From contig NZ_CP104900.1 in NCBI RefSeq assembly GCF_025449215.1, forward strand, positions 2,914,001 to 2,978,000: 64,000 nt of DNA, given 5' to 3'. Shown in pieces: positions 1 through 64,000 of this stretch (position 1 is the first letter of the stretch; the number at the start of each line of letters is the position of its first letter). The translations under genes and the position numbers were made by a program. Under the pieces are notes generated by a model. The model saw nothing but the letters and a program-made list of their open reading frames with translations. It was not told the origin of the DNA and made no database searches. This DNA comes from Shewanella seohaensis. GTDB lineage: Bacteria > Pseudomonadota > Gammaproteobacteria > Enterobacterales > Shewanellaceae.

Positions 1-584
1 TGGTGGCAGAAACGCATGTTTGGCACGTGTGGACCACGGCACATGTCGGTGTATTCTTCGTGATGATAGAGCGCTGGAGTCGCATCTTTGCTGATGTTCT
101 CATCCAGAATCGCGATCTTGTATTCTTCACCGCGGGCGGCGAAGGTATCACGGGCTTCTTGCCAGCTCACAACGCGTTTGACTACGTCGTAATTGGTCTT
201 AGCCAGTTCAAGCATACGTTTTTCGAGGGCTTCGATATCTTCTTGAGTCAGCTTGTGCTCAAGATCGATGTCGTAGTAGAAGCCGTTATCGATCACAGGA
301 CCGATCGCCATCTTGGTTTGTGGCCATAATTGCTTGATTGCATGGCCTAATAAATGCGCGCAAGAATGGCGAAGGATTTCAATACCTTCTTCGTCTTTAG
401 CGGTAATAATAGAAAGTTCAGCATCGGTTTCGATCAGATCGCAAGCGTCTTTTAGTTCGCCATTCACGCGACCAGCGATACAGGCTTTAGCAAGACCAGG
501 GCCGATATCAGCGGCAACATCGAGAGTCGATACGGGATGTGCAAACTCGCGTTTGCTACCATCAGGAAGTGTAATTACAGGCAT
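1..584 (-). CDS. thrS: threonyl-tRNA synthetase, N-terminal part (cut by window edge)
   Basis: Charges tRNA-Thr with threonine in the cytoplasm. About 194 N-terminal residues are visible; the catalytic core lies beyond base 1. The protein begins [10 protein letters not shown], the usual TGS-domain start, followed by the editing domain. That domain shows the HxxxH motif (HSCAH, near residue 73) and the second zinc/editing signature [13 protein letters not shown] near the window edge. The start codon is ATG at 584, preceded by an AAGGA ribosome binding site. The 5' leader (see the separate entry) carries two tRNA-Thr anticodon-like hairpins, so the gene is probably translationally autoregulated as in E. 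coli. Identification is secure from sequence similarity to the well-known enzyme. Confidence 0.97.
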
Positions 585-600
585 GAAATATCCTTGTCCA

Positions 601-683
601 GTGGTGACCCACACGTAGGGCCACATGGTGATTAAGTAAAAAGAGAATGCTCGCGAGGTTAAGACAGTACAGGAGTCTTAGCC
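601..683 (-). promoter_or_regulatory. thrS leader: tRNA-Thr-mimic translational operator
   Basis: In the transcript two stem-loops precede the thrS start. The proximal one (601-624) has arms GTGG/CCAC and CCC/GGG around a seven-base loop UACGUGU. CGU, a threonine anticodon, occupies the anticodon position about 29-31 bases upstream of ATG. The distal one (657-683) has arms closing on a loop that contains CCUGUAC, with UGU, another threonine anticodon, in the centre. E. coli thrS is repressed by its own enzyme binding two anticodon-arm-like domains in the leader, and the layout here matches. Seen: hairpins and loops. Inferred: function. Confidence 0.75.
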
Positions 684-704
684 GCCTTGCGTAGCAGGAC
701 AGTT

Positions 705-734
705 ATTCTACGGGATAGTCTTTAAGGCACGCAA
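705..734 (-). promoter_or_regulatory. thrS: candidate sigma70 promoter for thrS
   Basis: On the minus strand TTGCGT (729-734) and TAGAAT (705-710) are separated by 18 bases. Transcription would start near 698, giving a leader of about 115 bases that holds the two operator hairpins. Prediction from motif and position only. Confidence 0.5.
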
Positions 735-958
735 GTTAAATGGCCCAATTGCGAGGCTTAGCCCCCAAATTAGCTCCGTTATTAACATCATCCGCAAAGT
801 TTGCCATGAATTCATCATATTGCAGTCAATCGTTCATGTGGCAGTCATTTAACGCCCCTACGCTATGCGCGTTAAATAATTGCGGGTGGGTTGGAGGTTT
901 ACCACCACGCATATCGCGCAGTCGCATCGCTGTAAATAATGAAGCCAAAGGAGTTGGT

Positions 959-1219
959 ATGTTCACGAGTATCCTATTGACGGTTGCACTTAGCCAAGTC
1001 GCCCAGAACCCAATCCCAGTTAGCCCAACGCCAGTCATTCAACCTGAACCCCGAGCGGTTCAACGCCAAGCGGTGCAATTTGACGCCATTGGTTTGCAGG
1101 CCGATATCCACGCCGAGCTTTTGCTGCAGATAGAACAGCTATCGCAGGCCATTAGTGACAATATAGAGGAAGGCATATTACCGACGGCGCCTGTAGAACT
1201 GATGACTGTAAAGGATTGA
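959..1219 (+). CDS. small hypothetical protein with N-terminal hydrophobic segment
   Basis: An 86-residue protein I do not recognise. ATG at 959 is chosen because AAAGGAG sits seven to eight bases upstream; a longer in-frame reading from 740 has no ribosome binding site and an implausible composition. The first dozen residues (MFTSILLTVALS) are hydrophobic, then comes a proline-rich stretch (PIPVSPTPVIQPEP), then an amphipathic, acidic, probably helical region ending in VKD. It could be a small membrane-anchored or exported protein. It is divergent from thrS. No family assignment is possible by eye. Confidence 0.55.
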   Translation: MFTSILLTVALSQVAQNPIPVSPTPVIQPEPRAVQRQAVQFDAIGLQADIHAELLLQIEQLSQAISDNIEEGILPTAPVELMTVKD

Positions 1220-1457
1220 GTTAAATTAACATAACTTACATAACTTAACTGGTGCGCATGCTTGACGGTTCTTACGCTAGGTAAATTTCAGTGAAAAAGT
1301 ACCAAGCGCTGTGCGGAACGGAAAAATCTAGTTGCTGAGATTTTGATACCGACTTTATCTAAGTTGCCAGGGCACATTCTTGTATACTCAACTAAAGCCA
1401 GTGTGAAGGTTTAGCGACAAGTGTCATCCCTAGCATTCGTTAGAGAGGAGTTGCGCC

Positions 1458-1658
1458 ATGAGGATCATGAATAAAGTGATTGCCTGCCCCCACTGCGGAC
1501 ATCATCAACATATAAGTATTGATGCCAGCAGCGGCGATCAGGATTATTACGATGACTGCCGAATTTGTTGTAATCCCATCCACCTGCGTTTACATGTGGA
1601 TGATGCCCGCCGAACCATAGAGTTATATATTGACTCGGACGACGAGCAAATTTACTAG
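1458..1658 (+). CDS. CPXCG-type cysteine-rich zinc-ribbon protein
   Basis: A 66-residue acidic protein with two cysteine pairs, CPHC near the N terminus and CRICC about 25 residues later followed by NPIHL. This is the layout of the small CPXCG-motif family found widely in gammaproteobacteria; its function is unknown. The start ATG at 1458 is preceded by GAGAGGAG at good spacing; a second ATG at 1467 is possible. It converges with ribE, leaving only nine bases between the two stops. Zinc binding is inferred from the cysteine spacing. Confidence 0.8.
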   Translation: MRIMNKVIACPHCGHHQHISIDASSGDQDYYDDCRICCNPIHLRLHVDDARRTIELYIDSDDEQIY

Positions 1659-1667
1659 GCATGTTAA

Positions 1668-2288
1668 TTAAGATTGGCCGCTAAAACGTTTGGCCAGCAC
1701 GCGCTCGACGGTGTCGACGATCGCTTGGGTTTGGCTGTCAATTTCGATATTTAACTCATCTCCAACCTGACACTGGCCTAAATTGGTCAATTTGAGGGTT
1801 TCTGGGATCAAGTGCAGCATAAAACTGCTTTCGGTCACCTCGCCTACCGTTAAGCTGCAACCGTTTACCCCGACAAAGCCTTTATAAAGGATATAGTTCA
1901 TCCATTTGGGCTCGACACTTAAGGTTAGATCATAATGCTGCTCGGTATGACTAATGTGGCTAACTTTCGCCTTAGTATGAATGTGTCCCGAGAGGATATG
2001 GCCGCCGATTTCGCTGCCGAACGTCAAAGAACGCTCAATGTTCACCCGCTGGCCAACGGTCAAATTGGCAAGGTTTGTCAACCTTAAGGTCTCTTCCACT
2101 ACATCGAAAAATACCCTATCATCAACGACCTGAGTCACCGTCAGACATACCCCGTTATTTGCCACACTTGCACCAATCGCAAGTCCCTCATGCAAATCAG
2201 GTTTAAACGCTACCTCAAGGGTATTTAGGCCATCTTTCTTATGTATTGCAACCACCTCGCAGGTGGCTTGAACTATACCAGTAAACAT
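1668..2288 (-). CDS. ribE: riboflavin synthase, alpha subunit
   Basis: Converts two molecules of 6,7-dimethyl-8-ribityllumazine to riboflavin. The 206-residue length and the MFTGIVQ start are diagnostic. Two lumazine-binding repeats are present, about residues 1-96 and 97-190, each with the characteristic pattern ending in LTV (NGVCLTV and NGCSLTV). It lies divergent to norM with only 33 bases between the start codons, an arrangement also seen in E. coli (riboflavin synthase beside mdtK). The promoters must therefore reach into the neighbouring coding sequences. Shewanella usually has a second copy in a rib operon elsewhere; that cannot be checked here. Confidence 0.95.
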   Translation of the reverse strand: MFTGIVQATCEVVAIHKKDGLNTLEVAFKPDLHEGLAIGASVANNGVCLTVTQVVDDRVFFDVVEETLRLTNLANLTVGQRVNIERSLTFGSEIGGHILSGHIHTKAKVSHISHTEQHYDLTLSVEPKWMNYILYKGFVGVNGCSLTVGEVTESSFMLHLIPETLKLTNLGQCQVGDELNIEIDSQTQAIVDTVERVLAKRFSGQS

Positions 2289-2321
2289 TTTTTGCTCGCT
2301 TATTCGTTAAAGGCTGTATTT

Positions 2322-3701
2322 ATGAATCATTCAGGCTTTCAGGCCAAACGCTTAATTCAACTCGCACTCCCAGTGTTGATCGCCCAAGTGACACAAACCA
2401 TGATGGGGTTTATCGATACTGTCATGGCGGGCCGCGTCAGTGCTGTCGATATGGCCGCCGTGGCCGTAGGAACCAGTCTTTGGTTACCCGCCATCTTATT
2501 TGTCCAAGGGCTGCTGATGGCCTTTACGCCGTTATTTGCCCATCACAATGGCGCAAACAATCAGAAAGCCATTCAACCGCTGGCGTTTCAAGGCGCTTAT
2601 CTGGCCTTAATTGGTGGTATTGGCGTGATGGTGTTTCTCGCATCCGCGCCACTCGTGCTCAGCCATATGAATTTAGAGCCCCAATTGTACAACTTAACCA
2701 TAGGATATATCGACGGTATTTTATGGGGCGCGCCCGCATTTGTGCTCTATCAGGTATTACGCGGTTGCAGTGAAGGGATTTCTTACACATTACCGACCAT
2801 GATCATCGGATTCGTGGGGTTAGCGGTGAATATTCCGGCGAACTATATCTTTATCTATGGCCATTTCGGCGTGCCTGCCATGGGCGGTGCCGGTTGTGGT
2901 GTCGCGACCGCACTGGTGTTTTGGGCCATGTTGATAGCCATGACGATTTATATGCAGTTCCATAAAAAGTTTGCCGCATTGGCGCCCTTTAGCCAGTTCC
3001 ATCGCCCCGATTTTGCCACCATGAAGAAGATGACCAAGCTTGGGATGCCGATTGCGATGGCACTCTTCTTTGAGGTAAGTCTGTTTGCGATTATCGCCCT
3101 GCTTCTGGCGCCATTGGGCGCGACTGTGGTGGCGAGTCATCAGATTGCGTTGAACTTCTCCGCCATAGTATTTATGTTGCCACTCTCGATTGGTATTGCT
3201 GTCTCGATTCGCATTGGTTACTACCTCGGCCGCGATCGTGCGGATATTTCTGCGGTGGTGGCAAAGGTCGGATTGTGGTTGGCACTTTCATTGGCCTTGT
3301 CGACGGCAATCTTAACGGTGTTATTCCGTTTCCAAATCGCCGAGTTGTATAACAGCGATCCCGAAGTGGTGGTACTTGCGGGCAGCTTGATGCTGATGGC
3401 CGCGCTGTATCAATTATCTGACTCAGTCCAGGTGGTCGCCGCCGGCGCCTTGCGTGGATATAAAGATACCCGCAGTGCGTTTTACATTACCCTGTTCTCC
3501 TATTGGGGCATCGGCATGACATTAGGTTACACCTTGGCGTATACCGACTTTATCGTACCCGCCATGGGCGCCCATGGTTTTTGGACAGGATTAATTGCAG
3601 GCCTCACCTCGGCGGCGCTGCTGTTTTTCATCCGCCTTCGTTATATTCAAAAGCATGGTGTACATTTAAGTTTGATTGAAGGCGACAGCGTGCATCACTA
3701 A
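2322..3701 (+). CDS. norM: MATE-family multidrug efflux pump (NorM/MdtK-like)
   Basis: A 459-residue inner-membrane protein with about twelve hydrophobic segments, the usual MATE length. Family signatures are visible: the N-terminal LALPVLIAQ followed by MMGFIDTVMAGR, and in the second half a matching ALNFSAIVFMLPLSIGIAVSIRIG. The family exports cationic drugs and dyes using a Na+ or H+ gradient. ATG at 2322 is used, with AAAGG upstream; the reading frame stays open upstream to 2241, but that part overlaps the ribE start and has no ribosome binding site. A hairpin followed by T residues lies just after the stop. Confidence 0.93.
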   Translation: MNHSGFQAKRLIQLALPVLIAQVTQTMMGFIDTVMAGRVSAVDMAAVAVGTSLWLPAILFVQGLLMAFTPLFAHHNGANNQKAIQPLAFQGAYLALIGGIGVMVFLASAPLVLSHMNLEPQLYNLTIGYIDGILWGAPAFVLYQVLRGCSEGISYTLPTMIIGFVGLAVNIPANYIFIYGHFGVPAMGGAGCGVATALVFWAMLIAMTIYMQFHKKFAALAPFSQFHRPDFATMKKMTKLGMPIAMALFFEVSLFAIIALLLAPLGATVVASHQIALNFSAIVFMLPLSIGIAVSIRIGYYLGRDRADISAVVAKVGLWLALSLALSTAILTVLFRFQIAELYNSDPEVVVLAGSLMLMAALYQLSDSVQVVAAGALRGYKDTRSAFYITLFSYWGIGMTLGYTLAYTDFIVPAMGAHGFWTGLIAGLTSAALLFFIRLRYIQKHGVHLSLIEGDSVHH

Positions 3702-3719
3702 GGAGATGGAAAGATGAAA

Positions 3720-3746
3720 CGGCGAGCATTTGGCTCGGCGTTTTAT
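3720..3746 (+). terminator. probable rho-independent terminator of norM
   Basis: Imperfect hairpin CGGCGAGC-atttg-GCTCGGCG (one G-G mismatch) followed by TTTTATTT, beginning 18 bases after the norM stop. It sits inside a small reading frame at 3714-3899, which is why I do not call that frame a gene. Confidence 0.6.
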
Positions 3747-3868
3747 TTCGTGAAGGGTGATTTTGGCCTGCATCTCAGTCTAACTTGCCGTTTTATCAAC
3801 AACTTTGCTGAAACACTGGACAAGTTGCACAGCAATTCACCATTTGGCAATAAAATTCATTTTTTTGC

Positions 3869-3897
3869 TTGCCAGCCTTTCGCTATCCCCCTAATAT
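3869..3897 (+). promoter_or_regulatory. promoter of the tRNA-Val pair, with GC-rich discriminator
   Basis: TTGCCA (3869-3874), a 17-base spacer and TAATAT (3892-3897), followed by AGCGCTCG. The GC-rich discriminator just before the expected start (about 3904) is typical of stable-RNA promoters under stringent control. The first tRNA begins about 50 bases downstream. Confidence 0.7.
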
Positions 3898-3952
3898 AGC
3901 GCTCGTTCCGAAGCACAACGCAAAGTAGTGTTACCGTAACAATTAAAACAAT

Positions 3953-4029
3953 GCACCCGTAGCTCAGTTGGTTAGAGCACTACCTTGACATGGTAGGGGT
4001 CGGTGGTTCGAGTCCACTCGGGTGTACCA
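3953..4029 (+). tRNA. tRNA-Val, anticodon GAC
   Basis: A 77-base cloverleaf with encoded CCA. Acceptor arms are GCACCCG and CGGGTGT (the first pair is G-U), the D-loop contains AGTTGGTTA, and the anticodon arm CTACC-TTGACAT-GGTAG places GAC at 3987-3989. The T-arm has GTTCGAGTC. It closely resembles E. coli tRNA-Val2. Confidence 0.97.
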
Positions 4030-4067
4030 CTCTCTTCACAGAGTATAAAAAGTGAAATTCAAACAGT

Positions 4068-4144
4068 GCACCCGTAGCTCAGTTGGTTAGAGCACTACCT
4101 TGACATGGTAGGGGTCGGTGGTTCGAGTCCACTCGGGTGTACCA
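4068..4144 (+). tRNA. tRNA-Val, anticodon GAC (second copy)
   Basis: Identical in sequence to the copy at 3953 and 38 bases downstream of it, with GAC at 4102-4104 and encoded CCA. The two were probably transcribed together from the promoter at 3869 and arose by tandem duplication. Confidence 0.97.
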
Positions 4145-4516
4145 TTTCTTGCTTTAACTCCCTATAAAACCTCAATTTAACCTGTTAATCCATCAAGATG
4201 CTTAATTTTTATTTGTGCCTAAGATAAAATCTTCGTGCCTGTTCTTTGTTTTTCCACAAACATTCAAACATGCCCCACCCTTCGGTTATACCTAATTTTG
4301 CCTCTATTGCTTAATCGAGATTTACCGGAATTTCTCTCAAATTCGCCGTTTCCTAAATGTGAGCCCATTTCGTGCCAAACCAGTTGGCACAAAATGCTTT
4401 TGACGATTTTTGTTGTTCCTTAAGTGAGAAGGTTTAATTTTGCTAACGATTTATTGAGATAAGTGCATTAAACATTGGTTAATCATATTGCTTGACAGTC
4501 GATGTTTAAAAGTAAA
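4145..4516. other. gene-free stretch between tRNA-Val and acuI
   Basis: No convincing gene. One 62-codon reading frame at 4235 lacks a ribosome binding site and a protein-like composition. An inverted repeat TTAAACAT (4468-4475) and ATGTTTAA (4502-4509) lies just beyond the acuI stop and could be a weak terminator for that gene. The stretch marks the border between the tRNA genes and the DMSP/acrylate cluster. Confidence 0.4.
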
Positions 4517-5497
4517 TTACAGCTTAACTAGTACACGCCCAGTCGTTTGACCTTGCACAATTTTATGTGCGAAATCAGGAACCTCTGCTAATGAAATCTG
4601 TTGGCAAGCTTGTTGATAAAAATGAGTTGGTAGTGCTTCAATCACAGCTTCCCATGCCGCTTTTCGTTTCTCAAATGGACAAGAAACAGAGTCGATCCCA
4701 AGTAACTTCACACCCCGCAAAATAAACGGCATAACAGTTGTTGGTAATGCAAAACCGCCCGCTAATCCACAGATAGCCGCTGCACCACTATATTGTATTT
4801 GCGCTAATGCTTTAGCGAGGATCTTGTTGCCAACCGTATCGACCACACCCGCCCAGCGCTGCGCCTCAAGCGGTTTAGCATCTTGTTCAAGTTCACTGCG
4901 AGCGATCACATCTACAGCACCTAGTGCTTTCAATAATGGCGCATTCTCTTCAACCCGACCACTGCAAGCAACCACACGATAGCCTGCATTGGCGAGCAAA
5001 GCCACTGCTACAGAGCCCACACCACCACTGGCACCTGTTACGAGAACATCGCCACTTTGGGGTGTCACCCCTGCCTGTTGCAGCGCTTGCACGCACAACA
5101 TCGCAGTAAGCCCTGCCGTGCCTATCATCATGGCTTTCGCGGCATCACAACCTTGCGGCAGATGCACTAGCCAGTCGGCTTTAACTCGCGCTTTTTGCGC
5201 CATACCACCCCAATGGTTTTCACCCACACCCCAGCCCGTCATAATCACCTGATCGCCGACTTGGTATCTCGTATCTGTGGATCCGCGCACCACACCCGCA
5301 AAATCGATGCCTGGAACCATGGGAAACTGGCGAATGATTTTGCCCGTGCCAGTCACTGCTAAACCATCTTTATAATTCAATGAGGAGTATGCTACATCGA
5401 CTAAAACTTCACCTTCTGGTAGTTCAGCTTCGTTAATCGGTGTAACTTGAGCATTTATACGACCATCTCTTTGTGTTAAAACTAAAGCATCAAACAT
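4517..5497 (-). CDS. acuI: acryloyl-CoA reductase, AcuI/YhdH family (zinc-free MDR)
   Basis: NADPH-dependent reduction of acryloyl-CoA to propionyl-CoA in the cytoplasm, which removes the toxic product of acrylate metabolism. The 326-residue protein starts MFDALVLTQ and shows SSLNYKDGLAVTG, the PGIDFAGVV segment and the nucleotide-binding GASGGVGSVAV, all typical of the AcuI/YhdH branch of medium-chain reductases; the structural-zinc cysteines are absent. ATG at 5497 is chosen because GGAG lies seven bases upstream; an ATG 15 bases earlier would put that site inside the gene. It follows the tetR gene on the same strand (86-base gap) and belongs functionally with dddY and ardAB. YhdH homologues occur widely, so the link to acrylate rests partly on context. 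Confidence 0.88.
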   Translation of the reverse strand: MFDALVLTQRDGRINAQVTPINEAELPEGEVLVDVAYSSLNYKDGLAVTGTGKIIRQFPMVPGIDFAGVVRGSTDTRYQVGDQVIMTGWGVGENHWGGMAQKARVKADWLVHLPQGCDAAKAMMIGTAGLTAMLCVQALQQAGVTPQSGDVLVTGASGGVGSVAVALLANAGYRVVACSGRVEENAPLLKALGAVDVIARSELEQDAKPLEAQRWAGVVDTVGNKILAKALAQIQYSGAAAICGLAGGFALPTTVMPFILRGVKLLGIDSVSCPFEKRKAAWEAVIEALPTHFYQQACQQISLAEVPDFAHKIVQGQTTGRVLVKL

Positions 5498-5582
5498 AAG
5501 TTTTCTCCGCAAGCTATATTAAAAATATTAACAACGAGACTCTTATGGATATGCAGTCTCTCAAATTAAATAATCCTTATCG

Positions 5583-6239
5583 TCAAGCGGCCGAAAAGGC
5601 CGATGAACTGCTAGGTAAGTTCGATAACCACTTGGCAAATACAAACTCAGTTGGAATACGTTTATCCGAGTGCCCCATTAACTGAGTTAACGCATAACTA
5701 AATTGACAATAGAGCTGTATATCATTCGCTTGTCTATTGGAGTCATCACTATTTATCATTGCGCCACGAAGATAGTCCATGACGAGTTCAGTTCGATTAA
5801 ACCCTGGAATATCACCAACTTCTGAGATCGTATTTCTATTCCATTGAGTGTATTCATCACATCTTTTTTCAAATCGCTGCCGGCAGCTCGTTGTCGCTTC
5901 GAATAATAAAGTTTGATTGGGCATAATACGCTCAATCACAAACCGTTGTTGCGATAAGACTTGATGAAGTCGATAGCAGTGATGATATAAGAATCTGCTA
6001 AAAGGATCTGGATATCGCTGTGCGTCCTGCTTTGCCGCGAAGAGCCACTCATCGTATTGGGCAGAAGCGACGGCAACGATAAGATCAGCTTCTGTTGTAA
6101 AATGATTATAGATAGTGCCTTTCGATATTTGACTCACCTGAACCAAATGAGAACGACATAAATCAAATGTTTTGTGTCCTCTCAAGCTACGCAGTGCAAC
6201 TTGTGTTAGGTAGTCTCTCCTTTGCTCCCAACTACTCAT
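5583..6239 (-). CDS. TetR/AcrR-family transcriptional regulator
   Basis: A 218-residue protein with a TetR-type helix-turn-helix near residues 30-55 (VSQISKGTIYNHF, then an acidic turn and DLIVAV) and a divergent C-terminal ligand domain rich in aromatic residues. ATG at 6239 is preferred, with GAGG upstream; a TTG start 24 bases earlier is possible. It lies upstream of acuI on the same strand, so it may form an operon with it and regulate it, as AcuR does for acuI in Rhodobacter. It is also a candidate to bind the palindromes at dddY and ardA. Both roles are inferred. Confidence 0.85.
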   Translation of the reverse strand: MSSWEQRRDYLTQVALRSLRGHKTFDLCRSHLVQVSQISKGTIYNHFTTEADLIVAVASAQYDEWLFAAKQDAQRYPDPFSRFLYHHCYRLHQVLSQQRFVIERIMPNQTLLFEATTSCRQRFEKRCDEYTQWNRNTISEVGDIPGFNRTELVMDYLRGAMINSDDSNRQANDIQLYCQFSYALTQLMGHSDKRIPTEFVFAKWLSNLPSSSSAFSAA

Positions 6240-6363
6240 CTCGACCTCATCACATTCTGACAATCAATAACATTGCAACTTCACAATCAAACAATAACAG
6301 TGTTTAACGCAAGGCCAAATTGAGTAATACTGATACCATCATGAATAAACTCAATAGCAACAA

Positions 6364-7215
6364 ATGTTAAAAATTGAACTACTTGAGAGTTTTATTGCAA
6401 TAGCGGAATGCGGCAACTTATCAAAAGCGGCAGATAAAGTCTGCCGCACACAATCAACCTTGAGTTTACAAGTCAAAAAGCTTGAAGAGGTCGTTGGTCA
6501 ATCGTTGTTGCTGCGAGACAACAAAGGCGTAGCCTTAACCGAGGCTGGTTTAACTCTATTAAATTACGCCTATAAAATGATGCAACTCAATTCGCAGGCA
6601 ATGAATGAATTAAAAGACTGTCCCAACCGAGAAACTATCAGATTAGGGGTGCCTACCGACTACATCGGATGTTATTTGAACAGTTGTTTGTTGGAATTTA
6701 TCCGAGAATTCACCTGTATCGAACTCGTGATCGACACTGATGTCAGTGGGAATCTGTTTAAGCGCCTACAGCAGGGGGAATTTGACCTCATCGTTGCCAC
6801 CCACTGGCAAACACCTATTAACGGTGAGTTGCTGTTCTCCCGCCGCTTTCATTGGGTTGCAGCCAAAGGTGGCAACGCACATAAACGCGAGACGATTCCG
6901 ATGGCGCTTTACCCTGAAAACTGCCCGATACGTGCGCAGGTATTTGCCAACCATCAACTCAGTATGCGGCCAATTCATGTATTGTTATCGACCCCATCAC
7001 CACAGGCCTTATGTATGGCGGTAGAGAATGATCTTGTCATTGCGCCCATTGCCGAGTTTCGCATTAATGAACAGATGCAAATATTGGATCCACTCGAATA
7101 TGGCTTACCACCTCTTCCCCTCTTTAATGAATCTATTTATCTCAATCCAGAAACGCAAACAGACGCCACAATTCAGCTAATCGCATTACTCAAAGCAAAT
7201 GTAGATCATTTATAA
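6364..7215 (+). CDS. LysR-family transcriptional regulator
   Basis: A 283-residue protein. The N-terminal winged helix-turn-helix is clear: LLESFIAIAECGNLSKAADKV, then TQSTLSLQVKKLE and LLLRDNKGVALTEAG. The C-terminal effector domain (about residues 90-280) contains LRLGVPTDY-like and FDLIVATHW-like segments. It is divergent from tetR-acuI and convergent with the porin gene. A LysR-type gene accompanies dddY in Alcaligenes, so this protein may be the acrylate- or DMSP-responsive activator here. That is an inference; the palindromes at dddY and ardA are not classical upstream LysR sites. Confidence 0.88.
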   Translation: MLKIELLESFIAIAECGNLSKAADKVCRTQSTLSLQVKKLEEVVGQSLLLRDNKGVALTEAGLTLLNYAYKMMQLNSQAMNELKDCPNRETIRLGVPTDYIGCYLNSCLLEFIREFTCIELVIDTDVSGNLFKRLQQGEFDLIVATHWQTPINGELLFSRRFHWVAAKGGNAHKRETIPMALYPENCPIRAQVFANHQLSMRPIHVLLSTPSPQALCMAVENDLVIAPIAEFRINEQMQILDPLEYGLPPLPLFNESIYLNPETQTDATIQLIALLKANVDHL

Positions 7216-7275
7216 AATGCAAAATAATGCGTAATCTCGGTGAGATAAACAACGTTTTATCGCTAACCTAATTGA

Positions 7276-7326
7276 ACGTATGCCAACATAAATGTTGGCA
7301 TACGTATAAGTAGGAAATACTTTTTT
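7276..7326. terminator. perfect 14-bp inverted repeat and T-tract between lysR and porin genes
   Basis: Arms 7276-7289 and 7292-7305 (ACGTATGCCAACAT and complement) are perfect and separated by two bases. A second small stem, AAGTA-ggaaa-TACTT, followed by TTTT (7308-7326) gives a plausible terminator for the lysR gene. The large palindrome may serve both convergent genes. Confidence 0.55.
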
Positions 7327-7334
7327 AGCGCCGC

Positions 7335-8462
7335 TTAGAAATAATATCCGAAATTAATATTAACTCGCTTATCCCAACTATCACCGATTTCAGGTAAACC
7401 AACATGACCATTGTCACGAGTGGAGGCATACATGTTTTTACCCAAAATAAAATCGACCATGGTATAAGTCGGGCCTGCTGCAATGGCGCAGCCAGTCACA
7501 TTTTGATAGCTGGTATCATAGCTATCATCGGATACATCCGGTGTCACCATGCCAAAATCATTATAGAACTTAAGACTACCCCAATCGGTCGTGACTGTCT
7601 TTGCGATATTAACACTGTATGCCTGCGCCTTAGAGGCAATCTCATACTGCCAATTGTAAGCAGCGACCGCTATTTTATTACTATCTATGGCATCGGCTGC
7701 ATCATATTCATACTGCATAGCCTGCAGTTGTAGACCCCAACCATTGTAGGTCGCATCCAGATGAATCGCGACAGCATAGCGGTCACCATTGTTGCCTGTT
7801 GCATCGTTATAGATCTGGCCGTATTCGATAGAGCCACCCAAAAGTGTTTTGCCGCCTTCATAGCTCATCTCGTACATTTGACGTAGATTTAACTGGTTCG
7901 TCTCTTCGTTATTGTATTCGGTGCCGTTAACAATACCGCTGTACAGATCAGTTGAGTAACGATCGGCGCGGCCAGCACCATATTCTGCATTCTTATAGAA
8001 GGCTATTTCGGTCCCCCAAGCGCCCTTCTGGTATACCCCTTTCACTCCTAAGTCGTAATCATCTTCGAATCCTAAGTAGTAAGGCACACCAAACCAGAAG
8101 CTGTTTGAAATAAATCCAGGATTACCAAAAGGAACCTGATTCACGCCAAACTGAATCTGCCAGTCAGCACTAAGGTCGTAAAATCCATAACCATAACGCA
8201 GCGCTTGCCAGCCATCATAAAAACGGTATTCACTGGCAAGTCCCCACTCACCCAGCTTACCGTTAAACTTAATTGCCGCCATATCGAAAGTAAGATCGCC
8301 GCCCTTATCTTTTGAGCTCTGACTGTAATCTTTATAGGCATAATTCACCCTAACAGTACCGCCAACATCAATGCCATTTTGTGGTTCTTCTGCCTGCACC
8401 CCACTTGTTGTCAATGCGAGGAGAATCCATGCCGCGATAAGATATAAGTTTAGATTTTTCAT
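7335..8462 (-). CDS. outer-membrane porin, probably DMSP/anion uptake channel
   Basis: A 375-residue protein with a signal peptide (hydrophobic LYLIAAWILLALTTSG, then VQA before AEEP). The mature part is rich in alternating aromatic and polar residues (for example FGVNQVPFGNPGF and GVPYYLGFEDDYDLGVKG) and ends in NFGYYF, the terminal aromatic expected of an outer-membrane beta-barrel. The early GGTVRVNYAY and VPFG motifs resemble OprO/P-type and related porins. It lies 84 bases downstream of dddY on the same strand with no terminator visible, so the two are likely co-transcribed. I infer that it admits DMSP to the periplasm. Start ATG at 8462 has GAGG at good distance; ATG 8465 is adjacent. 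Confidence 0.82.
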   Translation of the reverse strand: MKNLNLYLIAAWILLALTTSGVQAEEPQNGIDVGGTVRVNYAYKDYSQSSKDKGGDLTFDMAAIKFNGKLGEWGLASEYRFYDGWQALRYGYGFYDLSADWQIQFGVNQVPFGNPGFISNSFWFGVPYYLGFEDDYDLGVKGVYQKGAWGTEIAFYKNAEYGAGRADRYSTDLYSGIVNGTEYNNEETNQLNLRQMYEMSYEGGKTLLGGSIEYGQIYNDATGNNGDRYAVAIHLDATYNGWGLQLQAMQYEYDAADAIDSNKIAVAAYNWQYEIASKAQAYSVNIAKTVTTDWGSLKFYNDFGMVTPDVSDDSYDTSYQNVTGCAIAAGPTYTMVDFILGKNMYASTRDNGHVGLPEIGDSWDKRVNINFGYYF

Positions 8463-8546
8463 CATTTACCTCTTTATTTCCCATGCAATTTTAGGTGCAC
8501 GGTACCACTTCATATTGACCTTATTTTTGGCCTTATTTTTCCGTAA

Positions 8547-9791
8547 TTACCACTTCAAGTTAGTCAGATCACACTGAATAACCTCATCTTTATTTGCCGG
8601 AGTCCCTGGATGTTTCGCCGACTCACACAGCAGTGTCGTGCCATAGTCATTGCGCTTGTCATGGGCATTACTTCTGGCCCAAACCGAAACAATAGCCCGC
8701 TCATGAGGCTTAGCTTCACAGCTACCATCGATATCAAAAGCATGTATTGTGTTCTGGTGAAAATACATCAAGGGATCTTGCTGATAGCTGCTGGCTAACC
8801 ACATGGTATGGCCATTGTGCTGTGCGGCATCGAATTGAACTCTGCGCATCTTGTCATCTTGCTTCACCGTCTTGAGCAAGGGTGAATCAGCACGTACTGC
8901 AAAACTCTTAAATTGGTTGACGCATGCGGGCACGCGCATGTTGTAGTAGATCTCCGCAATCGCATGATTGTGATAGGGATAAAGCGTATCGACTGACTGC
9001 ACTGTCATCCCCACTTCAGCACCCACCTTTTCACCATTAATCTCATCGATACGCAGTAATCCCCAATGACCGAAGATCTCAGCATAGGCATAACCACCGC
9101 GGATGTTGTTAAAATTCTTATCATTTCGCTTACTCTCTTCGGCATACATAGGAAACCAACCTGCTGCTGCCCACAAATTGGGTAGAGTGTTGGCGCTGAT
9201 ATCATATGGAAAGGCTGAAGGCATTTTCACTTCATCACCAGTGACCATCTTATAGAAATTATCAGTGAAGATCTGACCTAATTTCTGTACCTCTTTATTT
9301 GTCACCTTTGTTTTAAAGAATTCATCAAACGTTGTACGCTTGAAATACTGCGCAACGGGTGAGTGTTTGGTTAATTCGCCACCGGGGTTATAAATCCAAT
9401 TAACCTCTTCACGGGCGCCGAAACATTGTTTGGCCTTGTCGGCGTTGTAGATCACTTGATAGATGTTTTTCACCATCAACTGCATGTCTCTGCGATCCAT
9501 AATGCACATCTTATTTGCACTCAGGGTCGAATCGACAATGGCCTCATCAGAATTCAGGCAGTGACTGTTTTCGCCATTGGTTAACGCGATAGCGTAGGCC
9601 TTAAGGTAGGTTAGCGTCTCATCCCAAAGCATATCGAGATACTTTTGATCTGCTTTTGAATGCTTGACTGGTTCTCCCAAACACTTAAACCGCGCGTTGT
9701 ATATATCTGCCTCGTCTAAAAAGTCAGGTATATCAGTCGCCATTGCAGCATTTGCTGATAACAATGACAGAGCAATGATTGCCTTTTTCAT
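8547..9791 (-). CDS. dddY: periplasmic DMSP lyase DddY
   Basis: Cleaves dimethylsulfoniopropionate to dimethyl sulfide and acrylate in the periplasm. The protein has 414 residues, the usual DddY length, with a signal peptide (MKKAIIALSLLSANAAMA). The C-terminal cupin-type core shows YPYHNHAIAEIYY (271-283). His276, Glu280 and His350 (NTIHAFD) fit the metal ligands and Tyr282 the catalytic base, with spacings close to those of the characterised Acinetobacter DddY. Several cysteines are scattered through the protein. Context is strong: porin downstream, acrylate reductase genes upstream, AcuI nearby. The promoter contains a palindrome shared with ardA. I recognise the family from motif, length and context; no alignment was run. 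Confidence 0.9.
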   Translation of the reverse strand: MKKAIIALSLLSANAAMATDIPDFLDEADIYNARFKCLGEPVKHSKADQKYLDMLWDETLTYLKAYAIALTNGENSHCLNSDEAIVDSTLSANKMCIMDRRDMQLMVKNIYQVIYNADKAKQCFGAREEVNWIYNPGGELTKHSPVAQYFKRTTFDEFFKTKVTNKEVQKLGQIFTDNFYKMVTGDEVKMPSAFPYDISANTLPNLWAAAGWFPMYAEESKRNDKNFNNIRGGYAYAEIFGHWGLLRIDEINGEKVGAEVGMTVQSVDTLYPYHNHAIAEIYYNMRVPACVNQFKSFAVRADSPLLKTVKQDDKMRRVQFDAAQHNGHTMWLASSYQQDPLMYFHQNTIHAFDIDGSCEAKPHERAIVSVWARSNAHDKRNDYGTTLLCESAKHPGTPANKDEVIQCDLTNLKW

Positions 9792-9840
9792 TCATCTCAT
9801 CCTTATTCACATATTATTTTTCTAACCACTTACCGAGTGA

Positions 9841-9869
9841 ATAATACGCTTGGAATCCATTCCAAAAAT
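9841..9869 (-). promoter_or_regulatory. dddY promoter with palindromic operator in the spacer
   Basis: On the minus strand TATTAT (9841-9846) serves as -10, 17 bases from a weak ATTTTT (9864-9869). The spacer is almost filled by the perfect palindrome TTGGAATCCATTCCAA (9850-9865). The same palindrome core and spacing occur at ardA (12106-12134). A site between -10 and -35 suggests a repressor, or an activator of the spacer-binding type. An additional inverted repeat CTAGCG/CGCTAG (9895-9916) lies upstream. Confidence 0.65.
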
Positions 9870-9961
9870 GTAGCCAGCACATAAGTAACTTTGCCTAGCG
9901 CACAAAACAACGCTAGTCACACAATTTATAAAATTATATTTAACAAGGGAGACTAATTTAA

Positions 9962-9999
9962 AAAATAAAAAAGCCCCTTAGTCATAATCACTAAGGGGC
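9962..9999 (-). terminator. rho-independent terminator of ardAB
   Basis: Perfect 9-bp stem (GCCCCTTAG with CTAAGGGGC, 9973-9981 and 9991-9999) followed on the minus strand by TTTTTTATTTTT. It ends the ardA-ardB transcript and separates it from dddY, so dddY needs its own promoter. Confidence 0.9.
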
Positions 10000-10168
10000 A
10001 CATAAGGCGAGGATGTTAACTATAAATTTCTTTGCAGGGATAATTTAATTTGTCAATTCGCTATATTTATTTCACAAGCTTAGTTGTGCCCAATTTATAT
10101 CATCTTAAAAATAAAGCGAGCTAATATCGAGTGATAGCCTAGGGTAATCCTAGGCCATGTCGGAGCCT

Positions 10169-10522
10169 TTACTCTTTATGCTTGTCAAACTTAAAGGTAT
10201 GACAGTTACTGCATAAAGGTTGCTTCGGCTTATGTTCGCCATGACACTCCTGACAAGGCAGGTCTTTACCATAGTGAAGGTTGTTATGTGGATTCTGCCA
10301 CTTGTCTTCTTCGCTACGGGCCGTTTTCTTGGCTAAGTCATCGACATCGTGACACTGCAGACAAGCCTGATCCGATGGGAATTGCTTGATGCCATTGTCA
10401 TGACACACCTTACAATCTTTGCCGATCACCTCTTTGTGCCAAGGGCGTTGCTCTACCGCTTGAGCAGACAAACTCACTAAGCCACCTAAGACCAGCGCGA
10501 GTACAATATTTACCTTTTTCAT
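10169..10522 (-). CDS. ardB: tetrahaem cytochrome c subunit of acrylate reductase
   Basis: A 117-residue periplasmic cytochrome. After a signal peptide (cleavage likely after SAQA) it has four CxxCH haem-binding motifs: CKVCH, CLQCH, CQECH and CSNCH. The pattern resembles the N-terminal cytochrome domain of the Shewanella fumarate reductase FccA, here as a separate polypeptide. It would pass electrons from the quinol-oxidising CymA-type system to the flavoprotein ArdA, encoded 27 bases upstream in the same operon. The ardA-ardB pair matches the acrylate reductase described in Shewanella woodyi. Start ATG at 10522 is preceded by AGAGGAA. A related two-subunit 2-enoate or urocanate reductase remains possible. 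Confidence 0.85.
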   Translation of the reverse strand: MKKVNIVLALVLGGLVSLSAQAVEQRPWHKEVIGKDCKVCHDNGIKQFPSDQACLQCHDVDDLAKKTARSEEDKWQNPHNNLHYGKDLPCQECHGEHKPKQPLCSNCHTFKFDKHKE

Positions 10523-10549
10523 TATTGATTCCTCTTATTTACTGGCCAC

Positions 10550-12070
10550 TTAGGCTTGCATCATGCTGCGGGCGGCTGTCATACCCATCACCATACATTC
10601 TGGAATTGAGCAGCTCCCCAAACGGCTAACACCGTGAATACCGCCACAAACTTCTCCAGCGGCATACAAACCTGGGATAGGTTGACCCGTAAAGCTGTCT
10701 TTTACTTGCGCCTTGGTATTCACCTGCACACCACCTTGGCAGTAGTGCACTTTTGGCCATAGGCGAACCACGGTAAATGGCGCTTCGATATACTTATCTT
10801 TGGCCTTAGTCATGTTCTTGTTAAATTGCTTATCAACACCCGTTTTGACATAGCCGTTATATTCTTCAATCTGTGCTTTTAATGGCTCGATTGGTACGCC
10901 AAAGTGTTTCGCTAACTCCTCAAGAGTATCGAACTTCCAACCCACATTATATTTAAGTACTTTGGCAGTATTAGGATGCTGCTTAGAGTCCTTAAAACTC
11001 GTAATTAAAATGGGTGGTAGCGGTTCACCTTTAGCATCACGACATGCCAACTCCGCATCGGCTCGTGTTTTCCTGTCCGCAATCTCATCCATGAAGCGTT
11101 TACCAGTCATACAGTTAATCGCAATTGAATGTGGGAAATTAAAAATCGAATAATTAGATACATAGCCAAAGCCGCCTTCATCGGGCGAAGCCCATGGCCC
11201 AGATTGGATATGGGCAAGGTGGACAGGCACAGCCCCTAAGCGGAACATTTCCAACATGCCCTCACCGGTCGCGCCAGGCGCATTGGTACAGCCTACTTCA
11301 GAGGTTAGCGTCGGATCTTGCGCCATCCGAAAATCGATATTCTGCGCAAAGCCGCCGGTCGCCATAAGCACGCCTCGCAATGCTCGAATATTAACAACCT
11401 TCCCTGGTTGATCTTCAGCAAAGTGATAGTTTTCGCGCATTTTCACACCGACAACATTTCCCTTATCCCCCAAAATGAAACCTTCAAACTTAGCGCGGTT
11501 ATGGGTCTTTACACCTAGCCTGCGGCACTCTTTTAGCAGAGGTTGAGTAATACCGGCACCACAACTCACACTCGTTTGGTAAGTTCGAGCAACGGAATGA
11601 CCACCCAGTTGCTGCAAATATGGATGAAATTCAGCTCCAGCATCTAACGTCATTTGCAGCGCCTCTACAGCATGTGAAGCCACATGCCGTAATAAGCTCT
11701 CGTCTGCAATACCGCGGCCAGATGCAATTTGATCCGCAACCATTTTTTCAACTGAATCATCAATGCCTTCTTTTTTCTGCATTGGCGTCCCAGGTGCCGC
11801 GAATAAACCGCCATTAATTGCAGAGTTACCGCCGAAATAAGACATTTTTTCAAATATATGTACATCTTTAGCGCCTTTGCGAATAGCCTCTATACCTGCA
11901 GCTAATCCCGCAAAACCAGACCCCACAATTAGCACTTCAACTTCTTTATCCCATTTAACACCGTCGGCCTTTTCTGATAACGCCATAGCAGGTGCAGCAA
12001 TCGCAACACCTGTAGCGGCACCTAAGCCTTTAATAAAATTACGGCGTCCTAGCAGATCATATTTGCTCAT
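10550..12070 (-). CDS. ardA: FAD-dependent acrylate reductase flavoprotein subunit (fumarate-reductase family)
   Basis: A 506-residue periplasmic flavoprotein that would reduce acrylate to propionate as terminal step of anaerobic respiration. A Tat signal (GRRNFIKG, residues 8-15) precedes the Rossmann motif GSGFAG (50-55) and the GGNSAINGG FAD segment. Family catalytic residues are in place: Arg333 (DEIADR) as proton donor, His442 (VHYCQGG) and Arg483 (VSRLGS). The usual fumarate reductase segment reads differently here (RLGSCSIPE for RLGGNAISD), fitting another substrate. Operon with ardB; dddY next door supplies acrylate. The promoter palindrome matches that of dddY. Substrate is inferred from context and from the S. 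woodyi ArdAB precedent; urocanate or another enoate cannot be excluded from sequence alone. Confidence 0.85.
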   Translation of the reverse strand: MSKYDLLGRRNFIKGLGAATGVAIAAPAMALSEKADGVKWDKEVEVLIVGSGFAGLAAGIEAIRKGAKDVHIFEKMSYFGGNSAINGGLFAAPGTPMQKKEGIDDSVEKMVADQIASGRGIADESLLRHVASHAVEALQMTLDAGAEFHPYLQQLGGHSVARTYQTSVSCGAGITQPLLKECRRLGVKTHNRAKFEGFILGDKGNVVGVKMRENYHFAEDQPGKVVNIRALRGVLMATGGFAQNIDFRMAQDPTLTSEVGCTNAPGATGEGMLEMFRLGAVPVHLAHIQSGPWASPDEGGFGYVSNYSIFNFPHSIAINCMTGKRFMDEIADRKTRADAELACRDAKGEPLPPILITSFKDSKQHPNTAKVLKYNVGWKFDTLEELAKHFGVPIEPLKAQIEEYNGYVKTGVDKQFNKNMTKAKDKYIEAPFTVVRLWPKVHYCQGGVQVNTKAQVKDSFTGQPIPGLYAAGEVCGGIHGVSRLGSCSIPECMVMGMTAARSMMQA

Positions 12071-12105
12071 CTGTCATCACCCTTGTTGTTTTAATAGACA
12101 GGAAC

Positions 12106-12134
12106 ATATTAAAGATGGAACGCATTCCAAAACG
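12106..12134 (-). promoter_or_regulatory. ardA promoter with palindromic operator in the spacer
   Basis: TAATAT (12106-12111, minus strand) as -10, 17 bases, then weak CGTTTT (12129-12134). The spacer contains TGGAATGCGTTCCA (minus strand; 12116-12129), matching the dddY operator core TGGAAY-NN-ATTCCA in sequence and in distance to the -10. The start codon is about 36 bases downstream. Confidence 0.65.
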
Positions 12135-12230
12135 AGAGAACATTTAAAGTTGCTTTAATCCAAATCGGCAACATCGCAGAAGTATTAAGTAACGTTAGTT
12201 TCTCTAAGAAAATTGACTTATGCAGATTTA

Positions 12231-12244
12231 TGGAATTAATTCCA
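12231..12244. promoter_or_regulatory. third copy of the dddY/ardA palindrome
   Basis: TGGAATTAATTCCA, a perfect 14-bp palindrome with the same half-sites as those at dddY and ardA, 115 bp upstream of the ardA promoter site. It could be an auxiliary operator that allows looping or cooperative binding. Confidence 0.55.
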
Positions 12245-12467
12245 GAGACTTTGTTATCCAAACCTAATAACGGCAACAAATTCAATTTATTTGTTTAAAT
12301 GTCACACGAGATATTGAGTTTCAGACATGCCTGGCCAAGTCAGTTAGTCAGTGACTTGTGCATGGCGTGAGTATCGGCAACTTGCGCGTTGTAATTTCGT
12401 ATACTTAAACAATCGCAGAGTAGTTACTCTATTCTGTACATAGCCGTTTCTGAGATTGAGGGAGGTA

Positions 12468-12524
12468 ATGGCTAAGTCACTGAGCAATAGCCTGCTCATC
12501 GGGCCTGAAGGTAAACGAACCTAA
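12468..12524 (+). CDS. possible 18-codon leader peptide or small RNA region
   Basis: ATG at 12468 is preceded by GAGGGAGGTA, a very strong ribosome binding site, and runs 18 codons to TAA (MAKSLSNSLLIGPEGKRT). It lies in a 750-base gap between ardA and the chemoreceptor gene and otherwise resembles nothing I know. The remainder of 12245-12824 shows no gene; the chemoreceptor promoter must lie there, but I see no clear match. Confidence 0.25.
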   Translation: MAKSLSNSLLIGPEGKRT

Positions 12525-12824
12525 GTTATTTAAGGCACTTGGTTGTATTGTTTCGAGTTGGCGTTTTTATAGGAGACTTAAGGTAAGTGGCTTGATTGCT
12601 CTGAAAATCATGCCGTTCTGCTAATCTACATCAAAATCAGTTCAACCGATGTGGGAAACAAAGCTCCTTTAGAAACCAGCAAATAACTGCTGTTAATTCA
12701 GCGATTAATTATCCGTTGGCATAGCGAAAGTTGAATGTCTGGCTTATATATTTATGGAGGGAATAAGCCTGTATCAGGCGTCGGATAAACACATTTGAGC
12801 ATAATCATCATTGCTGGGGTTTAC

Positions 12825-14456
12825 ATGCGTAATCTAAAGATAAGTCACCTATTACTTGGCGCGTTTGCGATTCCTATTATTGCGATTCTAGGGTTAACCA
12901 TGATGGCTATTAGCAAAATGCAAGTCATCAATGATCAGTCCACCGTCATATCCAACGACTGGTTGCCCTCCGTGCGGGTCATTGAGCGACTCAACGGTCA
13001 AACCGCAGATCTTAGGGTATTAGAATCCCGACATATTCTTTCGTTGGATAGTGATCAGATGCAAGAAACCGAAAGAGAGCTGGATAAAACCAAAGCGCAA
13101 ATCGATGAATCTATCCGCACCTACGAGCAACTGATCAGCGGCAATGAAGAACGAAATATCTTCAATGATTTTCAGCGCTTATATAAGGAATATCTGGTCG
13201 TTCATCAGAAGCTGCTGGTACTGTCACGGGCAAATAAAAACGAAGATGCTAAGCAATTGCTGCTGACGGAATCACTCACTGCGTATAACGAATATTCGGA
13301 TTTATTGCTGAAGTTATCGGATCTGAATTACAAAGGCGCGCAGGATGCAAGCAGCTATGGCGATGTGATTTACGATGAATCGATCACAATAATGGTATCC
13401 ATCTTAGTCATAGTGTCACTATTGGTGTTAGCCACCTCCATCTTCATCTCAAAATTTATTATTACCTCCATTAATACTGTGCAGAGTTTTATTGCCAAAC
13501 TGGCTAATGGCGATCTTACCGACCGAATTCAGGATACCGGTAGCAATGAATTAGGCCTCTTGGCTCAGGGGTGTAATGAGACTGCCGATAAAATTTCTGA
13601 GATGACAGAGCAATTGATCACCGTCGCCGACAATACCGCCACTTCGGCCGAAATCCTCGCCTCCACCATGAATCAGGTAGAACAAAATTCCCAACACATG
13701 TTGGTTCAGGTCGAGCAAATTGCGACGGCGCTCAATGAAATGTCCAGTACCGCGCTAGAAGTGAGTAAAAATGCGACCGAGGCCGAAACCAGCGCCGGCG
13801 AAGCGATGGCAAATGTCTCTGAGGGCAATAAATCGCTCGGCGAGTCAGATAATATTTCAGTAAAAATCGGGGCGGCGATCCGAGATTCAGGCTCGATTGT
13901 GAATCAGTTGAAAGACTATTCCATCGAAATTGGCTCGGTTATCGATGTGATTACCAGTATTTCCGAACAAACCAACCTACTGGCACTCAATGCGGCGATT
14001 GAAGCGGCAAGGGCTGGTGAAGCGGGTCGCGGTTTTGCCGTTGTCGCCGATGAGGTTCGCTCTCTTGCGGCTAAAACCCAGCAATCCACCATTGATATCC
14101 AAGAAATTATTTCAAAATTACAGTCTCAGGCGGAAAAGGCCGACCATTATATGAAGGCCAACACCAGTTTGCTGGATGAGTCCCAAATGGTATCGGAAAA
14201 AGTGCGCAGAGCTTTTCAGGGGATTTCGGCCTCAGTCAACGCGATTTCTAACGTCAATACAGTGGTCGCTACGGCCTCAAGCGAACAATCGAGCGTGACC
14301 GAGGATATTTCCAGAAATATCTCTTCAACGGTAGAAATGGTCGATCAAAACGTGGTGGGCGTCGGCAGCGCCAGTAAGGCTTGCCACGATGTGTTATCAG
14401 AAGCGGGTAAGCAAAAACAATTACTCGCTTTCTTCAAGACCAAGCGTCGTCATTGA
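12825..14456 (+). CDS. methyl-accepting chemotaxis protein (four-helix-bundle sensor)
   Basis: A 543-residue inner-membrane chemoreceptor. It has a first membrane segment at about residues 6-26, a periplasmic helical domain of about 150 residues (4HB type, many Gln/Glu/Leu), a second membrane segment near 190-210 ([17 protein letters not shown]), a HAMP domain and a cytoplasmic signalling domain. The hairpin tip is clear: [20 protein letters not shown] followed by [18 protein letters not shown] at 12825 ([14 protein letters not shown]) is used rather than a TTG at 12795. The ligand is unknown. It is a single-gene unit, and nothing directly links it to the clusters on either side. Confidence 0.93.
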
Positions 14457-14533
14457 TTAGGGAATAGGTTTAAGACTGTGGGTCGATTGTGAGTTACACC
14501 GAACCACTGTGCGTTAGCACGCTTGAGATCTAG

Positions 14534-14579
14534 CGCAGCCTAGGTTAGTGGAGTCTAGATTAGTGGGGCCTAGGCTGCG
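14534..14579. repeat. 11-bp inverted repeat enclosing a tandem duplication
   Basis: CGCAGCCTAGG (14534-14544) and its complement (14569-14579) are perfect. Between and overlapping them TTAGTGGAGTCTAG and TTAGTGGGGCCTAG form two near-identical direct copies. It lies 78 bases after the chemoreceptor stop and may act as a terminator, though no T-tract follows on the plus strand. Confidence 0.5.
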
Positions 14580-14604
14580 TAACAAAAGAGGATAAATATC
14601 TAAT

Positions 14605-14672
14605 CGCAGACACTTTGACGTTCAATATGGAAGCTTTCTGTTGAAGCTCTGTAGTAACGCAAAGTGTCTGCG
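14605..14672. repeat. long stem-loop downstream of the sigma54 activator gene
   Basis: CGCAGACACTTTG (14605-14617) pairs perfectly with 14660-14672. Four more pairs continue inward after one bulged base (CGTT/AACG), and a small inner stem AGCTT/AAGCT sits in the loop. It ends 20 bases from the stop of the minus-strand regulator gene. There is no T-tract, so it may be an RNA-stabilising structure, a small RNA or a protein site. Confidence 0.5.
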
Positions 14673-14691
14673 GCTCAAATTCAGCAATTTA

Positions 14692-16200
14692 TTAAGTTGA
14701 ACGTTCCGCTTGTTCTTCCCATGTCATCCGTTTGCGATAAATGGTCGATGGGCTGATATCTAGTAGTGCTGCCGCTTTAGGAACATTACCATCACACAGG
14801 GCAATCGCCCCTTCTATCGTTTGCTTTTCGGTTAACCACAGTGGTTGGATCCGCGTCTCTTGGATGTGTGGATGCGCATCTTGCGTGGACTCTGGCGCTA
14901 ATTCGCTGCTTATCCGTGGAATAGCGTTATCTATGTTCTGCGAAGCGTGAAGCTGCGTATGGGTTTCAGTCTGGGCACTGTTTTGTGAAAGCGCATTAGT
15001 ATGAACTTGTGCATGGCTCCTCACTTGCGAGGCCTGCTTCAGCGGTGCGGGGAACATGCTGGGCTCGACATGGCTTGCGTCATTGAGCACCACAATTTGG
15101 CGAATCACGTTCTGAAGTTGCCTCACATTACCCGGCCAATCATAGGCTTGCAGCATAGTCGCGGCTTGAGGGTTAAAGTCGACAAACTGTTTACCTTCTT
15201 CCTTGCTGTAGGTTTTTAATAACTGTTTAGCCAGCAATAGCACATCGCTGCCCCGCGCGCGCAAAGGGGGCAGTTCAATGGGGATAACATGCAGGCGGTA
15301 GAACAAATCCTCGCGAAAATGCCCAAGTTTGACTTCTTCCCAGGGTTCGCGATTGGTCGCGCTGATAAAACGAATATCCACATGCTCTTCCTTGGAGCCG
15401 CCCACCCGCTGGAAAGTCCCCGTTTGGATAAACCGCAGTAGTTTACTCTGGAGCTCTAAATCCATTTCGCAGATTTCGTCGAGGAACAAGGTGCCACCGT
15501 CGGCACGAGTCGCCGCGCCATCTCGGTTGCTGTGGGCGCCGGTAAATGCGCCCTTACAGTGGCCAAAAATTTCGCTTTCAATCAGATCCTTTGGAATAGA
15601 GGCGCAGTTTAAGGCGATAAAAGGCTTGTCGGCGCGGTTACCCACTTGGTGAATGGCCTGAGCGCACACCTCTTTACCCGTTCCGCTCTCCCCCATAATA
15701 AATACTGACGCCTTACTGTTAGCGACACAATCTATGGTTTTGTACACACTCTGCATTGCCAGCGAATCACCGATAAACCCTTGGTAATGGCCTTTCGGTA
15801 AGCTGTTTTCATATTGAGTGACGAGCTCTAAGAGTTGCTTTTGCTTGAGCGCATTGCGAACGGTAATAGAAAGCCTTTTACTATCAAAGGGTTTGACTAA
15901 AAAATCGAATGCCCCTGAACGCATGGCGTCGATGGCAATATCGATACTGCCGTGGGCGGTGATCATAATTGTGCTGATATGGGGATAGCGCTGCTGCACT
16001 TGCTTGAGGATATCCAGCCCCGACATATCCGGCAGCTTGATATCGAGGATCAGCAGATCGGGCTGCCAGTTGGACAATTCACTTAAGGCGTCTGCGCCGC
16101 AATGAGCATGGGTCACTTTTATGTCCTCGGCACGCAGATACTCAGTGTAGAGCGCGCTGAGTGACAGGCTATCTTCGACCAATAATGCAGAATAATTCAT
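14692..16200 (-). CDS. sigma54-dependent response regulator, LuxO/SypG type
   Basis: A 502-residue NtrC-class activator. The receiver domain (residues 1-120) has phosphoacceptor Asp53 (LLILDIKLPD) and Lys in LVKPF. The AAA+ domain (about 145-380) has Walker A GESGTGKE, the sigma54-contacting GAFTGA loop and GGTLFLDEI. An unusually long Gln/His/Ser-rich linker leads to a C-terminal Fis-type helix-turn-helix (IEGAIALCDGNVPKAAALLD). It is the last gene of a phnD-like/kinase/regulator operon and faces a polysaccharide locus. Four TTGCANNNTGCAA sites, the motif bound by LuxO, lie next to sigma54-type promoters in this locus. I infer that this protein binds them and activates the locus. Confidence 0.93.
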   Translation of the reverse strand: MNYSALLVEDSLSLSALYTEYLRAEDIKVTHAHCGADALSELSNWQPDLLILDIKLPDMSGLDILKQVQQRYPHISTIMITAHGSIDIAIDAMRSGAFDFLVKPFDSKRLSITVRNALKQKQLLELVTQYENSLPKGHYQGFIGDSLAMQSVYKTIDCVANSKASVFIMGESGTGKEVCAQAIHQVGNRADKPFIALNCASIPKDLIESEIFGHCKGAFTGAHSNRDGAATRADGGTLFLDEICEMDLELQSKLLRFIQTGTFQRVGGSKEEHVDIRFISATNREPWEEVKLGHFREDLFYRLHVIPIELPPLRARGSDVLLLAKQLLKTYSKEEGKQFVDFNPQAATMLQAYDWPGNVRQLQNVIRQIVVLNDASHVEPSMFPAPLKQASQVRSHAQVHTNALSQNSAQTETHTQLHASQNIDNAIPRISSELAPESTQDAHPHIQETRIQPLWLTEKQTIEGAIALCDGNVPKAAALLDISPSTIYRKRMTWEEQAERST

Positions 16201-16208
16201 AGCTCTCC

Positions 16209-19200
16209 CTATTGAATAAAACGTTCCGTTAATACGCTGTGTGTCTGCTTACCAAGGACATCAATTTGTGCCATCAGCTCTGGGATGGCGCCCAGTTGCT
16301 GCTCTCGGGCGCAGGCTTCTAATTTTCGAGCGAGTACAAATAATGCCGCCGCCCCAAAGCTGCCCGAGCTGCTTTTTAGAGTGTGGGCTTGATCTTCTAT
16401 CTCGTCCACTTGACTGGCCTTAAGAGCGCTTAAGTTCTCGAGCCGCTGCGCTAACTCATCGCAAAAGATACTCATCATATTCGATAGACTCGCCTTACCG
16501 AGGGTTTGCTCAAGCTCCGCCAGCAGCGGCTCATCGAGCAGACTCGCAGTATTTTCAGCAGGTTTTACCGGGCTTTGTAAACTGACAACGGCATTGGGCA
16601 ACCACTTTTGAATCACCTGCAACAAGGTCTTTTGTTTGACCGGTTTGGCGATAAAGTCCTTCATTCCAACTTGATAACAATGCTCTATCTCTTCTTTCAT
16701 CACATTGGCGGACATGGCGAGGATCACTTGCTCTGGATGCTGCTGCAAAATAATTTGCGTGGCTTCAAGCCCATCCATCTCGGGCATACGCACGTCCATC
16801 AAGACGAGATCCAAGGGCTTGTTATCGACTAAGTTAACCGCCTCGACACCATTACAGGCGTAAGTGACATCAAAGCCTGCCTTGGTGAGCATAGTCCCGG
16901 CAATGATTTGGTTGGCGGGACTATCCTCCGCCAGCAAAATGTGGCCTTGGAATTTCTCCTGAGCCACGTATTCCTCTTCAAATTCGTTTGCAAGCGCATC
17001 CTTACTCAAGAGTGCCAACTGCATCGCACGGCTTAACGGCTTATTGATCACTTGATCTAGACCTAAGGTCGTCAAGGTTTGGCCTATCTCAGTGCTCATC
17101 CCCGACACCAAAGCCACCATGGAGCCATCGGGCGCTAAATGTGCTTTTCGTAATTGGTGGACATCTTTTTCATCCACCTCGAAGAAAAAGGTTTCATCGA
17201 GCAGGATAAGATTGAACGGAGCTTTAAATTGCTTGGCGCGTTTAATCGATGGCCAATCCTGCACCTCGACCGTCTCCACGCCATATTGCGAGTATTGTTT
17301 CGATACGAGCCTGAGCCAGGTCGCATCTTGATGGGCAAGCAGTACCCGCGAGTGCGCGGGGAAGTAATAGCTATGGCAGAAGTTGCTATCGAGCAGCTGC
17401 AAAGACACATAAAAGGTAAAGCAACTGCCCTTACCGAGTTCGCTATGTAATTCGATACTGCCGCCCATCATAGTGATAAGCTCGCTACAGATGGCTAAAC
17501 CTAGACCCGTGCCTTTGTAGTTGGTGTTGTGGGTATCATGGACTTGGCTGAATTCTTGGAATAATTTGCTTTGTGCCTCCGCCGCAATCCCAATACCGGG
17601 ATCGGTAACGCGGCAATAGAGTTGCACCTCTGTTTGATGATTGTCCGGCAGCCACATTTCGACGGTAATGGTGCCAGAGGAAGTGAACTTAATCGCATTA
17701 TCCACTAAGTTATGCAGCACTTGGCGTAAGCGCTGCTGATCGCCAACCACAGTGCGGGGCACATTACGATTTACAAAGCTCACCAGCTGTAATCCCTTCT
17801 CAAAGGCTTTAGGTTCCAGAATTTGCAGCACCTGAGCGACCAGTTTGTCCGGTTCAAATTCGTGGGACTCGAGCACCATTTGTCCGGCTTCAATCTTAGA
17901 GAAGTCCAAAATATCGTTAATGGTATGCAGCAACGCACTGCCCGCTTCCCGTGCGATATTGGCGTGAATGCGCTGATCCTTACTCAGGGACGAATCGAGT
18001 AATAATTCCACCCCGCCTAAAATCGCATTCAGTGGCGAGCGGATCTCATGGCTCATGGTCGCTAAGAAGCGCGATTTGACTCGACTGCCCTGCTCGGCTT
18101 GTTCCTTAGCTAATTGCAACTTGAGTTCGTTGGCTTTGCGCTCGGAAATATCCCGTAAAAAGGCCGTAAACAGCACTTCATCACCAAGCTGAATAGGCAC
18201 AACCTCAAGCTCAATGGGAATTTGATGACCCGCCTTGCAACGGGCCTGCAATTCAACCCGTTTATTGAGGATTTGCCCTTCACCCGTTTGTTTGTAATGG
18301 GCCATCCCTTGTCGGTGCTCATGGTGGTGCTCATCAGGAATGATTAAGTCTTCTAACAAGGCCCCAACCGCCTCTTCGCGGCTGTAACCAAAGAGCCGTG
18401 TGGCCGCGAGGTTAAACTCGATCACTTTCCCCGACATATCGATAGTGATCAAACAATCTTGGCTCGCCGCTAAGGTGGCAAGCAGCACTGACTCGGTTTT
18501 CGCCGCGGCAATTTCTTTGCGTTTTGCTTCGGATAAATCTTTGACTAAACCGATAAACATCGCCCGATTGTCGATGCTCATCTGCGACACAGATAAAGCA
18601 ATGGGAAACAACTGCCCATCCTTACGTTGCGCCGTTAACTCGCGGCTGGTGCCGATGATTTTGGCAACATGGGTCGTGAAGTACTGTTGAATGTAACCAT
18701 CGTGCAGCGATCTTTGGTCGAACGGCATGAAAATCGACACATTCTGGCCAATCAATTCATTGTGAGCATAACCAAAGAGTCGACTGACGGCGGGATTGAT
18801 GTCGGTGATGATGCCAAATTCATTGATGATCACAAAGCCATCGACCGCCGATTCTAGAATAGTGTTAAGACGGATATTCGCCGCTTCCAACGCCTTGGTC
18901 CGCGCATCGACCTTATCCACCATGTTGTTGAAAGCGCAAGTCATCTGGGCGATTTCATCCTTGCCATTCACGGGGACACGCACCCCCAATTCCCCCGCTA
19001 AAATGCGTTTCGAGGCGCTGGTCAGCTGGGTTAAATTACGGGTGAGATAATGCCCCAGCAGCAGTGAAAACAAGGCCACCAGCAACATTTCTACCCCTGC
19101 TATCGAGAGGATCTGCTGTGTCACTGTATGAACGAGGTTCTCAAGGCTTTGTGTCTCAAAGCCCATACTGACTGAGCCAAAATGATAGCCATTGACTTCA

Positions 19201-19568
19201 ATGGATTGCACCAGATCGAAGATCCCATCATCAACTTGATCTAAGTGTTTATCCGCCTGATGGGAGACTTGAATGTATTTATCGGCGCCGCCATAGGCCA
19301 AAATACGGTTCTGATCAGACACAGTGACGTACAGCACTTCCTTGTGACTCAGCAGCTCTTGGATCAATGACTGCAGCGTGGCGAGATCGTTGCTGATCAC
19401 CGCATCCTGCGCGGCGACCGAAAACAAGGTTAAGGTGGCCTCGGCCCGTTTTTCAATTTGCGACTGATTGGACAATTTAAGGTAGTTAATGCTGGTGTAC
19501 ACCAACAAAAACAATAGTAAGCCTTCGATTAAGGCGATCCCTAAAATGGTTTTCAGTCTAAAGGACAC
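16209..19568 (-). CDS. hybrid sensor histidine kinase with PAS, receiver and Hpt domains
   Basis: A 1119-residue inner-membrane phosphorelay kinase. It has membrane segments near residues 8-28 and 155-175 with a periplasmic sensor between, then HAMP (about 175-230) and two PAS domains (about 235-350 and 360-475). The kinase core has His507 (SHEIRSPL), N-box DNAIKF and G-box GTGLGLAI. A degenerate receiver-like domain (about 740-860) lacks the acidic pocket. A true receiver (LLAEDSPANQ, LVLMDVRMPEMDG) and an Hpt domain (AHTLKSSSGSFG) follow. One base separates it from the binding-protein gene, and eight bases from the activator gene. It most likely phosphorylates the LuxO/SypG-like regulator, as SypF does for SypG in Vibrio fischeri. 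Confidence 0.93.
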   Translation of the reverse strand: MSFRLKTILGIALIEGLLLFLLVYTSINYLKLSNQSQIEKRAEATLTLFSVAAQDAVISNDLATLQSLIQELLSHKEVLYVTVSDQNRILAYGGADKYIQVSHQADKHLDQVDDGIFDLVQSIEVNGYHFGSVSMGFETQSLENLVHTVTQQILSIAGVEMLLVALFSLLLGHYLTRNLTQLTSASKRILAGELGVRVPVNGKDEIAQMTCAFNNMVDKVDARTKALEAANIRLNTILESAVDGFVIINEFGIITDINPAVSRLFGYAHNELIGQNVSIFMPFDQRSLHDGYIQQYFTTHVAKIIGTSRELTAQRKDGQLFPIALSVSQMSIDNRAMFIGLVKDLSEAKRKEIAAAKTESVLLATLAASQDCLITIDMSGKVIEFNLAATRLFGYSREEAVGALLEDLIIPDEHHHEHRQGMAHYKQTGEGQILNKRVELQARCKAGHQIPIELEVVPIQLGDEVLFTAFLRDISERKANELKLQLAKEQAEQGSRVKSRFLATMSHEIRSPLNAILGGVELLLDSSLSKDQRIHANIAREAGSALLHTINDILDFSKIEAGQMVLESHEFEPDKLVAQVLQILEPKAFEKGLQLVSFVNRNVPRTVVGDQQRLRQVLHNLVDNAIKFTSSGTITVEMWLPDNHQTEVQLYCRVTDPGIGIAAEAQSKLFQEFSQVHDTHNTNYKGTGLGLAICSELITMMGGSIELHSELGKGSCFTFYVSLQLLDSNFCHSYYFPAHSRVLLAHQDATWLRLVSKQYSQYGVETVEVQDWPSIKRAKQFKAPFNLILLDETFFFEVDEKDVHQLRKAHLAPDGSMVALVSGMSTEIGQTLTTLGLDQVINKPLSRAMQLALLSKDALANEFEEEYVAQEKFQGHILLAEDSPANQIIAGTMLTKAGFDVTYACNGVEAVNLVDNKPLDLVLMDVRMPEMDGLEATQIILQQHPEQVILAMSANVMKEEIEHCYQVGMKDFIAKPVKQKTLLQVIQKWLPNAVVSLQSPVKPAENTASLLDEPLLAELEQTLGKASLSNMMSIFCDELAQRLENLSALKASQVDEIEDQAHTLKSSSGSFGAAALFVLARKLEACAREQQLGAIPELMAQIDVLGKQTHSVLTERFIQ

Positions 19569-19569
19569 A

Positions 19570-20472
19570 CTATTTCTCCTCGAGCGGCTTGGTTAATGTC
19601 CCCAGTTTTAATTCACGAACATCATCCCAATCCTTGTCTTCTGCCGCCACAAAGGAAGAAAAGTCGACGGATTGTAGTAAGGCTTGCCCCTGTGGCGTCG
19701 TGGATAGCGCCATTAATTGTTCGAGTAACTGCTGACGCTGCGCCTTTGTCACTCTCGGATGGGTTGCAATGGCGTGGGGCGTGTAGGTTGGCGACTGCCA
19801 AAGCACATTTAGCTGCTGTTTTTGTGCATCGGTCAAATTGTTAAAGGTGCGCTGCACCCCGCCACCAGCATCAACGAGTCCTTGAAGTACTGCTAAGTAA
19901 ACCGAGTCATGGGAGCCAACATATTTCACCTGCACATCGATATTACCCTGCTTTAAATGCGCTCTCGGTAATACGCTGGCCGCGAATGCGGCAGGTGCGG
20001 GAAAAGCTAAGGTTTTGCCCGCAAGCTCGGTTAAGGACTTTATCGGCGAATCCTTACGGACAACGAGCAATCCTTTCAGTTTTTTGTCCTTTTCCCGCGC
20101 AAGCGCTTGGTAGCCAGGTACTTCATGGAACACCACATAATGATAGGGATTCATATAGGCAATATCGTATTGCCCGTCTTTCAGGCGTTGCTCAAAGGTG
20201 GGAATATCGGGCGCCGTTGCAAATTGCAATTGATAATTTGCATTTTCGGACAAGGCCGCCAAGATTGGCGGCCATAGCTTAGCCAGTTGAATAGCCGATT
20301 GCTGAGGAACTATGCCAAAGGTCAATATGGGTTTTGTGTTTTTTGCGACGAGAGGAGCTTGGGCATTAACCGGTGAAATTAAACTTATCATAAGAATTAT
20401 CAAACAGATAAATTGCCAATGACTCGCCTTATTCGGTGTCGACTGGGTGCTTAATGTCGAAAACTTATCCAT
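19570..20472 (-). CDS. PhnD-like periplasmic substrate-binding protein, probable signal receptor
   Basis: A 300-residue protein with an N-terminal signal or anchor segment (about residues 18-37, FICLIILMISLISPVNAQA). The fold markers of the phosphate/phosphonate-binding PhnD family follow: LTFGIVPQQSA, YDIAYMNPYHYVVF, LLVVRKDSPI, LAGKTLAFPAPAAFAAS and VKYVGSHDSVYLAVLQG. No ABC permease or ATPase gene is near. Instead the gene leads an operon with a hybrid kinase and a sigma54 activator, so it more likely presents a ligand to the kinase sensor domain than imports it. A strong sigma54-type promoter lies about 75 bases upstream of its start. The ligand is unknown. Confidence 0.88.
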   Translation of the reverse strand: MDKFSTLSTQSTPNKASHWQFICLIILMISLISPVNAQAPLVAKNTKPILTFGIVPQQSAIQLAKLWPPILAALSENANYQLQFATAPDIPTFEQRLKDGQYDIAYMNPYHYVVFHEVPGYQALAREKDKKLKGLLVVRKDSPIKSLTELAGKTLAFPAPAAFAASVLPRAHLKQGNIDVQVKYVGSHDSVYLAVLQGLVDAGGGVQRTFNNLTDAQKQQLNVLWQSPTYTPHAIATHPRVTKAQRQQLLEQLMALSTTPQGQALLQSVDFSSFVAAEDKDWDDVRELKLGTLTKPLEEK

Positions 20473-20545
20473 GCTAAATGTCCTTTTGTTAATGATATGC
20501 AGGCTACACAGGGTGCCTCAACCTAGCGCGCCCTGAGGTGATATC

Positions 20546-20561
20546 AGCAACCCCTATGCCA
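20546..20561 (-). promoter_or_regulatory. sigma54 promoter of the binding protein-kinase-regulator operon
   Basis: Minus strand TGGCAT-AGGGG-TTGCT: GG and GC are exactly ten bases apart and both elements are close to consensus (TGGCAC-N5-TTGCW). Transcription would start near 20535, 63 bases before the ATG at 20472. The enhancer centre at 20643 is 83 bp from the GG. Because the operon encodes the sigma54 activator itself, this implies positive autoregulation. Confidence 0.8.
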
Positions 20562-20636
20562 CAAAAAATACCACCAATAAAAACAATCACCTTGGAGAAC
20601 ATTGCACAAAAGATAAACTCACTATGGATGACGGAT

Positions 20637-20649
20637 TTGCATTTTGCAA
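20637..20649. promoter_or_regulatory. LuxO-type enhancer site A, shared by two divergent sigma54 promoters
   Basis: TTGCATTTTGCAA, matching the palindromic TTGCANNNTGCAA recognised by LuxO. It lies 83 bp from the minus-strand -24 element and 92 bp from the plus-strand one, so a single site could serve both promoters. Confidence 0.75.
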
Positions 20650-20733
20650 CAAACTACAAAAAATCAGTCTTTAGCTTGGTCTTTTCAGCGCATGTAGACA
20701 GTATCAACCTCAATTAGCAGGCTTTTTTTAAAT

Positions 20734-20750
20734 GGGCATAGCTCTTGCTA
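20734..20750 (+). promoter_or_regulatory. sigma54 promoter of the receiver-PP2C gene
   Basis: GGGCAT-AGCTC-TTGCT with GG (20735-20736) and GC (20747-20748) ten bases apart. Transcription would begin near 20760, which excludes the upstream TTG at 20745 as start codon and supports ATG at 20784. Confidence 0.75.
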
Positions 20751-20783
20751 TCGAAGAATATTCGCCATTATCGGAGCCAGACT

Positions 20784-22019
20784 ATGCCGCTCTCTTCGTT
20801 GTCATCGATGCAAGCCGTTACCTTGTCTGTGCTGGTCGTGGAAGATACGGACAGTGAGCGCCTTTATATCACACAGCTATTGAGGCAATTTGGTTGGTTA
20901 GTTCAGAGCCTAAGCAATGGTCAGGAGGCGGTGGATTATCTCGCGCACAACGAGGTACATATTATTGTCAGCGATTGGCGCATGCCCAAGATGAATGGTA
21001 TTGAGCTGTGCCAAATCGTTAAAAATCATCAATTACCGCCCTTTGTGATCCTGTTAACTTCTAATAATCAGACCGCCGACATAGTGCTGGGTATCGAAGC
21101 CGGCGCCGATGATTTTATCTGTAAACCGTTTCACCCAGAGCTACTCAAGGTCAGAATGTTAGCCGCGATGCGTATCGTGCAGCTGCAACACCATCTGAGC
21201 CGCAACAATCAACTGTTACAACAAGGGCTGGCTAAGGAATCCGCCATGCTCAGTACCCTAAAACAAGATTTAGTTTCTGCCGCGAAAGTGCAGCGGGAAT
21301 TGCTGCCCCGCAGTAAAACCTTGCCAAGGGGCTGGCAGTTGCACCATGAGTTTCAACCCGCCCATTACCTTGCCGGGGATTTATATCAGTGTTTTGATTT
21401 GGGTGATGGTGAACTTGGTTTTTTCCTTATAGATGCCGCAGGCCATGGCGTTGCCGCCGCACTGCAGAGTGTCAGCCTTGCCCAGCGTTTGTCGCTAGAG
21501 CGAACCGATTGGCGTGGCTTGTCGCCGCAGGAGATAGTCAATCAACTCAATCGTGAGTTGAGCGATCCTGATAATACTGGCCGTTTCGTGACTCTGCTAC
21601 TTGGAAAGATCCATACCCAGACTGGCGAGCTGCGCCTGTGCAGCGCCGGCCATCCTGCGCCGTTACTGCTGAGTGAAACTGACTGCGCGCCTTTGCCTCT
21701 TGATACCGAATTGCCCCTTGGGATCCACGCCGCCGTGCAGTATCAAGATCAACTCATAAGGCTTGCACCTGGGGCTCGACTCTTGCTGTTTTCCGATGGT
21801 GCCTACGAGTGCCAACACCCTAAATTTGGTTTTTTTGGCTTAGAACGATTACAAGCCCTGTGCCGTAATGCCTACAGCCTAAACGACCAAGACTTGCTGC
21901 GCCATTTAAGCCACGCCTTAAAGCTGTGGCAAAGCGGCACAACCCAAGATGATATTTCCATGATGTTAATTACTTACCCATCTGCCAACTATGCCAATAC
22001 GGCTCTGGAGGCCCTATGA
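20784..22019 (+). CDS. response regulator with PP2C (SpoIIE/RsbU-type) phosphatase output
   Basis: A 411-residue cytoplasmic protein. The receiver domain (about residues 10-130) has the acidic pair in VVEDTD, phosphoacceptor Asp in SDWRMPKMNG and Lys in ICKPF. A coiled linker follows, then a PP2C domain (about 180-405) with metal-binding AGDLYQ, IDAAGHG, SDGAYE and the C-terminal TQDDISMML. It should dephosphorylate a STAS antagonist protein in response to phosphorylation, like RsbU or the C-terminal part of Vibrio SypE. ATG at 20784 has GGAG seven bases upstream and fits the sigma54 start site. It overlaps the kinase gene by four bases (ATGA). Confidence 0.92.
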   Translation: MPLSSLSSMQAVTLSVLVVEDTDSERLYITQLLRQFGWLVQSLSNGQEAVDYLAHNEVHIIVSDWRMPKMNGIELCQIVKNHQLPPFVILLTSNNQTADIVLGIEAGADDFICKPFHPELLKVRMLAAMRIVQLQHHLSRNNQLLQQGLAKESAMLSTLKQDLVSAAKVQRELLPRSKTLPRGWQLHHEFQPAHYLAGDLYQCFDLGDGELGFFLIDAAGHGVAAALQSVSLAQRLSLERTDWRGLSPQEIVNQLNRELSDPDNTGRFVTLLLGKIHTQTGELRLCSAGHPAPLLLSETDCAPLPLDTELPLGIHAAVQYQDQLIRLAPGARLLLFSDGAYECQHPKFGFFGLERLQALCRNAYSLNDQDLLRHLSHALKLWQSGTTQDDISMMLITYPSANYANTALEAL

Positions 22020-22411
22020 ACAGCTTGCAGTTTAATCTCACCCATGAACAGTGGCGTCAACATCCCTTCTGTGACGAGTTAGAGCAGTTTATGTTGATGC
22101 AAAATGTGCATGAACGCCAACGCTTTAAAGTGATTACCTGCGTACTCGAAGCGGTAAGTAATGTGATTAGCCATACTCAGGATACCCATGAGCCTATAGT
22201 GTTGATCGTGCATTGTAACCACGACCGTATCGTCGTCGATTTACTCGATCATTCCCCCACAGTGCCCAAGGTTGCCTTCGAGGAGTGTCCAAACCAACTG
22301 AGCGAGCATGGCCGTGGCCTGTGGATCATGTACAACTGGATGGATGCGGTGCGTTTTCAAACCACAGTGCTTGGCTCACACTTAAGATTAACCTTACTGC
22401 GTCATCATTAA
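22016..22411 (+). CDS. RsbW-like anti-sigma/serine kinase (HATPase_c_2)
   Basis: A 131-residue GHKL-fold protein with N-box VLEAVSNVISH and G-box EHGRGLWIM, typical of RsbW/SpoIIAB-type serine kinases. It is translationally coupled to the PP2C regulator by an ATGA overlap. It probably phosphorylates the STAS protein encoded at 22634 and binds it when unphosphorylated. In Vibrio SypE kinase and phosphatase activities are on one polypeptide; here the kinase is a separate protein. No sigma factor target is encoded nearby, so the downstream partner is unknown. A strong terminator follows. Confidence 0.87.
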   Translation: MNSLQFNLTHEQWRQHPFCDELEQFMLMQNVHERQRFKVITCVLEAVSNVISHTQDTHEPIVLIVHCNHDRIVVDLLDHSPTVPKVAFEECPNQLSEHGRGLWIMYNWMDAVRFQTTVLGSHLRLTLLRHH

Positions 22412-22422
22412 ACCCGATCGAT

Positions 22423-22465
22423 ACCAAATCTAGCGGTAGGCTTACCAACCGCTAGGTTTGGTTTT
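22423..22465 (+). terminator. rho-independent terminator after the PP2C-kinase pair
   Basis: A 15-bp stem (22423-22437 with 22448-22462, one G-U pair) whose right arm runs into TTTT. It isolates the phosphatase-kinase transcript from the downstream STAS/export operon, which has its own sigma54 promoter. Confidence 0.85.
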
Positions 22466-22483
22466 CGTGTTACACAATCCCCA

Positions 22484-22496
22484 TTGCAAATTGCAA
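22484..22496. promoter_or_regulatory. LuxO-type enhancer site B
   Basis: TTGCAAATTGCAA, matching TTGCANNNTGCAA; its centre is 81 bp upstream of the -24 GG at 22571. Confidence 0.75.
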
Positions 22497-22569
22497 TGCA
22501 TTTTCAAATCTGACTATAGCGCCCAGTTAACAAGCAAAATAACCACCTGATTTTAATCAATAAAAATCT

Positions 22570-22586
22570 TGGCCTGATAAATGCTT
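22570..22586 (+). promoter_or_regulatory. sigma54 promoter of the STAS/export operon
   Basis: TGGCCT-GATAA-ATGCT, GG (22571-22572) and GC (22583-22584) ten bases apart. Transcription would start near 22596, with the STAS ATG at 22634. It shares the TGGCCT-N5-ATGCTTT form with the promoter at 29932. Confidence 0.7.
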
Positions 22587-22633
22587 TCTGAAGATGCGGT
22601 TTCAATACTAACTGGCAGGCAGAGGTGATTATC

Positions 22634-22975
22634 ATGAAATTCTTCCCACTTGAAAAATACAACGCGAGCCTAGTGATATTTCCAACCGAGATGATGATGG
22701 CCAACACGCCCACCCACAGGGCCGCGCTATTGCGCCATATGGAGCAGAACACCAACCGCTTAATCATCAATCTTGAACAAGTGAAATATATCGACTCTAG
22801 CGGATTGTCGGTGCTGATCTCCGCCCTTAAGCGGGCGCAGCAACAAGATGGTGAAATTCTGCTGTTATCACCCTCGGCCCATGTGCGTGCCCTGATCGAA
22901 CTGACGCGCTTACATCAGATATTCAGTATTTATGAAGATCAAGACGCGGCCATCGCGCACTTTAGTTGCCACTAG
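22634..22975 (+). CDS. STAS-domain anti-sigma-factor antagonist (SypA-like)
   Basis: A 113-residue single-domain STAS protein. The phosphorylatable serine motif YIDSSGLSVLI is intact, preceded by the usual NLEQVK strand. It should cycle between phosphorylated and free forms under the kinase at 22016 and phosphatase at 20784. In Vibrio fischeri SypA, the equivalent STAS protein, controls biofilm polysaccharide export at a post-transcriptional level, and the gene order here (STAS then Wza-like exporter) is similar. ATG at 22634 has GAGG upstream. Its direct effector is not known. Confidence 0.9.
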   Translation: MKFFPLEKYNASLVIFPTEMMMANTPTHRAALLRHMEQNTNRLIINLEQVKYIDSSGLSVLISALKRAQQQDGEILLLSPSAHVRALIELTRLHQIFSIYEDQDAAIAHFSCH

Positions 22976-23010
22976 TTCAGCGTGAGCATCAGCTAAGAGG
23001 GAGTGACATC

Positions 23011-24279
23011 ATGGAAACCTTATCACACCGCCATGTAGGCAAGATTGAATGCAAACGCCGTTTTTCCTTTAGCCTAGCAACCCTAGGCGCCTCTATTTGC
23101 ATGTTAACGGCCTGCGTCACTCCCCAGCGCACCACTCAGGACCAACTCTGTCAGCAACAGGCCGGAGAATATTGCCACTACTTTGGGCCACAAACCTCCT
23201 ATCTGCGTCAGGCGGATCAACAGTTGTTAACAGCGCAAACGGAAAACCTCAGTTTTAATCCAACAGCAGTTCAAAACGTTAGCGCCACATTCAGCGATAC
23301 TGCCGCCTTAGATGTGCAGCTCTCTGTGGGTGATAAATTGCGGGTAGGAGTTTTACATGGCGAGGATTTCAGTGCCGATGTCGAAATTGATGCCAACGGC
23401 CAAATCTATCTGCCCTACTTACCGCCCATCAATGCCCAAGGCTTAACAATCGCCTCCCTCAAGCAGCGCATAAGTCAAACCTTAGTGAGCGAGCAATTGA
23501 TGCAGGCCAGCAGTGTGCGCGTCAATATCAGCCCCATCGCCTGGGCACCGATTGAAGTGACCGTATTAGGTTCAGTGTTTGAACCTGGGCAGCACTTTAT
23601 CAATCAAAAATCCGATACCGAAATTAAGGATGACGATAAGAGCCATAGCGGCGATCAGGCCAGTGATAGAACCATAGCCGCCGCCCTTCGCGCATCCGGA
23701 GGTGTTAGACCCGACGCCCAGATCCGCCAGGTACGCGTGATCCGCGGCCAGCAACATTTTTTACTGGATTTATCTGGGGTAATTAGCGGCACCCAAGTGC
23801 CACGTTTCCTCTTAAGTGCTGGCGATCAAATCTTTGTCCCAAGTACCCGTCGTTTTGAGGATAAACTGGTGCGTCCCTCGCAGATCACCGCGCCTGGGAT
23901 CCGGGTGTTTATTTCAAACTTAACCCAACCGGCGAGCAGTAACTCACAATCTGCCGTCGATACCGAAGCGACACGTTTCCCCTACGGCACACGTCTGCTC
24001 ACAGGTGCGATTGCGGCCAACTGTGTTGGCGGCGCCCAAAGCACCAATGCCAGTCGCCATGTGTTACTGGTGACCCGCAATCCGCTCTCGGATCAAACCG
24101 ATATCGTCGAGCGTTCATTGGACAGCTTGATCCGTGAGTCTTGGCAGCCACAAATGAACCCCGTGTTGCTCCCCGGTGACGGCATCGCCTGTTATGACTC
24201 TGGCGTGACCAATGTGCGTGAGATTGCGCGCAGCTTAACCGACTTACTGGTGCCCGCAAGTTTACTCGGTTTGCTGTAG
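23011..24279 (+). CDS. Wza-family outer-membrane polysaccharide export lipoprotein
   Basis: A 422-residue lipoprotein: the signal sequence ends in the lipobox LTAC near residue 31. The polysaccharide export domain follows (VGDKLRVGVLHGEDFSADVEIDANGQIYLPYL), then SLBB-like segments (APIEVTVLGSVFEPGQ and FLLSAGDQIFVPS). It would form the outer-membrane exit channel for the polymer made by this locus. A long internal linker rich in Asp, Ser and Lys (around residues 205-230) interrupts the first SLBB region. ATG at 23011 has GAGGGAG upstream. It is in the operon with the STAS gene and the chain-length protein. Confidence 0.9.
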   Translation: METLSHRHVGKIECKRRFSFSLATLGASICMLTACVTPQRTTQDQLCQQQAGEYCHYFGPQTSYLRQADQQLLTAQTENLSFNPTAVQNVSATFSDTAALDVQLSVGDKLRVGVLHGEDFSADVEIDANGQIYLPYLPPINAQGLTIASLKQRISQTLVSEQLMQASSVRVNISPIAWAPIEVTVLGSVFEPGQHFINQKSDTEIKDDDKSHSGDQASDRTIAAALRASGGVRPDAQIRQVRVIRGQQHFLLDLSGVISGTQVPRFLLSAGDQIFVPSTRRFEDKLVRPSQITAPGIRVFISNLTQPASSNSQSAVDTEATRFPYGTRLLTGAIAANCVGGAQSTNASRHVLLVTRNPLSDQTDIVERSLDSLIRESWQPQMNPVLLPGDGIACYDSGVTNVREIARSLTDLLVPASLLGLL

Positions 24280-24346
24280 TACGAAACCAGCGCTTGGGTG
24301 ACAGATTACGTCACCCCTAGGACGATTCGACGAGGGGACATTGATC

Positions 24347-25759
24347 ATGAAAGCATCTCAGGAAGGCTACCCTCTACTGTGGTTAAAGCGTGCGCTGGTC
24401 AATGGCAGCAGCCTGCCCGCCCCCGCCCGCCGTAAGTTATATCTAAAGACCGTGTTGTCGGCATTAGCGGTGATTTGGCTGATCACAGGTCTTGTCATCG
24501 TTATCACCCCAACCCGCTATACCTGCAAATGGGTGTTGATTTTACCCGGTGCGGGCGCAGGCGCCGTCGTGAGTTTGGACAGCCTAGGTCAAGCCAGCAG
24601 TTCGAGCAGTTCTCCTTATCTGAGTTCTGCCATCGATCCACGGGAAAACTACAAGGCCATCGCCTTAAGCGACAAGCTATTAAGCGATGCCGCAGCGCAA
24701 TTAGACCTAAAAGCCTCAGCGCTGGGCACGCCTAAGTTAAAACTCCCCAGCCAAACTGGACTGATGGAGTTCAGTATCAGCGCTAACAGCGCCGAGCTTG
24801 CCGAGCAAAAGGCATGGGCACATTACCGCACTCTGCAGGGCACACTCTCACACCTGAGAATCGATGAAATCCATATCCGTGAAAACGGCGTCAGAATGGG
24901 ACTGGAGAGCTTTGCCGATAAAGTGCATCAGAGTCAGGCCAATATTGTCGCCTTCCAATCTAAGACTGGGCTGGTCTCGTTGGATCAATTTAAGGAAGTG
25001 GCGGTCACCATTGAGCATTTACGCCAAAGCCAAGTCAATCTTACCGCTAAACTCAATGGCGGCCTTGCCAGTCAGCAACTGTTGGAGGCCGATTTATCCC
25101 TGACGGCAACCCAATCCACTGACTTGCTCAAGCTGAAAAATGATCAGCTGTTCCAACAACTCTTATTCAAATATACCGAATCGACCGCGCTACTGGTGGG
25201 GCTCAATGGTCATTATGGCGAGCAACATCCGCAAGTGCTGAGCGCCAAGACAGAGCAAAAAACCATGTTGGCTGCATTGCATAGCCGCTGCCAAAAATTG
25301 TTGGCGCGCTGCGATCCAAAGTTGATGTTGATCCTCTCCGTCGATGATATCGATGGCCGCGCCGCGCTGATGCAAAAACTGATTAATATCACCACAGAAA
25401 ACGAAGGCTTAGCCCATGAACTGGCGTCCTTGAGCACCCAGATTGATGAATGGGAAACCCGGCTAAAACACAGTAATGACGACGCCGCTAAGCTTGAGGA
25501 TTTACACCGCGACCATCAACTTGCCACCGCAGTGTTTACTTCCGCGATTGCTAAAATTGATGTGGGTAAGGCCGACATCTTCTCCGCTTACCCGTTATTA
25601 CAGCTGTTTGCAGCACCGACTCGCCCCGAAAAGCCTGACAAGCTGGGCTTGATTCTAACCTTAGTGGGTGGCATTGCCGCCTCAATGATGGTCATTGTCG
25701 GATTGAGCATACTATGGATACGCAAACCTATACTCCAGAAAATTCTGACGAACGACTAG
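24347..25759 (+). CDS. Wzz/GumC-type chain-length determinant protein, no kinase domain
   Basis: A 470-residue inner-membrane protein with a first membrane segment at about residues 36-56, a large periplasmic coiled region and a second membrane segment near the C terminus (LGLILTLVGGIAASMMVIVGL), preceded by the typical proline-rich PTRPEKPDK. This is the polysaccharide co-polymerase layout. No Walker A motif or tyrosine-rich tail follows, so it lacks the autokinase part of Wzc. It would set polymer length and link to the Wza-like exporter. The next gene starts 46 bases before its stop. Confidence 0.87.
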   Translation: MKASQEGYPLLWLKRALVNGSSLPAPARRKLYLKTVLSALAVIWLITGLVIVITPTRYTCKWVLILPGAGAGAVVSLDSLGQASSSSSSPYLSSAIDPRENYKAIALSDKLLSDAAAQLDLKASALGTPKLKLPSQTGLMEFSISANSAELAEQKAWAHYRTLQGTLSHLRIDEIHIRENGVRMGLESFADKVHQSQANIVAFQSKTGLVSLDQFKEVAVTIEHLRQSQVNLTAKLNGGLASQQLLEADLSLTATQSTDLLKLKNDQLFQQLLFKYTESTALLVGLNGHYGEQHPQVLSAKTEQKTMLAALHSRCQKLLARCDPKLMLILSVDDIDGRAALMQKLINITTENEGLAHELASLSTQIDEWETRLKHSNDDAAKLEDLHRDHQLATAVFTSAIAKIDVGKADIFSAYPLLQLFAAPTRPEKPDKLGLILTLVGGIAASMMVIVGLSILWIRKPILQKILTND

Positions 25760-27048
25760 TCTGGTTCGCCATTACGGGCACTTACTTCTTTTGGTTCTTA
25801 GGTGCCATGTATTTGATTGCCCCAGTGATTGGTTGGATCTTAGTGCTGCGAATGCTCGGCAGACTGCTGTTTTACGCAGAAGGATGCCGGATTTCGTTAC
25901 CGATAATAAGTTGGATATTTGCCATGTTGTTGATGCTACTGGCATTAGTCATAGGCCATCTGGTAGAGCATTTAGGCATAGCCCAATTGATTAAATCCTC
26001 CATTGGTTGGGCTAAGGGCTGGGCGCTGCTGGCGGTATTTCCGCTGATTGGCGGTTTGCACATTCGGCCACAGCTGATTTACCGCGCCTGCTGTGTGGTC
26101 GGCAAACATACCTTGATATTGTTTCCGCTGTTTGTACTCGCTTGGCTGCTCCACCTGCCGACGACCTTATATGTCTCCCCCTTAAGCATTGTCGGCGGAC
26201 CTGGGCCTGAATTTTTTGCCGTCAGCCTGTATGAAATCGACCCTGGCAGCGGTATGCCAAGGTGGCGGCTATTTACCCCTTGGGCGCCTGCACTTGGCAT
26301 GGTAGGCAACTTTTATTTTCTGTTTGCCCTGCAGGAAACCAACAAGCGTTATCGCTTCTATGGCTTGGCTGGCAGTATCTTGATGGTACTTATCTCCCAA
26401 TCCAGACTCGCCATCCTCTGCTGCCTTGCCCTCGTCTGTTATTTCAACTTTATTCGCTATGCCAAATCCCCTTGGTTGTATTTATTGGTGAGTCCATGTT
26501 TTTTATTAGCGGGCATTTTTGGCGAGGCGGTACTGTCTAGCATTGAAGCCAGTATTCACAGCGTTAAAGCCGCCAGAGCCGACTCGACTCGGGTACGTGA
26601 GGCCCTTGGCCAAATCGCCCTCGAGCGCTGGGCAAACGAGGCGATTGTCTGGGGCCATGGCATTGTTGAGCGCGGCCCCCATATGGTGGAGTACATGCCG
26701 ATTGGCTCGCACCACACTTGGTACGGCCTTTTGTTTGTGAAGGGGATCGTTGGCGCCTTCGCACTGGCGTTGGCCTTGTTTGTCAGCGTGCTCTGCCTGC
26801 TACCCAGTTTGATGCAATCGAGACTCTCGGCGGTAGGAATGGCGGTACTGATGATTTTACTGCTTTACACCTTTGGTGAGAATCTGGAGATCCTCGCCTA
26901 TCTCTTCTGGCCAGGACTCATAGTGCTCGGTATTGCCCACAATCAGGCAAGACAAGCGGCAAGTCTTCGCCATAAGAGCTCATTATTGGAACCATCACAA
27001 CAATCATCGCAACAATCATCAGAAGCCACTCAACCGAGTGCTCAGTGA
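25714..27048 (+). CDS. Wzy/O-antigen-ligase-type polysaccharide polymerase
   Basis: A 444-residue protein with about ten membrane segments and a large loop in the second half. That loop contains the ligase/polymerase signature region (IVWGHGIVERGP, then GSHHTWYGLLFVKGIVG). It would polymerise lipid-linked repeat units on the periplasmic face. It overlaps the preceding gene by 46 bases. The C-terminal tail is Ser/Gln rich with short repeats (QQSSQQSSE). Ligase versus polymerase cannot be separated by sequence alone; the context favours polymerase. Confidence 0.82.
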   Translation: MDTQTYTPENSDERLVWFAITGTYFFWFLGAMYLIAPVIGWILVLRMLGRLLFYAEGCRISLPIISWIFAMLLMLLALVIGHLVEHLGIAQLIKSSIGWAKGWALLAVFPLIGGLHIRPQLIYRACCVVGKHTLILFPLFVLAWLLHLPTTLYVSPLSIVGGPGPEFFAVSLYEIDPGSGMPRWRLFTPWAPALGMVGNFYFLFALQETNKRYRFYGLAGSILMVLISQSRLAILCCLALVCYFNFIRYAKSPWLYLLVSPCFLLAGIFGEAVLSSIEASIHSVKAARADSTRVREALGQIALERWANEAIVWGHGIVERGPHMVEYMPIGSHHTWYGLLFVKGIVGAFALALALFVSVLCLLPSLMQSRLSAVGMAVLMILLLYTFGENLEILAYLFWPGLIVLGIAHNQARQAASLRHKSSLLEPSQQSSQQSSEATQPSAQ

Positions 27049-27105
27049 GATCCCTTCGAGAGTTTTTCGTTGTCATTTCAATACTCGCGGCCGTTGCAAC
27101 TTGAT

Positions 27106-27118
27106 TTGCATTTTGCAA
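27106..27118. promoter_or_regulatory. LuxO-type enhancer site C
   Basis: TTGCATTTTGCAA, identical to site A, in the 216-base gap between the polymerase and flippase genes. Its centre is 101 bp upstream of the candidate -24 element at 27213. Confidence 0.7.
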
Positions 27119-27211
27119 TGGACCGCAACGCCTAAGGATCTGCTAAATCGCAATCTAGCCAATATGTTTCTAAACATATGTTTTTAAACCATAAAATAAA
27201 CATTAAAAAGC

Positions 27212-27228
27212 TGGCATAGAAACTGAAT
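27212..27228 (+). promoter_or_regulatory. candidate sigma54 promoter of the flippase gene
   Basis: TGGCAT-AGAAA-CTGAA: a good -24 element, but the -12 position reads GA instead of GC, so the match is incomplete. Position relative to enhancer site C fits the other four promoters. Confidence 0.45.
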
Positions 27229-27264
27229 AGTCAGAAAAGGCACTCTTAACTGATAGGTGTTGCG

Positions 27265-28593
27265 ATGAGCAGATGGGCATTGATACAAACCCTCAGGGAC
27301 AACCAAGGTATTCGCCAATTGGCTAGCAGCATACTTTGGTTATGCTCTGCTCAAGTTGGCGGGCGCATCGTGCGCCTTGGCAGCAGTATCATCTTAGCCC
27401 GTTTACTCACACCCGAGGTCTTCGGTCAAGTCGCGATCATTTTGACCAGTTTTGAGATCCTCAGCATTTTCATCCGCAGGATCACTTCGGCGTTGCTGAT
27501 CAAGATGGACGACAACGCCTTTACCGCTCATCTTGCCAGCGCCAATCTGATCAATATTTTTGTGTGTGTACTGTCTTTTGTTGCCTTGAGCTTACTCAGT
27601 GGATTGCTCGCCCTTTACTATCAAGACGCACAGATAGTGAAACCTATGATACTCATGGCAACAAGCTATTTGCTCCTCCCCTTTGGCATGCTGCATGCCG
27701 CCGCCAACCTACGCCAAAATAAGATGCGTATCGTTGCAAAAGCCAACCTGTGGCAGACGGTGGCCGATGGTTTGCTCACCGCCCTCCTAGCGTTATGCGG
27801 AATGGGGATTTGGGGGATTATTCTGCCCAAGGTGCTGGTGGTCTTGATTTGGATTGCCGTGCACAAGCAACATTCGGGTATTAATAATATTCACACCACC
27901 CCATTAGCGCATTGTTTCTCCAAGATAGATTTTGGCCAATGTCGCGCGCTATTTCATTTTGGTACTCAGGTGGCGCTTGGGGATCTTTGTCTCGCCCTGA
28001 GACAAAATATTGATTATTTATTAGTGGGTTACTTTTTAGGTGTCGAAGCGCTTGGGATCTATTTCTTCGCGGTCAATACCAGCCTTGGCATAAGCCTTGG
28101 TCTTATTCAAAGCTTTGGCACCGCTTTTTACTCCCATCTTTGTCAGAGTGATGGTGAAGATGCGCTGCTAAAGTATCGCCACGCTCTGCTGAGTATCATG
28201 CTGGTAACCTTGCCTATCATAGGGTTACAGAGTACGCTCGCCCCTTGGTACTTACCCTTTGTCTATGGCCAACACTGGCTCGACGCTGGCGCATTGCCAG
28301 TCTTTATTCTGCTCTGTTTAAGTGGCCTAACTCGCCCCTTAGGCGAGGCCGCAAGCCAATTGCTGATTTCCTGCGAGCTTAGCAAACTCAACTTAGTCGC
28401 CAATGCTAGTTTTATTGGCCTACTGGCCATGAGTATCAGCCTAGGCACCCTGTGGGGGCTAGAAGGCGTCGCCATGGGCATCTTCCTCTGTTATCTGATT
28501 TGTATGCCTTTGTTCGCCTATTTTGTGATGAAACCCACCGCACAAAAACTGCGTTTACCCACTTTATCCCCTTCATTAGGAGGTTCATTATGA
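27265..28593 (+). CDS. Wzx-type polysaccharide flippase
   Basis: A 442-residue protein with twelve or so membrane segments. The N terminus has the polysaccharide-flippase signature (SSILWLCSAQVGGRIVRLGSS, LARLLTPEVFGQVAI) of the MOP superfamily, close to the WzxC/lipopolysaccharide O-unit branch. It would turn undecaprenyl-linked repeat units to the periplasmic side for the polymerase. The stop codon overlaps the start of the glycosyltransferase gene (ATGA). It is preceded by enhancer C and a candidate sigma54 promoter. Confidence 0.9.
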   Translation: MSRWALIQTLRDNQGIRQLASSILWLCSAQVGGRIVRLGSSIILARLLTPEVFGQVAIILTSFEILSIFIRRITSALLIKMDDNAFTAHLASANLINIFVCVLSFVALSLLSGLLALYYQDAQIVKPMILMATSYLLLPFGMLHAAANLRQNKMRIVAKANLWQTVADGLLTALLALCGMGIWGIILPKVLVVLIWIAVHKQHSGINNIHTTPLAHCFSKIDFGQCRALFHFGTQVALGDLCLALRQNIDYLLVGYFLGVEALGIYFFAVNTSLGISLGLIQSFGTAFYSHLCQSDGEDALLKYRHALLSIMLVTLPIIGLQSTLAPWYLPFVYGQHWLDAGALPVFILLCLSGLTRPLGEAASQLLISCELSKLNLVANASFIGLLAMSISLGTLWGLEGVAMGIFLCYLICMPLFAYFVMKPTAQKLRLPTLSPSLGGSL

Positions 28594-29645
28594 TCCCTAC
28601 CGTCTCTGTCGTGATGCCGGTCTATAATGTGGAAGCTTTTGTATCAAAAGCCATTTCCTCTGTATTAGCTCAAAGTTTTACGGATTTTGAGCTAATCATA
28701 GTCAATGACTGTGCCACCGATAATAGCCTTGCCCGCTGTAAACAATTTTGCGACAGCCGCATTCGACTGGTGCAGCACGCCGTGAATAAGGGGTTAGCCG
28801 CCGCGCGCAATACCGGCATTCGCCATGCGATTGGTCGCTATGTCGCCTTTATCGATTCGGACGACCTCTGGCATCCAGATAAGTTAAAGCTGCATGTGGA
28901 TCACCTACAAAAGTCGCCTAAAGTCGGGATAAGCTTCTCGCGCTCAAGCTTTATCGATTATCGGGGCAACCCGATCAATTTTTACCAGATGCCGCAGCTC
29001 ACAGACATTGATGCTGGCCATTTGCTGTGCCGCAACCCGGTGGGTAATGGCTCAGCGCCGGTGATCCGCCGCGAGACCTTAAATGACATTCGCTTCCAAG
29101 CGCTGAACCACAGCGAACATTACACTTGTTATTTCGATGAACAATTTCGCCAATCGGAAGATATCGAGTGTTGGTTTCGCATCGTGGCGACAACCCAGTG
29201 GCAAATGGAGGGGATCCCCGAGCCATTAACTTACTATCGCTTAAACCACGGCGGCTTGTCGGCGAATTTAGTGAAACAACTGGCATCCTGGGAGCAAATG
29301 GTCACTAAGGCGCGCCGCTATGCTCCTAAGATATTGCTAAAGCATGAAAATGCCGCCAGAGCCTATCAGCTTCGCTATTTAGCCAGACAAGCCATTCGCC
29401 TAGGCGATGGCCGTATGGCGAAAAATTTAGTCAATCAAGCGTTGCTGACTTCGCCGCAGATCTTAATCAAGGAAACCAATCGCACCCTGACCACGCTGGT
29501 CGCGGCCTATCTGCAATGGCTAATGCCCCGCGGTATATATCAAATGTGCGAAACCCTTGGGCAAAAGTACCTAGGCTATCGCCAACGTATGCAAATCAAA
29601 CGTGATGGGGTGACGGCAAGCTTACTCACGACCCAATTAAAATGA
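28590..29645 (+). CDS. family 2 glycosyltransferase
   Basis: A 351-residue GT-A enzyme. The N-terminal domain shows VSVVMPVYNVEAF, then FELIIVNDCATDNS, GLAAARNTGI and the metal-binding DXD region YVAFIDSDDLW; a later acidic motif EDIECWFRI is also typical. It would add one sugar to the lipid-linked repeat unit in the cytoplasm. ATG at 28590 follows a strong AGGAGG and overlaps the flippase stop; the longer open frame upstream is the flippase gene in another frame. Acceptor and donor are unknown. A strong terminator lies 47 bases after the stop. Confidence 0.9.
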   Translation: MIPTVSVVMPVYNVEAFVSKAISSVLAQSFTDFELIIVNDCATDNSLARCKQFCDSRIRLVQHAVNKGLAAARNTGIRHAIGRYVAFIDSDDLWHPDKLKLHVDHLQKSPKVGISFSRSSFIDYRGNPINFYQMPQLTDIDAGHLLCRNPVGNGSAPVIRRETLNDIRFQALNHSEHYTCYFDEQFRQSEDIECWFRIVATTQWQMEGIPEPLTYYRLNHGGLSANLVKQLASWEQMVTKARRYAPKILLKHENAARAYQLRYLARQAIRLGDGRMAKNLVNQALLTSPQILIKETNRTLTTLVAAYLQWLMPRGIYQMCETLGQKYLGYRQRMQIKRDGVTASLLTTQLK

Positions 29646-29691
29646 GATAAATGGCAGTATTAACCGTGACACATTTATCGTTTGCAGATTT

Positions 29692-29720
29692 AAGGCGGCT
29701 CATACAGCCGCCTTGCTTTT
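29692..29720 (+). terminator. rho-independent terminator after the glycosyltransferase gene
   Basis: Perfect 9-bp stem AAGGCGGCT-catac-AGCCGCCTT followed by GCTTTT. It separates the export/flippase genes from the teichoic-acid-like gene group. Confidence 0.8.
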
Positions 29721-29844
29721 GTCGTAAGCCGCACTCTATGACTTTGATATTGATTTCGAACCTTTGTTTTCAAGCATTGGTGATGAAGACAATAACAACG
29801 CCTGAGATAGTCACTCCCTAGCCGATACTTCCATCTCAAAGGAT

Positions 29845-29857
29845 TTGCAGCATGCAA
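29845..29857. promoter_or_regulatory. LuxO-type enhancer site D
   Basis: TTGCAGCATGCAA, matching TTGCANNNTGCAA; centre 82 bp upstream of the -24 GG at 29933. Confidence 0.75.
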
Positions 29858-29931
29858 AGCAAACTGCGAAAAACCACTTAGCCTATCAAACAAAAACACC
29901 TTAGCCATTGTTTTTAAATAAGTTATCAATC

Positions 29932-29948
29932 TGGCCTGCATTATGCTT
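29932..29948 (+). promoter_or_regulatory. sigma54 promoter of the teichoic-acid-like gene group
   Basis: TGGCCT-GCATT-ATGCT with GG (29933-29934) and GC (29945-29946) ten bases apart; nearly the same as the promoter at 22570. Transcription would start near 29958, 70 bases before the first start codon. Confidence 0.75.
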
Positions 29949-30027
29949 TGTGACTCTTGCCAAGCGCACAACTAAGCCGTTATCGAGCGTACCTACTTGG
30001 CACTAAGCGAAATGCATGGAGGTCATG

Positions 30028-31974
30028 ATGAATACTCAGAACTCGACTCAAGTACGCTGGTCTATTCGACTCTTCGATAGCGCAGTGGCGGCGTTGGCCC
30101 TATTGATCTGCTTGCCCTTTATCCTTGGCGTTTGTGTGTTTCGTAAGCTTCAGGCACAAAGCGTATTCGAACGCGTATATGTACATGGCGCTCAAGGCCA
30201 AGTGGGTCTGTGGCAATTTGCCTATCAAGGTGCGGGGTATCGCCTGCCGCAAGTGCTGAATCTAATCAAAGGAGACATTGGCCTGTTGGGCGCTGAAGCG
30301 CAGTTTGCCATCGAACCTTTAATCCATGCTCCAGAAGAAACCCGTATCTCTCGGATCGGGATTTTCTCGATTAGTGCCATGCAGCGCCGTATGGGGATAG
30401 AGTTTGAGTCCAGCGAGCAAAGTTTAGTTAACGCCTATAGCAACCTCAGTCGTTACCTCCTTGCACTAGCGAGCGCCATACTGAATCGTCTTATGACCTC
30501 AGAGTCACGCTCACACGCAAGTCAAGTCACAATTTTTGGCGTGACCATGCGTAATCTCAGCATGAATCAAATGCTGGATATGCTCGTACAACAAGCGCAG
30601 CGGACAAAGCATCACTTAACCCCGTTTGCCTTTGTGAATGCCGACTGTTTAAACAAAGCCTATTGCGATCCTCAATATCATCAAAAACTCAATGAGTGCG
30701 AGGCCGTGTTTGCCGATGGGATTGGTGTACGTATGGCTTGCCGTTGGCAAGGTGTCGATCTTAAAGGCAATTTGAATGGCACCGATATGTTGCCACTCCT
30801 ATGTGAGCGCCTGATTGAGGCCAATCTGTCGCTCTATCTTCTAGGCGGTGCGCCAGAAGTGGCCCACCAAGCTGCTGAACAGTTGCAACGCCGTTTTCCC
30901 CAATTGCAAATTGCAGGCACACATCATGGTTATTTCCATGAGGCTGATACCAAGCAAGTCATTAAAAAGATTAATCAATCTGGCGCTGCCGTGCTGTTGG
31001 TGGCCATGGGAGCACCTAAACAAGAGCTTTGGCTTAATCAATATCAAGCAAAACTCACTCCAGCCGTTGGGATCGGTGTGGGCGGGCTGTTCGATTTTTA
31101 CTCCAACCGCATTAGCCGTGCCCCGCTCTGGTTAAGACAAATTGGCATGGAGTGGATTTGGCGGTTAATGCAAGAACCCAAGAGAATGTGGCGCCGCTAT
31201 ATTATTGGTAATCCCCTGTTTTTATATCGGGTATACAAAGCGCTGCGTGCTAACGCCAGCCTCAAGGCGACAACTCAAGCAGTGGCACAGTCGCAAGAAA
31301 CGCTGTTGTATCCTAACTTGAGTGACTCAGGCTCACTCAAACGTTGCAAACGCATCCGCTTGCATCTGCTATTAAACCGCATCGTCAAACGTTGCCTCGA
31401 TATATGGGTCGCGGCCATCGCCATATTGTTGCTATCGCCTCTGCTCTTGATAGTCGCGTTACTTATCCGTTTAGAATCCCCCGGCGCTGTGCTGTTTTGC
31501 CAGCAGCGCGTCGGTAAGTGGAATCAACCTTTTACCATGTGGAAGTTCCGCTCCATGTACCAAGACGCCGAGGCGCGGCTCGTCAGCCTACAACAGGCGA
31601 ACGAAATGCAAGGCGGTGTGCTGTTTAAGATGAAACAAGATCCTCGCATCACCCGTGTCGGTCAATTTATCCGTAAAACCTCCATCGATGAGCTGCCACA
31701 GTTATGGAATGTGCTCAAGGGCGAGATGTCACTGGTTGGTCCGCGCCCAGCGCTGCCAAGAGAAGTCGCGCAATACAGCCCAAGCGATCGCCGCCGTTTA
31801 GAGGTGAAACCCGGCATTACCTGTATCTGGCAAGTGTCTGGCCGCTCTGACATTCCCTTCGACCGCCAGGTCGAGTTGGATGTGGATTATATCTACCAAC
31901 AATCTTTAATGGCGGATCTGTACTTGCTACTCAAGACCATACCCGCCGTGATTTTCAGCCGTGGAGCCTACTAA
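30028..31974 (+). CDS. fusion: degenerate sugar transferase + WecG/TagA glycosyltransferase + active sugar-phosphate transferase
   Basis: A 648-residue protein with three parts. Residues about 8-95 resemble a bacterial sugar transferase (a membrane hairpin, then LPQVLNLIKGDIGLLGAE) but lack most of the domain and the catalytic Asp-Glu pair. Residues about 165-395 are a WecG/TagA/CpsF (GT26) domain with FVNADCLNKAY, FADGIGVRMA, GTDMLP, LYLLGGAPEV and MGAPKQELW. Residues about 445-648 form a complete WbaP/WcaJ-like transferase (WKFRSMY, SIDELPQLWNVLKGEMSLVGPRP, KPGITCIWQVSGR). It would both start the lipid-linked unit and add the second sugar. ATG at 30028 has GGAGG five bases upstream. TagA performs the second step of wall teichoic acid linkage synthesis in Bacillus. 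Confidence 0.88.
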   Translation: MNTQNSTQVRWSIRLFDSAVAALALLICLPFILGVCVFRKLQAQSVFERVYVHGAQGQVGLWQFAYQGAGYRLPQVLNLIKGDIGLLGAEAQFAIEPLIHAPEETRISRIGIFSISAMQRRMGIEFESSEQSLVNAYSNLSRYLLALASAILNRLMTSESRSHASQVTIFGVTMRNLSMNQMLDMLVQQAQRTKHHLTPFAFVNADCLNKAYCDPQYHQKLNECEAVFADGIGVRMACRWQGVDLKGNLNGTDMLPLLCERLIEANLSLYLLGGAPEVAHQAAEQLQRRFPQLQIAGTHHGYFHEADTKQVIKKINQSGAAVLLVAMGAPKQELWLNQYQAKLTPAVGIGVGGLFDFYSNRISRAPLWLRQIGMEWIWRLMQEPKRMWRRYIIGNPLFLYRVYKALRANASLKATTQAVAQSQETLLYPNLSDSGSLKRCKRIRLHLLLNRIVKRCLDIWVAAIAILLLSPLLLIVALLIRLESPGAVLFCQQRVGKWNQPFTMWKFRSMYQDAEARLVSLQQANEMQGGVLFKMKQDPRITRVGQFIRKTSIDELPQLWNVLKGEMSLVGPRPALPREVAQYSPSDRRRLEVKPGITCIWQVSGRSDIPFDRQVELDVDYIYQQSLMADLYLLLKTIPAVIFSRGAY

Positions 31975-31984
31975 GGGGGTTACT

Positions 31985-33493
31985 ATGCAAGCCATTATTT
32001 TTGCCAATCGCCATGGACACGAACTGGCGCCGCTGGATAAACAATACTGTCCAGCATTACTCCCCATGGGAAACCGTGCCCTGATTGAATACACCCTAGA
32101 AGATGTCGCCAGCGCGGGGATTGTTGAGGTAAAACTGATTATCTCAAGCCATGCCAAAGCCTTAGAGCAGCATCTTGGCGACGGTAGCCGCTGGGGCGTT
32201 AAGATTGATTACTTCCTCAGTAGAGAACAAGAACCGGTTAACTGCGTAATGTCGCGCTTAAAACTGGATTTCGACCAAAGCTACCTTGTGGTAAGGGGCG
32301 ATATATTGCGCTCTCCCTGCATCAAACGTTTTGTCGATTACAGTGTTAACAGACCCAAACACTTAGTCCTGCCAGTGCTGGCCGATTGCAATCCTGGCAT
32401 GTTGCTATTGCCAAGTGCTTGTAATCACCTGTATCTGCTCGATTGGCCGTTGGAGCGAGATCCAAATATTACTAATGCCATGATGGAGCCGCTCCATGGA
32501 CAATGCGCCATGTTGGACAACTTCGAGTCCTACTTAAATGCCAACTTAGCGATCGGCGATGGTTGCTTCGATGGACTCGTGCCCTCAGGCCGTCCTATTC
32601 CAAGCGGTCGAAGCGCCAAGTTTTTTCACCTTGGGGCTAAGGCGCAAACGGGCAAATTAGACCAACAAGCAGCTTGGGGCGCAATTGGTGAGCAAACCTG
32701 GATTGCCCCCGATGTGGATATGCACGATCAACTGATGATAGGCGATCAATGTGTTATCGAGAAAAACTGCCGTTTGAGTAACAGCGTGATTTTAACCAAC
32801 AGTTTTGTCGGTGAAGGCTTGAATGTCGATAACTGCATTATCAGTAAAAACCTGCTGATTAATGTTGGCTTTAATACCGCCATTGAAGTTGAAGACCCTA
32901 GGCTTATCGCCTCAACCCAAGCACAGTTGCAGGCCAATGTGCCATGGACAAGTCGGCTTATGGCTTTGATATTACTTGGCCTTAGTGTTCCACTCTTGGT
33001 AATACTCTGGCTGTGGAGTCTGTGCAATTCATCAACTGCTGGCGCATCAAGGCAGGCGCTGAGTATTACGCATCAGCCCATTACACTCTGGCGCGTCAAT
33101 CTGCCGCAATCCTGCATGGGATTAGCACTGCTGCCACAACTCTATCAAGTGTGTCTGGGGCGCTTGTTTCTGCTAGGCGCTCAATCCCCCGAGGTACATT
33201 CAGCCGTCTCGATTAGCGACGCTGCGCCGCAATATGGCGTTTACGGCCCGCTGCAGCTGCTTGGCGCCGAACTGCCAGAGGAAGAACAAGCGCTGATTGA
33301 GCAGGAGTTTCTGGCCAAGCCTAAGGCAGCGCAATGGTCCCACATACTCAAACTGTGTTTAGTGTCGCTTTCAACATCAGTAGTTTCAACAGGCGCTACC
33401 ACGCCAACACAATCCAATGCAAATAAGCTTAGTGCAAGCCAACTTACTCCAAACCAGCAAGATATCGCCAATGAATGGGGGAACGGACAATGA
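31985..33493 (+). CDS. degenerate nucleotidyltransferase/beta-helix protein with C-terminal sugar-transferase-like tail
   Basis: A 502-residue protein. The N-terminal half resembles sugar-phosphate nucleotidyltransferases (PALLPMGNRALIEYTLEDV) and is followed by hexapeptide-type beta-helix repeats (IGDQCVIEKNCRLSNSVI). The glycine-rich nucleotide-binding motif is altered: it reads FANRHGHELAPL where active enzymes have AGG-GTRL-PLT, losing the key Gly-Gly and Arg. A membrane segment near residue 325 and a short region LLPQLYQVCLGRLFLLGA recall the sugar-transferase fold without its catalytic motif. It may therefore be a scaffold or regulator rather than an enzyme. It overlaps the tagD start. 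ATG at 31985 has GGGGG upstream. Confidence 0.75.
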   Translation: MQAIIFANRHGHELAPLDKQYCPALLPMGNRALIEYTLEDVASAGIVEVKLIISSHAKALEQHLGDGSRWGVKIDYFLSREQEPVNCVMSRLKLDFDQSYLVVRGDILRSPCIKRFVDYSVNRPKHLVLPVLADCNPGMLLLPSACNHLYLLDWPLERDPNITNAMMEPLHGQCAMLDNFESYLNANLAIGDGCFDGLVPSGRPIPSGRSAKFFHLGAKAQTGKLDQQAAWGAIGEQTWIAPDVDMHDQLMIGDQCVIEKNCRLSNSVILTNSFVGEGLNVDNCIISKNLLINVGFNTAIEVEDPRLIASTQAQLQANVPWTSRLMALILLGLSVPLLVILWLWSLCNSSTAGASRQALSITHQPITLWRVNLPQSCMGLALLPQLYQVCLGRLFLLGAQSPEVHSAVSISDAAPQYGVYGPLQLLGAELPEEEQALIEQEFLAKPKAAQWSHILKLCLVSLSTSVVSTGATTPTQSNANKLSASQLTPNQQDIANEWGNGQ

Positions 33494-33918
33494 AAACCAT
33501 CATCACTTATGGCACCTACGACTTGTTCCACTATGGTCATGTGAGACTGTTTCAGCGCTTAAAGGCCATGGGCGATAAGCTGATCGTTGGCGTATCGACC
33601 GATGAGTTTAATGCGCTCAAGGGTAAAGCGGCCTTTTTCAACTATCAACAGCGCGCCGAAATGGTCGCTGCCTGTAAGTACGTCGATGTCGTGATCCCCG
33701 AGACGCACTGGCAGCAAAAACCTCAGGATATTGTGGCGTTAGATGTCGATATCTTTGGCATGGGTGACGACTGGCAAGGCAAGTTTGATTATCTCGGCAC
33801 CCTTTGTCAGGTGATTTACTTAGGCCGCACCGAAGCGATTTCGACGACGGAAATCAAAACCAACCTAGCGATACCGCAAACTCGGGGCAATTTAGCAACG
33901 CCTCTATTGGTCAAGTAA
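33490..33918 (+). CDS. tagD: glycerol-3-phosphate cytidylyltransferase (TagD-like)
   Basis: Makes CDP-glycerol from CTP and glycerol-3-phosphate, the activated precursor for poly(glycerol phosphate). The 142-residue protein has TYDLFHYGHVRLFQRLK with the HxGH nucleotidyltransferase motif, GVSTDEFN and the C-terminal RTEAISTTEIK, which matches the RTxxISTT signature of TagD. ATG at 33490 overlaps the previous gene (ATGA) and has GGGGGAA upstream. With the TagB/F-like gene 44 bases downstream it forms a CDP-glycerol pathway. Ethanolamine-phosphate cytidylyltransferase-like relatives exist, but length and signature favour TagD. Confidence 0.9.
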   Translation: MKTIITYGTYDLFHYGHVRLFQRLKAMGDKLIVGVSTDEFNALKGKAAFFNYQQRAEMVAACKYVDVVIPETHWQQKPQDIVALDVDIFGMGDDWQGKFDYLGTLCQVIYLGRTEAISTTEIKTNLAIPQTRGNLATPLLVK

Positions 33919-33962
33919 GCAGAACCCAATTACAGGATCTCAATGGGTAAGCGAGGGATATC

Positions 33963-35359
33963 ATGGGCACAAATCTAGCGTTAGCCTTAGTGAAGAAATG
34001 CATTTTCGCCCTCTCTTGGTTGGTGCCAAGAAACGCCAACAAGGCGGTATTGGGTTGCTACAAAAACCGTTTTGCCGACAATAGCAAATACCTGTTTTTG
34101 CATTGGCAGCAGACACACTTCATGCAAACCATTTGGATAAGCGGCGATAAAGCCCTTATCCATGCCCTCAGGCAACAAGGCTATACCGCCCATTCACGCT
34201 GGAGCTTGCTGGGCATTTACCATGCGCTTACGGCCAAATATTATGTGTACAATAGTTATATTGGCGATATTAATCAGTGGCTTGCAGCAGGCGCGATTCG
34301 TATCAATCTCTGGCATGGCTCGCCACTTAAAAAATCGAGTTTGATATCACCACAGGCCCATTGGCCCCCAAGTATCAAACCCAGTCCCTTTGGCAAGCTG
34401 GGCTGCAGGCGCTGCGTTATCATCAGGAATATGTCCGTCCGAGTTTGATGCTAAGCCCAAGCCCATTGGTCGGTCAGAGTTTCCAACGCGCCTTTCGGTT
34501 AAAAGACAATTCGCTGCTATCAAGCACTAATCCGCGCACCGATTACTATCTGCGTTACCCAGAGCAACGCCAAACGTTGCCCTTAAAGGCGGATGCGACG
34601 GCTTATCGCCGAGTGATTCTTTACGCCCCTTCTTGGCGGGATGCCCTATGGCAAAACAGTCAACATTTAACTTCAGATTCGACCCCACATTTAACGAGCG
34701 GTAATAGCGATTCGCCCTACCAAGCCGCCTTTGACTGGCAAAGCCTGTCCCACCATTTAGTCGATACCGATACCTTGTTGCTGCTACGCCTGCATCCCAA
34801 TGAACGCCACTACGCAGCGCAGTTTTGTGCCTATCCCAGTGTGTTAGATATCAGCGATTGGGACGATGTTTATGGGATTTTGCATCGTGTCGACCTGCTG
34901 ATCACCGATTATTCGTCGTTATTTATCGATGTACTGCCACTTGAGATCCCTGTCCTCTTCTTCCGTTTTGACCATGAGCAGTATCTCAATCAGAGCCGCG
35001 ATTGCTACGATATCGGTCAAGATCCGCTCAGTATTGGCCAGGTCGCCTATCAATTCGATGACTTATTGGCATTGCTGCAGGAGATGAGCCACCTTAACGC
35101 CAAACCCCAGCCCTGCGAGGCATACCAACAATTACAGCGTTTGTATTGGTCGCAGCACGCTACGGGTTTATCTGCGGATAACTTAGTGACTGATGGTTTG
35201 TCTATTGATGGGATGTCTATGAATAGTGTCTCTATTGATGGTGTATCTATCAATGAAAGACATGATGATAGTTTTGCACGTTTAGAACGGCATCTGCGCC
35301 AAGGGCAAACTCAGTCGTTTAAGTTTGCCTTTGGCACTGATATTAAGCCTCAAATATGA
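33963..35359 (+). pseudogene. CDP-glycerol glycerophosphotransferase (TagB/TagF-like), frameshifted
   Basis: Would transfer glycerol-phosphate from CDP-glycerol to a growing polymer. Two frames together give one protein of about 465 residues. The first frame runs to WHGSPLKK; the second continues as IEFDI, LYAPSWRD, LLRLHPNE and ITDYSSLFIDV, the usual TagB/F motifs including the catalytic-histidine HG and HPN regions. The break is at the A6 run 34329-34334; one extra A restores the frame. It is downstream of tagD in the same group. The tail has a tandem pentapeptide repeat. Loss of one base in a homopolymer points to a sequencing error or to slippage-based phase variation. Confidence 0.87.
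35195..35254 (+). repeat. four 15-bp tandem repeats inside the glycerophosphotransferase gene
   Basis: Four in-frame 15-base units encode the pentapeptide [GS]-x-S-[IM]-[DN] (GLSID, GMSMN, SVSID, GVSIN), near the C terminus and outside the catalytic motifs. Units share TCTAT at the same position. Copy number could vary between strains without changing the frame. Confidence 0.7.
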
Positions 35360-35393
35360 AAGTTCAGATATAAAGGCTCTGGTTTAAAGCCAT

Positions 35394-35831
35394 TTATAAG
35401 AAGGTGTCTTTAAACCAATCCCAGATCCCGAGTGAGGTTTCGGGTAATAAATCGATACCGAGCGCCGATTTAAGCAGATATAACAGCAACAGGCCAAACA
35501 AGGTACACAGCAAGATAAAAGCAATAAAGAACAGGCTAAACATAACCAAGGAGAAGCGTTTTTCTCGGCGTGTATAAGCGCGTCTGTTTTTGCCTAAAAG
35601 AAAGACATAATAAAAGCGCCATTTAATAAAAGGCAGCGCAAACGTACCTCGGTTATCTATAAAGTGTTTACCCCAAGTTCTATCCCCCAAGGCAACACGT
35701 ATCCCCATTAATTGTTCTTTTGTATAACTGTCGGCTATGTGTGGCGGTAATTTGGCCAATAACTTGAGAATGGTCGGATCCTGTTTAATCTGTTCTACCG
35801 TTTCTTGATCCCATGGCTCAAATTCATTCAT
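35394..35831 (-). CDS. hypothetical membrane protein
   Basis: A 145-residue protein I cannot name. The N-terminal two thirds are soluble and basic near the membrane (FLLGKNRRAYTRREKRF); one long hydrophobic segment spans about residues 94-125 (LVMFSLFFIAFILLCTLFGLLLLYLL). The tail ends in WDWFKDTFL. It is convergent with the TagB/F-like gene, with 34 bases between the stops. It is probably an inner-membrane protein; nothing links it to the polysaccharide locus besides position. Upstream, 35832-36167 holds no gene. Confidence 0.7.
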   Translation of the reverse strand: MNEFEPWDQETVEQIKQDPTILKLLAKLPPHIADSYTKEQLMGIRVALGDRTWGKHFIDNRGTFALPFIKWRFYYVFLLGKNRRAYTRREKRFSLVMFSLFFIAFILLCTLFGLLLLYLLKSALGIDLLPETSLGIWDWFKDTFL

Positions 35832-36167
35832 GCCCTATTTCAACCCGATATTGATTGTTTCTGAACAGATTATAGTCAACAAATTAAGCCGTTTAGAGAT
35901 ATCTCCATCAATCATTCGGTGGATATTCCCGCGCTATTCAGCTCAGGTTAACCGCGACGAAGCTATCATAACGCTAGAAATTTACGCATAGATAAATTTT
36001 TAAAAGCGATTATTTTCATGAGGTTGTGGAAAACACCGATCTTTTTTGAAATTTTTTTCAAAAAGATTAACCCTTTTTGCTGCAACAGCGTTTACAAAGA
36101 TAGGAATACAGCAAATGATGGTACAACCATCTGTGCTAGGCCTTATCAACATCACTAGGAGACTATT

Positions 36168-36718
36168 ATGAAATTGACTCACGTATTTAACACTGCGGCA
36201 CTTCCCCTTGCCTTTGCATTACTGTCTTTTAATGCCGCAGCAGTGAGCCCACCACATCCAACGGGATTAAATGCACCTATGATCAGTGTTGCGAGTTTTA
36301 ACCATAAAAATTATGCCGAACAAGAAACCACGAAAATGTTCCCTGCACCTGAGGCGGGTATGGTGCAACATATTTTGACCTTACCTAAACTCGAGAATGA
36401 AGACGACTACATGGTTGAAATCCAAATTGGCCAAACCCAATTAGTCGACTGTAATAAGCATGGTCTGAACGGTGAGTTAAAAGAACTCTCGGTTAAGGGA
36501 TGGGGTTATAGCTATTATCAAGTGTCAGAAGTATCTGAAGGCCCAAGCACTATGATGGCCTGTTTAGAGATGGCGAAAAAGAAGCCTTTGTCCGCATTCC
36601 TGGTGAACTTAAAATGCGTTACGACAGCCGTTTGCCTAAGGTATTTTATCTACCAGAAGGCACAGAGCTGCGCTTTAGAACTTGGAAAGTCGATTCAACT
36701 TATCACTACGCTAAATAA
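36168..36718 (+). pseudogene. eco: ecotin, periplasmic serine protease inhibitor, frameshifted
   Basis: Ecotin inhibits trypsin-, chymotrypsin- and elastase-type proteases in the periplasm. A signal peptide ends near ALLSFNAAA. The body is diagnostic: [30 protein letters not shown] and GPSTMMAC, where the reactive-site Met-Met and the disulfide cysteines are in the expected places. After MAKK the annotated frame goes wrong; the next frame gives [19 protein letters not shown] and ends in HYAK. The break is at the A5 run 36576-36580, restored by one extra A. It is otherwise of normal length and was probably intact in the organism. Confidence 0.88.
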
Positions 36719-36772
36719 ACGCGCGAGAATACAAGTGTACTAATATAAGTGCACATATAAGTACATTTATAT

Positions 36773-36806
36773 AAAGGGCATATCTTACAAGATATGCCCT
36801 TTTTTT
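36773..36806 (+). terminator. terminator between ecotin and the RecQ-like gene
   Basis: Perfect 12-bp stem (AGGGCATATCTT with AAGATATGCCCT) followed by TTTTTT. It probably serves both convergent genes, although the T-tract is better on the plus strand. Confidence 0.88.
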
Positions 36807-38783
36807 ATCTGCAGGGTGCGTCGGCTAACTGCGCTAATTTAGCTTTAATTTCTGCATATCTGAGGTGTTCGCAGCGACCAAAACCCGATAATTTCCGTAC
36901 TTGTAGGCGAGTAAACAGCGGTAATGCCATGCCGGCCAAAAACCAGCATTGAGTATCTAAGGATAATGAAGCTAAACCTTTCGACTCCGCCGTACGCGCC
37001 AGCTCATGCAAATCGGCCTTAAGCTGCGCATCATCAGGCCACTTTGGCACGTCGGTATACGCCAATTTAGCCAATTGGCCACGGCATACACTGCAATGAC
37101 CACAGGATTGAGGCGCGGCGTTATCATCAAAATAGCGGGCCAAATTGTAATTTAAGCAAGTCGTTAGCTCAAAAATCGGACTAACTGGGCAATACGGGCG
37201 ACTTCTTTCGCCTCTTTGTCGGTAAAGTACTGATGGAGTTCGTCGGCTAAATGCCCCTGTGCTAACACCTCAGTATTCACTTGATAGACATCCGTCACTC
37301 GCTTTGCTTCCAATTCGATAAGTTGTTGACTGGCAAGATATTCTAACGCCGCTAATACTCGAGTACGTTCCGCACCTGTGGCTTGGTAGAGCGCGGAAAA
37401 ATCTAAACTGCCCCATACTCGCTTCATCTGTGTATGGGTAAAAATGTCATTTAAAAATGCCTGACGCTCGGGGGAAAACTGGCTCAAGATCTGCGCCTGT
37501 GGCTCAATAAAACGGTAACTGATATCGGCGTAATAAGCATAAAGCGGCTTAATCACGCCCATCATTTCAAGCTGAACCAGCAAGGTTTTAAGGGGGAGCT
37601 GCCTGATATTACTCACATTTGATAGCTGATGAAGTTGCAGCTCCCAACGTCCATTGTGGGTTTCTTCGCGAATGTTATCAATCACAGCTGCAATACTGGC
37701 CAGTTCCGGCGTATCGCCGTAAACAAAATTTTCGACCGTGTTTATGCCATCTAAATTGGCCAAGGTCACGCAATGGGAGAGCTGGCCATCCCTTCCTGCA
37801 CGGCCAATCTCTTGGCAATAATTCTCAATGGATTTAGGCAGATCGTAGTGGACCACAAAGCGAATATTGCTTTTGTCTATGCCCATACCAAAGGCGATAG
37901 TCGCAACCACGATGCGGATCTTACCTTGCATAAAATCCTGCTGAATTTGCTGACGTTTTTCATCCTCAAACCCCGCATGATAGGCACTCGCATCAAAGCC
38001 CATTTGACAAAGTTTCGCCGCAACATCCTCCGCAGTATGCTGCAATGTCACATACACAATCCCCGCGCCAGTAAAGTGATTAAGCTGCTGTTGCAGTGAC
38101 ATCAGTTTGTGTTGGCTTGCTACAGGAAAGACGGTCAAGTCGAGGTTTGAACGATAAAAACCTGTTTGAACAATATGTTGTGGCTTGATATCGAAACGCG
38201 CCGCCATATCCAGTTTCACTTTACGTGTCGCGGTCGCCGTGAGTAACAACACCAATGGAATTGCTAATTCACGGCGATAATCGGGAAGCTTTAAATAGTC
38301 GGGGCGAAAATTATGCCCCCATTCCGAGATGCAGTGCGCTTCATCGACAACCAGCATAGAGATAGGAATTGATTGAATAAATTGCCTAAAGCGCTCATTT
38401 TTAAAACGTTCAACCGAAATCATCAGGAGTTTTAACTCGCCAGAGCGAGCATCACGCATGACCTGTTGGGTTAATTCAGGCGTTAAGGTTGAGTCGATAC
38501 TTGCCGCTTTAATGCCCTTCTCATGCAGGAAACTCAGTTGATCTTTGATCAACGCCAGTAAGGGTGACACCACTAAGGTTAGATGGGGAAGTTGCAGAGC
38601 GGTAAATTGGTAACAGAGTGATTTTCCTGAGCCGGTGGGAAAAATAGCAAGGCTCGAATGGCCCGACAACAACTGCGAGACAACCTCATGCTGCCCTTGC
38701 CTGAACCCATCAAAACCAAACTGTTGCTGTAATAAAGAAGCATAATCCGTAGCGTTCGCTGACGGCGTTATTGAATAAGACAT
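36805..38783 (-). pseudogene. RecQ-family ATP-dependent DNA helicase, frameshifted
   Basis: A 3'-5' DNA helicase of about 659 residues when the two frames are joined. Motif I FPTGSGKSLCYQ, DEAH box (VVDEAHCISEWGHNFRPDY), LTATATRKV and IAFGMGIDKSNIRFVVH with QEIGRAGRDG are all present. The zinc-binding part continues in the second frame (NLARYFDD, SCGHCSVCRG). The break is at the T5 run (plus-strand A5, 37171-37175); one more T restores RFFELTTC. There is no HRDC domain, so it is the shorter RecQ type and probably a paralogue of the main RecQ. ATG at 38783 has AAGGA upstream. Confidence 0.9.
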
Positions 38784-38871
38784 AAACAAATCCTTATGCC
38801 ACCACAAGTGTGGAGGCGGTGGCGACCACGCAAACAGATGAATGTACTAGTGAATGCGAGTAAGCGTGTCG

Positions 38872-39198
38872 CTATGATTTTCTGGCTAAATATAAATTGA
38901 TAAAGGCGGTGAGTTTGTCATTGAAGGCTTCTTCAAAGGCATCAACATCTTGACCTAGGGTATTGAAATACTGTGTCACTTGCACGCGAGATAAACTTTT
39001 GTTGGCGATACTGTATTCCATTTCTGGCAGTGTTTTATCGTAACGGGGCACTAGCGTCCAAGTCACCACATCGGCGGCAAAGTGCTTCATCGCTTGCTGC
39101 GCTAAGGTACAAAAAGCTTCAATATGCTCACGCCCATCTGGTCCTAAACACCCTGGTTCGACGCGGCAAAGGACGGCAACAGTTCTATGCTGTGACAT
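38872..39198 (-). CDS. hypothetical protein
   Basis: A 108-residue soluble protein of unknown function. It starts SQHRTVAVLCRVEPGCLGPDG and has three cysteines in the first third, then a helical second half (DAFEEAFNDKLTAFINLYL). No membrane segment or signal peptide. It is upstream of the helicase gene on the same strand, 88 bases from its start, so co-transcription is possible. Composition and codon use look like a real gene, but I cannot assign a family. Confidence 0.65.
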   Translation of the reverse strand: MSQHRTVAVLCRVEPGCLGPDGREHIEAFCTLAQQAMKHFAADVVTWTLVPRYDKTLPEMEYSIANKSLSRVQVTQYFNTLGQDVDAFEEAFNDKLTAFINLYLARKS

Positions 39199-39352
39199 GC
39201 TATTCCCTGTACAAAACTCATCAAAAATAGAAAGTTACAAAAGAGGTGGCAGAAGCGAATTAGCTATATTCGCGCTTAAGCTCTCTCTTTGAGTGTATGT
39301 GACACCCGCAAGAAGTCACGTACGCTAAGGTTAAAAATCACACACAAATATT

Positions 39353-39586
39353 TTAAACCTGACTCTCGTCTTCAGCCATGGCAGCTACGGCCGCGGCATG
39401 TTCCGATAATAACGTATCGAGCGCTTGATCAAAACTGTCCAAACGTTCGAGTTCCATATAACGCTTCAAACGTAAAATAATATCTTTACTGACTTCGATA
39501 TGGGATTTCTTCTGGCGCTTTTTAATTTGTGAAAGTTCTTTTCGCACCATGCGCCAGCCCAAATCACTGAAATATTGATTCAGCAT
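39353..39586 (-). CDS. small ribbon-helix-helix-like protein
   Basis: A 77-residue basic protein. After a lysine-rich segment (KKRQKKS) comes HIEVSKDIILRLKRYMELE, then DSFDQALDTLLSEH, the strand-helix-helix pattern of ribbon-helix-helix DNA-binding proteins; the layout faintly recalls the C-terminal part of MatP. It is preceded by another small gene whose stop lies five bases upstream, in a different frame. Function unknown; DNA binding is inferred from the pattern alone. Confidence 0.6.
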   Translation of the reverse strand: MLNQYFSDLGWRMVRKELSQIKKRQKKSHIEVSKDIILRLKRYMELERLDSFDQALDTLLSEHAAAVAAMAEDESQV

Positions 39587-39591
39587 TCGAT

Positions 39592-39852
39592 TTACAGATT
39601 GTAGTTGTTGGTCAACGGGCTGATTTTTTTGCGCAGTTGAACCAGTAAATTTAAATTAGCAATTAATTCGGTATAACTGGATTGGGACTGATTTAACTGA
39701 AACCACTCTGCCCGCTCAGTGACACTTTCGGGATGAACCATGCGATAAATTAACGGCAAGGCAAACACTAATTCAGATTTATCTAACAGTAATAATTTTC
39801 GGCCCGCGGTAGGCGCGGCATGATGATATTCCCATAGCGTATTTGTCGTCAT
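39592..39852 (-). CDS. small hypothetical protein, first gene of a two-gene unit
   Basis: An 86-residue protein starting MTTNTLWEYHHAAPTAGRK, with a hydrophobic middle (LVFALPLIYRMV) and a Leu-rich helical end. I do not recognise it. It is followed after five bases by the ribbon-helix-helix-like gene, so the two are probably translated together. A split single gene is possible given the other frameshifts in this window, but I see no simple one-base change that joins them. The stretch 39853-40479 upstream is AT-rich and holds no gene. Confidence 0.5.
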   Translation of the reverse strand: MTTNTLWEYHHAAPTAGRKLLLLDKSELVFALPLIYRMVHPESVTERAEWFQLNQSQSSYTELIANLNLLVQLRKKISPLTNNYNL

Positions 39853-40390
39853 TGGTACCGTTTTAGACTTTCTAATAATGGTTTATGAATAGACTCATGA
39901 TACCGACAAACAATATAGATTAAAAGAATGGTTACACCATTTTATAGGTTCATTTTTACAGCACAAGGTTAAACGCTCCACTCCACAAACAAACGAGATG
40001 GAGCTCGTAGTTCTCTTGTCCTCTAATCCCCTGTTTTAGCATGGCTAAATCCATATCAGTTTTATATCAGCAAATCATAAGAGAAATTTTTATGCTACTT
40101 TTTAAGCGCATAAAATGGTTAAACCATCTTTTAAAAATATAGCTACTCACCTACACAGTTAACCGACTAGCAAAATAAATGCAGGGGTTTTTCTCGTCAA
40201 ATTTAACTCGCACAGCCGTAATTGACTAAATAACAAACAACAAAACCAGACTCATATTTATCGCTTATTAACCTGTTATCTGAACCCACCTTACACATCT
40301 AATTCTTATTGAGCCCGCCTTGCCAACGCCTTTATCTTAAATAATGCTTTCTTTTTAATCGATGCGATTAATTAAAATACAAATAACAGC

Positions 40391-40424
40391 TCTACCAGTG
40401 ATAATGACGATTATCACTGGTAGA
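40391..40424. repeat. perfect 14-bp inverted repeat upstream of the recombinase gene
   Basis: TCTACCAGTGATAA (40391-40404), a six-base loop, and the exact complement (40411-40424). A TATAAT follows at 40442-40447, so the repeat overlaps the expected -35 region. Its core GATAATGACGATTATC slightly resembles a Fur box. It may be an operator or a recombinase-related site; there is no T-tract for termination. Confidence 0.6.
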
Positions 40425-40571
40425 TAAAGGCTGCTTTTACGTATAATTGCGCCAGTTTTATCGGCCGTAAAATACTCTAATGTCTAAATCGATTATCCGT
40501 TATTCCACAGGTGAAAGTGCTCCTAGCCGTTCCTCTGGCATGACATCGAATATCACAGCAAGCGATAAAAA

Positions 40572-41588
40572 ATGGATTCGCCATTTTTTGAGGAAAGCTC
40601 ACTGCCCCAATCGGTTCACAGTGATTTTTTTAACGCGGCAGCCGAAACTGAATACGAAATATCCATCAATACCCGTCGGGTTTATCGGACCAGCTTTGGC
40701 CTATTTGAGCAATATTGTGCGACGCATCAGCTGCAATCTTTACCCGCCGATCCGCGCAGTATTATTTCTTTTATCGGTCATCAAAAAGAATTGCTCCAAG
40801 CAAGCAGTGGGACTCAGCTTTCAAAGCAAACCTTAACTACTCGGCTAGCCGCGATCCGTTACTATCATATTCAAGCAGGATTTCCATCCCCCACCGAACA
40901 CCCACTGGTGATCCGTGTGATGCGCGGCCTGAGTCGTAATCACCATAGGCAAGTCCAAGATTATGATCAGCAACCAATCATGTACGATGAGGTCGAGCTA
41001 TTGCTCCAAGCGATAGAGCAACAACCCCATCCATTGTTGCGCTCAAGGGATAAGGCCATTATTCAACTTGGACTGCAAGGCGGATTTCGCCGCTCAGAAT
41101 TGGCCAATTTAAAAGTACAATATTTAAGTTTTATGCGGGATAAATTAAAAGTACGGCTGCCTTTTTCTAAAAGCAATCAGCAGGGATTAAGGGAATGGAA
41201 GAATTTACCCGACTCGGAACCCTTTGCCGCCTATAATGCTGTCAAAGACTGGTTAAATGAAAGTAAAATTACCGAAGGTCATTTATTTCGCTCAATTTCA
41301 CGAGATGGAAAAACCTTAAGACCTTATCAAGTTAGCGATAATTTTACATCTAAATCATCACTCATCCGAAATAGTGGATTCTTAAACGGTGACGATATTT
41401 ATCGGATCATTAAGCAATATTGTCTAAAGGCAGGTTTACCGGCGCAATATTATGGTGCCCATAGTTTGCGCAGTGGGTGTGTTACACAACTTCATGAAAA
41501 TAATAAAGATACCTTGTATATCATGGCAAGAACAGGACATACGGATCCCCGCTCATTACGCCATTACCTCAAGCCAAAAGAAGATTAA
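40572..41588 (+). CDS. tyrosine recombinase/integrase
   Basis: A 338-residue site-specific recombinase. An N-terminal SAM-like domain (TRRVYRTSFGLFEQYC) precedes the catalytic domain with Arg in GGFRRSELANL, HSLRSG, GHTDPRS and the nucleophile Tyr in RHYLK. The upstream frame from 40480 (MSKSIIRYSTGE) would join exactly if the A6 run 40567-40572 had one more A, giving about 30 extra residues; this may be another lost base. No other mobile-element genes are near, so it may be a chromosomal recombinase or a remnant. Ribosome binding sites are weak for both starts. Confidence 0.85.
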   Translation: MDSPFFEESSLPQSVHSDFFNAAAETEYEISINTRRVYRTSFGLFEQYCATHQLQSLPADPRSIISFIGHQKELLQASSGTQLSKQTLTTRLAAIRYYHIQAGFPSPTEHPLVIRVMRGLSRNHHRQVQDYDQQPIMYDEVELLLQAIEQQPHPLLRSRDKAIIQLGLQGGFRRSELANLKVQYLSFMRDKLKVRLPFSKSNQQGLREWKNLPDSEPFAAYNAVKDWLNESKITEGHLFRSISRDGKTLRPYQVSDNFTSKSSLIRNSGFLNGDDIYRIIKQYCLKAGLPAQYYGAHSLRSGCVTQLHENNKDTLYIMARTGHTDPRSLRHYLKPKED

Positions 41589-41699
41589 CCACAGCATTAT
41601 CACTTAATTAATAACACTGTTTTCAGTATTTGTTTTGAGAATATTTTTATTTTTAAGTTATTTTTAATAAACAAGAAAAATTATTATATTGCAGTATTA

Positions 41700-41732
41700 A
41701 TGTCATATAAACTCAGCTTTAGTGTCATATTG
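41700..41732 (+). promoter_or_regulatory. Pho box upstream of phoX
   Basis: Three 11-base units in phase: ATGTCATATAA, ACTCAGCTTTA and GTGTCATATTG. The outer two contain TGTCATA, the PhoB half-site (CTGTCAT), 22 bases apart; the middle one is degenerate. TACTTT (41734-41739) could be the -10. PhoB binds such 11-bp repeats in place of a -35, so phosphate-starvation induction is expected. Confidence 0.7.
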
Positions 41733-41785
41733 CTACTTTAGGCTTAGGTTCGAAATTTAATTCATCGAACTAGCTGGAGTAAAAT

Positions 41786-43843
41786 ATGAGCAAGGCCACC
41801 TTTGACCCGACACTTTATAATAAAAGTAATAACGAACCTTTTAATCAAGTGTTGGATAAACATTTATCCCGCCGTAATTTTGTTAAAAGCGGATTAGGCC
41901 TAGGTGCGATGACCGCCTTCGCAGGCATGGGATTAGTGGGTTGTGGTTCGGACAATTCCCCTGCCCCAACCCCTATCGATCCCGTGCCGCCACTGCCACC
42001 GACTCAAAGTAGCGCTAAATTAAACTTCACATCCGTCGCTGGCGCTCGCTTGGATGCGGTTGTGGTACCCGAAGGTTACAGCGCGCAAGTACTCGCCCCT
42101 TGGGGAACACCATTAAATTCTAAGGCTGCACCTTGGAAAGCCGATGGCAGCAATACCGCCGATGACCAAGCAAACTCCGTCGGCATGCACCATGATGGTA
42201 TGCATTTCTTCCCATTGAATGACGCAGGCGATGACGGTTTACTCTGTATCAACCATGAATATATTGATGAGATAGCCCTGCATCCGAATGGCCCAACCGT
42301 GGATGAAACCACTGGATTACGTACCATTATCGATGAGATCCGTAAGGAAATTAATGCCCACGGCGTGTCGGTGGTTAGAATTAAACTCTTTAATAATCAA
42401 TGGGAAGTTGTTTACAACGACAGCCATAACCGCCGCTTTACCGGCGCAACAGTGATGGATATCGCCGGCCCCCTCGCCTATTCACCGCTACTTGAAACCC
42501 GTTACTCGCCCGATGGCAGTCAGGCTCGTGGCACCTTAAATAACTGTGGTAATGGATACACGCCTTGGGGCACCTATTTGACCTGTGAAGAAAACTGGCC
42601 GGGTTACTTTGCCAACCGTGGCACTTTAGCCGCAGATCAAGCCCGCATCGGGATCAGCAAAAGCAGCACTCGCTATGGCTGGGATGATTTAGCGGGTCAC
42701 GCCGAGGAACGTCTCGATGAATTCGCACGCTTTGATGTCACGCCTAAGGGCAATAGTGCACAAGATGATTATCGCAACGAGGCTAATGGCCACGGCTATA
42801 TCGTTGAAATTGACCCCTACAATCCAAGTTCACGCGCCATCAAACGGACTGCCCTTGGCCGCTTCCGTCACGAGGGTTGTACCTTCGGAAAATTAGCCGA
42901 AGGTAAACCTGTGGTGTTCTACTCTGGCCACGATTCTCAATTCGAATACTTATATAAATTTGTGTCGAATGCAGTGTGGGATCCACAGGATGCCAACAGC
43001 TCAAATCGCCTGCAAATGGGTGATAAGTATATGAATGAAGGAACATTATATGCCGCTAAGTTTAACGAAAATGGCGGTGGTGTCTGGTTACCTTTAACCT
43101 TAGGCAGCCAAACGACAGACGGTAAAACCCTAGGTGATAGCTTTGCTAGTCTGGCCGAGATTATCTTAAATACCGCGGGGGCGGCGGATTTAGTTGGTGC
43201 GACACCGATGGATCGCCCTGAATGGTGTGCGGTAGACCCCTTCACAGGTTCAGCCTATTTAACCCTGACCAACAACTCTAAACGTACCGAAGCCAACCCA
43301 GCCAACCCCAGACTTAAAAATAACTTTGGGCATATTATTCGTTGGGATGAAGGTGATAAAGACACTGAATTCACATGGGATATTTTTGTCTTCGGCTCAC
43401 CGAGTGATGGCAATGCCGAGACCAACCTGTCGGGCTTAACGGATCTAAACCAATTCGCAAGCCCCGATGGATTGGCCTTCGACGCCCGCGGTATTTTATG
43501 GGTGCAAACCGATAATGGTGCCAAAGAAGTCGCCGAAGAAACTAACGACCAAATGCTAGCGATTGTGCCATCAACCTTAGTCAACAGTGCTAACAAGCAA
43601 GCCAGTGTGACGGCCGATAACCAAATGGAATTAAAGCGTTTCTTTGTCGGGCCAAACGATTGCGAAGTCACAGGCTTTGCTATTAGCCCCGATTACACTT
43701 CAGTTTTTGCCAACATTCAGCATCCGGGTAACTGGCCGTATTCGAATAATGCCGCCGAAATAACGCCTGCTGGTACCGTACTGCGCCCACGCGCGGCAAC
43801 GGTAGTGATCCGCAAACTCGATGGTAAAGAAGTGGCGGTCTAA
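41786..43843 (+). CDS. phoX: PhoX-family alkaline phosphatase (DUF839), Tat-exported lipoprotein
   Basis: A 685-residue calcium/iron-type phosphatase that releases phosphate from organic esters outside the cytoplasm. A Tat signal (LSRRNFVKSGLG, about residues 27-38) leads into the lipobox LVGC, so the protein is probably lipid-anchored. A proline-rich linker follows. Family motifs include LLCINHEYIDE, TPWGTYLTCEENWPGYF, RFGHE-like GRFRHEGCTFGK, VFYSGHDSQFEYLYKF and the C-terminal CEVTGFAISPDYTSVFANIQHPG. Length is normal. The Pho box upstream supports regulation by phosphate. It is a single-gene unit ended by a strong bidirectional terminator. Confidence 0.92.
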   Translation: MSKATFDPTLYNKSNNEPFNQVLDKHLSRRNFVKSGLGLGAMTAFAGMGLVGCGSDNSPAPTPIDPVPPLPPTQSSAKLNFTSVAGARLDAVVVPEGYSAQVLAPWGTPLNSKAAPWKADGSNTADDQANSVGMHHDGMHFFPLNDAGDDGLLCINHEYIDEIALHPNGPTVDETTGLRTIIDEIRKEINAHGVSVVRIKLFNNQWEVVYNDSHNRRFTGATVMDIAGPLAYSPLLETRYSPDGSQARGTLNNCGNGYTPWGTYLTCEENWPGYFANRGTLAADQARIGISKSSTRYGWDDLAGHAEERLDEFARFDVTPKGNSAQDDYRNEANGHGYIVEIDPYNPSSRAIKRTALGRFRHEGCTFGKLAEGKPVVFYSGHDSQFEYLYKFVSNAVWDPQDANSSNRLQMGDKYMNEGTLYAAKFNENGGGVWLPLTLGSQTTDGKTLGDSFASLAEIILNTAGAADLVGATPMDRPEWCAVDPFTGSAYLTLTNNSKRTEANPANPRLKNNFGHIIRWDEGDKDTEFTWDIFVFGSPSDGNAETNLSGLTDLNQFASPDGLAFDARGILWVQTDNGAKEVAEETNDQMLAIVPSTLVNSANKQASVTADNQMELKRFFVGPNDCEVTGFAISPDYTSVFANIQHPGNWPYSNNAAEITPAGTVLRPRAATVVIRKLDGKEVAV

Positions 43844-43865
43844 TCCCCCACCACCGAAACCCGAT

Positions 43866-43892
43866 AAAAATCCCCGCCATGCGGGGATTTTT
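43866..43892. terminator. bidirectional terminator between phoX and the efflux operon
   Basis: AAAAA-TCCCCGC-cat-GCGGGGA-TTTTTTT: a strong 7-bp GC-rich stem with A and T tracts on both sides, serving the two convergent transcription units. Confidence 0.93.
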
Positions 43893-45386
43893 TTATTCAC
43901 TGACTGCACCACCACCCAAGGCTCGATACAAGGCAATTTTGGCCAATTGCTTATCCCTTAAGATCTCGCTGTAGGCTAATTGGGCGCTAAATAATTGCCG
44001 CTGCGCATCCATTAAATCCAACGAAGTAGCGACACCATTTTGGTAACGCAGCCGTGCAAGACGTGCATAAGCCGATGAAGATTGGACTAATTCTCTCTGC
44101 GCTTTGATGGCCTCTTGGGCACGTTTAAGATTATTCAGCGCATCGTTCACATCAAAATAAGCGGTCAACACCACATTGCGATAACTTAGCATCGACTGCT
44201 TCGCCTCTTCGGTGGCGATATCGTATTCGGCGGCAATTTTCCCACGATTAAATATCGGCGCACTAATGCCGCCAAGGAGCGACCAAGTCACACCATTGCT
44301 ATCGAAAATATCCTTAAGGTGATTGTTTTCCCGGCCATATTGGCCCGAAATGGTGAACTTAGGAAAAAACGCAGCCTTGGCAATACCCACTTGTGCATTG
44401 GCGGCTATCATTGCTTGTTCCGACATTTTGACATCGGGCCTTAACGTCAGTAATTCGGAGGGCACGCCTGCGCTGAGCTCATAGGGTAACCCCATATTTT
44501 CGGGTAAGCCCTGCGGGGATGGTAAAGCGTAATCGTATTCACCGAGCAAGATATGCAGCTGATTTATTTTATACTTTCTTTCGTAGTCTAACGTCGGCAA
44601 GGTCACTTTTGTGCTTTGAAGCTCTACCTCTGCCTGACGCACATCGAGGCCAGAAATCACGCCGTTGGCATGGCGAAGCTTAGCGATATCCAGCTCCTTC
44701 TGCCGTAAGCCCACGGTGTCGATTGACACACTATAACGCTGCTCGATATCGAGCCATTCGTAATAACGGCTGGCAATATCACTGATAAGACTGACATAGG
44801 TGAGCCTGAGCTTTTCAACCTCCGAAAGATAATCGGCCATGGCGGCCTCGCTCGCCCTGCGGTTTGCACCCCATAGATCGAGCTCCCACGAAACAGTGCC
44901 CGCCAGATCCACAGCGGTAGTCGGGCTGGGATCCTTACTGGTTGCACCGCTATCGAGACTGCGCTCATAGCCTAAATTTGCCGAGACTTCTGGCCAAAGC
45001 GCACTGTCGACCACAGTCATTTTTGAACGGGCGGCGAGCAGGCGCGACTGCGCCATTTGCAGATCCAGATTGTTCGCCAGCGCATGTTCAATCAAGGAAA
45101 TCAGCACGGGATCTTGGTAAAAATGCCGCCAAGAGAGGGCCGAGATGTCCTTTACATTTCCCTGCTCGGCAGTGGTTTGCGACAAGATTTGCGCTTGGTA
45201 CTGACTCGGTAACGCCAGCTCTGGTCGCTGGTAATCTGGCCCCATGGCGCAACCCGCAACACTGAATGCCGTCACTAGCCCTAGATAAAGCGGCTTTACG
45301 CGCAAACGAAAAACAAACGAAATGGGCTGTATCCAAGGCTGAGTCGCCGTTGATTGAGAGTCGGATAGAGTTAGGCGATTAACCAC
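43893..45386 (-). CDS. outer-membrane factor of RND efflux system (NodT/OprM family)
   Basis: A 497-residue outer-membrane channel lipoprotein. The signal region ends in the lipobox VAGC and is followed by AMGPDYQRPE, the hallmark of the NodT family. Two repeated OEP domains follow, with alpha-helical segments such as LLAARSKMTVVDSALWPEVSANLGY and MLSYRNVVLTAYFDVNDALNNL. The N-terminal leader is long (about 47 residues before the lipobox cysteine), so a later start is possible. The gene start overlaps the pump gene stop by eight bases, so it is the third gene of an adaptor-pump-channel operon. Confidence 0.93.
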   Translation of the reverse strand: MVNRLTLSDSQSTATQPWIQPISFVFRLRVKPLYLGLVTAFSVAGCAMGPDYQRPELALPSQYQAQILSQTTAEQGNVKDISALSWRHFYQDPVLISLIEHALANNLDLQMAQSRLLAARSKMTVVDSALWPEVSANLGYERSLDSGATSKDPSPTTAVDLAGTVSWELDLWGANRRASEAAMADYLSEVEKLRLTYVSLISDIASRYYEWLDIEQRYSVSIDTVGLRQKELDIAKLRHANGVISGLDVRQAEVELQSTKVTLPTLDYERKYKINQLHILLGEYDYALPSPQGLPENMGLPYELSAGVPSELLTLRPDVKMSEQAMIAANAQVGIAKAAFFPKFTISGQYGRENNHLKDIFDSNGVTWSLLGGISAPIFNRGKIAAEYDIATEEAKQSMLSYRNVVLTAYFDVNDALNNLKRAQEAIKAQRELVQSSSAYARLARLRYQNGVATSLDLMDAQRQLFSAQLAYSEILRDKQLAKIALYRALGGGAVSE

Positions 45387-48300
45387 GACTCACCTCCTCG
45401 ACGGTTTCTTGATCTAAGAGTAATTCCTCTTTTGTTTTAACCGGTTGTTTAATGGGTTTCTTTTTTACCCAGCCTGCGGTCGTCACGAAGAATAGCGGCA
45501 CAAACACTATACCTATGGTGGTTGCCAACACCATGCCACCCAGGATGGGCAGCGAAATTGATTGCCGACTCACGGCTCCAGGCCCTTCGGATAACACCAG
45601 CGGTAACACCCCAAGAATAAACGCCATTGAGGTCATTAAAATCGGCCTAAAACGCATGGTCGCCGCTTCGAGCGCCGCCGAAATTCGCGTCCGCCCCTGC
45701 TGGTGTAACTGATTGGCAAATTCGACAATTAAAATCGCATTCTTCGCCGCCATGCCGATTAAGGCGATAAAGGCCACTTGGAAGAATAAGTTACTCTGCA
45801 TACCACTGATTAAGGTCGTGACCGCCGCACCTAAGAGTGCGATGGGTGCGATCAGCAATACCGCGACCGGGATACTCCAACTCTCATAGAGCGCAGCTAA
45901 AAACAGGAATACAAATAACAGGGCTAACCCAATGGCAATGCCGGTTTGGTTCGCCGACTGCACCTCTTGGTAGGTAATGCCTGTCCATTCGTATTTAAAC
46001 TCATCGGGCAAGATCGGCGTTGCGACCCGCTCGATGGCTTGGATAACATCGCCTGTCGCATAGCCCGTTGCGGGCGTCACATTGATGGAGGCGCTGGAGA
46101 ATAAATTGTAGTGGGTCACCGAAGATGGTCCCACCGTATAATCATACTTAGCCAGCACACCAATCGGCACCATAGCGCCGCTCGATGAGCGCACATAATA
46201 ATCTTTGATTTGGTGCGGAAATTGACGGTAACTCTCTTCCGCTTGGATCTTCACCCGATACACACGGCCAAAGAGGTTAAAGTCATTCACGGTTGAGGAG
46301 TCGGTTAAGGTTTTGATTGTGCTGTAGATATCACTCACATTCACCCCAATCGCCATTGCCTTTGCCTCATCGACCGTCAAATGCAATTGCGGGATTGCGC
46401 TCTGCAGCGACACGCTGGCACTGGCAACTTCAGGCTGCAGCTTTAGCTGCTCGACTAATTCGTTGGCGGTTTCAATTAAGCCATCAAAATGGGTACCTGA
46501 GGTATCTTGGAGCTGCATTTCCACCCCAGAGCCATTGCCTAAGCCGGGGACGGCCGATGGCAAATATAGGTTAAACTCAGCTTCTAAGACGTTTTTCAGA
46601 TCCTTATCTATAGCCTTCATCACCGATTGTACAGTGGCATGACTGGCTTCGCGCTCGGCCCAAGGCTTAAGCACCACTTCAAATTGGCCGTTGGCCTGAT
46701 TTGCCCCCGAGCGGCGGTTTTCCCCGCCAGCGTAAATGAATAGGCCACGGCAGGATTGGCGCGCACATATTGCTCGGCTTTCTTTAAAATCGCCTCGGTA
46801 CGATTCACCGTAGAACCATCGGGCAATGTCATATCGATAAAGAATCGACCTTGGTCCTCGTCGGGCATAAAGCTGCTCGGCAAATGAGACATGATGAAAT
46901 AGGTACCACCAAACATAATCGCAAAAGCTAAGTAACTGCGTTTGGCGTATTTATTGGTTAAGGCGACTAAGCCAACATATTGATTGGTCCCCAAGTCGAG
47001 TTTGCGATTCAACCAATGGAAGAATCCCCGCTGAGGTGCCTTGCTGGGTTTTAATAATAAGGCGCAGAGTGCGGGGCTTAAGGTCAACGCCACTAGGGTA
47101 GAAATCAACACCGCAACCGTAATCGCCACCGCAAACTCGCGGTACATGATGCCGGTGATCCCCGCTAAGAATGATACGGGCACGAATACCGCGCAGAGCA
47201 CTAAACTGGTGGCAACCAATGCGCCCGACAATTCTTTCATCGCAATCCGAGTCGCATCGATTGCACTCATGCCCTTCTCATGGATTAAACATTCCACGTT
47301 TTCGACCACCACAATGGCATCATCGACCACGATCCCGATGGCAAGAACCAGCGCGAGTAAACTCACGGTATTAATGGTAAAACCAAAGGCCAGCATGGCC
47401 GCTAAGGTTCCAATCAAGGAAACCGGTACCGCTATGGCGGGGATCAAAGTGGCGCGCACATTTTGCAGGAACAAATACACTACCAACACCACCAGTACTA
47501 AGGCCTCGATGAGGGTGTGGATCACCTCATCGATGGATTCTTGGATAAAGATGGACGCATCATAAAACACTTCCCATTTTATCCCTTGGGGAAACTTTTG
47601 CGACAATTCGGCCATCGCCTGTTTCACCTTATGGGTGACCTCAAGGGCATTGGCGCCGGGGAGTAAGTACACCTGTAAAATGGTGGCATTTTCACCGTTT
47701 AACTGGGATTGCAACGTATAGGCGGAGGAGCCAAGTTCTACGCCGGCAATATCCCGCAGCCGGATAATGGAGCCGTCGGGATTAGCGCGCACTATGATCT
47801 CGTTAAATGCTTGCACCGAGCTTAATCTGCCCGCCACACTGATGGGCAAGGTTAAACTGATATCGTCATTATTGGGTTGAGTACCAATGGTGCCTGCGGG
47901 GGATTCTTTATTTTGTGCCTTGATGGCGTTGATCACATCTGTGGTGGTTAAGCTGTACCCCGCCATGGCATCGGGTTTTAACCAAATCCGCATCGCATAA
48001 CTGCGTGAACCCGTGTTACGGGTGCGGCCCACGCCGGGGATCCGCCTAAGCGCCGATTCGATATTAATGGTGGCGTAATTGCTCAGGTAAATCTCATCGA
48101 ACCTTTCATCGTTCGAGGTTAACGCCAGTTTTAGTAATTCCACCGACGCATCTTTAGAGACAGTCACCCCTTCGGTTTGCACGTCGATTGGCAGTCCGCC
48201 CGAAGCTTGCTGAGCGGAGTTTTGCACATCCACCGCCGCCAAATCCGCATTGGTGCCCACATCGAAGGTGATGGTCACACTGGTACTGCCCGAGTTAGTG

Positions 48301-48545
48301 CTCTTGGAACTCATGTAAATCATATTCGGCACACCATTTACTTCCTGCTCGAGCGGTGTGGCGACGGATTCGGCGGCTGTGGTAGAGCTCGCACCGGGGT
48401 ATGAGGCAGAAATGGTCACCTGTGGCGGCGTGATGTAAGGATACTGATCGACGGGCAGCTTAAACATCGCAATCACCCCGAGCAGCACGATAACGATGGA
48501 GATGACGCTAGCAAAAATCGGCCGATTAATAAAAAACTGCGCCAT
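45379..48545 (-). pseudogene. RND-family HAE1 multidrug efflux pump, frameshifted
   Basis: Inner-membrane proton-driven pump of about 1055 residues when the two frames are joined, the normal RND length. The first frame starts MAQFFINRPIFASVISI and contains the proton-relay pair in GIVVDDAIVVVENV; the second covers the rest with LFVFLFLAALYESWSIPVAVLL and GMAAKNAILIVEFA. The break is at plus-strand C4 46722-46725; one more base restores AGENRRSGANQANGQFEVVLKPW. It overlaps the adaptor gene start/stop (TAATG) and the channel gene. The MexF/AcrB-like group exports drugs, dyes or solvents; the substrate cannot be told here. Confidence 0.92.
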
Positions 48546-49801
48546 TATTTTTGCTCCTGCTTTTGCTGCTCCAAGGCTTGGCGCTTAAGTGCCTCGGCTT
48601 TTGACATCTCATCTTCCTTCTCGGCGTATTCCTTCGCGCTTAACGGCTCGGCAATTTGCCCATGGCGCACGCGGTGCATGCCTTCGGTGATCACCATTTC
48701 CCCCGCCTTGAGGCCACTTTTGACCACCACACCTTCAATCCCTTGATGATCGATCACGATAAAGCGCCGCTCAACCGTGTTGTTGGGCAATACCACCATC
48801 ACGTATACCCCGCCCTGATCCACCTGAGTAGCCTTTTGCGGGATCACAATCGCATTGGGGATTTCGGACAGTTTAATCCGCACATTGGTATATTGGCCGG
48901 GCAACAGCTCCTTCTCAGGGTTGGGCAGAATGGCCCGTACCTCAAAGGTGCCTGTGTTGGGGTTTACCTGAGGATCGGTAAAACTCACATCCCCGAGGTA
49001 GCGATATTCACTGCTATCGGGGAGGGTTATCCGCACAAATCCTGCGAGAGCCTTACCTTCAACCTCGGCTTCCTTTTTCGCCGAGTAACTGGTCAGGCGG
49101 CGCTGGGCATTCAAATAATCCAGCGCCGACATATTAAAGCTGACATAAATCGGGTCGACTTGTTTGACCCGCGTTAGGAGCGATTGGCCCTTACTGCCCA
49201 CGAGTGCACCAATGTCGACCTCGGAGCGGCTCACCAGTCCGGCTATCGGTGCCTTAATTTCGGTATAACTCAGCTCTAATTCGGCCTCTTCCACCTCGGC
49301 GCGACTCGCGGTGAGGTTAGAACGCGCCTGAGCCAAAGTGGAGAGCGCATTATCGTAATCGAGTTGACTGGCGGCATCCTGCTCATACAGTGGCTTTAAG
49401 CGTTTCACATCTCGCTCGGCCTTATCGAGAATCGCCTGCTGTGAGGACAGTTTGGCTTTTAAACGATTCACCACAGCTACATAGGGTTTATTATCAATCT
49501 GATACAGCAGTTCACCCGCTTTGACCGCGCTGCCTTCAACAAAACGTTTTTCCTCCACAAAGCCATCGACCCTAGCCCTAACTTCTACGTCTAAGGAAGC
49601 TTGGGTCACCCCAATATAATTGCCATAGAGAGGCACGGTTGCCGTAGTGACTTTTTCCACCACTACCATTTTAGGGGAGATTTTGATGTCGGGTTCTTGG
49701 CAGCCACTCACAGAGAGACAGAGCAAAACACCACTCAGATAAAGGGGAAATGAGCTTAAGCGTGGAACAAAAAAACGAGCTGTAACAGATGGTTGAGGCA
49801 T
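48545..49801 (-). CDS. RND efflux periplasmic adaptor (membrane fusion protein)
   Basis: A 418-residue lipoprotein adaptor. The signal peptide ends in the lipobox VSGC. The barrel-sandwich halves are visible (VRARVDGFVEEKRFVEGSAVKAGELLYQID and ELSYTEIKAPIAGLVSRSEVDIGALV), separated by a coiled-coil hairpin, then beta-barrel and membrane-proximal domains (NPNTGTFEVRAILPNPEKELLPGQ). It is the first gene of the three-gene operon. ATG at 49801 has GGGA upstream; a GTG 15 bases earlier is less likely. The C terminus is a charged Glu/Lys/Gln-rich helix. No dedicated regulator gene lies next to it. Confidence 0.93.
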   Translation of the reverse strand: MPQPSVTARFFVPRLSSFPLYLSGVLLCLSVSGCQEPDIKISPKMVVVEKVTTATVPLYGNYIGVTQASLDVEVRARVDGFVEEKRFVEGSAVKAGELLYQIDNKPYVAVVNRLKAKLSSQQAILDKAERDVKRLKPLYEQDAASQLDYDNALSTLAQARSNLTASRAEVEEAELELSYTEIKAPIAGLVSRSEVDIGALVGSKGQSLLTRVKQVDPIYVSFNMSALDYLNAQRRLTSYSAKKEAEVEGKALAGFVRITLPDSSEYRYLGDVSFTDPQVNPNTGTFEVRAILPNPEKELLPGQYTNVRIKLSEIPNAIVIPQKATQVDQGGVYVMVVLPNNTVERRFIVIDHQGIEGVVVKSGLKAGEMVITEGMHRVRHGQIAEPLSAKEYAEKEDEMSKAEALKRQALEQQKQEQK

Positions 49802-50014
49802 ATGCGAATCCCGCACTCTAAAGACAGTGGAACCACTCGCATAGGCAAAGTGGTCTGAACAATTTTAGTCGGTTCTAGGTAACGTCCTGTGACCAATGCA
49901 AAACCAGTGTAAGACAAACGGGATAAAATTGAAATTTTAAAATCAATAAGTTCAATGATTTGTGACGGGAATGCTAAAGCGAGAATTTAAAGGCGTTTAC
50001 AAGGAAAGCACTCT

Positions 50015-50040
50015 CCCCAAGCGAACGAGTATGCTTGGGG
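50015..50040 (-). terminator. GC-rich stem-loop after the DTW gene
   Basis: Perfect 8-bp stem CCCCAAGC and GCTTGGGG with a ten-base loop, 15 bases past the DTW stop on the minus strand. There is no clear T-tract, so termination is only likely. Confidence 0.5.
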
Positions 50041-50055
50041 CGAATCAATAAAGGT

Positions 50056-50820
50056 TTACAGCTTGACGGGGTTTGCGGCACTGTACGCCGCTTCGAAGGC
50101 GTCGGTAAACTCGCTGATAGGCAAAATATCCTCGCGGCAGCGGCGGTTACGCCCAAGCAATGAGGACTCCACAAACAAATCGAACCAAGCCGTTAATACC
50201 TTACCATTGGCCTCCTCGCCCATTGCCGCCAGCGCCAGCGAGGCAACTTCCGCTGTACCCAATTGAAAGTCATGGCTGCCCTTACGTAAGGCATAGGTGG
50301 CTAAAGTGTCGGGGTCGAAGGACAGCATAGGCAAGCCCTGTAGATAGGTACTCTTGCGAAACATCTTAATCGCCTCGCGCCAGCTGCCATCGAGCATGAT
50401 AAGCAAAGGTCGTTTCCCCTCGCTAAGACTGGCCATGGGCACCTCAGTCAATACGGTTTGCCCTTGGTCGGCATATTGCGCCGGAAAGACTAAAAAGGGT
50501 TGATAGTCGTTTGAAGCCAATAGCGCCAACAACTCTGGGGCGGGTTCGGTACGCGACCAGAGAAAGGCATGGGTATCAGGGATAAGATCGGCAATTAAGC
50601 GACCGCTGTTAGTGGGTTTTAACACCTCATCGTTATACATCAGAAGTAGAAAACTTACCTGAGTCGTCAACTGTTTACGCAGCGAGCAGGTACAAAATTG
50701 TTCACCCAGTAGACACAAATGACAGCGAATGAGTTTTTTACCACGGGCGCCAAAGGGTTTAGTCGATATGGATTTACGGTATTCATATAAGCGATGTACA
50801 GCGTGGGGAGCTAGAGCCAT
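50056..50820 (-). CDS. DTW-domain tRNA-uridine aminocarboxypropyltransferase
   Basis: A 254-residue protein of the DTW family, which includes E. coli TapT (YfiP), the enzyme adding aminocarboxypropyl to uridine 47 of some tRNAs. It has a cysteine-rich zinc-binding N-terminal segment (RCHLCLLGEQFCTCS), the PNTxxL-like KPTNSGRLIADLI, and LIMLDGSWREAIKMFRKS, which holds the family D-G-S/T-W motif. ATG at 50820 is used; a TTG nine bases earlier is possible. It is a lone gene. The 50830-51280 stretch upstream holds no convincing gene and must carry the ampC promoter on the other strand. Confidence 0.87.
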   Translation of the reverse strand: MALAPHAVHRLYEYRKSISTKPFGARGKKLIRCHLCLLGEQFCTCSLRKQLTTQVSFLLLMYNDEVLKPTNSGRLIADLIPDTHAFLWSRTEPAPELLALLASNDYQPFLVFPAQYADQGQTVLTEVPMASLSEGKRPLLIMLDGSWREAIKMFRKSTYLQGLPMLSFDPDTLATYALRKGSHDFQLGTAEVASLALAAMGEEANGKVLTAWFDLFVESSLLGRNRRCREDILPISEFTDAFEAAYSAANPVKL

Positions 50821-51280
50821 GGCAGCCAATTCTCAATCTATTTCGGTCGAACGGGTTATTAACGGTGGTACTCAGTGCACACCGGCTTTACGCTGCATAA
50901 GTGCAATCTGTATAAGTGCATACCTGCACGCGGTGGCGCAGTGTATCCTTTGGCCGAGGAAGGTGCAATTAGCCTTATTGAAAAGCGCTATTTCCTACGC
51001 TTATGAAAAATTAAAGCCCTTATCACGCTGACCCACATTAGAATAGTCTGCAACATCAACCCACCTAGTCCGTAACGCTTTAGTACCTTAGCATTCACCG
51101 CTTGCTAAACTATGGCGCAAACTTCAGCGGCTTGGGCTAAATCTAATAGTCAGTTGGGTTGTCTTATGCTAAACCTTTCATCGGTGTCTGTTTTTAAACC
51201 TTACGATTAAACAGAGCCTACTTTTCATCTGCACGCTTTTGAATCCCAGCATTGTAGTCCATTGTCATTAAAGGAATTGT

Positions 51281-52531
51281 ATGCCCTTTTCACCCACGAA
51301 AATCGCAAAAAATACGCACAGCGCATCAGGCTCATTGGGAGTAAAACATTTTGCTCCACTCAGTTTAGTACTGCTCGCAGCGATGCCATTGATGCCATTG
51401 ATGGCCCATGCAGCGCCGGCTGCGCAAGACGCGACACAGGTAAAAGCGCAGGCCATTCAATCCCTCGTCGATTCGGCGATTAATCCCTTAATGACAGAGT
51501 ATGGGATCCCTGGTGCAATCGTTGGGATCAGCCTCAATGGGCAAACGTATTTCTTCCCCTATGGTGTCAGCTCTAAGACCAGCAACCAAAAAGTCAGTAC
51601 AAACACATTGTTTGAGATAGGTTCTATCAGTAAAACCTTTACCGCGACACTCGCAACCTATGCTCAAGTTGAAGGCAAGCTCACACTCACGGATAAGGTG
51701 AGCGAGTATGTACCCGAATTAAGGGGCAGTGCCTTTGACCAGATTAATCTTATCAATCTCGCGACCCACACTGCGGGCGATTTGCCCATGCAAGTGCCAG
51801 ACAATATCACCAACAATGCCAAACTAATGGATTACTTTAAAACTTGGCAACCCGCTTACGGGGCAGGCACCCATCGTAATTATGCCAATCCCAGCATTGG
51901 GTTACTGGGCTTGATTACCGCAAAACAGTTAGGCAAAAGCTTTGCCGATGCCATGGAACACAGTCTATTTCCGCAACTTGGGTTAAACCACAGTTATATC
52001 GAAGTACCAGCTAACAACATGGCCGATTACGCCCAAGGTTATAATAAACAAGACCAGCCCGTGCGCCTCAATCCCGGCGTATTAGCCGATGAGGCCTATG
52101 GGATAAAAACAACTGCGGTGGATTTGTTACGTTTTGCTGAAATCAACATGCAGCAGCACGCGATTACTCCCGCATTGCAACAGGCTATCGATGCCACACA
52201 TGTCGGCTACTTTGATGTGGGTATGATGACCCAAGCAATGATTTGGGAAGATTATCCCTATCCAATTGCACTCGACAAGCTGCTTGCGGGACATACTCAA
52301 GAAGTGGTGTTTGGCAGCGTGCCTGTGCGCGCTATGATGCCACCTCAAGCACCACAAGCTGCTCAATGGGTGAATAAGACAGGCTCAACCGGTGGTTTTG
52401 CCGCCTATGTGGCTTATATTCCGGCAAAGAAACTGGCCATGGTGTTACTCAGCAATAAAAATTATCCCGTGCCACCACGCGTGACCGTGGGCTATCAAAT
52501 ACTCACAGGCTTAGAAACCCTGTCGAACTAA
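51281..52531 (+). CDS. ampC: class C beta-lactamase (AmpC-type)
   Basis: Periplasmic serine beta-lactamase of 416 residues. The signal peptide is long and ends near MAHA. Active-site motifs are complete: Ser115-Ile-Ser-Lys118 (FEIGSISKTF), the YAN motif (NYANPSIG) and KTG (NKTGSTGGF). These place it in class C rather than among DD-peptidase relatives. ATG at 51281 has AAAGGAA upstream. No ampR gene lies next to it, so AmpR-type induction is not indicated by context. The protein end carries a short duplicated sequence across the stop codon. Confidence 0.93.
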   Translation: MPFSPTKIAKNTHSASGSLGVKHFAPLSLVLLAAMPLMPLMAHAAPAAQDATQVKAQAIQSLVDSAINPLMTEYGIPGAIVGISLNGQTYFFPYGVSSKTSNQKVSTNTLFEIGSISKTFTATLATYAQVEGKLTLTDKVSEYVPELRGSAFDQINLINLATHTAGDLPMQVPDNITNNAKLMDYFKTWQPAYGAGTHRNYANPSIGLLGLITAKQLGKSFADAMEHSLFPQLGLNHSYIEVPANNMADYAQGYNKQDQPVRLNPGVLADEAYGIKTTAVDLLRFAEINMQQHAITPALQQAIDATHVGYFDVGMMTQAMIWEDYPYPIALDKLLAGHTQEVVFGSVPVRAMMPPQAPQAAQWVNKTGSTGGFAAYVAYIPAKKLAMVLLSNKNYPVPPRVTVGYQILTGLETLSN

Positions 52532-52547
52532 AACACTGTCGAACTAA
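52520..52547 (+). repeat. short direct duplication across the ampC stop codon
   Basis: CTGTCGAACTAA occurs at 52520-52531 and again at 52536-52547, 16 bases apart, so the last codons and stop are duplicated just downstream. The rest of 52548-52885 contains no gene. Confidence 0.7.
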
Positions 52548-52885
52548 GTCACCATCTAACCGTTTATTCCTGCCTAAATCCGACAATTTTCTTTGCTTTG
52601 GATGGAGAGCAAGCACGCTCTTCGTCCGTACGCTTTGTCATCAAATATCTTGTTAATAAAAATCTGCCAATCATTAACTTAGCCTCCGTCCGACGATCAA
52701 TTATTAAACCTGATTAACAGCATAAACACTAAGTGTAAACTCAGTTTTACAGCCATAAATCGATAGAAAAACTTATGGGTAAGATTAAAAAATATTCCTG
52801 TAAATCAATATGATTGCCACTTGAACTGAAATGTTTTGAGGGTAAGATGCGCGCCATCGTTCAACTCTGCTTTTTTAATGGAATT

Positions 52886-54129
52886 ATGATGTCAGACGAT
52901 GCACCGTCTTTAATCTCACAAAAAGCGCCGACACCCGCCACAGGAAGCGCCACACAGTTACTCTTTATGCTGGTTTTTATGGTGGCCTGTGGGCAGATGG
53001 CACAAACTATTTTTGTCCCCGCACTCCCCTTATCGCCCAAGGCTTAGCCGTGGATGCCAGTCAATTACAGGCGGTCATGGCTTGCTATTTGCTCGCCTAC
53101 GGCCTATGTCAGTTTATCTATGGCCCATTATCCGACCGCGTTGGGCGTAAAATGCCGCTGCTCATTGGTATTGGTATTTTTATCCTTGGCGCGTTTATGG
53201 CGGCAGAAGCCACAAGTTTTAGCCAACTGATTTTCGCAAGCCTACTACAGGGGCTGGGAACTGCGAGTGCAGGCGCCCTGTGCCGCAGTATTCCGAGGGA
53301 TCATTACTTTGGCGATAACTTAGTTAGATTTAACAGTTATGTGTCTATGGCCGTAGTGTTTTTGCCCTTAGTGGCGCCCTTTTTAGGAAGCTTTGCCTCC
53401 GCTTACTGGGGGTGGCAGGCTGTGTATTGGGTGCTGTTTGGATTTGGCAGTTTGGTTTGGCTACTCCTTTGCTTTGGCTTTAGAGAATCCTTACCCAAGG
53501 ATAAGCGAGAGCAACAACCCATATTGGCATCCTATCGACATGTACTGCGCCACCGCAGTTTTCGAGCCTATTTGCTTTCGCTTATCGCGACCTTTGCTGG
53601 CATTGCCGCCTTCGAAGCCATTGCGGGCGTACTCTATGGCCAATATTTGCAGCTCTCGCCGTTTATGGTGAGCTGTTATTTTGTCGCGCCCATCCCTGGA
53701 TATTTACTCGGCGCCCTGATTGCGGGTAGACAAAAACAGGCGCAGCGTACGGTTTTGCAAGGCGTTGCACTCCTAGGCGCCGGCGCATTGTTTATGTTAA
53801 TTCCCGGTATCTTTCAGCTTGTCGTGGGTTGGAGTTTATTGATAGGCTCAATTTTGTTTTTCAGTGGCGCTGGCATGTTATTTCCGACATTAACCTCGGC
53901 CGCGCTAGAGCCGTTTCCACGCCAAGCAGGTATTGCGGGCGCCCTACTCGGTGGCTTACAAAATTTCGGCGCGGGAATCGCTGCCTTAACCATGTCGCTC
54001 GTACCAATGGGCGGCCAGTTAAGCATTGGTTTGCTGAGCGTGCTGATGGTGCTGTTAGTGATTGTCGCCTTGCATTATGCAAGGGATCAAAACGATACCC
54101 ACCACACCCTGTTACCGCAAAATCCATAG
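52886..54129 (+). pseudogene. MFS drug-resistance transporter (Bcr/EmrD type), frameshifted
   Basis: A 12-helix inner-membrane drug/H+ antiporter of about 414 residues when joined. The first frame gives the first helix (LLFMLVFMVACGQMAQTIFVPALPL) and then stops; the second continues with SQLQAVMACYLLAYGLCQFIYGPLSDRVGRKMPLLIG, containing the MFS motif between helices 2 and 3. One missing A after TTA at 53030-53032 explains the break (LPLIAQGLAVDAS restored). The family exports chloramphenicol-like and uncoupler compounds; the substrate here is unknown. ATG at 52886 or 52889. Confidence 0.88.
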
Positions 54130-54140
54130 TTGGCAAGACA

Positions 54141-54178
54141 CCCAATAAAAAGCCCACATTCGTGGGCTTTTTATTGGG
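54141..54178. terminator. bidirectional terminator between the MFS gene and pssA
   Basis: A 17-bp perfect inverted repeat (CCCAATAAAAAGCCCAC and complement, four-base loop) with A and T tracts built into the arms. It serves both convergent genes. Confidence 0.95.
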
Positions 54179-54182
54179 GCAA

Positions 54183-55496
54183 TTAGAGAATGCGTCTGAG
54201 CAGGAAATCTGCTTTTAGCCTTCTAATACGATTCATAATCTTCTTCACTGGGGCGGGATAGCTTTGTAAGGTATCCACTTGACTGTAGTGATACAGTCTT
54301 TGAGTGTGTTCGAGGATATGGCTTTGCTCGGCCTCGAATTGCGCCTTCCAGCTACCGCTTTCATCGTGAATGAGTAACCCATTCTCTAAATCCAGCGCCC
54401 ATGCTCTTGGGTTTAAGTTTGAGCCCGTGATCAAATGCTTACGACCATCGGCGCTAATCCCCTTGAGGTGATAGCTATTGATACCGTGTTTCCACAGGTG
54501 AATATTAAGCTGGCCATTATCGATTGCCCATTGCTGACGCTTAGCAAATTTACGCAGCGATTGCTCATACAGATACGGCAAGGCCCCTATGGTAGAGAAA
54601 TCCTGCTCGGGCGGAATGTAAAAGTCATTCGCCGTTTTATCCCCTACCACTATGTCGATACGTTTGCCTTTACGCAGATGCTTAGCCAAGGCACGCACCA
54701 AAATATAGGGAGGATTAAAATAAGGCGTGCAAATAAACAGTCTGTCTTTTGACTCTTCCACCATGGCTATCACGGCTTTATTCAGCAGGTTATGTTTGCG
54801 GCCTAATCCCAGTAAAGGGGTGACACGGTTGCCACTGCGGGTCGCGTTAAACTCGTACTGTGCCTGTGATAATCGCAGTTTGAAGCTGCGCACATCGGTT
54901 TTAGGTGGCAAGACTTCTTGCTGCGCATCTTGAGTGAGCGAGGCAACGGCAGGATCGGCAATAATGTAGCGCTGGATCATAGTGCGCATACTGCGCGCTA
55001 ACTCGGCCGACTCAATCACATGGTAACGGTCGAAACGGTATTTATCGTTTTGCTGCAGATAAATGTTATTCAGGCTGGCACCGCTGTAAATCACAGCATC
55101 ATCAATCACAAAGCCCTTAAGGTGCAGCACGCCCATAAACTCACGGGATTTGACCGGCACGCCCATAATATCGATAGGATGCTCTGCCTCAGCCATGACC
55201 TTGCGGTACATCAGATAGTTACCGCTGTCGCCCTTGTGACCAATCAAGCCGCGTCTAGCACGGTGAAAATCGACCAAAATCTTGACATCTAACGCGGGGT
55301 TATTCGCCTTAGCCGTCATCAAGGCCTGTAAAATTTCGCGCCCCGCCTCATCGTCTTCAAGATAGAGTGCGGCGATATAAATGCTGTCCTTGGCATTTTC
55401 GATACGGCTAAGCAATTCTGCCTTAAATCGGCATGGCGTAAGCAACCACGTTAAAGCCTCGGGTTGAACGGCTATTCCACCAAGCTTATCTAGCAA
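54183..55496 (-). CDS. pssA: CDP-diacylglycerol-serine O-phosphatidyltransferase (PLD superfamily)
   Basis: Makes phosphatidylserine, the precursor of phosphatidylethanolamine, at the membrane surface. The 437-residue protein has two phospholipase D motifs: HLKGFVIDD, followed by the acidic/Ser YSGASLNN segment, and HLKGISADG, followed by ITGSNLNPRAW. This is the two-HKD layout and length of Gram-negative PssA. The start is a TTG at 55496, seven bases after AGGAGG; no better ATG is available. It lies 11 bases downstream of the DUF1904 gene and probably shares its transcript. Confidence 0.92.
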   Translation of the reverse strand: MLDKLGGIAVQPEALTWLLTPCRFKAELLSRIENAKDSIYIAALYLEDDEAGREILQALMTAKANNPALDVKILVDFHRARRGLIGHKGDSGNYLMYRKVMAEAEHPIDIMGVPVKSREFMGVLHLKGFVIDDAVIYSGASLNNIYLQQNDKYRFDRYHVIESAELARSMRTMIQRYIIADPAVASLTQDAQQEVLPPKTDVRSFKLRLSQAQYEFNATRSGNRVTPLLGLGRKHNLLNKAVIAMVEESKDRLFICTPYFNPPYILVRALAKHLRKGKRIDIVVGDKTANDFYIPPEQDFSTIGALPYLYEQSLRKFAKRQQWAIDNGQLNIHLWKHGINSYHLKGISADGRKHLITGSNLNPRAWALDLENGLLIHDESGSWKAQFEAEQSHILEHTQRLYHYSQVDTLQSYPAPVKKIMNRIRRLKADFLLRRIL

Positions 55497-55507
55497 GGCA
55501 TCCTCCT

Positions 55508-55840
55508 TTAAACATGCTGACCACCCCGATAGGAAGCGCTTGGGGTCAGTGACAAAAACATCACCGCAATTTGGGTTAATTCTGGATAGGCTTCTGTCAC
55601 TGCCAGCCTGATCGTTTGTTCTACTTTAAGATGGATATCAGGGTCGACCGGAAACCAAAGCAATTCGATTTGGACAAAGCGTTGATCAATTCTGCCATTA
55701 CGGTAGCTGATGCTTGGGATCCAATCTAATGTAAAACTCTCTGCATTACCTTTACATATAGCCGCCAAAGACTGCAGTAATGTTTGGCTAAGCTCTGCAA
55801 CAACTGCCTGTGGCAAGCCGCGCATACTAATATGAGGCAT
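55508..55840 (-). CDS. DUF1904 family protein (tautomerase-like fold)
   Basis: A 110-residue protein matching the DUF1904 family by length and pattern (MPHISMRGLPQAVVAELSQ; FVQIELLWFPVDPD). These proteins resemble tautomerases but lack a known function; the N-terminal residue after Met is Pro, as in tautomerases. It is the first gene of a two-gene unit with pssA. The ATG at 55840 has no strong ribosome binding site. The 55841-56232 gap upstream contains only an inverted repeat (see 56186). Confidence 0.8.
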   Translation of the reverse strand: MPHISMRGLPQAVVAELSQTLLQSLAAICKGNAESFTLDWIPSISYRNGRIDQRFVQIELLWFPVDPDIHLKVEQTIRLAVTEAYPELTQIAVMFLSLTPSASYRGGQHV

Positions 55841-56185
55841 GGTTTTAGTGGTTACCTGAGATCCTAAAATCGTAAGGGGTAGAAATTACCGACTTCACTG
55901 CAACTCGGCAAGACTTTTCGGCGAAAAGCACGTGGGATAGCGCCTATTTTGCTGGTAATTTGACCTGAAACGACGCATTCCTCACCAGCAGGACTAAAAT
56001 GCAACAATTTAGCCCACAAACATCAGGCTTCTATGCCTGCATTCTCGGCTAACTAAATGCTTTTTCAGTTTTTCCTTTAAACCTTTTGTCCATGATGGCT
56101 AATCGACGCTAGGCAGACCATAAGCAAAATGGTGTGTGAGTCACAAAACAGGGCTTCAGGCTCAGGCAAGCGTGCCTGTGGTCGT

Positions 56186-56207
56186 TGTTTTAGCGTAAAC
56201 TAAAACA
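56186..56207. repeat. 8-bp inverted repeat upstream of the dacB unit
   Basis: TGTTTTAG-cgtaaa-CTAAAACA, perfect arms, 26 bases before the small membrane-protein gene. It could be an operator; the sequence includes TAAACT, a possible -10. Confidence 0.4.
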
Positions 56208-56232
56208 TCTTAAGTCCCTATTGCCTAACACC

Positions 56233-56409
56233 ATGAACAAAAAAATCCTACTGACCCTTGCCCTCACCTTAGCCTTAGCTTGGGGTATATTTCATTTTAA
56301 AGCGCAGCTCGGCTTACTCATTTTGCCGCTTTTTATCGGATTGGTTTTATTTGTCACCCTAAGGCTGTATCGTCTAATGGAAAAAGACGATGGCAGCAAT
56401 GACCGCTAA
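56233..56409 (+). CDS. small two-helix membrane protein
   Basis: A 58-residue protein with two hydrophobic segments (LLTLALTLALAWGIFHF and LGLLILPLFIGLVLFVTL) and a charged tail (MEKDDGSNDR). I do not recognise a family. ATG at 56233 is taken because it begins MNKKILL, a typical membrane insertion start; a TTG lies 12 bases earlier. Its stop lies 26 bases before the likely dacB start, and its TAA overlaps an alternative dacB ATG (TAATG), so the two genes are probably co-transcribed. Confidence 0.6.
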   Translation: MNKKILLTLALTLALAWGIFHFKAQLGLLILPLFIGLVLFVTLRLYRLMEKDDGSNDR

Positions 56410-56435
56410 TGGTAAAAAGGACATTCAGGACACCT

Positions 56436-57977
56436 ATGACGCACTCGATAAACAAGGATAAGTTGCAGGCATCATTCACTCGCCCCAAGCTTAAGGGGTT
56501 ACTCTTAGGCAGCATGTTAAGTATTCTGCTGCCAACCCAAGCGATTGCAGCAATACATCCGCTGGATGAGTCGACATTTGCCAAGCAAATCGCCGACATT
56601 GCCCCGCGTCATTCGCAAGTCGCTTTGCTGGCCCGAGATTTAAGTACTAATACCCTGTTATACAGCCAACAAGCCGATACCTTATTTATCCCCGCCAGCA
56701 CACAAAAGGTGCTGACCGCCGTTACCGCTATGGCCAACCTTGGCCCAGATTTTCGCTATGTCACTGAGCTCTGGAGTGATGCGCCCATTCGCCAGGGTCA
56801 TATTGCGGGCAGTGTTTATCTGCGTTTTAGCGGCGATCCGACGCTGACTCAGGACGATCTTAAGGCCTTGTTTGCCCATCTACAAAAGCAAGGCATAACA
56901 AGCATTGAGGGGCATCTCTATCTTATCGGGGATAAACAAGAGCAATTACAAGCACCTGGTTGGGTGTGGGATGACCTAGGTATTTGCTTTGCCGCGCCGG
57001 TGTCGAGTTACATCATCAATCAAAACTGCGTTTATGGGCAGTTTGCGCCAAGCTCAGCCAAGCATGCTTCTGAGGTCAAATTAAGGACATCTAGTTTTGG
57101 GGTAAAAGTGAGTAGCGACGCCATATTCTCCCCTAAAGCAGGCCATGATTTTTGCCAGCTCGATTTAGTACGCCTTGGCCAGAATCAATATCATCTACGG
57201 GGCTGCTATCCCGGTAGTGAAGCGATACCACTGGCGATTGCCATTAGCGATCCCGAAAAATTTGCCATGGACACCCTAACAGCGACGCTCAAGGGTGAAA
57301 TGTCACTTTCGGGGAAAGTGAAAATAGGCAACACCATCCCTTCGAAGGCGAAACTGATCGCCAGCCATAGCAGCGCGCCCTTGCCTGAGCTGTTAAAAAC
57401 CATGCTGCTTAAGTCGGATAACCTGATTGCCGATAGTTTGTTTAAGCGCGTGGGGCAAAATTATTACAAAGCCCAAGGCAGCTTTACCCATGGTGCTGCG
57501 GCGATGCGCCATATTCTGACTGAGCTTGGGATTGATTTAACCAACGCCAATATTGTCGATGGTTCAGGGCTTTCTCGCTATAACCTGTTGAGCGCAAAAC
57601 AATTAGCCGATGTACTGGCGCTCATTTACCAAGATGCACGCTTTCACACCCTCATTGACAGTTTGCCCGAGGCCGGTGTCAGCGGCACTCTGCAATATCG
57701 CTTGGGATATACTAAACCGCCCTTAAAACATCTAGTGTTTGCCAAGACTGGCTCGATGCAAGGCGTCGCCAATTTAGCAGGTTTTATGCGTTTAGCGCAG
57801 CAGCGGGATATTCTCTTTGTGGTGCTCGAGAATGGCATCAGTCCTGAAACCCAAAAGCAACGTAAACCCGCCTTTAGCGCCGACTTTTTAACTCGGTTGC
57901 TGAGTGCTGTCGAAACTAAAACTCAGACCAGCCAAGCAACGACCACAGAGCTGAGCACCGTTAAGTTAAGTGATTAA
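56436..57977 (+). CDS. dacB: D-alanyl-D-alanine carboxypeptidase/endopeptidase (PBP4)
   Basis: Periplasmic class C penicillin-binding protein that trims and cuts peptidoglycan cross-links. About 513 residues with an exported N terminus (LLLGSMLSILLPTQAIAA). The catalytic triad of motifs is intact: SxxK in IPASTQKVL, SxN in DGSGLSRYN and KTG in FAKTGSM. A large insert domain between the first two motifs is characteristic of PBP4. ATG at 56436 has AGGA six bases upstream; an ATG at 56409 overlaps the previous stop and would add nine residues. Confidence 0.93.
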   Translation: MTHSINKDKLQASFTRPKLKGLLLGSMLSILLPTQAIAAIHPLDESTFAKQIADIAPRHSQVALLARDLSTNTLLYSQQADTLFIPASTQKVLTAVTAMANLGPDFRYVTELWSDAPIRQGHIAGSVYLRFSGDPTLTQDDLKALFAHLQKQGITSIEGHLYLIGDKQEQLQAPGWVWDDLGICFAAPVSSYIINQNCVYGQFAPSSAKHASEVKLRTSSFGVKVSSDAIFSPKAGHDFCQLDLVRLGQNQYHLRGCYPGSEAIPLAIAISDPEKFAMDTLTATLKGEMSLSGKVKIGNTIPSKAKLIASHSSAPLPELLKTMLLKSDNLIADSLFKRVGQNYYKAQGSFTHGAAAMRHILTELGIDLTNANIVDGSGLSRYNLLSAKQLADVLALIYQDARFHTLIDSLPEAGVSGTLQYRLGYTKPPLKHLVFAKTGSMQGVANLAGFMRLAQQRDILFVVLENGISPETQKQRKPAFSADFLTRLLSAVETKTQTSQATTTELSTVKLSD

Positions 57978-58018
57978 TATCCGATAAGGTGTAGAGTCAT
58001 ATACAAAGCAATTAAAAC

Positions 58019-58046
58019 AAAAAGCACTGAATATCAGTGCTTTTTT
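58019..58046. terminator. bidirectional terminator between dacB and the acyl-CoA dehydrogenase gene
   Basis: AAAAAGCACTGA-ata-TCAGTGCTTTTTT: a perfect 7-bp core extended by A/T pairs, with tracts on both sides, between convergent genes. Confidence 0.93.
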
Positions 58047-58085
58047 ATTAGGTAAATGCGAACGCTTAACGCGATTAAGCTTGCG

Positions 58086-59843
58086 TTAGAACAGCTCTGC
58101 TGGCATCGCCATTGTGCTGGTATCTCCCGCGCGCACTTGCGCTAAGTGATAGTCAGCCTTAGGCAGCAATTTGTCGAAATAGAATTTAGCGAGGTAGGAT
58201 TTTTGCTCGGCAAACTGTTTATCTTCAGCACCCACCGCTTTATCCAACATGGCTAACCAATAGAACCCATACAGAGTGAAGCCAAAGGCATCCAAAAAGT
58301 CGACCGCACTGGCGTTAATGAGCGCTGGTTGAGTCAACTTTTGCTCATTAATGGATTCGGCAACATTGACTAAGGCATCTAAACGGGCACAAACGGCGGA
58401 AACTTTCACCGCATCGACCTGAGTAAATTCACGCATTTGCGCCTTTAACTCGGCCACAAACTCCTTAAGGGTCGCGAGATTATCGCCAGTGACTTTTCGA
58501 CCGAGGAAGTCGATGGCCTGAATACCGTTAGTACCTTCGTAAATCTGTGCAATACGAGTATCACGTACTAACTGCTCAATACCGGTTTCGCGAATATAAC
58601 CATGACCACCAAACACTTGCTGCGCCATGATAGTGGCATCTAAACCGCGGTCGGTTAAAAATGCTTTCGCAACTGGTGTTAACAATCCTACGTAGCGAGC
58701 AGCCTTAGCTTTGACTTCATCCTCGGCATATTTTGCTAAATCGAGTTGTTTACCGGTAAATACCGAGAGTGCGCGCCCCGCTTCTATCATCGCACGGATA
58801 GTCAACAGCATACGACGCACATCACCATGCACAATGATAGGATCGGAATCGCTGCCCGTAGGTGAGCCGCCAGCGGCAACGCCTTGGTTGCGCTCTTTGG
58901 CATAATCGGCGGCCATTTGATAAGCGGCCTGCGCACTGCCAAGCCCTTGAATACCGATGGCTAAACGCTCGTAGTTCATCATAGTGAACATACACACTAA
59001 ACCACGATTTGGCTCACCAATCAGGTAACCCTTAGCATCATCAAAGTTCATCACACAGGTAGCCGAGCCCTTAAGCCCCATTTTATGTTCGATGGAACCC
59101 ACGCTCACGCCGTTCGCCAGGCCTAAACTGCCGTCGGCATTAACCATGGTTTTAGGGACGAGGAACAGCGAAATACCTTTGCTTTCAGGAAGCTTTGCCA
59201 GCACTAAGTGAATGACGTTCTCGGTCAAATCATGATCGCCACCCGTGATAAAGATTTTGCTGCCACTAATGGCATAACTGCCGTCATCCTGTGGGATAGC
59301 ACGGGTACGGATATTACGTAGATCTGAGCCCGCCTGAGGTTCAGTCATATCCATGGCACCTGCCCATTCACCGCTGTAAAGTTTCGGCAAATAGGTTTCT
59401 TTAATCTCTTCACTGCCGTGGGCATTAATACACAATGCAGCACCCGCCGTGAGTGAGCCATACAGAGTAAATGCATTACAGGCGCTGTAAGCCATTTCAT
59501 CGACTAACACCCCCAGCATTTTCGGCATACCCATACCGCCGAACTCGGGTTCACCACACAGACCCACCCAGCCGCCTTGGGAATATTGATCGTAAACGGC
59601 TTTATAACCATCGGGCGTAATCACTCGATTATCCTGATGGAGAACGCCTTGCTCATCGCCAGCACGGTTAAGCGGATGGATTAATTCAGCACTGATTTTC
59701 GCGGCTTCTTCGAGAATCGCGCCGGCCGTATCCATATCGACCATTTCAGCAATATCAGGGAGTTGTGCCCAAGTATTTGGCGCATCAAAAACCTGTTCCA
59801 ATAAGAAACGCATATCCGCTAACGGAGCTTGGTAAGGATTCAT
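58086..59843 (-). CDS. acyl-CoA dehydrogenase with C-terminal extension (DmdC-like architecture)
   Basis: A 585-residue FAD enzyme that oxidises an acyl-CoA to the 2-enoyl-CoA. Visible are the N-terminal helical domain, the FAD/substrate region MDMTEPQAGSDL with ISGSKIFITGGDHD, and the C-terminal helical domain with QQVFGGHGYIRETGIEQL and the catalytic glutamate in IYEGTNGIQ. An extra C-terminal domain of about 120 residues follows. This long form includes the methylmercaptopropionyl-CoA dehydrogenases (DmdC) as well as general fatty acyl-CoA dehydrogenases, so the substrate is open. It is a single gene between two terminators. Confidence 0.9.
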   Translation of the reverse strand: MNPYQAPLADMRFLLEQVFDAPNTWAQLPDIAEMVDMDTAGAILEEAAKISAELIHPLNRAGDEQGVLHQDNRVITPDGYKAVYDQYSQGGWVGLCGEPEFGGMGMPKMLGVLVDEMAYSACNAFTLYGSLTAGAALCINAHGSEEIKETYLPKLYSGEWAGAMDMTEPQAGSDLRNIRTRAIPQDDGSYAISGSKIFITGGDHDLTENVIHLVLAKLPESKGISLFLVPKTMVNADGSLGLANGVSVGSIEHKMGLKGSATCVMNFDDAKGYLIGEPNRGLVCMFTMMNYERLAIGIQGLGSAQAAYQMAADYAKERNQGVAAGGSPTGSDSDPIIVHGDVRRMLLTIRAMIEAGRALSVFTGKQLDLAKYAEDEVKAKAARYVGLLTPVAKAFLTDRGLDATIMAQQVFGGHGYIRETGIEQLVRDTRIAQIYEGTNGIQAIDFLGRKVTGDNLATLKEFVAELKAQMREFTQVDAVKVSAVCARLDALVNVAESINEQKLTQPALINASAVDFLDAFGFTLYGFYWLAMLDKAVGAEDKQFAEQKSYLAKFYFDKLLPKADYHLAQVRAGDTSTMAMPAELF

Positions 59844-59974
59844 GGGTAGACTCTTAAACGTAGGATTTAAACAGTTGTTTTAATTTATACCAGTTCAATA
59901 CAGAAAACAATCTCATTACAAATTCACTTTGCAACTCAGAACCAGTAAAACCGTTAATGTGAAATACGGGCAAC

Positions 59975-60004
59975 AAAAAACCCTTAAGTTGCCTTAAGGG
60001 TTTT
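59975..60004 (-). terminator. rho-independent terminator of the DUF2058 gene
   Basis: CCCTTAAG-ttgc-CTTAAGGG with six A on the plus-strand left side, read as TTTTTT on the minus strand. It lies 56 bases after the DUF2058 stop. Confidence 0.9.
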
Positions 60005-60060
60005 AGTGTAGCCAGAGATAAGCGATGCGTCCTCGGCTTAGCTCACGATTAACGCATTGA

Positions 60061-60603
60061 TTACCACATTAAATCGTCCGGGATCGCATAATCAGCATAG
60101 GGGTCATCTTCGACCTCTATCGCCTTCCCTTCATCCTGTTGCCATAGATAACCGCACCATTGTGGCACCAACAAATTAACGCGCTCAGCCAATTTATGGG
60201 GGACAAGGTAGCTCTTATCTTCATATCGAACGATCCCTAACAGGCCTTTAAGCAGTTCCGATTGGATTTTCTCATCGATATAGACTGAATAGATTTTATT
60301 ATCGAGGGTATAGTTAAACTTGACCTCGGCATGGCTTGGGATCTTAATCGCAAATTGCGTAAATTCACTCACTAAGCCACGCACTTGCCCACGGGCTGTC
60401 GCTTCGGCAAAGCGCTGCTCGTTCAATGCTTTATCTTTTTCAGCTTGGAGTCGTTTTTGCTCGGCGATCTCGTGTTTCAATGCACTCGAACCATCATCTA
60501 CCCGCGCCTTTTTATCGCGACGTTTTTGCGTCTTCACATCACGCACTTTTTGTTTACTGGCAAGGCCAGCCTTAAGCAGCTGCTCTTGTAATGCATTCGC
60601 CAT
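60061..60603 (-). CDS. DUF2058 (YaiL-like) nucleoprotein/hypothetical
   Basis: A 180-residue protein that matches the DUF2058/YaiL family: a basic, coiled N terminus (LLKAGLASKQKVRDVKTQKRRDKK), a Lys/Glu/Gln-rich helix and a C-terminal domain with FNYTLDNKIYSVYID and YLVPHKLAERV. The acidic tail ends in IPDDLMW. The family is common in gammaproteobacteria and its function is not established; the charged N-terminal coil suggests nucleic acid or ribosome contact, which is only a guess. Monocistronic by its terminator. Confidence 0.82.
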   Translation of the reverse strand: MANALQEQLLKAGLASKQKVRDVKTQKRRDKKARVDDGSSALKHEIAEQKRLQAEKDKALNEQRFAEATARGQVRGLVSEFTQFAIKIPSHAEVKFNYTLDNKIYSVYIDEKIQSELLKGLLGIVRYEDKSYLVPHKLAERVNLLVPQWCGYLWQQDEGKAIEVEDDPYADYAIPDDLMW

Positions 60604-60661
60604 GGATTTTCACCCGATTTCTCTATCAAATAAATAAGTTACAACACTTAACTAACGGTTA

Positions 60662-61489
60662 TCACTGCTGAGCTTTAGTCGCTAACTCGCCTAATGCGGT
60701 CATTGCAATGCTCGCACCGCCAAGTGACCAGCCACCGTCAACGGGTAACACAACCCCAGTGATGTACGAGGCATACTCTGATCCTAAAAACATCGCGGCA
60801 TTAGCAATATCCTGCCCTTCGCCATTACGTTTTAACGGTACTGACTGTGCAACTTGCTGCTGCAGCGCTGCGCTCGGTGCTAAACGGTTAAATCCTTCAG
60901 TGCTAGCGATTGGTCCGGGAATAATGGAGTTTATACGGATCCCTTCACAACCCCATTCTATCGCCAATGTCCGAGTCAGCATGTCTACGCCAGCTTTAGC
61001 AGCGCACACATGGGCTTGCATTGGCATGGCTATCGATGCCTGCGGCGCCGAGATTTGAATAATATTCCCTTGGGGGCGACGCAGTAAAGGATAAGCCGTC
61101 TTTAGCACTTGAAAACTGCCCAGCAGATCAATGTCCATCACGGCTTTAAAGCCATTAGCAGAGAGTTTTGTCGCTGTAGCCGGAAAGTTACCTGCAGCGC
61201 CACTTACTAACACATCAATAAAGCCAAATTCGGAGGCGATAGTATCAAAGCCCTGCTCGACCGCAGCCAAATCCCTGACATCAAAGCTCACCCCAAGGTG
61301 AATACCATCAGGATTTGACTGCTTTAGCTGCAACACTGCGGCATCAATCTTGTCTTGGTTGCGACTCGCCACCGCCACATTCGCGCCGGCCTGCGCAAAC
61401 GCATTGGCTATCGCGAGGTTAATTCCACTCGTACCACCGACAACGACAACATTCTTACCTTGATAATTAAACATCGTAGTATTCAGCAT
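60662..61489 (-). CDS. short-chain dehydrogenase/reductase, 2,4-dienoyl-CoA-reductase-like
   Basis: A 275-residue Rossmann-fold enzyme with GGTSGINLAIA (cofactor), VASRNQ, SGAAGNFPA (NAG-like), and C-terminal SEYASYITGVVLPVDGG. The usual Tyr-x-x-x-Lys is altered: the segment reads HVCAAKAGVDMLTRTLAIEWG, with His where Tyr is expected, as in peroxisomal 2,4-dienoyl-CoA reductases. This suggests that it reduces unsaturated acyl-CoAs with NADPH rather than acting as an ordinary alcohol dehydrogenase. ATG at 61489 has GGAG at seven bases; an ATG at 61495 is too close to it. Confidence 0.85.
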   Translation of the reverse strand: MLNTTMFNYQGKNVVVVGGTSGINLAIANAFAQAGANVAVASRNQDKIDAAVLQLKQSNPDGIHLGVSFDVRDLAAVEQGFDTIASEFGFIDVLVSGAAGNFPATATKLSANGFKAVMDIDLLGSFQVLKTAYPLLRRPQGNIIQISAPQASIAMPMQAHVCAAKAGVDMLTRTLAIEWGCEGIRINSIIPGPIASTEGFNRLAPSAALQQQVAQSVPLKRNGEGQDIANAAMFLGSEYASYITGVVLPVDGGWSLGGASIAMTALGELATKAQQ

Positions 61490-61561
61490 GGGCATTCTCC
61501 GTGAACGGTAAAATTAACGCGCGAATAAGTGCTTAAGCCGCAATGGCTTTCATCATTTCTC

Positions 61562-62258
61562 TCAAGCGAGAGATTGATGAATGGCCTGCAGTGCAGCCAG
61601 AGGATCGGCGGCCTTAGTGATTGGTCGACCAATCACTAAATAATCAGAACCGGCTGCAAGCGCCTGCGGTGGCGTCATGACCCGGTGTTGATCACCCACG
61701 TCGCTGCCCACAGGGCGGATCCCCGGGGTGATAAGTTTAAAATCTTGACCTAAGAGTGATTTAAGTACGCTTGCCTCTTGAGCCGAACAGACAACACCAT
61801 CGAGGCCCGCCTGCTTTGTGAGTTTCGCGAGACGTTGCACATGCTCAAAGGCAGGAACATCAATGCCGATGAGTTTTAAATCTTCATCACTCATAGAAGT
61901 GAGTACCGTTACTGCGATTAGTATAGGAGCATCATTACCATAGGGCAGCAACGCTTTTTTCGCCGCTTCCATCATAGCTAAGCCACCGCTGGCATGCACG
62001 TTTGTCATCCACACACCCAGTTCTGCCGCGGCCGCGACCGCTTTGGCGACCGTATTAGGAATATCAGTGAAACTTTAAGTCGAGGAAAAGATCGAAACCA
62101 CGGTCGTGAATATCTTTCACCAATTGTGGGCCAAACAGGGTAAACATTTCTTTGCCCACTTTGAGGCGGCACATGTTGGGATCGAGTTGATCTATCAGTT
62201 GTAAGGCGTGGTTTTTATTATCGTAATCAAGCGCTACGAGGATAGGTTTGGTCGTCAT
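61562..62258 (-). pseudogene. pyrF: orotidine 5'-phosphate decarboxylase, frameshifted
   Basis: Last step of UMP synthesis. Joined, the two frames give a normal-length enzyme of about 231 residues. The first frame has [21 protein letters not shown] and FLDLKFH (the catalytic Lys region D-x-K-x-x-D); the second resumes with VHASGG, ITPGIRP and [10 protein letters not shown]. The break is one extra base at 62066 (plus-strand a): without it, [14 protein letters not shown] is restored. The catalytic aspartate after KFH is therefore lost in this reading. The gene follows lapB, as in E. coli. Start ATG 62258 or 62261. Confidence 0.92.
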
Positions 62259-62300
62259 CATCTCTCCAACTGGGTTACACTAACAAGGTATTTCTAAAGG

Positions 62301-63461
62301 TTATTCACCGTCTAAACCACGGATCCGTTTAATGGTGCCCCATTTTTTACAGGAGGGGCAATGCCAATACAGGGTGTGGGATGGGAAACCGCATTCTTTA
62401 CAGCGATAACTTGGACGGAATTTAATTTGTTGTTCAACTAGTTGCTCAAGCATAGTCAAACTTTGTTTGGCTTGACCTTCTTCAGCTTGACGCAGGTGCA
62501 TCTGCATTAAGTGCTGAAATCCCTTCATGGTGGGATGGCGATACAGGGCATCTAACACCATGTTTTCAGCAGCTTGTATCTCATCGAGACTAATCATATG
62601 TTGAGCAAGCGCTACCACCACAGAGGCGCCCGCGCCTTCGGCCATCGCGCCCGCTAATAATTCTTGATAACCCTCTTTATCTTGGGTATCACGATACACT
62701 TGTTTCGCCGTGGGTAAGGCATCGGCGAAGAGTTCTATGTCGGCCTTTTTCAGTGTCATCAGCATAGATTTGCACTGGTTGTAATCCTTAGCGTAGAGAA
62801 ATTTTTTGGCGAGCGTGAGTAAGGCACGGCCGCACTTAGGATCTTGTTTTAATGCCTGTTGTAATAGCTTGATCTTGTCAGCATCATCACTGGTCTCGTC
62901 CGCAAGCTGACAATAAAAATGGGCGATAATCGGTTTAAGCACCTGCTGGCGCTTTCGACTTAAGCGCTTGGTGATATCGATGGCTTTTTGCCATTCCTTA
63001 ATGACTTGATAAATGGCAATCAGCTGCGTCTCAGACTCTTCGCTATGGTCATCTTGACTCACCAAATTCAGGAAAATCTCTTCCGCTCGGTCGTAAAACC
63101 CCGCTGCAAGGTAATCTTTACCCAGTTCCATCATTGCAATATCGCGCTGCTCATTGGTGAGTGTGGGACGTGCGATTAAGTTTTGATGGATACGGATAGA
63201 GCGGTCAACTTCACCGCGTTTGCGAAATAGTGAACCGAGGGAAAGATGGGTGTCGATGGTTTCATCGTCCACATCGAGCATACTGATAAACAAGTCGACC
63301 GCTTTGTCTGACTCGTTCGACAACAGGAAATTCAAGCCGGTGAAATAATCACGACTTAATTGTTTACGCTGGTTACTCTGGTTTTGCCTTATGCTCCGCC
63401 GCCCCATATACCAACCGTAACCGGCAGCAATAGGAAGCAACAGGAAGAGGATCTCAAGCAT
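62301..63461 (-). CDS. lapB: LapB (YciM), lipopolysaccharide assembly regulator
   Basis: Inner-membrane-anchored TPR protein that, in E. coli, directs FtsH to degrade LpxC and so balances lipopolysaccharide against phospholipid. The 386-residue protein has an N-terminal membrane anchor (LEILFLLLPIAAGYGWYMGRR), a series of TPR helices from about residue 35 to 330, and a C-terminal rubredoxin-like metal centre with CKECG and CPSCKKWG. Length and layout are normal. It stands between lapA and pyrF, the conserved order. ATG at 63461. Confidence 0.95.
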   Translation of the reverse strand: MLEILFLLLPIAAGYGWYMGRRSIRQNQSNQRKQLSRDYFTGLNFLLSNESDKAVDLFISMLDVDDETIDTHLSLGSLFRKRGEVDRSIRIHQNLIARPTLTNEQRDIAMMELGKDYLAAGFYDRAEEIFLNLVSQDDHSEESETQLIAIYQVIKEWQKAIDITKRLSRKRQQVLKPIIAHFYCQLADETSDDADKIKLLQQALKQDPKCGRALLTLAKKFLYAKDYNQCKSMLMTLKKADIELFADALPTAKQVYRDTQDKEGYQELLAGAMAEGAGASVVVALAQHMISLDEIQAAENMVLDALYRHPTMKGFQHLMQMHLRQAEEGQAKQSLTMLEQLVEQQIKFRPSYRCKECGFPSHTLYWHCPSCKKWGTIKRIRGLDGE

Positions 63462-63503
63462 ATTAGGCGTCTACACCTTGAGGAGTTTTAGCGGTTTGGA
63501 CCG

Positions 63504-63734
63504 TTAATTTTTTCTGGTCGCCGCTAAAGCCAATTTCAGTTTGACAATATAATAGCTGGCCACGAGCCAACTCAACATAAAGCCTGCAAAGAAAACCACG
63601 GCTAATACTACGGGTAAACGGTACTCACCCTGAGCCACAAAGTAGCTGATCGTCACTACTTGTTCATTACGCGCACCAAAAATCAATGCCACGATAAATA
63701 ACAGTGCCACAAGGACTGTCGCTACAAAAGATTT
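63504..63734 (-). CDS. lapA: LapA (YciS), inner-membrane partner of LapB
   Basis: A 76-residue protein with two membrane segments (FVATVLVALLFIVALIFG and VVLAVVFFAGFMLSWLVASYY) and the typical ARNEQVVTISYF between them. The start is GTG at 63734: AAGGGAG lies six bases upstream, and the reading frame further upstream has no ribosome binding site. It is upstream of lapB in the ihfB-lapA-lapB-pyrF order common in gammaproteobacteria, and modulates LapB/FtsH in E. coli. Confidence 0.92.
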   Translation of the reverse strand, partial: KSFVATVLVALLFIVALIFGARNEQVVTISYFVAQGEYRLPVVLAVVFFAGFMLSWLVASYYIVKLKLALAATRKN

Positions 63735-63819
63735 CACGTCGCACTCCCTTAAACGCCTTTCAATTTTCTGATTATCCAAGAAATTTACTGAGCTGACCAG
63801 CTTTGCCTTGCATTAGATA

Positions 63820-63850
63820 TAAAAAAGCCCCCTGACGGAGGCTTTTTGTA
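63820..63850 (-). terminator. terminator after ihfB
   Basis: On the minus strand AAAAAGCCTCC-GTCA-GGGGGCTTTTTT: a 6-bp GC-rich stem with one G-U pair followed by a T-tract, shortly after the ihfB stop. lapA thus has its own promoter or relies on read-through. Confidence 0.85.
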
Positions 63851-63860
63851 ATGCGGTCAA

Positions 63861-64000
63861 TTATACATTAACTGCGTCAACGCGCTCACGCAGTTCTTTG
63901 CCAGGCTTAAAGTGCGGTACGTATTTGCCTTCCAGTTCAACTGATGAACCAGTCTTAGGATTACGACCTGTACGTGGTGCACGATAATGAAGGGAAAAAC
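63861..64000 (-). CDS. ihfB: integration host factor beta subunit, C-terminal part (cut by window edge)
   Basis: DNA-bending protein needed at many sigma54 promoters, and likely at those in the polysaccharide locus of this window. About 46 C-terminal residues are visible: [17 protein letters not shown], the DNA-contacting arm with the intercalating proline, then [21 protein letters not shown]. The end differs slightly from E. coli (DAVNV). The start lies beyond 64000. Identity is secure, since the arm motif and [13 protein letters not shown] are diagnostic of IhfB. Confidence 0.95.

Follow-up and report, generated by a model that had tools for sequence, protein, structure and literature searches.

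A putative self-amplifying sigma54 regulon at a Shewanella seohaensis polysaccharide locus, with candidate activator sites that tend to lie at helically related distances

Gene content of the locus

The window, by which we mean the whole 64-kb stretch of Shewanella seohaensis DNA that was analyzed, carries a polysaccharide locus in which relay and output components are encoded near the polysaccharide genes (Table 1). These comprise a hybrid kinase with an Hpt domain, an NtrC-type activator, a receiver-SpoIIE phosphatase, an RsbW-like kinase, and a STAS protein whose Ser56 is invariant in nine of nine aligned sequences. The PhnD-like protein scores below the cut-off of the NCBIfam PhnD model. 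An rpoN gene is present in the genome.

Table 1. Features of the locus, with positions in the window; d is the distance in bp from the centre of the activator site to the GG of the promoter
Feature	Position	Strand	Sequence or basis
Sigma54 response-regulator activator (receiver, AAA+ with GAFTGA, Fis-type HTH), 502 aa	14692..16200	-	Pfam, translation, structure match, tree
Hybrid histidine kinase (HAMP, PAS, HisKA, HATPase, receiver, Hpt)	16209..19568	-	Pfam, translation
PhnD-like periplasmic binding protein that may act as the kinase's sensor partner	19570..20472	-	Pfam
Exact activator-type site in PhnD-like gene (codons 82-86)	20217..20229		Motif match; synonymous conservation
Sigma54 promoter, PhnD/kinase/activator operon	20547..20561	-	TGGCATAGGGGTTGC, d 83.5
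Activator site 1, common to divergent promoters	20637..20649		Exact match
Sigma54 promoter, receiver-SpoIIE/RsbW-like operon	20734..20748	+	GGGCATAGCTCTTGC, d 92.5
Receiver + SpoIIE-type phosphatase, like C-terminal part of SypE	20784..22019	+	Pfam
RsbW-like kinase, like N-terminal part of SypE	22016..22411	+	Pfam
Imperfect inverted repeat followed by T, terminator-like	22423..22462	+	Sequence inspection; unlisted by terminator scan
Activator site 2	22484..22496		Exact match
Sigma54 promoter, STAS/export operon	22570..22584	+	TGGCCTGATAAATGC, d 81.5
STAS protein with Ser56, SypA-like	22634..22975	+	Pfam, alignment
Export (Poly_export), chain-length-like, and O-antigen-ligase/Wzy-like genes	22966..27048	+	Pfam, NCBIfam
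Activator site 3	27106..27118		Exact match
Sigma54 promoter, wzx, non-canonical -12 (GA)	27212..27226	+	TGGCATAGAAACTGA, d 101.5; T/A conserved
Wzx-type flippase + family 2 glycosyltransferase	27265..29645	+	Domain search
Terminator-like hairpin	29692..29714	+	Scan + inspection
Activator site 4	29845..29857		Exact match
Sigma54 promoter, tagA operon	29932..29946	+	TGGCCTGCATTATGC, d 82.5
WecG/TagA-sugar transferase fusion, nucleotidyltransferase, CTP-transferase-like gene, CDP-glycerol glycerophosphotransferase in two frames	30016..35359	+	Domain search

Activator sites and sigma54 promoters

Exact matches to TTGCANNNTGCAA occur at four intergenic positions in the locus and serve five predicted sigma54 promoters, with one site lying between two divergent promoters. 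An earlier note on this DNA had placed each of the four sites before a sigma54-type promoter, with GG-N10-GC in four of the five promoters, GA in the one at 27212, and distances of 81, 82, 83, 92, and 101 bp. Exact matching and direct reading of the promoters bear this out, the recomputed distances being 81.5, 82.5, 83.5, 92.5, and 101.5 bp. When read as the LuxO-type site TTGCAWWWTGCAA, three of the four intergenic sites contain WWW and the one at 29845 contains GCA instead.

The genome (4,751,888 bp) holds eight exact TTGCANNNTGCAA sites, compared to three for the reversed motif, and six of the eight fall within the window. At the control density, the Poisson probability of such clustering is 6e-12 for six sites in 64 kb and 7e-11 for four sites in 10 kb. 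Sites with one mismatch were not above chance in the window (8 vs. a mean of 5.6, equaled in 20 of 100 shuffles), so the site signal rests on the exact sites. The remaining four exact sites (20217 and 54070 in the window, 434413 and 2428692 in genome coordinates) all lie within open reading frames. For three of these (54070, 434413, and 2428692), GG-N10-GC was absent at 30-150 bp and present solely at 153-200 bp, and the best sigma54-type candidate for the site at 20217 is a poor match 47.5 bp away. This last site is additional to the four named in the earlier note.

A genome-wide search for site and promoter as a pair, which the earlier note had suggested as a check, returned three matches, all in the locus, and none for the reversed control; the pattern allowed a gap of 55-85, and the promoters at 20734 and 27212 lie outside it. 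Across 116 genomes of the family, the paired motif gave 90 matches, compared to 12 for the reversed motif and 23 when the register was offset by one base. Scanning the window loosely for sigma54 promoters told little (599 matches vs. 590 by chance). A perfect IHF match between enhancer and promoter was found in one of the five spacers (shuffle p 0.018, uncorrected), and we therefore claim no general role for IHF.

Helical phasing of the spacers

The suggestion that all sites are helically phased with respect to their promoters was upheld in part. The window's own five distances show weak phasing (p 0.034, with R 0.80 at 10.7 bp; the period scan also gave p 0.034). Across the genus, phasing of unique distances is strong at the wzx promoters (R 0.76) and the tagA promoters (R 0.60), with none of 1,000 nulls as high in either case and a period of 10.7-11 bp; it is suggestive at the STAS promoter (p 0.14), and neither divergent promoter shows it (p 0.47 for rr and 0.98 for div). 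In held-out loci, 44 pairs compared with class-specific phases gave p 2.7e-7; the 22 pairs with exact sites, taken alone, gave p 0.19. The syp loci, presumably of Vibrionaceae, have a different site and showed sharper phasing (38 promoters, R 0.91). In this SypG-type set, where promoters from 13 of 16 stretches were classed by a short downstream peptide under names of our own, the 17 unique combinations of class and distance gave R 0.90, with 0 of 500 nulls as high.

Periodic spacing need not reflect a mechanical demand. Ancestral tandem sites about two turns apart, followed by differential loss of copies, could leave distances that shared ancestry then repeats. Paired sites separated by about 22 bp do occur in single promoters (57.5/79.5 in a sypA-like promoter, 69.5/91.5 in the STAS promoter of locus L104), and a pair 21 bp apart lies inside phnD. 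It also speaks for this account, and against mechanical phasing, that the 14 held-out combinations of class and distance not seen before showed no significant phasing (p 0.19). However, the wzx distances range from 68.5 to 146.5 bp and fall near every turn, and of the 82 sister pairs, 25 show differences of at least 4 bp, 17 of them close to whole turns (p 0.008). An interval of two turns between tandem sites would, moreover, itself suggest a requirement for facing. We consider descent from tandem sites unlikely, although it is the strongest of the alternatives weighed here, and favor a facing requirement.

The non-canonical -12 element of the wzx promoter

The GA at 27212 is not a lone exception: the -12 base is T or A in all 47 Shewanella wzx promoters, compared to 1 of 180 other promoters, and we therefore do not regard it as decay. 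Likewise, T or A occupies -12 in nine of nine sypM-like promoters from syp loci. The non-canonical base probably sets the strength, leak, or opening of the operon. Alternatively, a wzx promoter with GA or GT might be unused and wzx transcribed by read-through from the upstream operon; the -12 base is indeed other than C, and no strong terminator was found by scan and inspection between wzy and wzx. This is quite improbable, since an unused promoter would not keep the strongest phasing of any class, as wzx does. Moreover, all 43 wzx promoters with a site retain TGGCA as well as TG in the -12 element, and all 47 have the non-C base. T or A also stands at -12 in two promoters that precede an OmpA-like gene (L217, 5124; L222, 4669); these are unclassed and outside the counts given here.

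The activator and conservation of the module

The activator had been called a LuxO/SypG-type protein with GAFTGA. A receiver, an AAA+ domain with GAFTGA, and a Fis-type HTH are all present, but the protein is an orthologue of neither: it scores 666.5 bits against the NCBIfam LuxO equivalog model (cut-off, 800) and falls in a third clade, neither LuxO nor SypG, of a 73-row tree with inferred clade names and four rows in the LuxO clade. Its nearest solved structure is LuxO 5ep0, and its HTH shares PKAA with the LuxO rows and has a LuxO-like recognition region. Binding of the sites by another sigma54 activator of the genome, or by several, is very improbable despite 13 further genome matches at 137 bits or more to the activator query, given that the next best match in the genome is 43% identical, that the activator is encoded in the locus by a gene that adjoins the receiver-SpoIIE gene in every one of the 39 other Shewanella loci, and that its HTH resembles that of LuxO, whose site is TTGCANNNTGCAA (PMC10162802, section 9).

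A PhnD-like gene was matched in 23 of these 39 loci, some loci lacking it, and locus L096 gave no kinase match. In set 1, which excludes promoters scoring under 6.5 (div under 8), 132 of 160 promoters have a site within one mismatch (exact at 91) and 28 have none; later loci exclude div promoters under 8.5 and every promoter under 7.8. Two rows were dropped before counting: the L066 wzx row, whose match runs into the STAS promoter, and the L103 rr row, for which the promoter was mis-picked. The activator is absent from all seven g2 matches of the SpoIIE protein. Ten of ten Moritella-like stretches (names inferred; activators 66-68%) lacked polysaccharide and STAS gene matches and exact sites, and hence gave no phasing data.

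A probable regulon of the syp kind

In Vibrio fischeri, several sigma54 operons of one polysaccharide locus, syp, are under a locus-encoded response regulator, and a STAS protein is controlled by a phosphatase/kinase response regulator (PMC10804989, PMC3610818, and PMC4517449); SypE phosphorylates Ser56 of SypA (PMC4517449). The syp system (SypF, SypG, SypE, SypA) likewise comprises several operons, each with a sigma54 promoter and an activator site, and the predicted STAS protein described here shares Ser56, the residue that is phosphorylated in SypA. The two systems differ in that the syp site is TTCTCANNNTGM, whereas the intergenic sites here are TTGCANNNTGCAA; SypG belongs to another clade of the tree than the Shewanella activator; SypE unites kinase, receiver, and phosphatase in one protein, whereas these functions are split over two proteins here; and the Shewanella regulator operon runs divergently from a sigma54 promoter of its own.

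The sequence supports the earlier proposal that a region of about 20 kb forms a single sigma54 regulon, served by LuxO-type sites and by an activator encoded in the locus. We consider that the locus is probably a syp-type sigma54 regulon, dedicated and self-amplifying (probability roughly 0.8). From the relay proteins and phospho-sites present, we infer that one phosphorelay may control the locus. A signal, perhaps received via the PhnD-like protein, would lead the kinase to phosphorylate the activator, which would then bind TTGCANNNTGCAA and, at every operon including its own, reach the sigma54 polymerase through a short loop of DNA. The same relay may set the balance of phosphatase and kinase acting on the STAS protein, providing a second, post-transcriptional gate. 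At promoters with short-range sites, above all wzx and tagA, the site would have to face the polymerase, and spacers would consequently stay near whole helical turns.

A broader reading, which we offer tentatively and judge to fall somewhat short of an even chance, is that the enhancer-promoter distance of LuxO/SypG-class regulons evolves in whole helical turns; that one interior operon per regulon (wzx, sypM) keeps a non-canonical -12 (G-T/G-A for G-C) as a setting of strength, leak, or timing; and that a further enhancer in synonymous codons of the PhnD-like gene can stand in where an intergenic site is lost. The regulon wiring resembles the known system of the squid symbiont, and the conserved spacing and odd promoter may be new. 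The literature listings searched contained no report of evolutionary phasing or of a class-specific -12, and we regard the novelty of both as provisional. Because one regulatory module supplies many natural spacer lengths, the extent to which sigma54 enhancers need to share one face of the helix can be tested against evolution, beyond a few insertions. The wzx promoters provide a conserved departure, in a defined operon, from the C that sigma54 -12 elements normally carry, and two-level control of the syp type would extend to Shewanella.

Loci of the PEP-CTERM/EPS type follow a general pattern of a locus-linked sigma54 response regulator with export genes, which is also found in the Shewanella locus. 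The activator scores 371.9 bits against the PEP-CTERM regulator model (cut-off, 502.6), and the genes of the locus fall below the cut-offs of the PEP-CTERM export and chain-length models. With LuxO/qrr, the locus shares the palindrome, the recognition region, and sigma54; it differs in that the targets here are polysaccharide operons and that the activator is below the LuxO cut-off, in a separate clade. Qrr RNA had no match within the window. In three stretches that do carry a Qrr RNA, the distance from site to GG is 68.5-71.5 bp.

Activator sites and sigma54 promoters of the locus

Direct reading of the sequence bore out in full the earlier note's account of four activator sites (20637, 22484, 27106 and 29845) and five sigma54 promoters. 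The exact motif, TTGCANNNTGCAA, occurs eight times in the 4,751,888-bp genome, versus three times for the motif read backwards, and six of the eight copies lie inside the window; with one mismatch allowed, the window's site count was not above chance. All four intergenic exact sites of the locus have a well-placed promoter, and scans around the remaining four, which lie in ORFs, gave none at 60-150 bp. The site at 20637 sits between two divergent promoters, with 83.5 bp to the GG of one and 92.5 bp to the GG of its counterpart, which predicts that the regulator operon, too, is among the targets. Phospho-acceptor residues are present in the translations of the relay proteins, terminator-like hairpins follow the RsbW-like and glycosyltransferase genes, and rpoN is marked by a single Sigma54_DBD match.

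Features of the locus and its surroundings (positions relative to the window)
Feature	Position	Strand	Remark
PhnD-like binding protein, hybrid kinase (HAMP, PAS, receiver, Hpt), activator		-	one operon
Receiver-SpoIIE, RsbW-like, STAS, export, chain-length-like, polymerase-like proteins		+	
Flippase and glycosyltransferase		+	next after polymerase-like group
WecG/TagA-sugar-transferase fusion and CDP-glycerol genes		+	after flippase/glycosyltransferase
Hybrid kinase and PhnD-like protein genes	16209-20472		adjacent genes
Exact activator-type site	20217-20229		PhnD-like gene, codons 82-86
Second near-match	20238-20250		21 bp from exact site
CDP-glycerol glycerophosphotransferase	33963-35359		two frames
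Phage-type integrase gene	40572-41588		downstream of locus
AcrB-type efflux gene	45379-48545		two overlapping ORFs
Rfam HPnc0260 match	4106-4258	-	overlaps one of two tRNA genes

Helical phasing

We classed promoters as div or rr (the two divergent promoters), stas, wzx or tagA. By themselves, the window's five site-to-promoter distances gave a phasing p of about 0.03. When the window was pooled with 39 other Shewanella loci (set 1), a site within one mismatch was present at 132 of 160 promoters (exact at 91), and the best period was 10.70 bp, with a phasing strength (R) of 0.51; removal of class-and-distance repeats left 71 values with an R of 0.41, which none of 400 smoothed nulls equaled. 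By class, with repeats kept, rr, stas, wzx and tagA each exceeded all 400 nulls and div did not (p = 0.42). Across all Shewanella loci, wzx and tagA had 19 unique distances each and were phased (R = 0.76 and 0.60, respectively), with 0/1000 uniform nulls as high in either class; unique distances showed no significant phasing in stas (p = 0.14), rr (p = 0.47) or div (p = 0.98). The proposal that all sites would face their promoters similarly is supported for wzx and tagA across Shewanella; the evidence is suggestive for stas and does not support phasing for div and rr.

Held-out loci comprised 20 Shewanella loci among the 58 non-duplicates of 80 named loci, the other 22 being the same DNA as set 1. 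Their 44 pairs shared a common phase (p = 3e-4); neither the 22 pairs with exact sites nor the 14 class-and-distance values new relative to set 1 were significant (p = 0.19 for each). Class-specific phases gave p = 2.7e-7, with mean cosines of 0.83 for wzx, 0.78 for tagA, 0.35 for rr, 0.25 for stas and -0.08 for div. Among 82 sister pairs, 25 differed by at least 4 bp, 17 of them near whole turns (p = 0.008). Eight site-promoter pairs from other genera gave p = 0.15.

An independent test came from 16 stretches fetched for SypG-type activators, 13 of which yielded 41 classed promoters; 38 of these promoters had a SypG-type site carrying at most one mismatch. Best-site distances clustered at 56.5-58.5, 67.5-70.5 and 78.5-80.5 bp. 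The R of 0.91 at 11.0 bp for the 38 promoters is inflated by shared ancestry, and the 0.90 for the 17 unique class-and-distance values is fairer; 0/500 nulls were as high in either case. An unclassed listing of the same loci included a few distances off the clusters (e.g., 84.5, 103.5, 113.5 and 130.5).

The -12 position of wzx promoters

The GA noted at the wzx promoter (27212) is indeed a departure from C, but not a lone exception: all 47 wzx promoters of the Shewanella loci carry T (38) or A (9) at -12, and the remaining four classes carry C in 179/180. Since promoter scoring favored C, its bias works against this result. SypG-type loci had A at 9/9 sypM-like promoters and C at 31/32 in the other classes, plus two T/A promoters outside the classes. 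The sypM gene heads one of four syp operons, listed as sypA, sypI, sypM and sypP (PMC10804989). Because the consensus GC at -12 adjoins the repressive fork junction (PMC4496707), an altered -12 base could change promoter leak or opening.

Identity of the activator and comparison with syp

The activator, previously described as LuxO/SypG type, does have LuxO as its closest solved relative (5ep0, E = 1.5e-143), but it scored 666.5 bits on the LuxO model, below the cut-off of 800, and groups apart from both families. In a 73-row tree, whose deep order is unsure given two very long outgroup branches, a single branch (support 100/99) set 37 Shewanella, Moritella-like and Alloalcanivorax rows apart from the LuxO (4 rows, 99/99) and SypG-like (15 rows, 100/100) groups. 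Its HTH reads GNVPKAAALLDISPSTIYRK, and SypG-like rows resemble GNVLNAAVLLELSPSTVYRK; LuxO rows, compared over a 20-residue HTH stretch, share its PKAA. No exact LuxO-type site was found in any of the 16 SypG-type stretches, one of which (L219) holds a LuxO-group activator by the tree; the presence of LuxO-type sites in the Shewanella locus and their absence from these stretches fit the HTH comparison. The source family of the stretches, f21, is probably Vibrionaceae, because a Qrr RNA adjoins the LuxO-type gene in 3/3 f21 stretches and sypA-, sypI-, sypM- and sypP-like genes occur.

The syp genes of Vibrio fischeri form four sigma54 operons that bear SypG sites (PMC10804989). SypE acts on SypA via Ser56 (PMC4517449; PMC3610818), and qrr1 carries overlapping sites for SypG and LuxO (PMC10162802). 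Judged from sequence, the Shewanella locus would work alike, but it does not count as a syp locus: its activator sites have another sequence, its activator belongs to another clade, and its SypE counterpart has a different architecture. Our literature search on Shewanella and syp-type systems, limited to result listings, found no description of this locus.

Distribution and candidate receptor

The nearest named relatives are Shewanella, with STAS 97% identical to that of strain ANA-3. The receiver-SpoIIE protein was matched in 47/116 family genomes (40 in g1, i.e., Shewanella, own included, and 7 in g2). In loci fetched around the best match of each of the 39 other g1 and 7 g2 genomes, the activator shared the stretch in 39/39 g1 and 0/7 g2; a kinase match was present in 38/39 g1 loci (absent from L096, only 27-36% in two others), and the PhnD-like gene in 23/39. 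Alloalcanivorax marinus (L142) holds nearly the whole locus, and its activator falls within the Shewanella side of the tree, which suggests horizontal transfer.

A periplasmic binding protein adjoining a hybrid kinase recalls LuxP/LuxQ; if the likeness holds, the PhnD-like protein would be the signal receptor. This candidate is missing from some relatives.

The site within the PhnD-like gene is exact in 12/36 aligned genes, the window's included. Codons 74-90 had a codon-homozygosity excess of 0.44, versus a gene mean of 0.13 (32 sequences scored); 6/169 codon windows, the region itself included, reach 0.44, and a permutation test gave 0/20,000, uncorrected for region choice. Synonymous conservation at the site is thus unusually strong. 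The second near-match is kept in many relatives and degraded in the window. Seven loci (L066, L070, L091, L093, L133, L135 and L141) have the PhnD-like gene, but neither of their divergent promoters has a site with at most one mismatch. Six of the seven have the exact intragenic site; this co-occurrence may represent only one or two events, because several of the seven are closely related.

Both halves of the glycerophosphotransferase, split in the window, lie in a single frame in 4/4 relatives with both matches (L064, L087, L118 and L123). A phage-type integrase gene lies downstream of the locus. The HPnc0260 match, overlapping a tRNA gene, is probably spurious. The overlapping ORFs of the AcrB-type gene match consecutive parts of the Pfam model.
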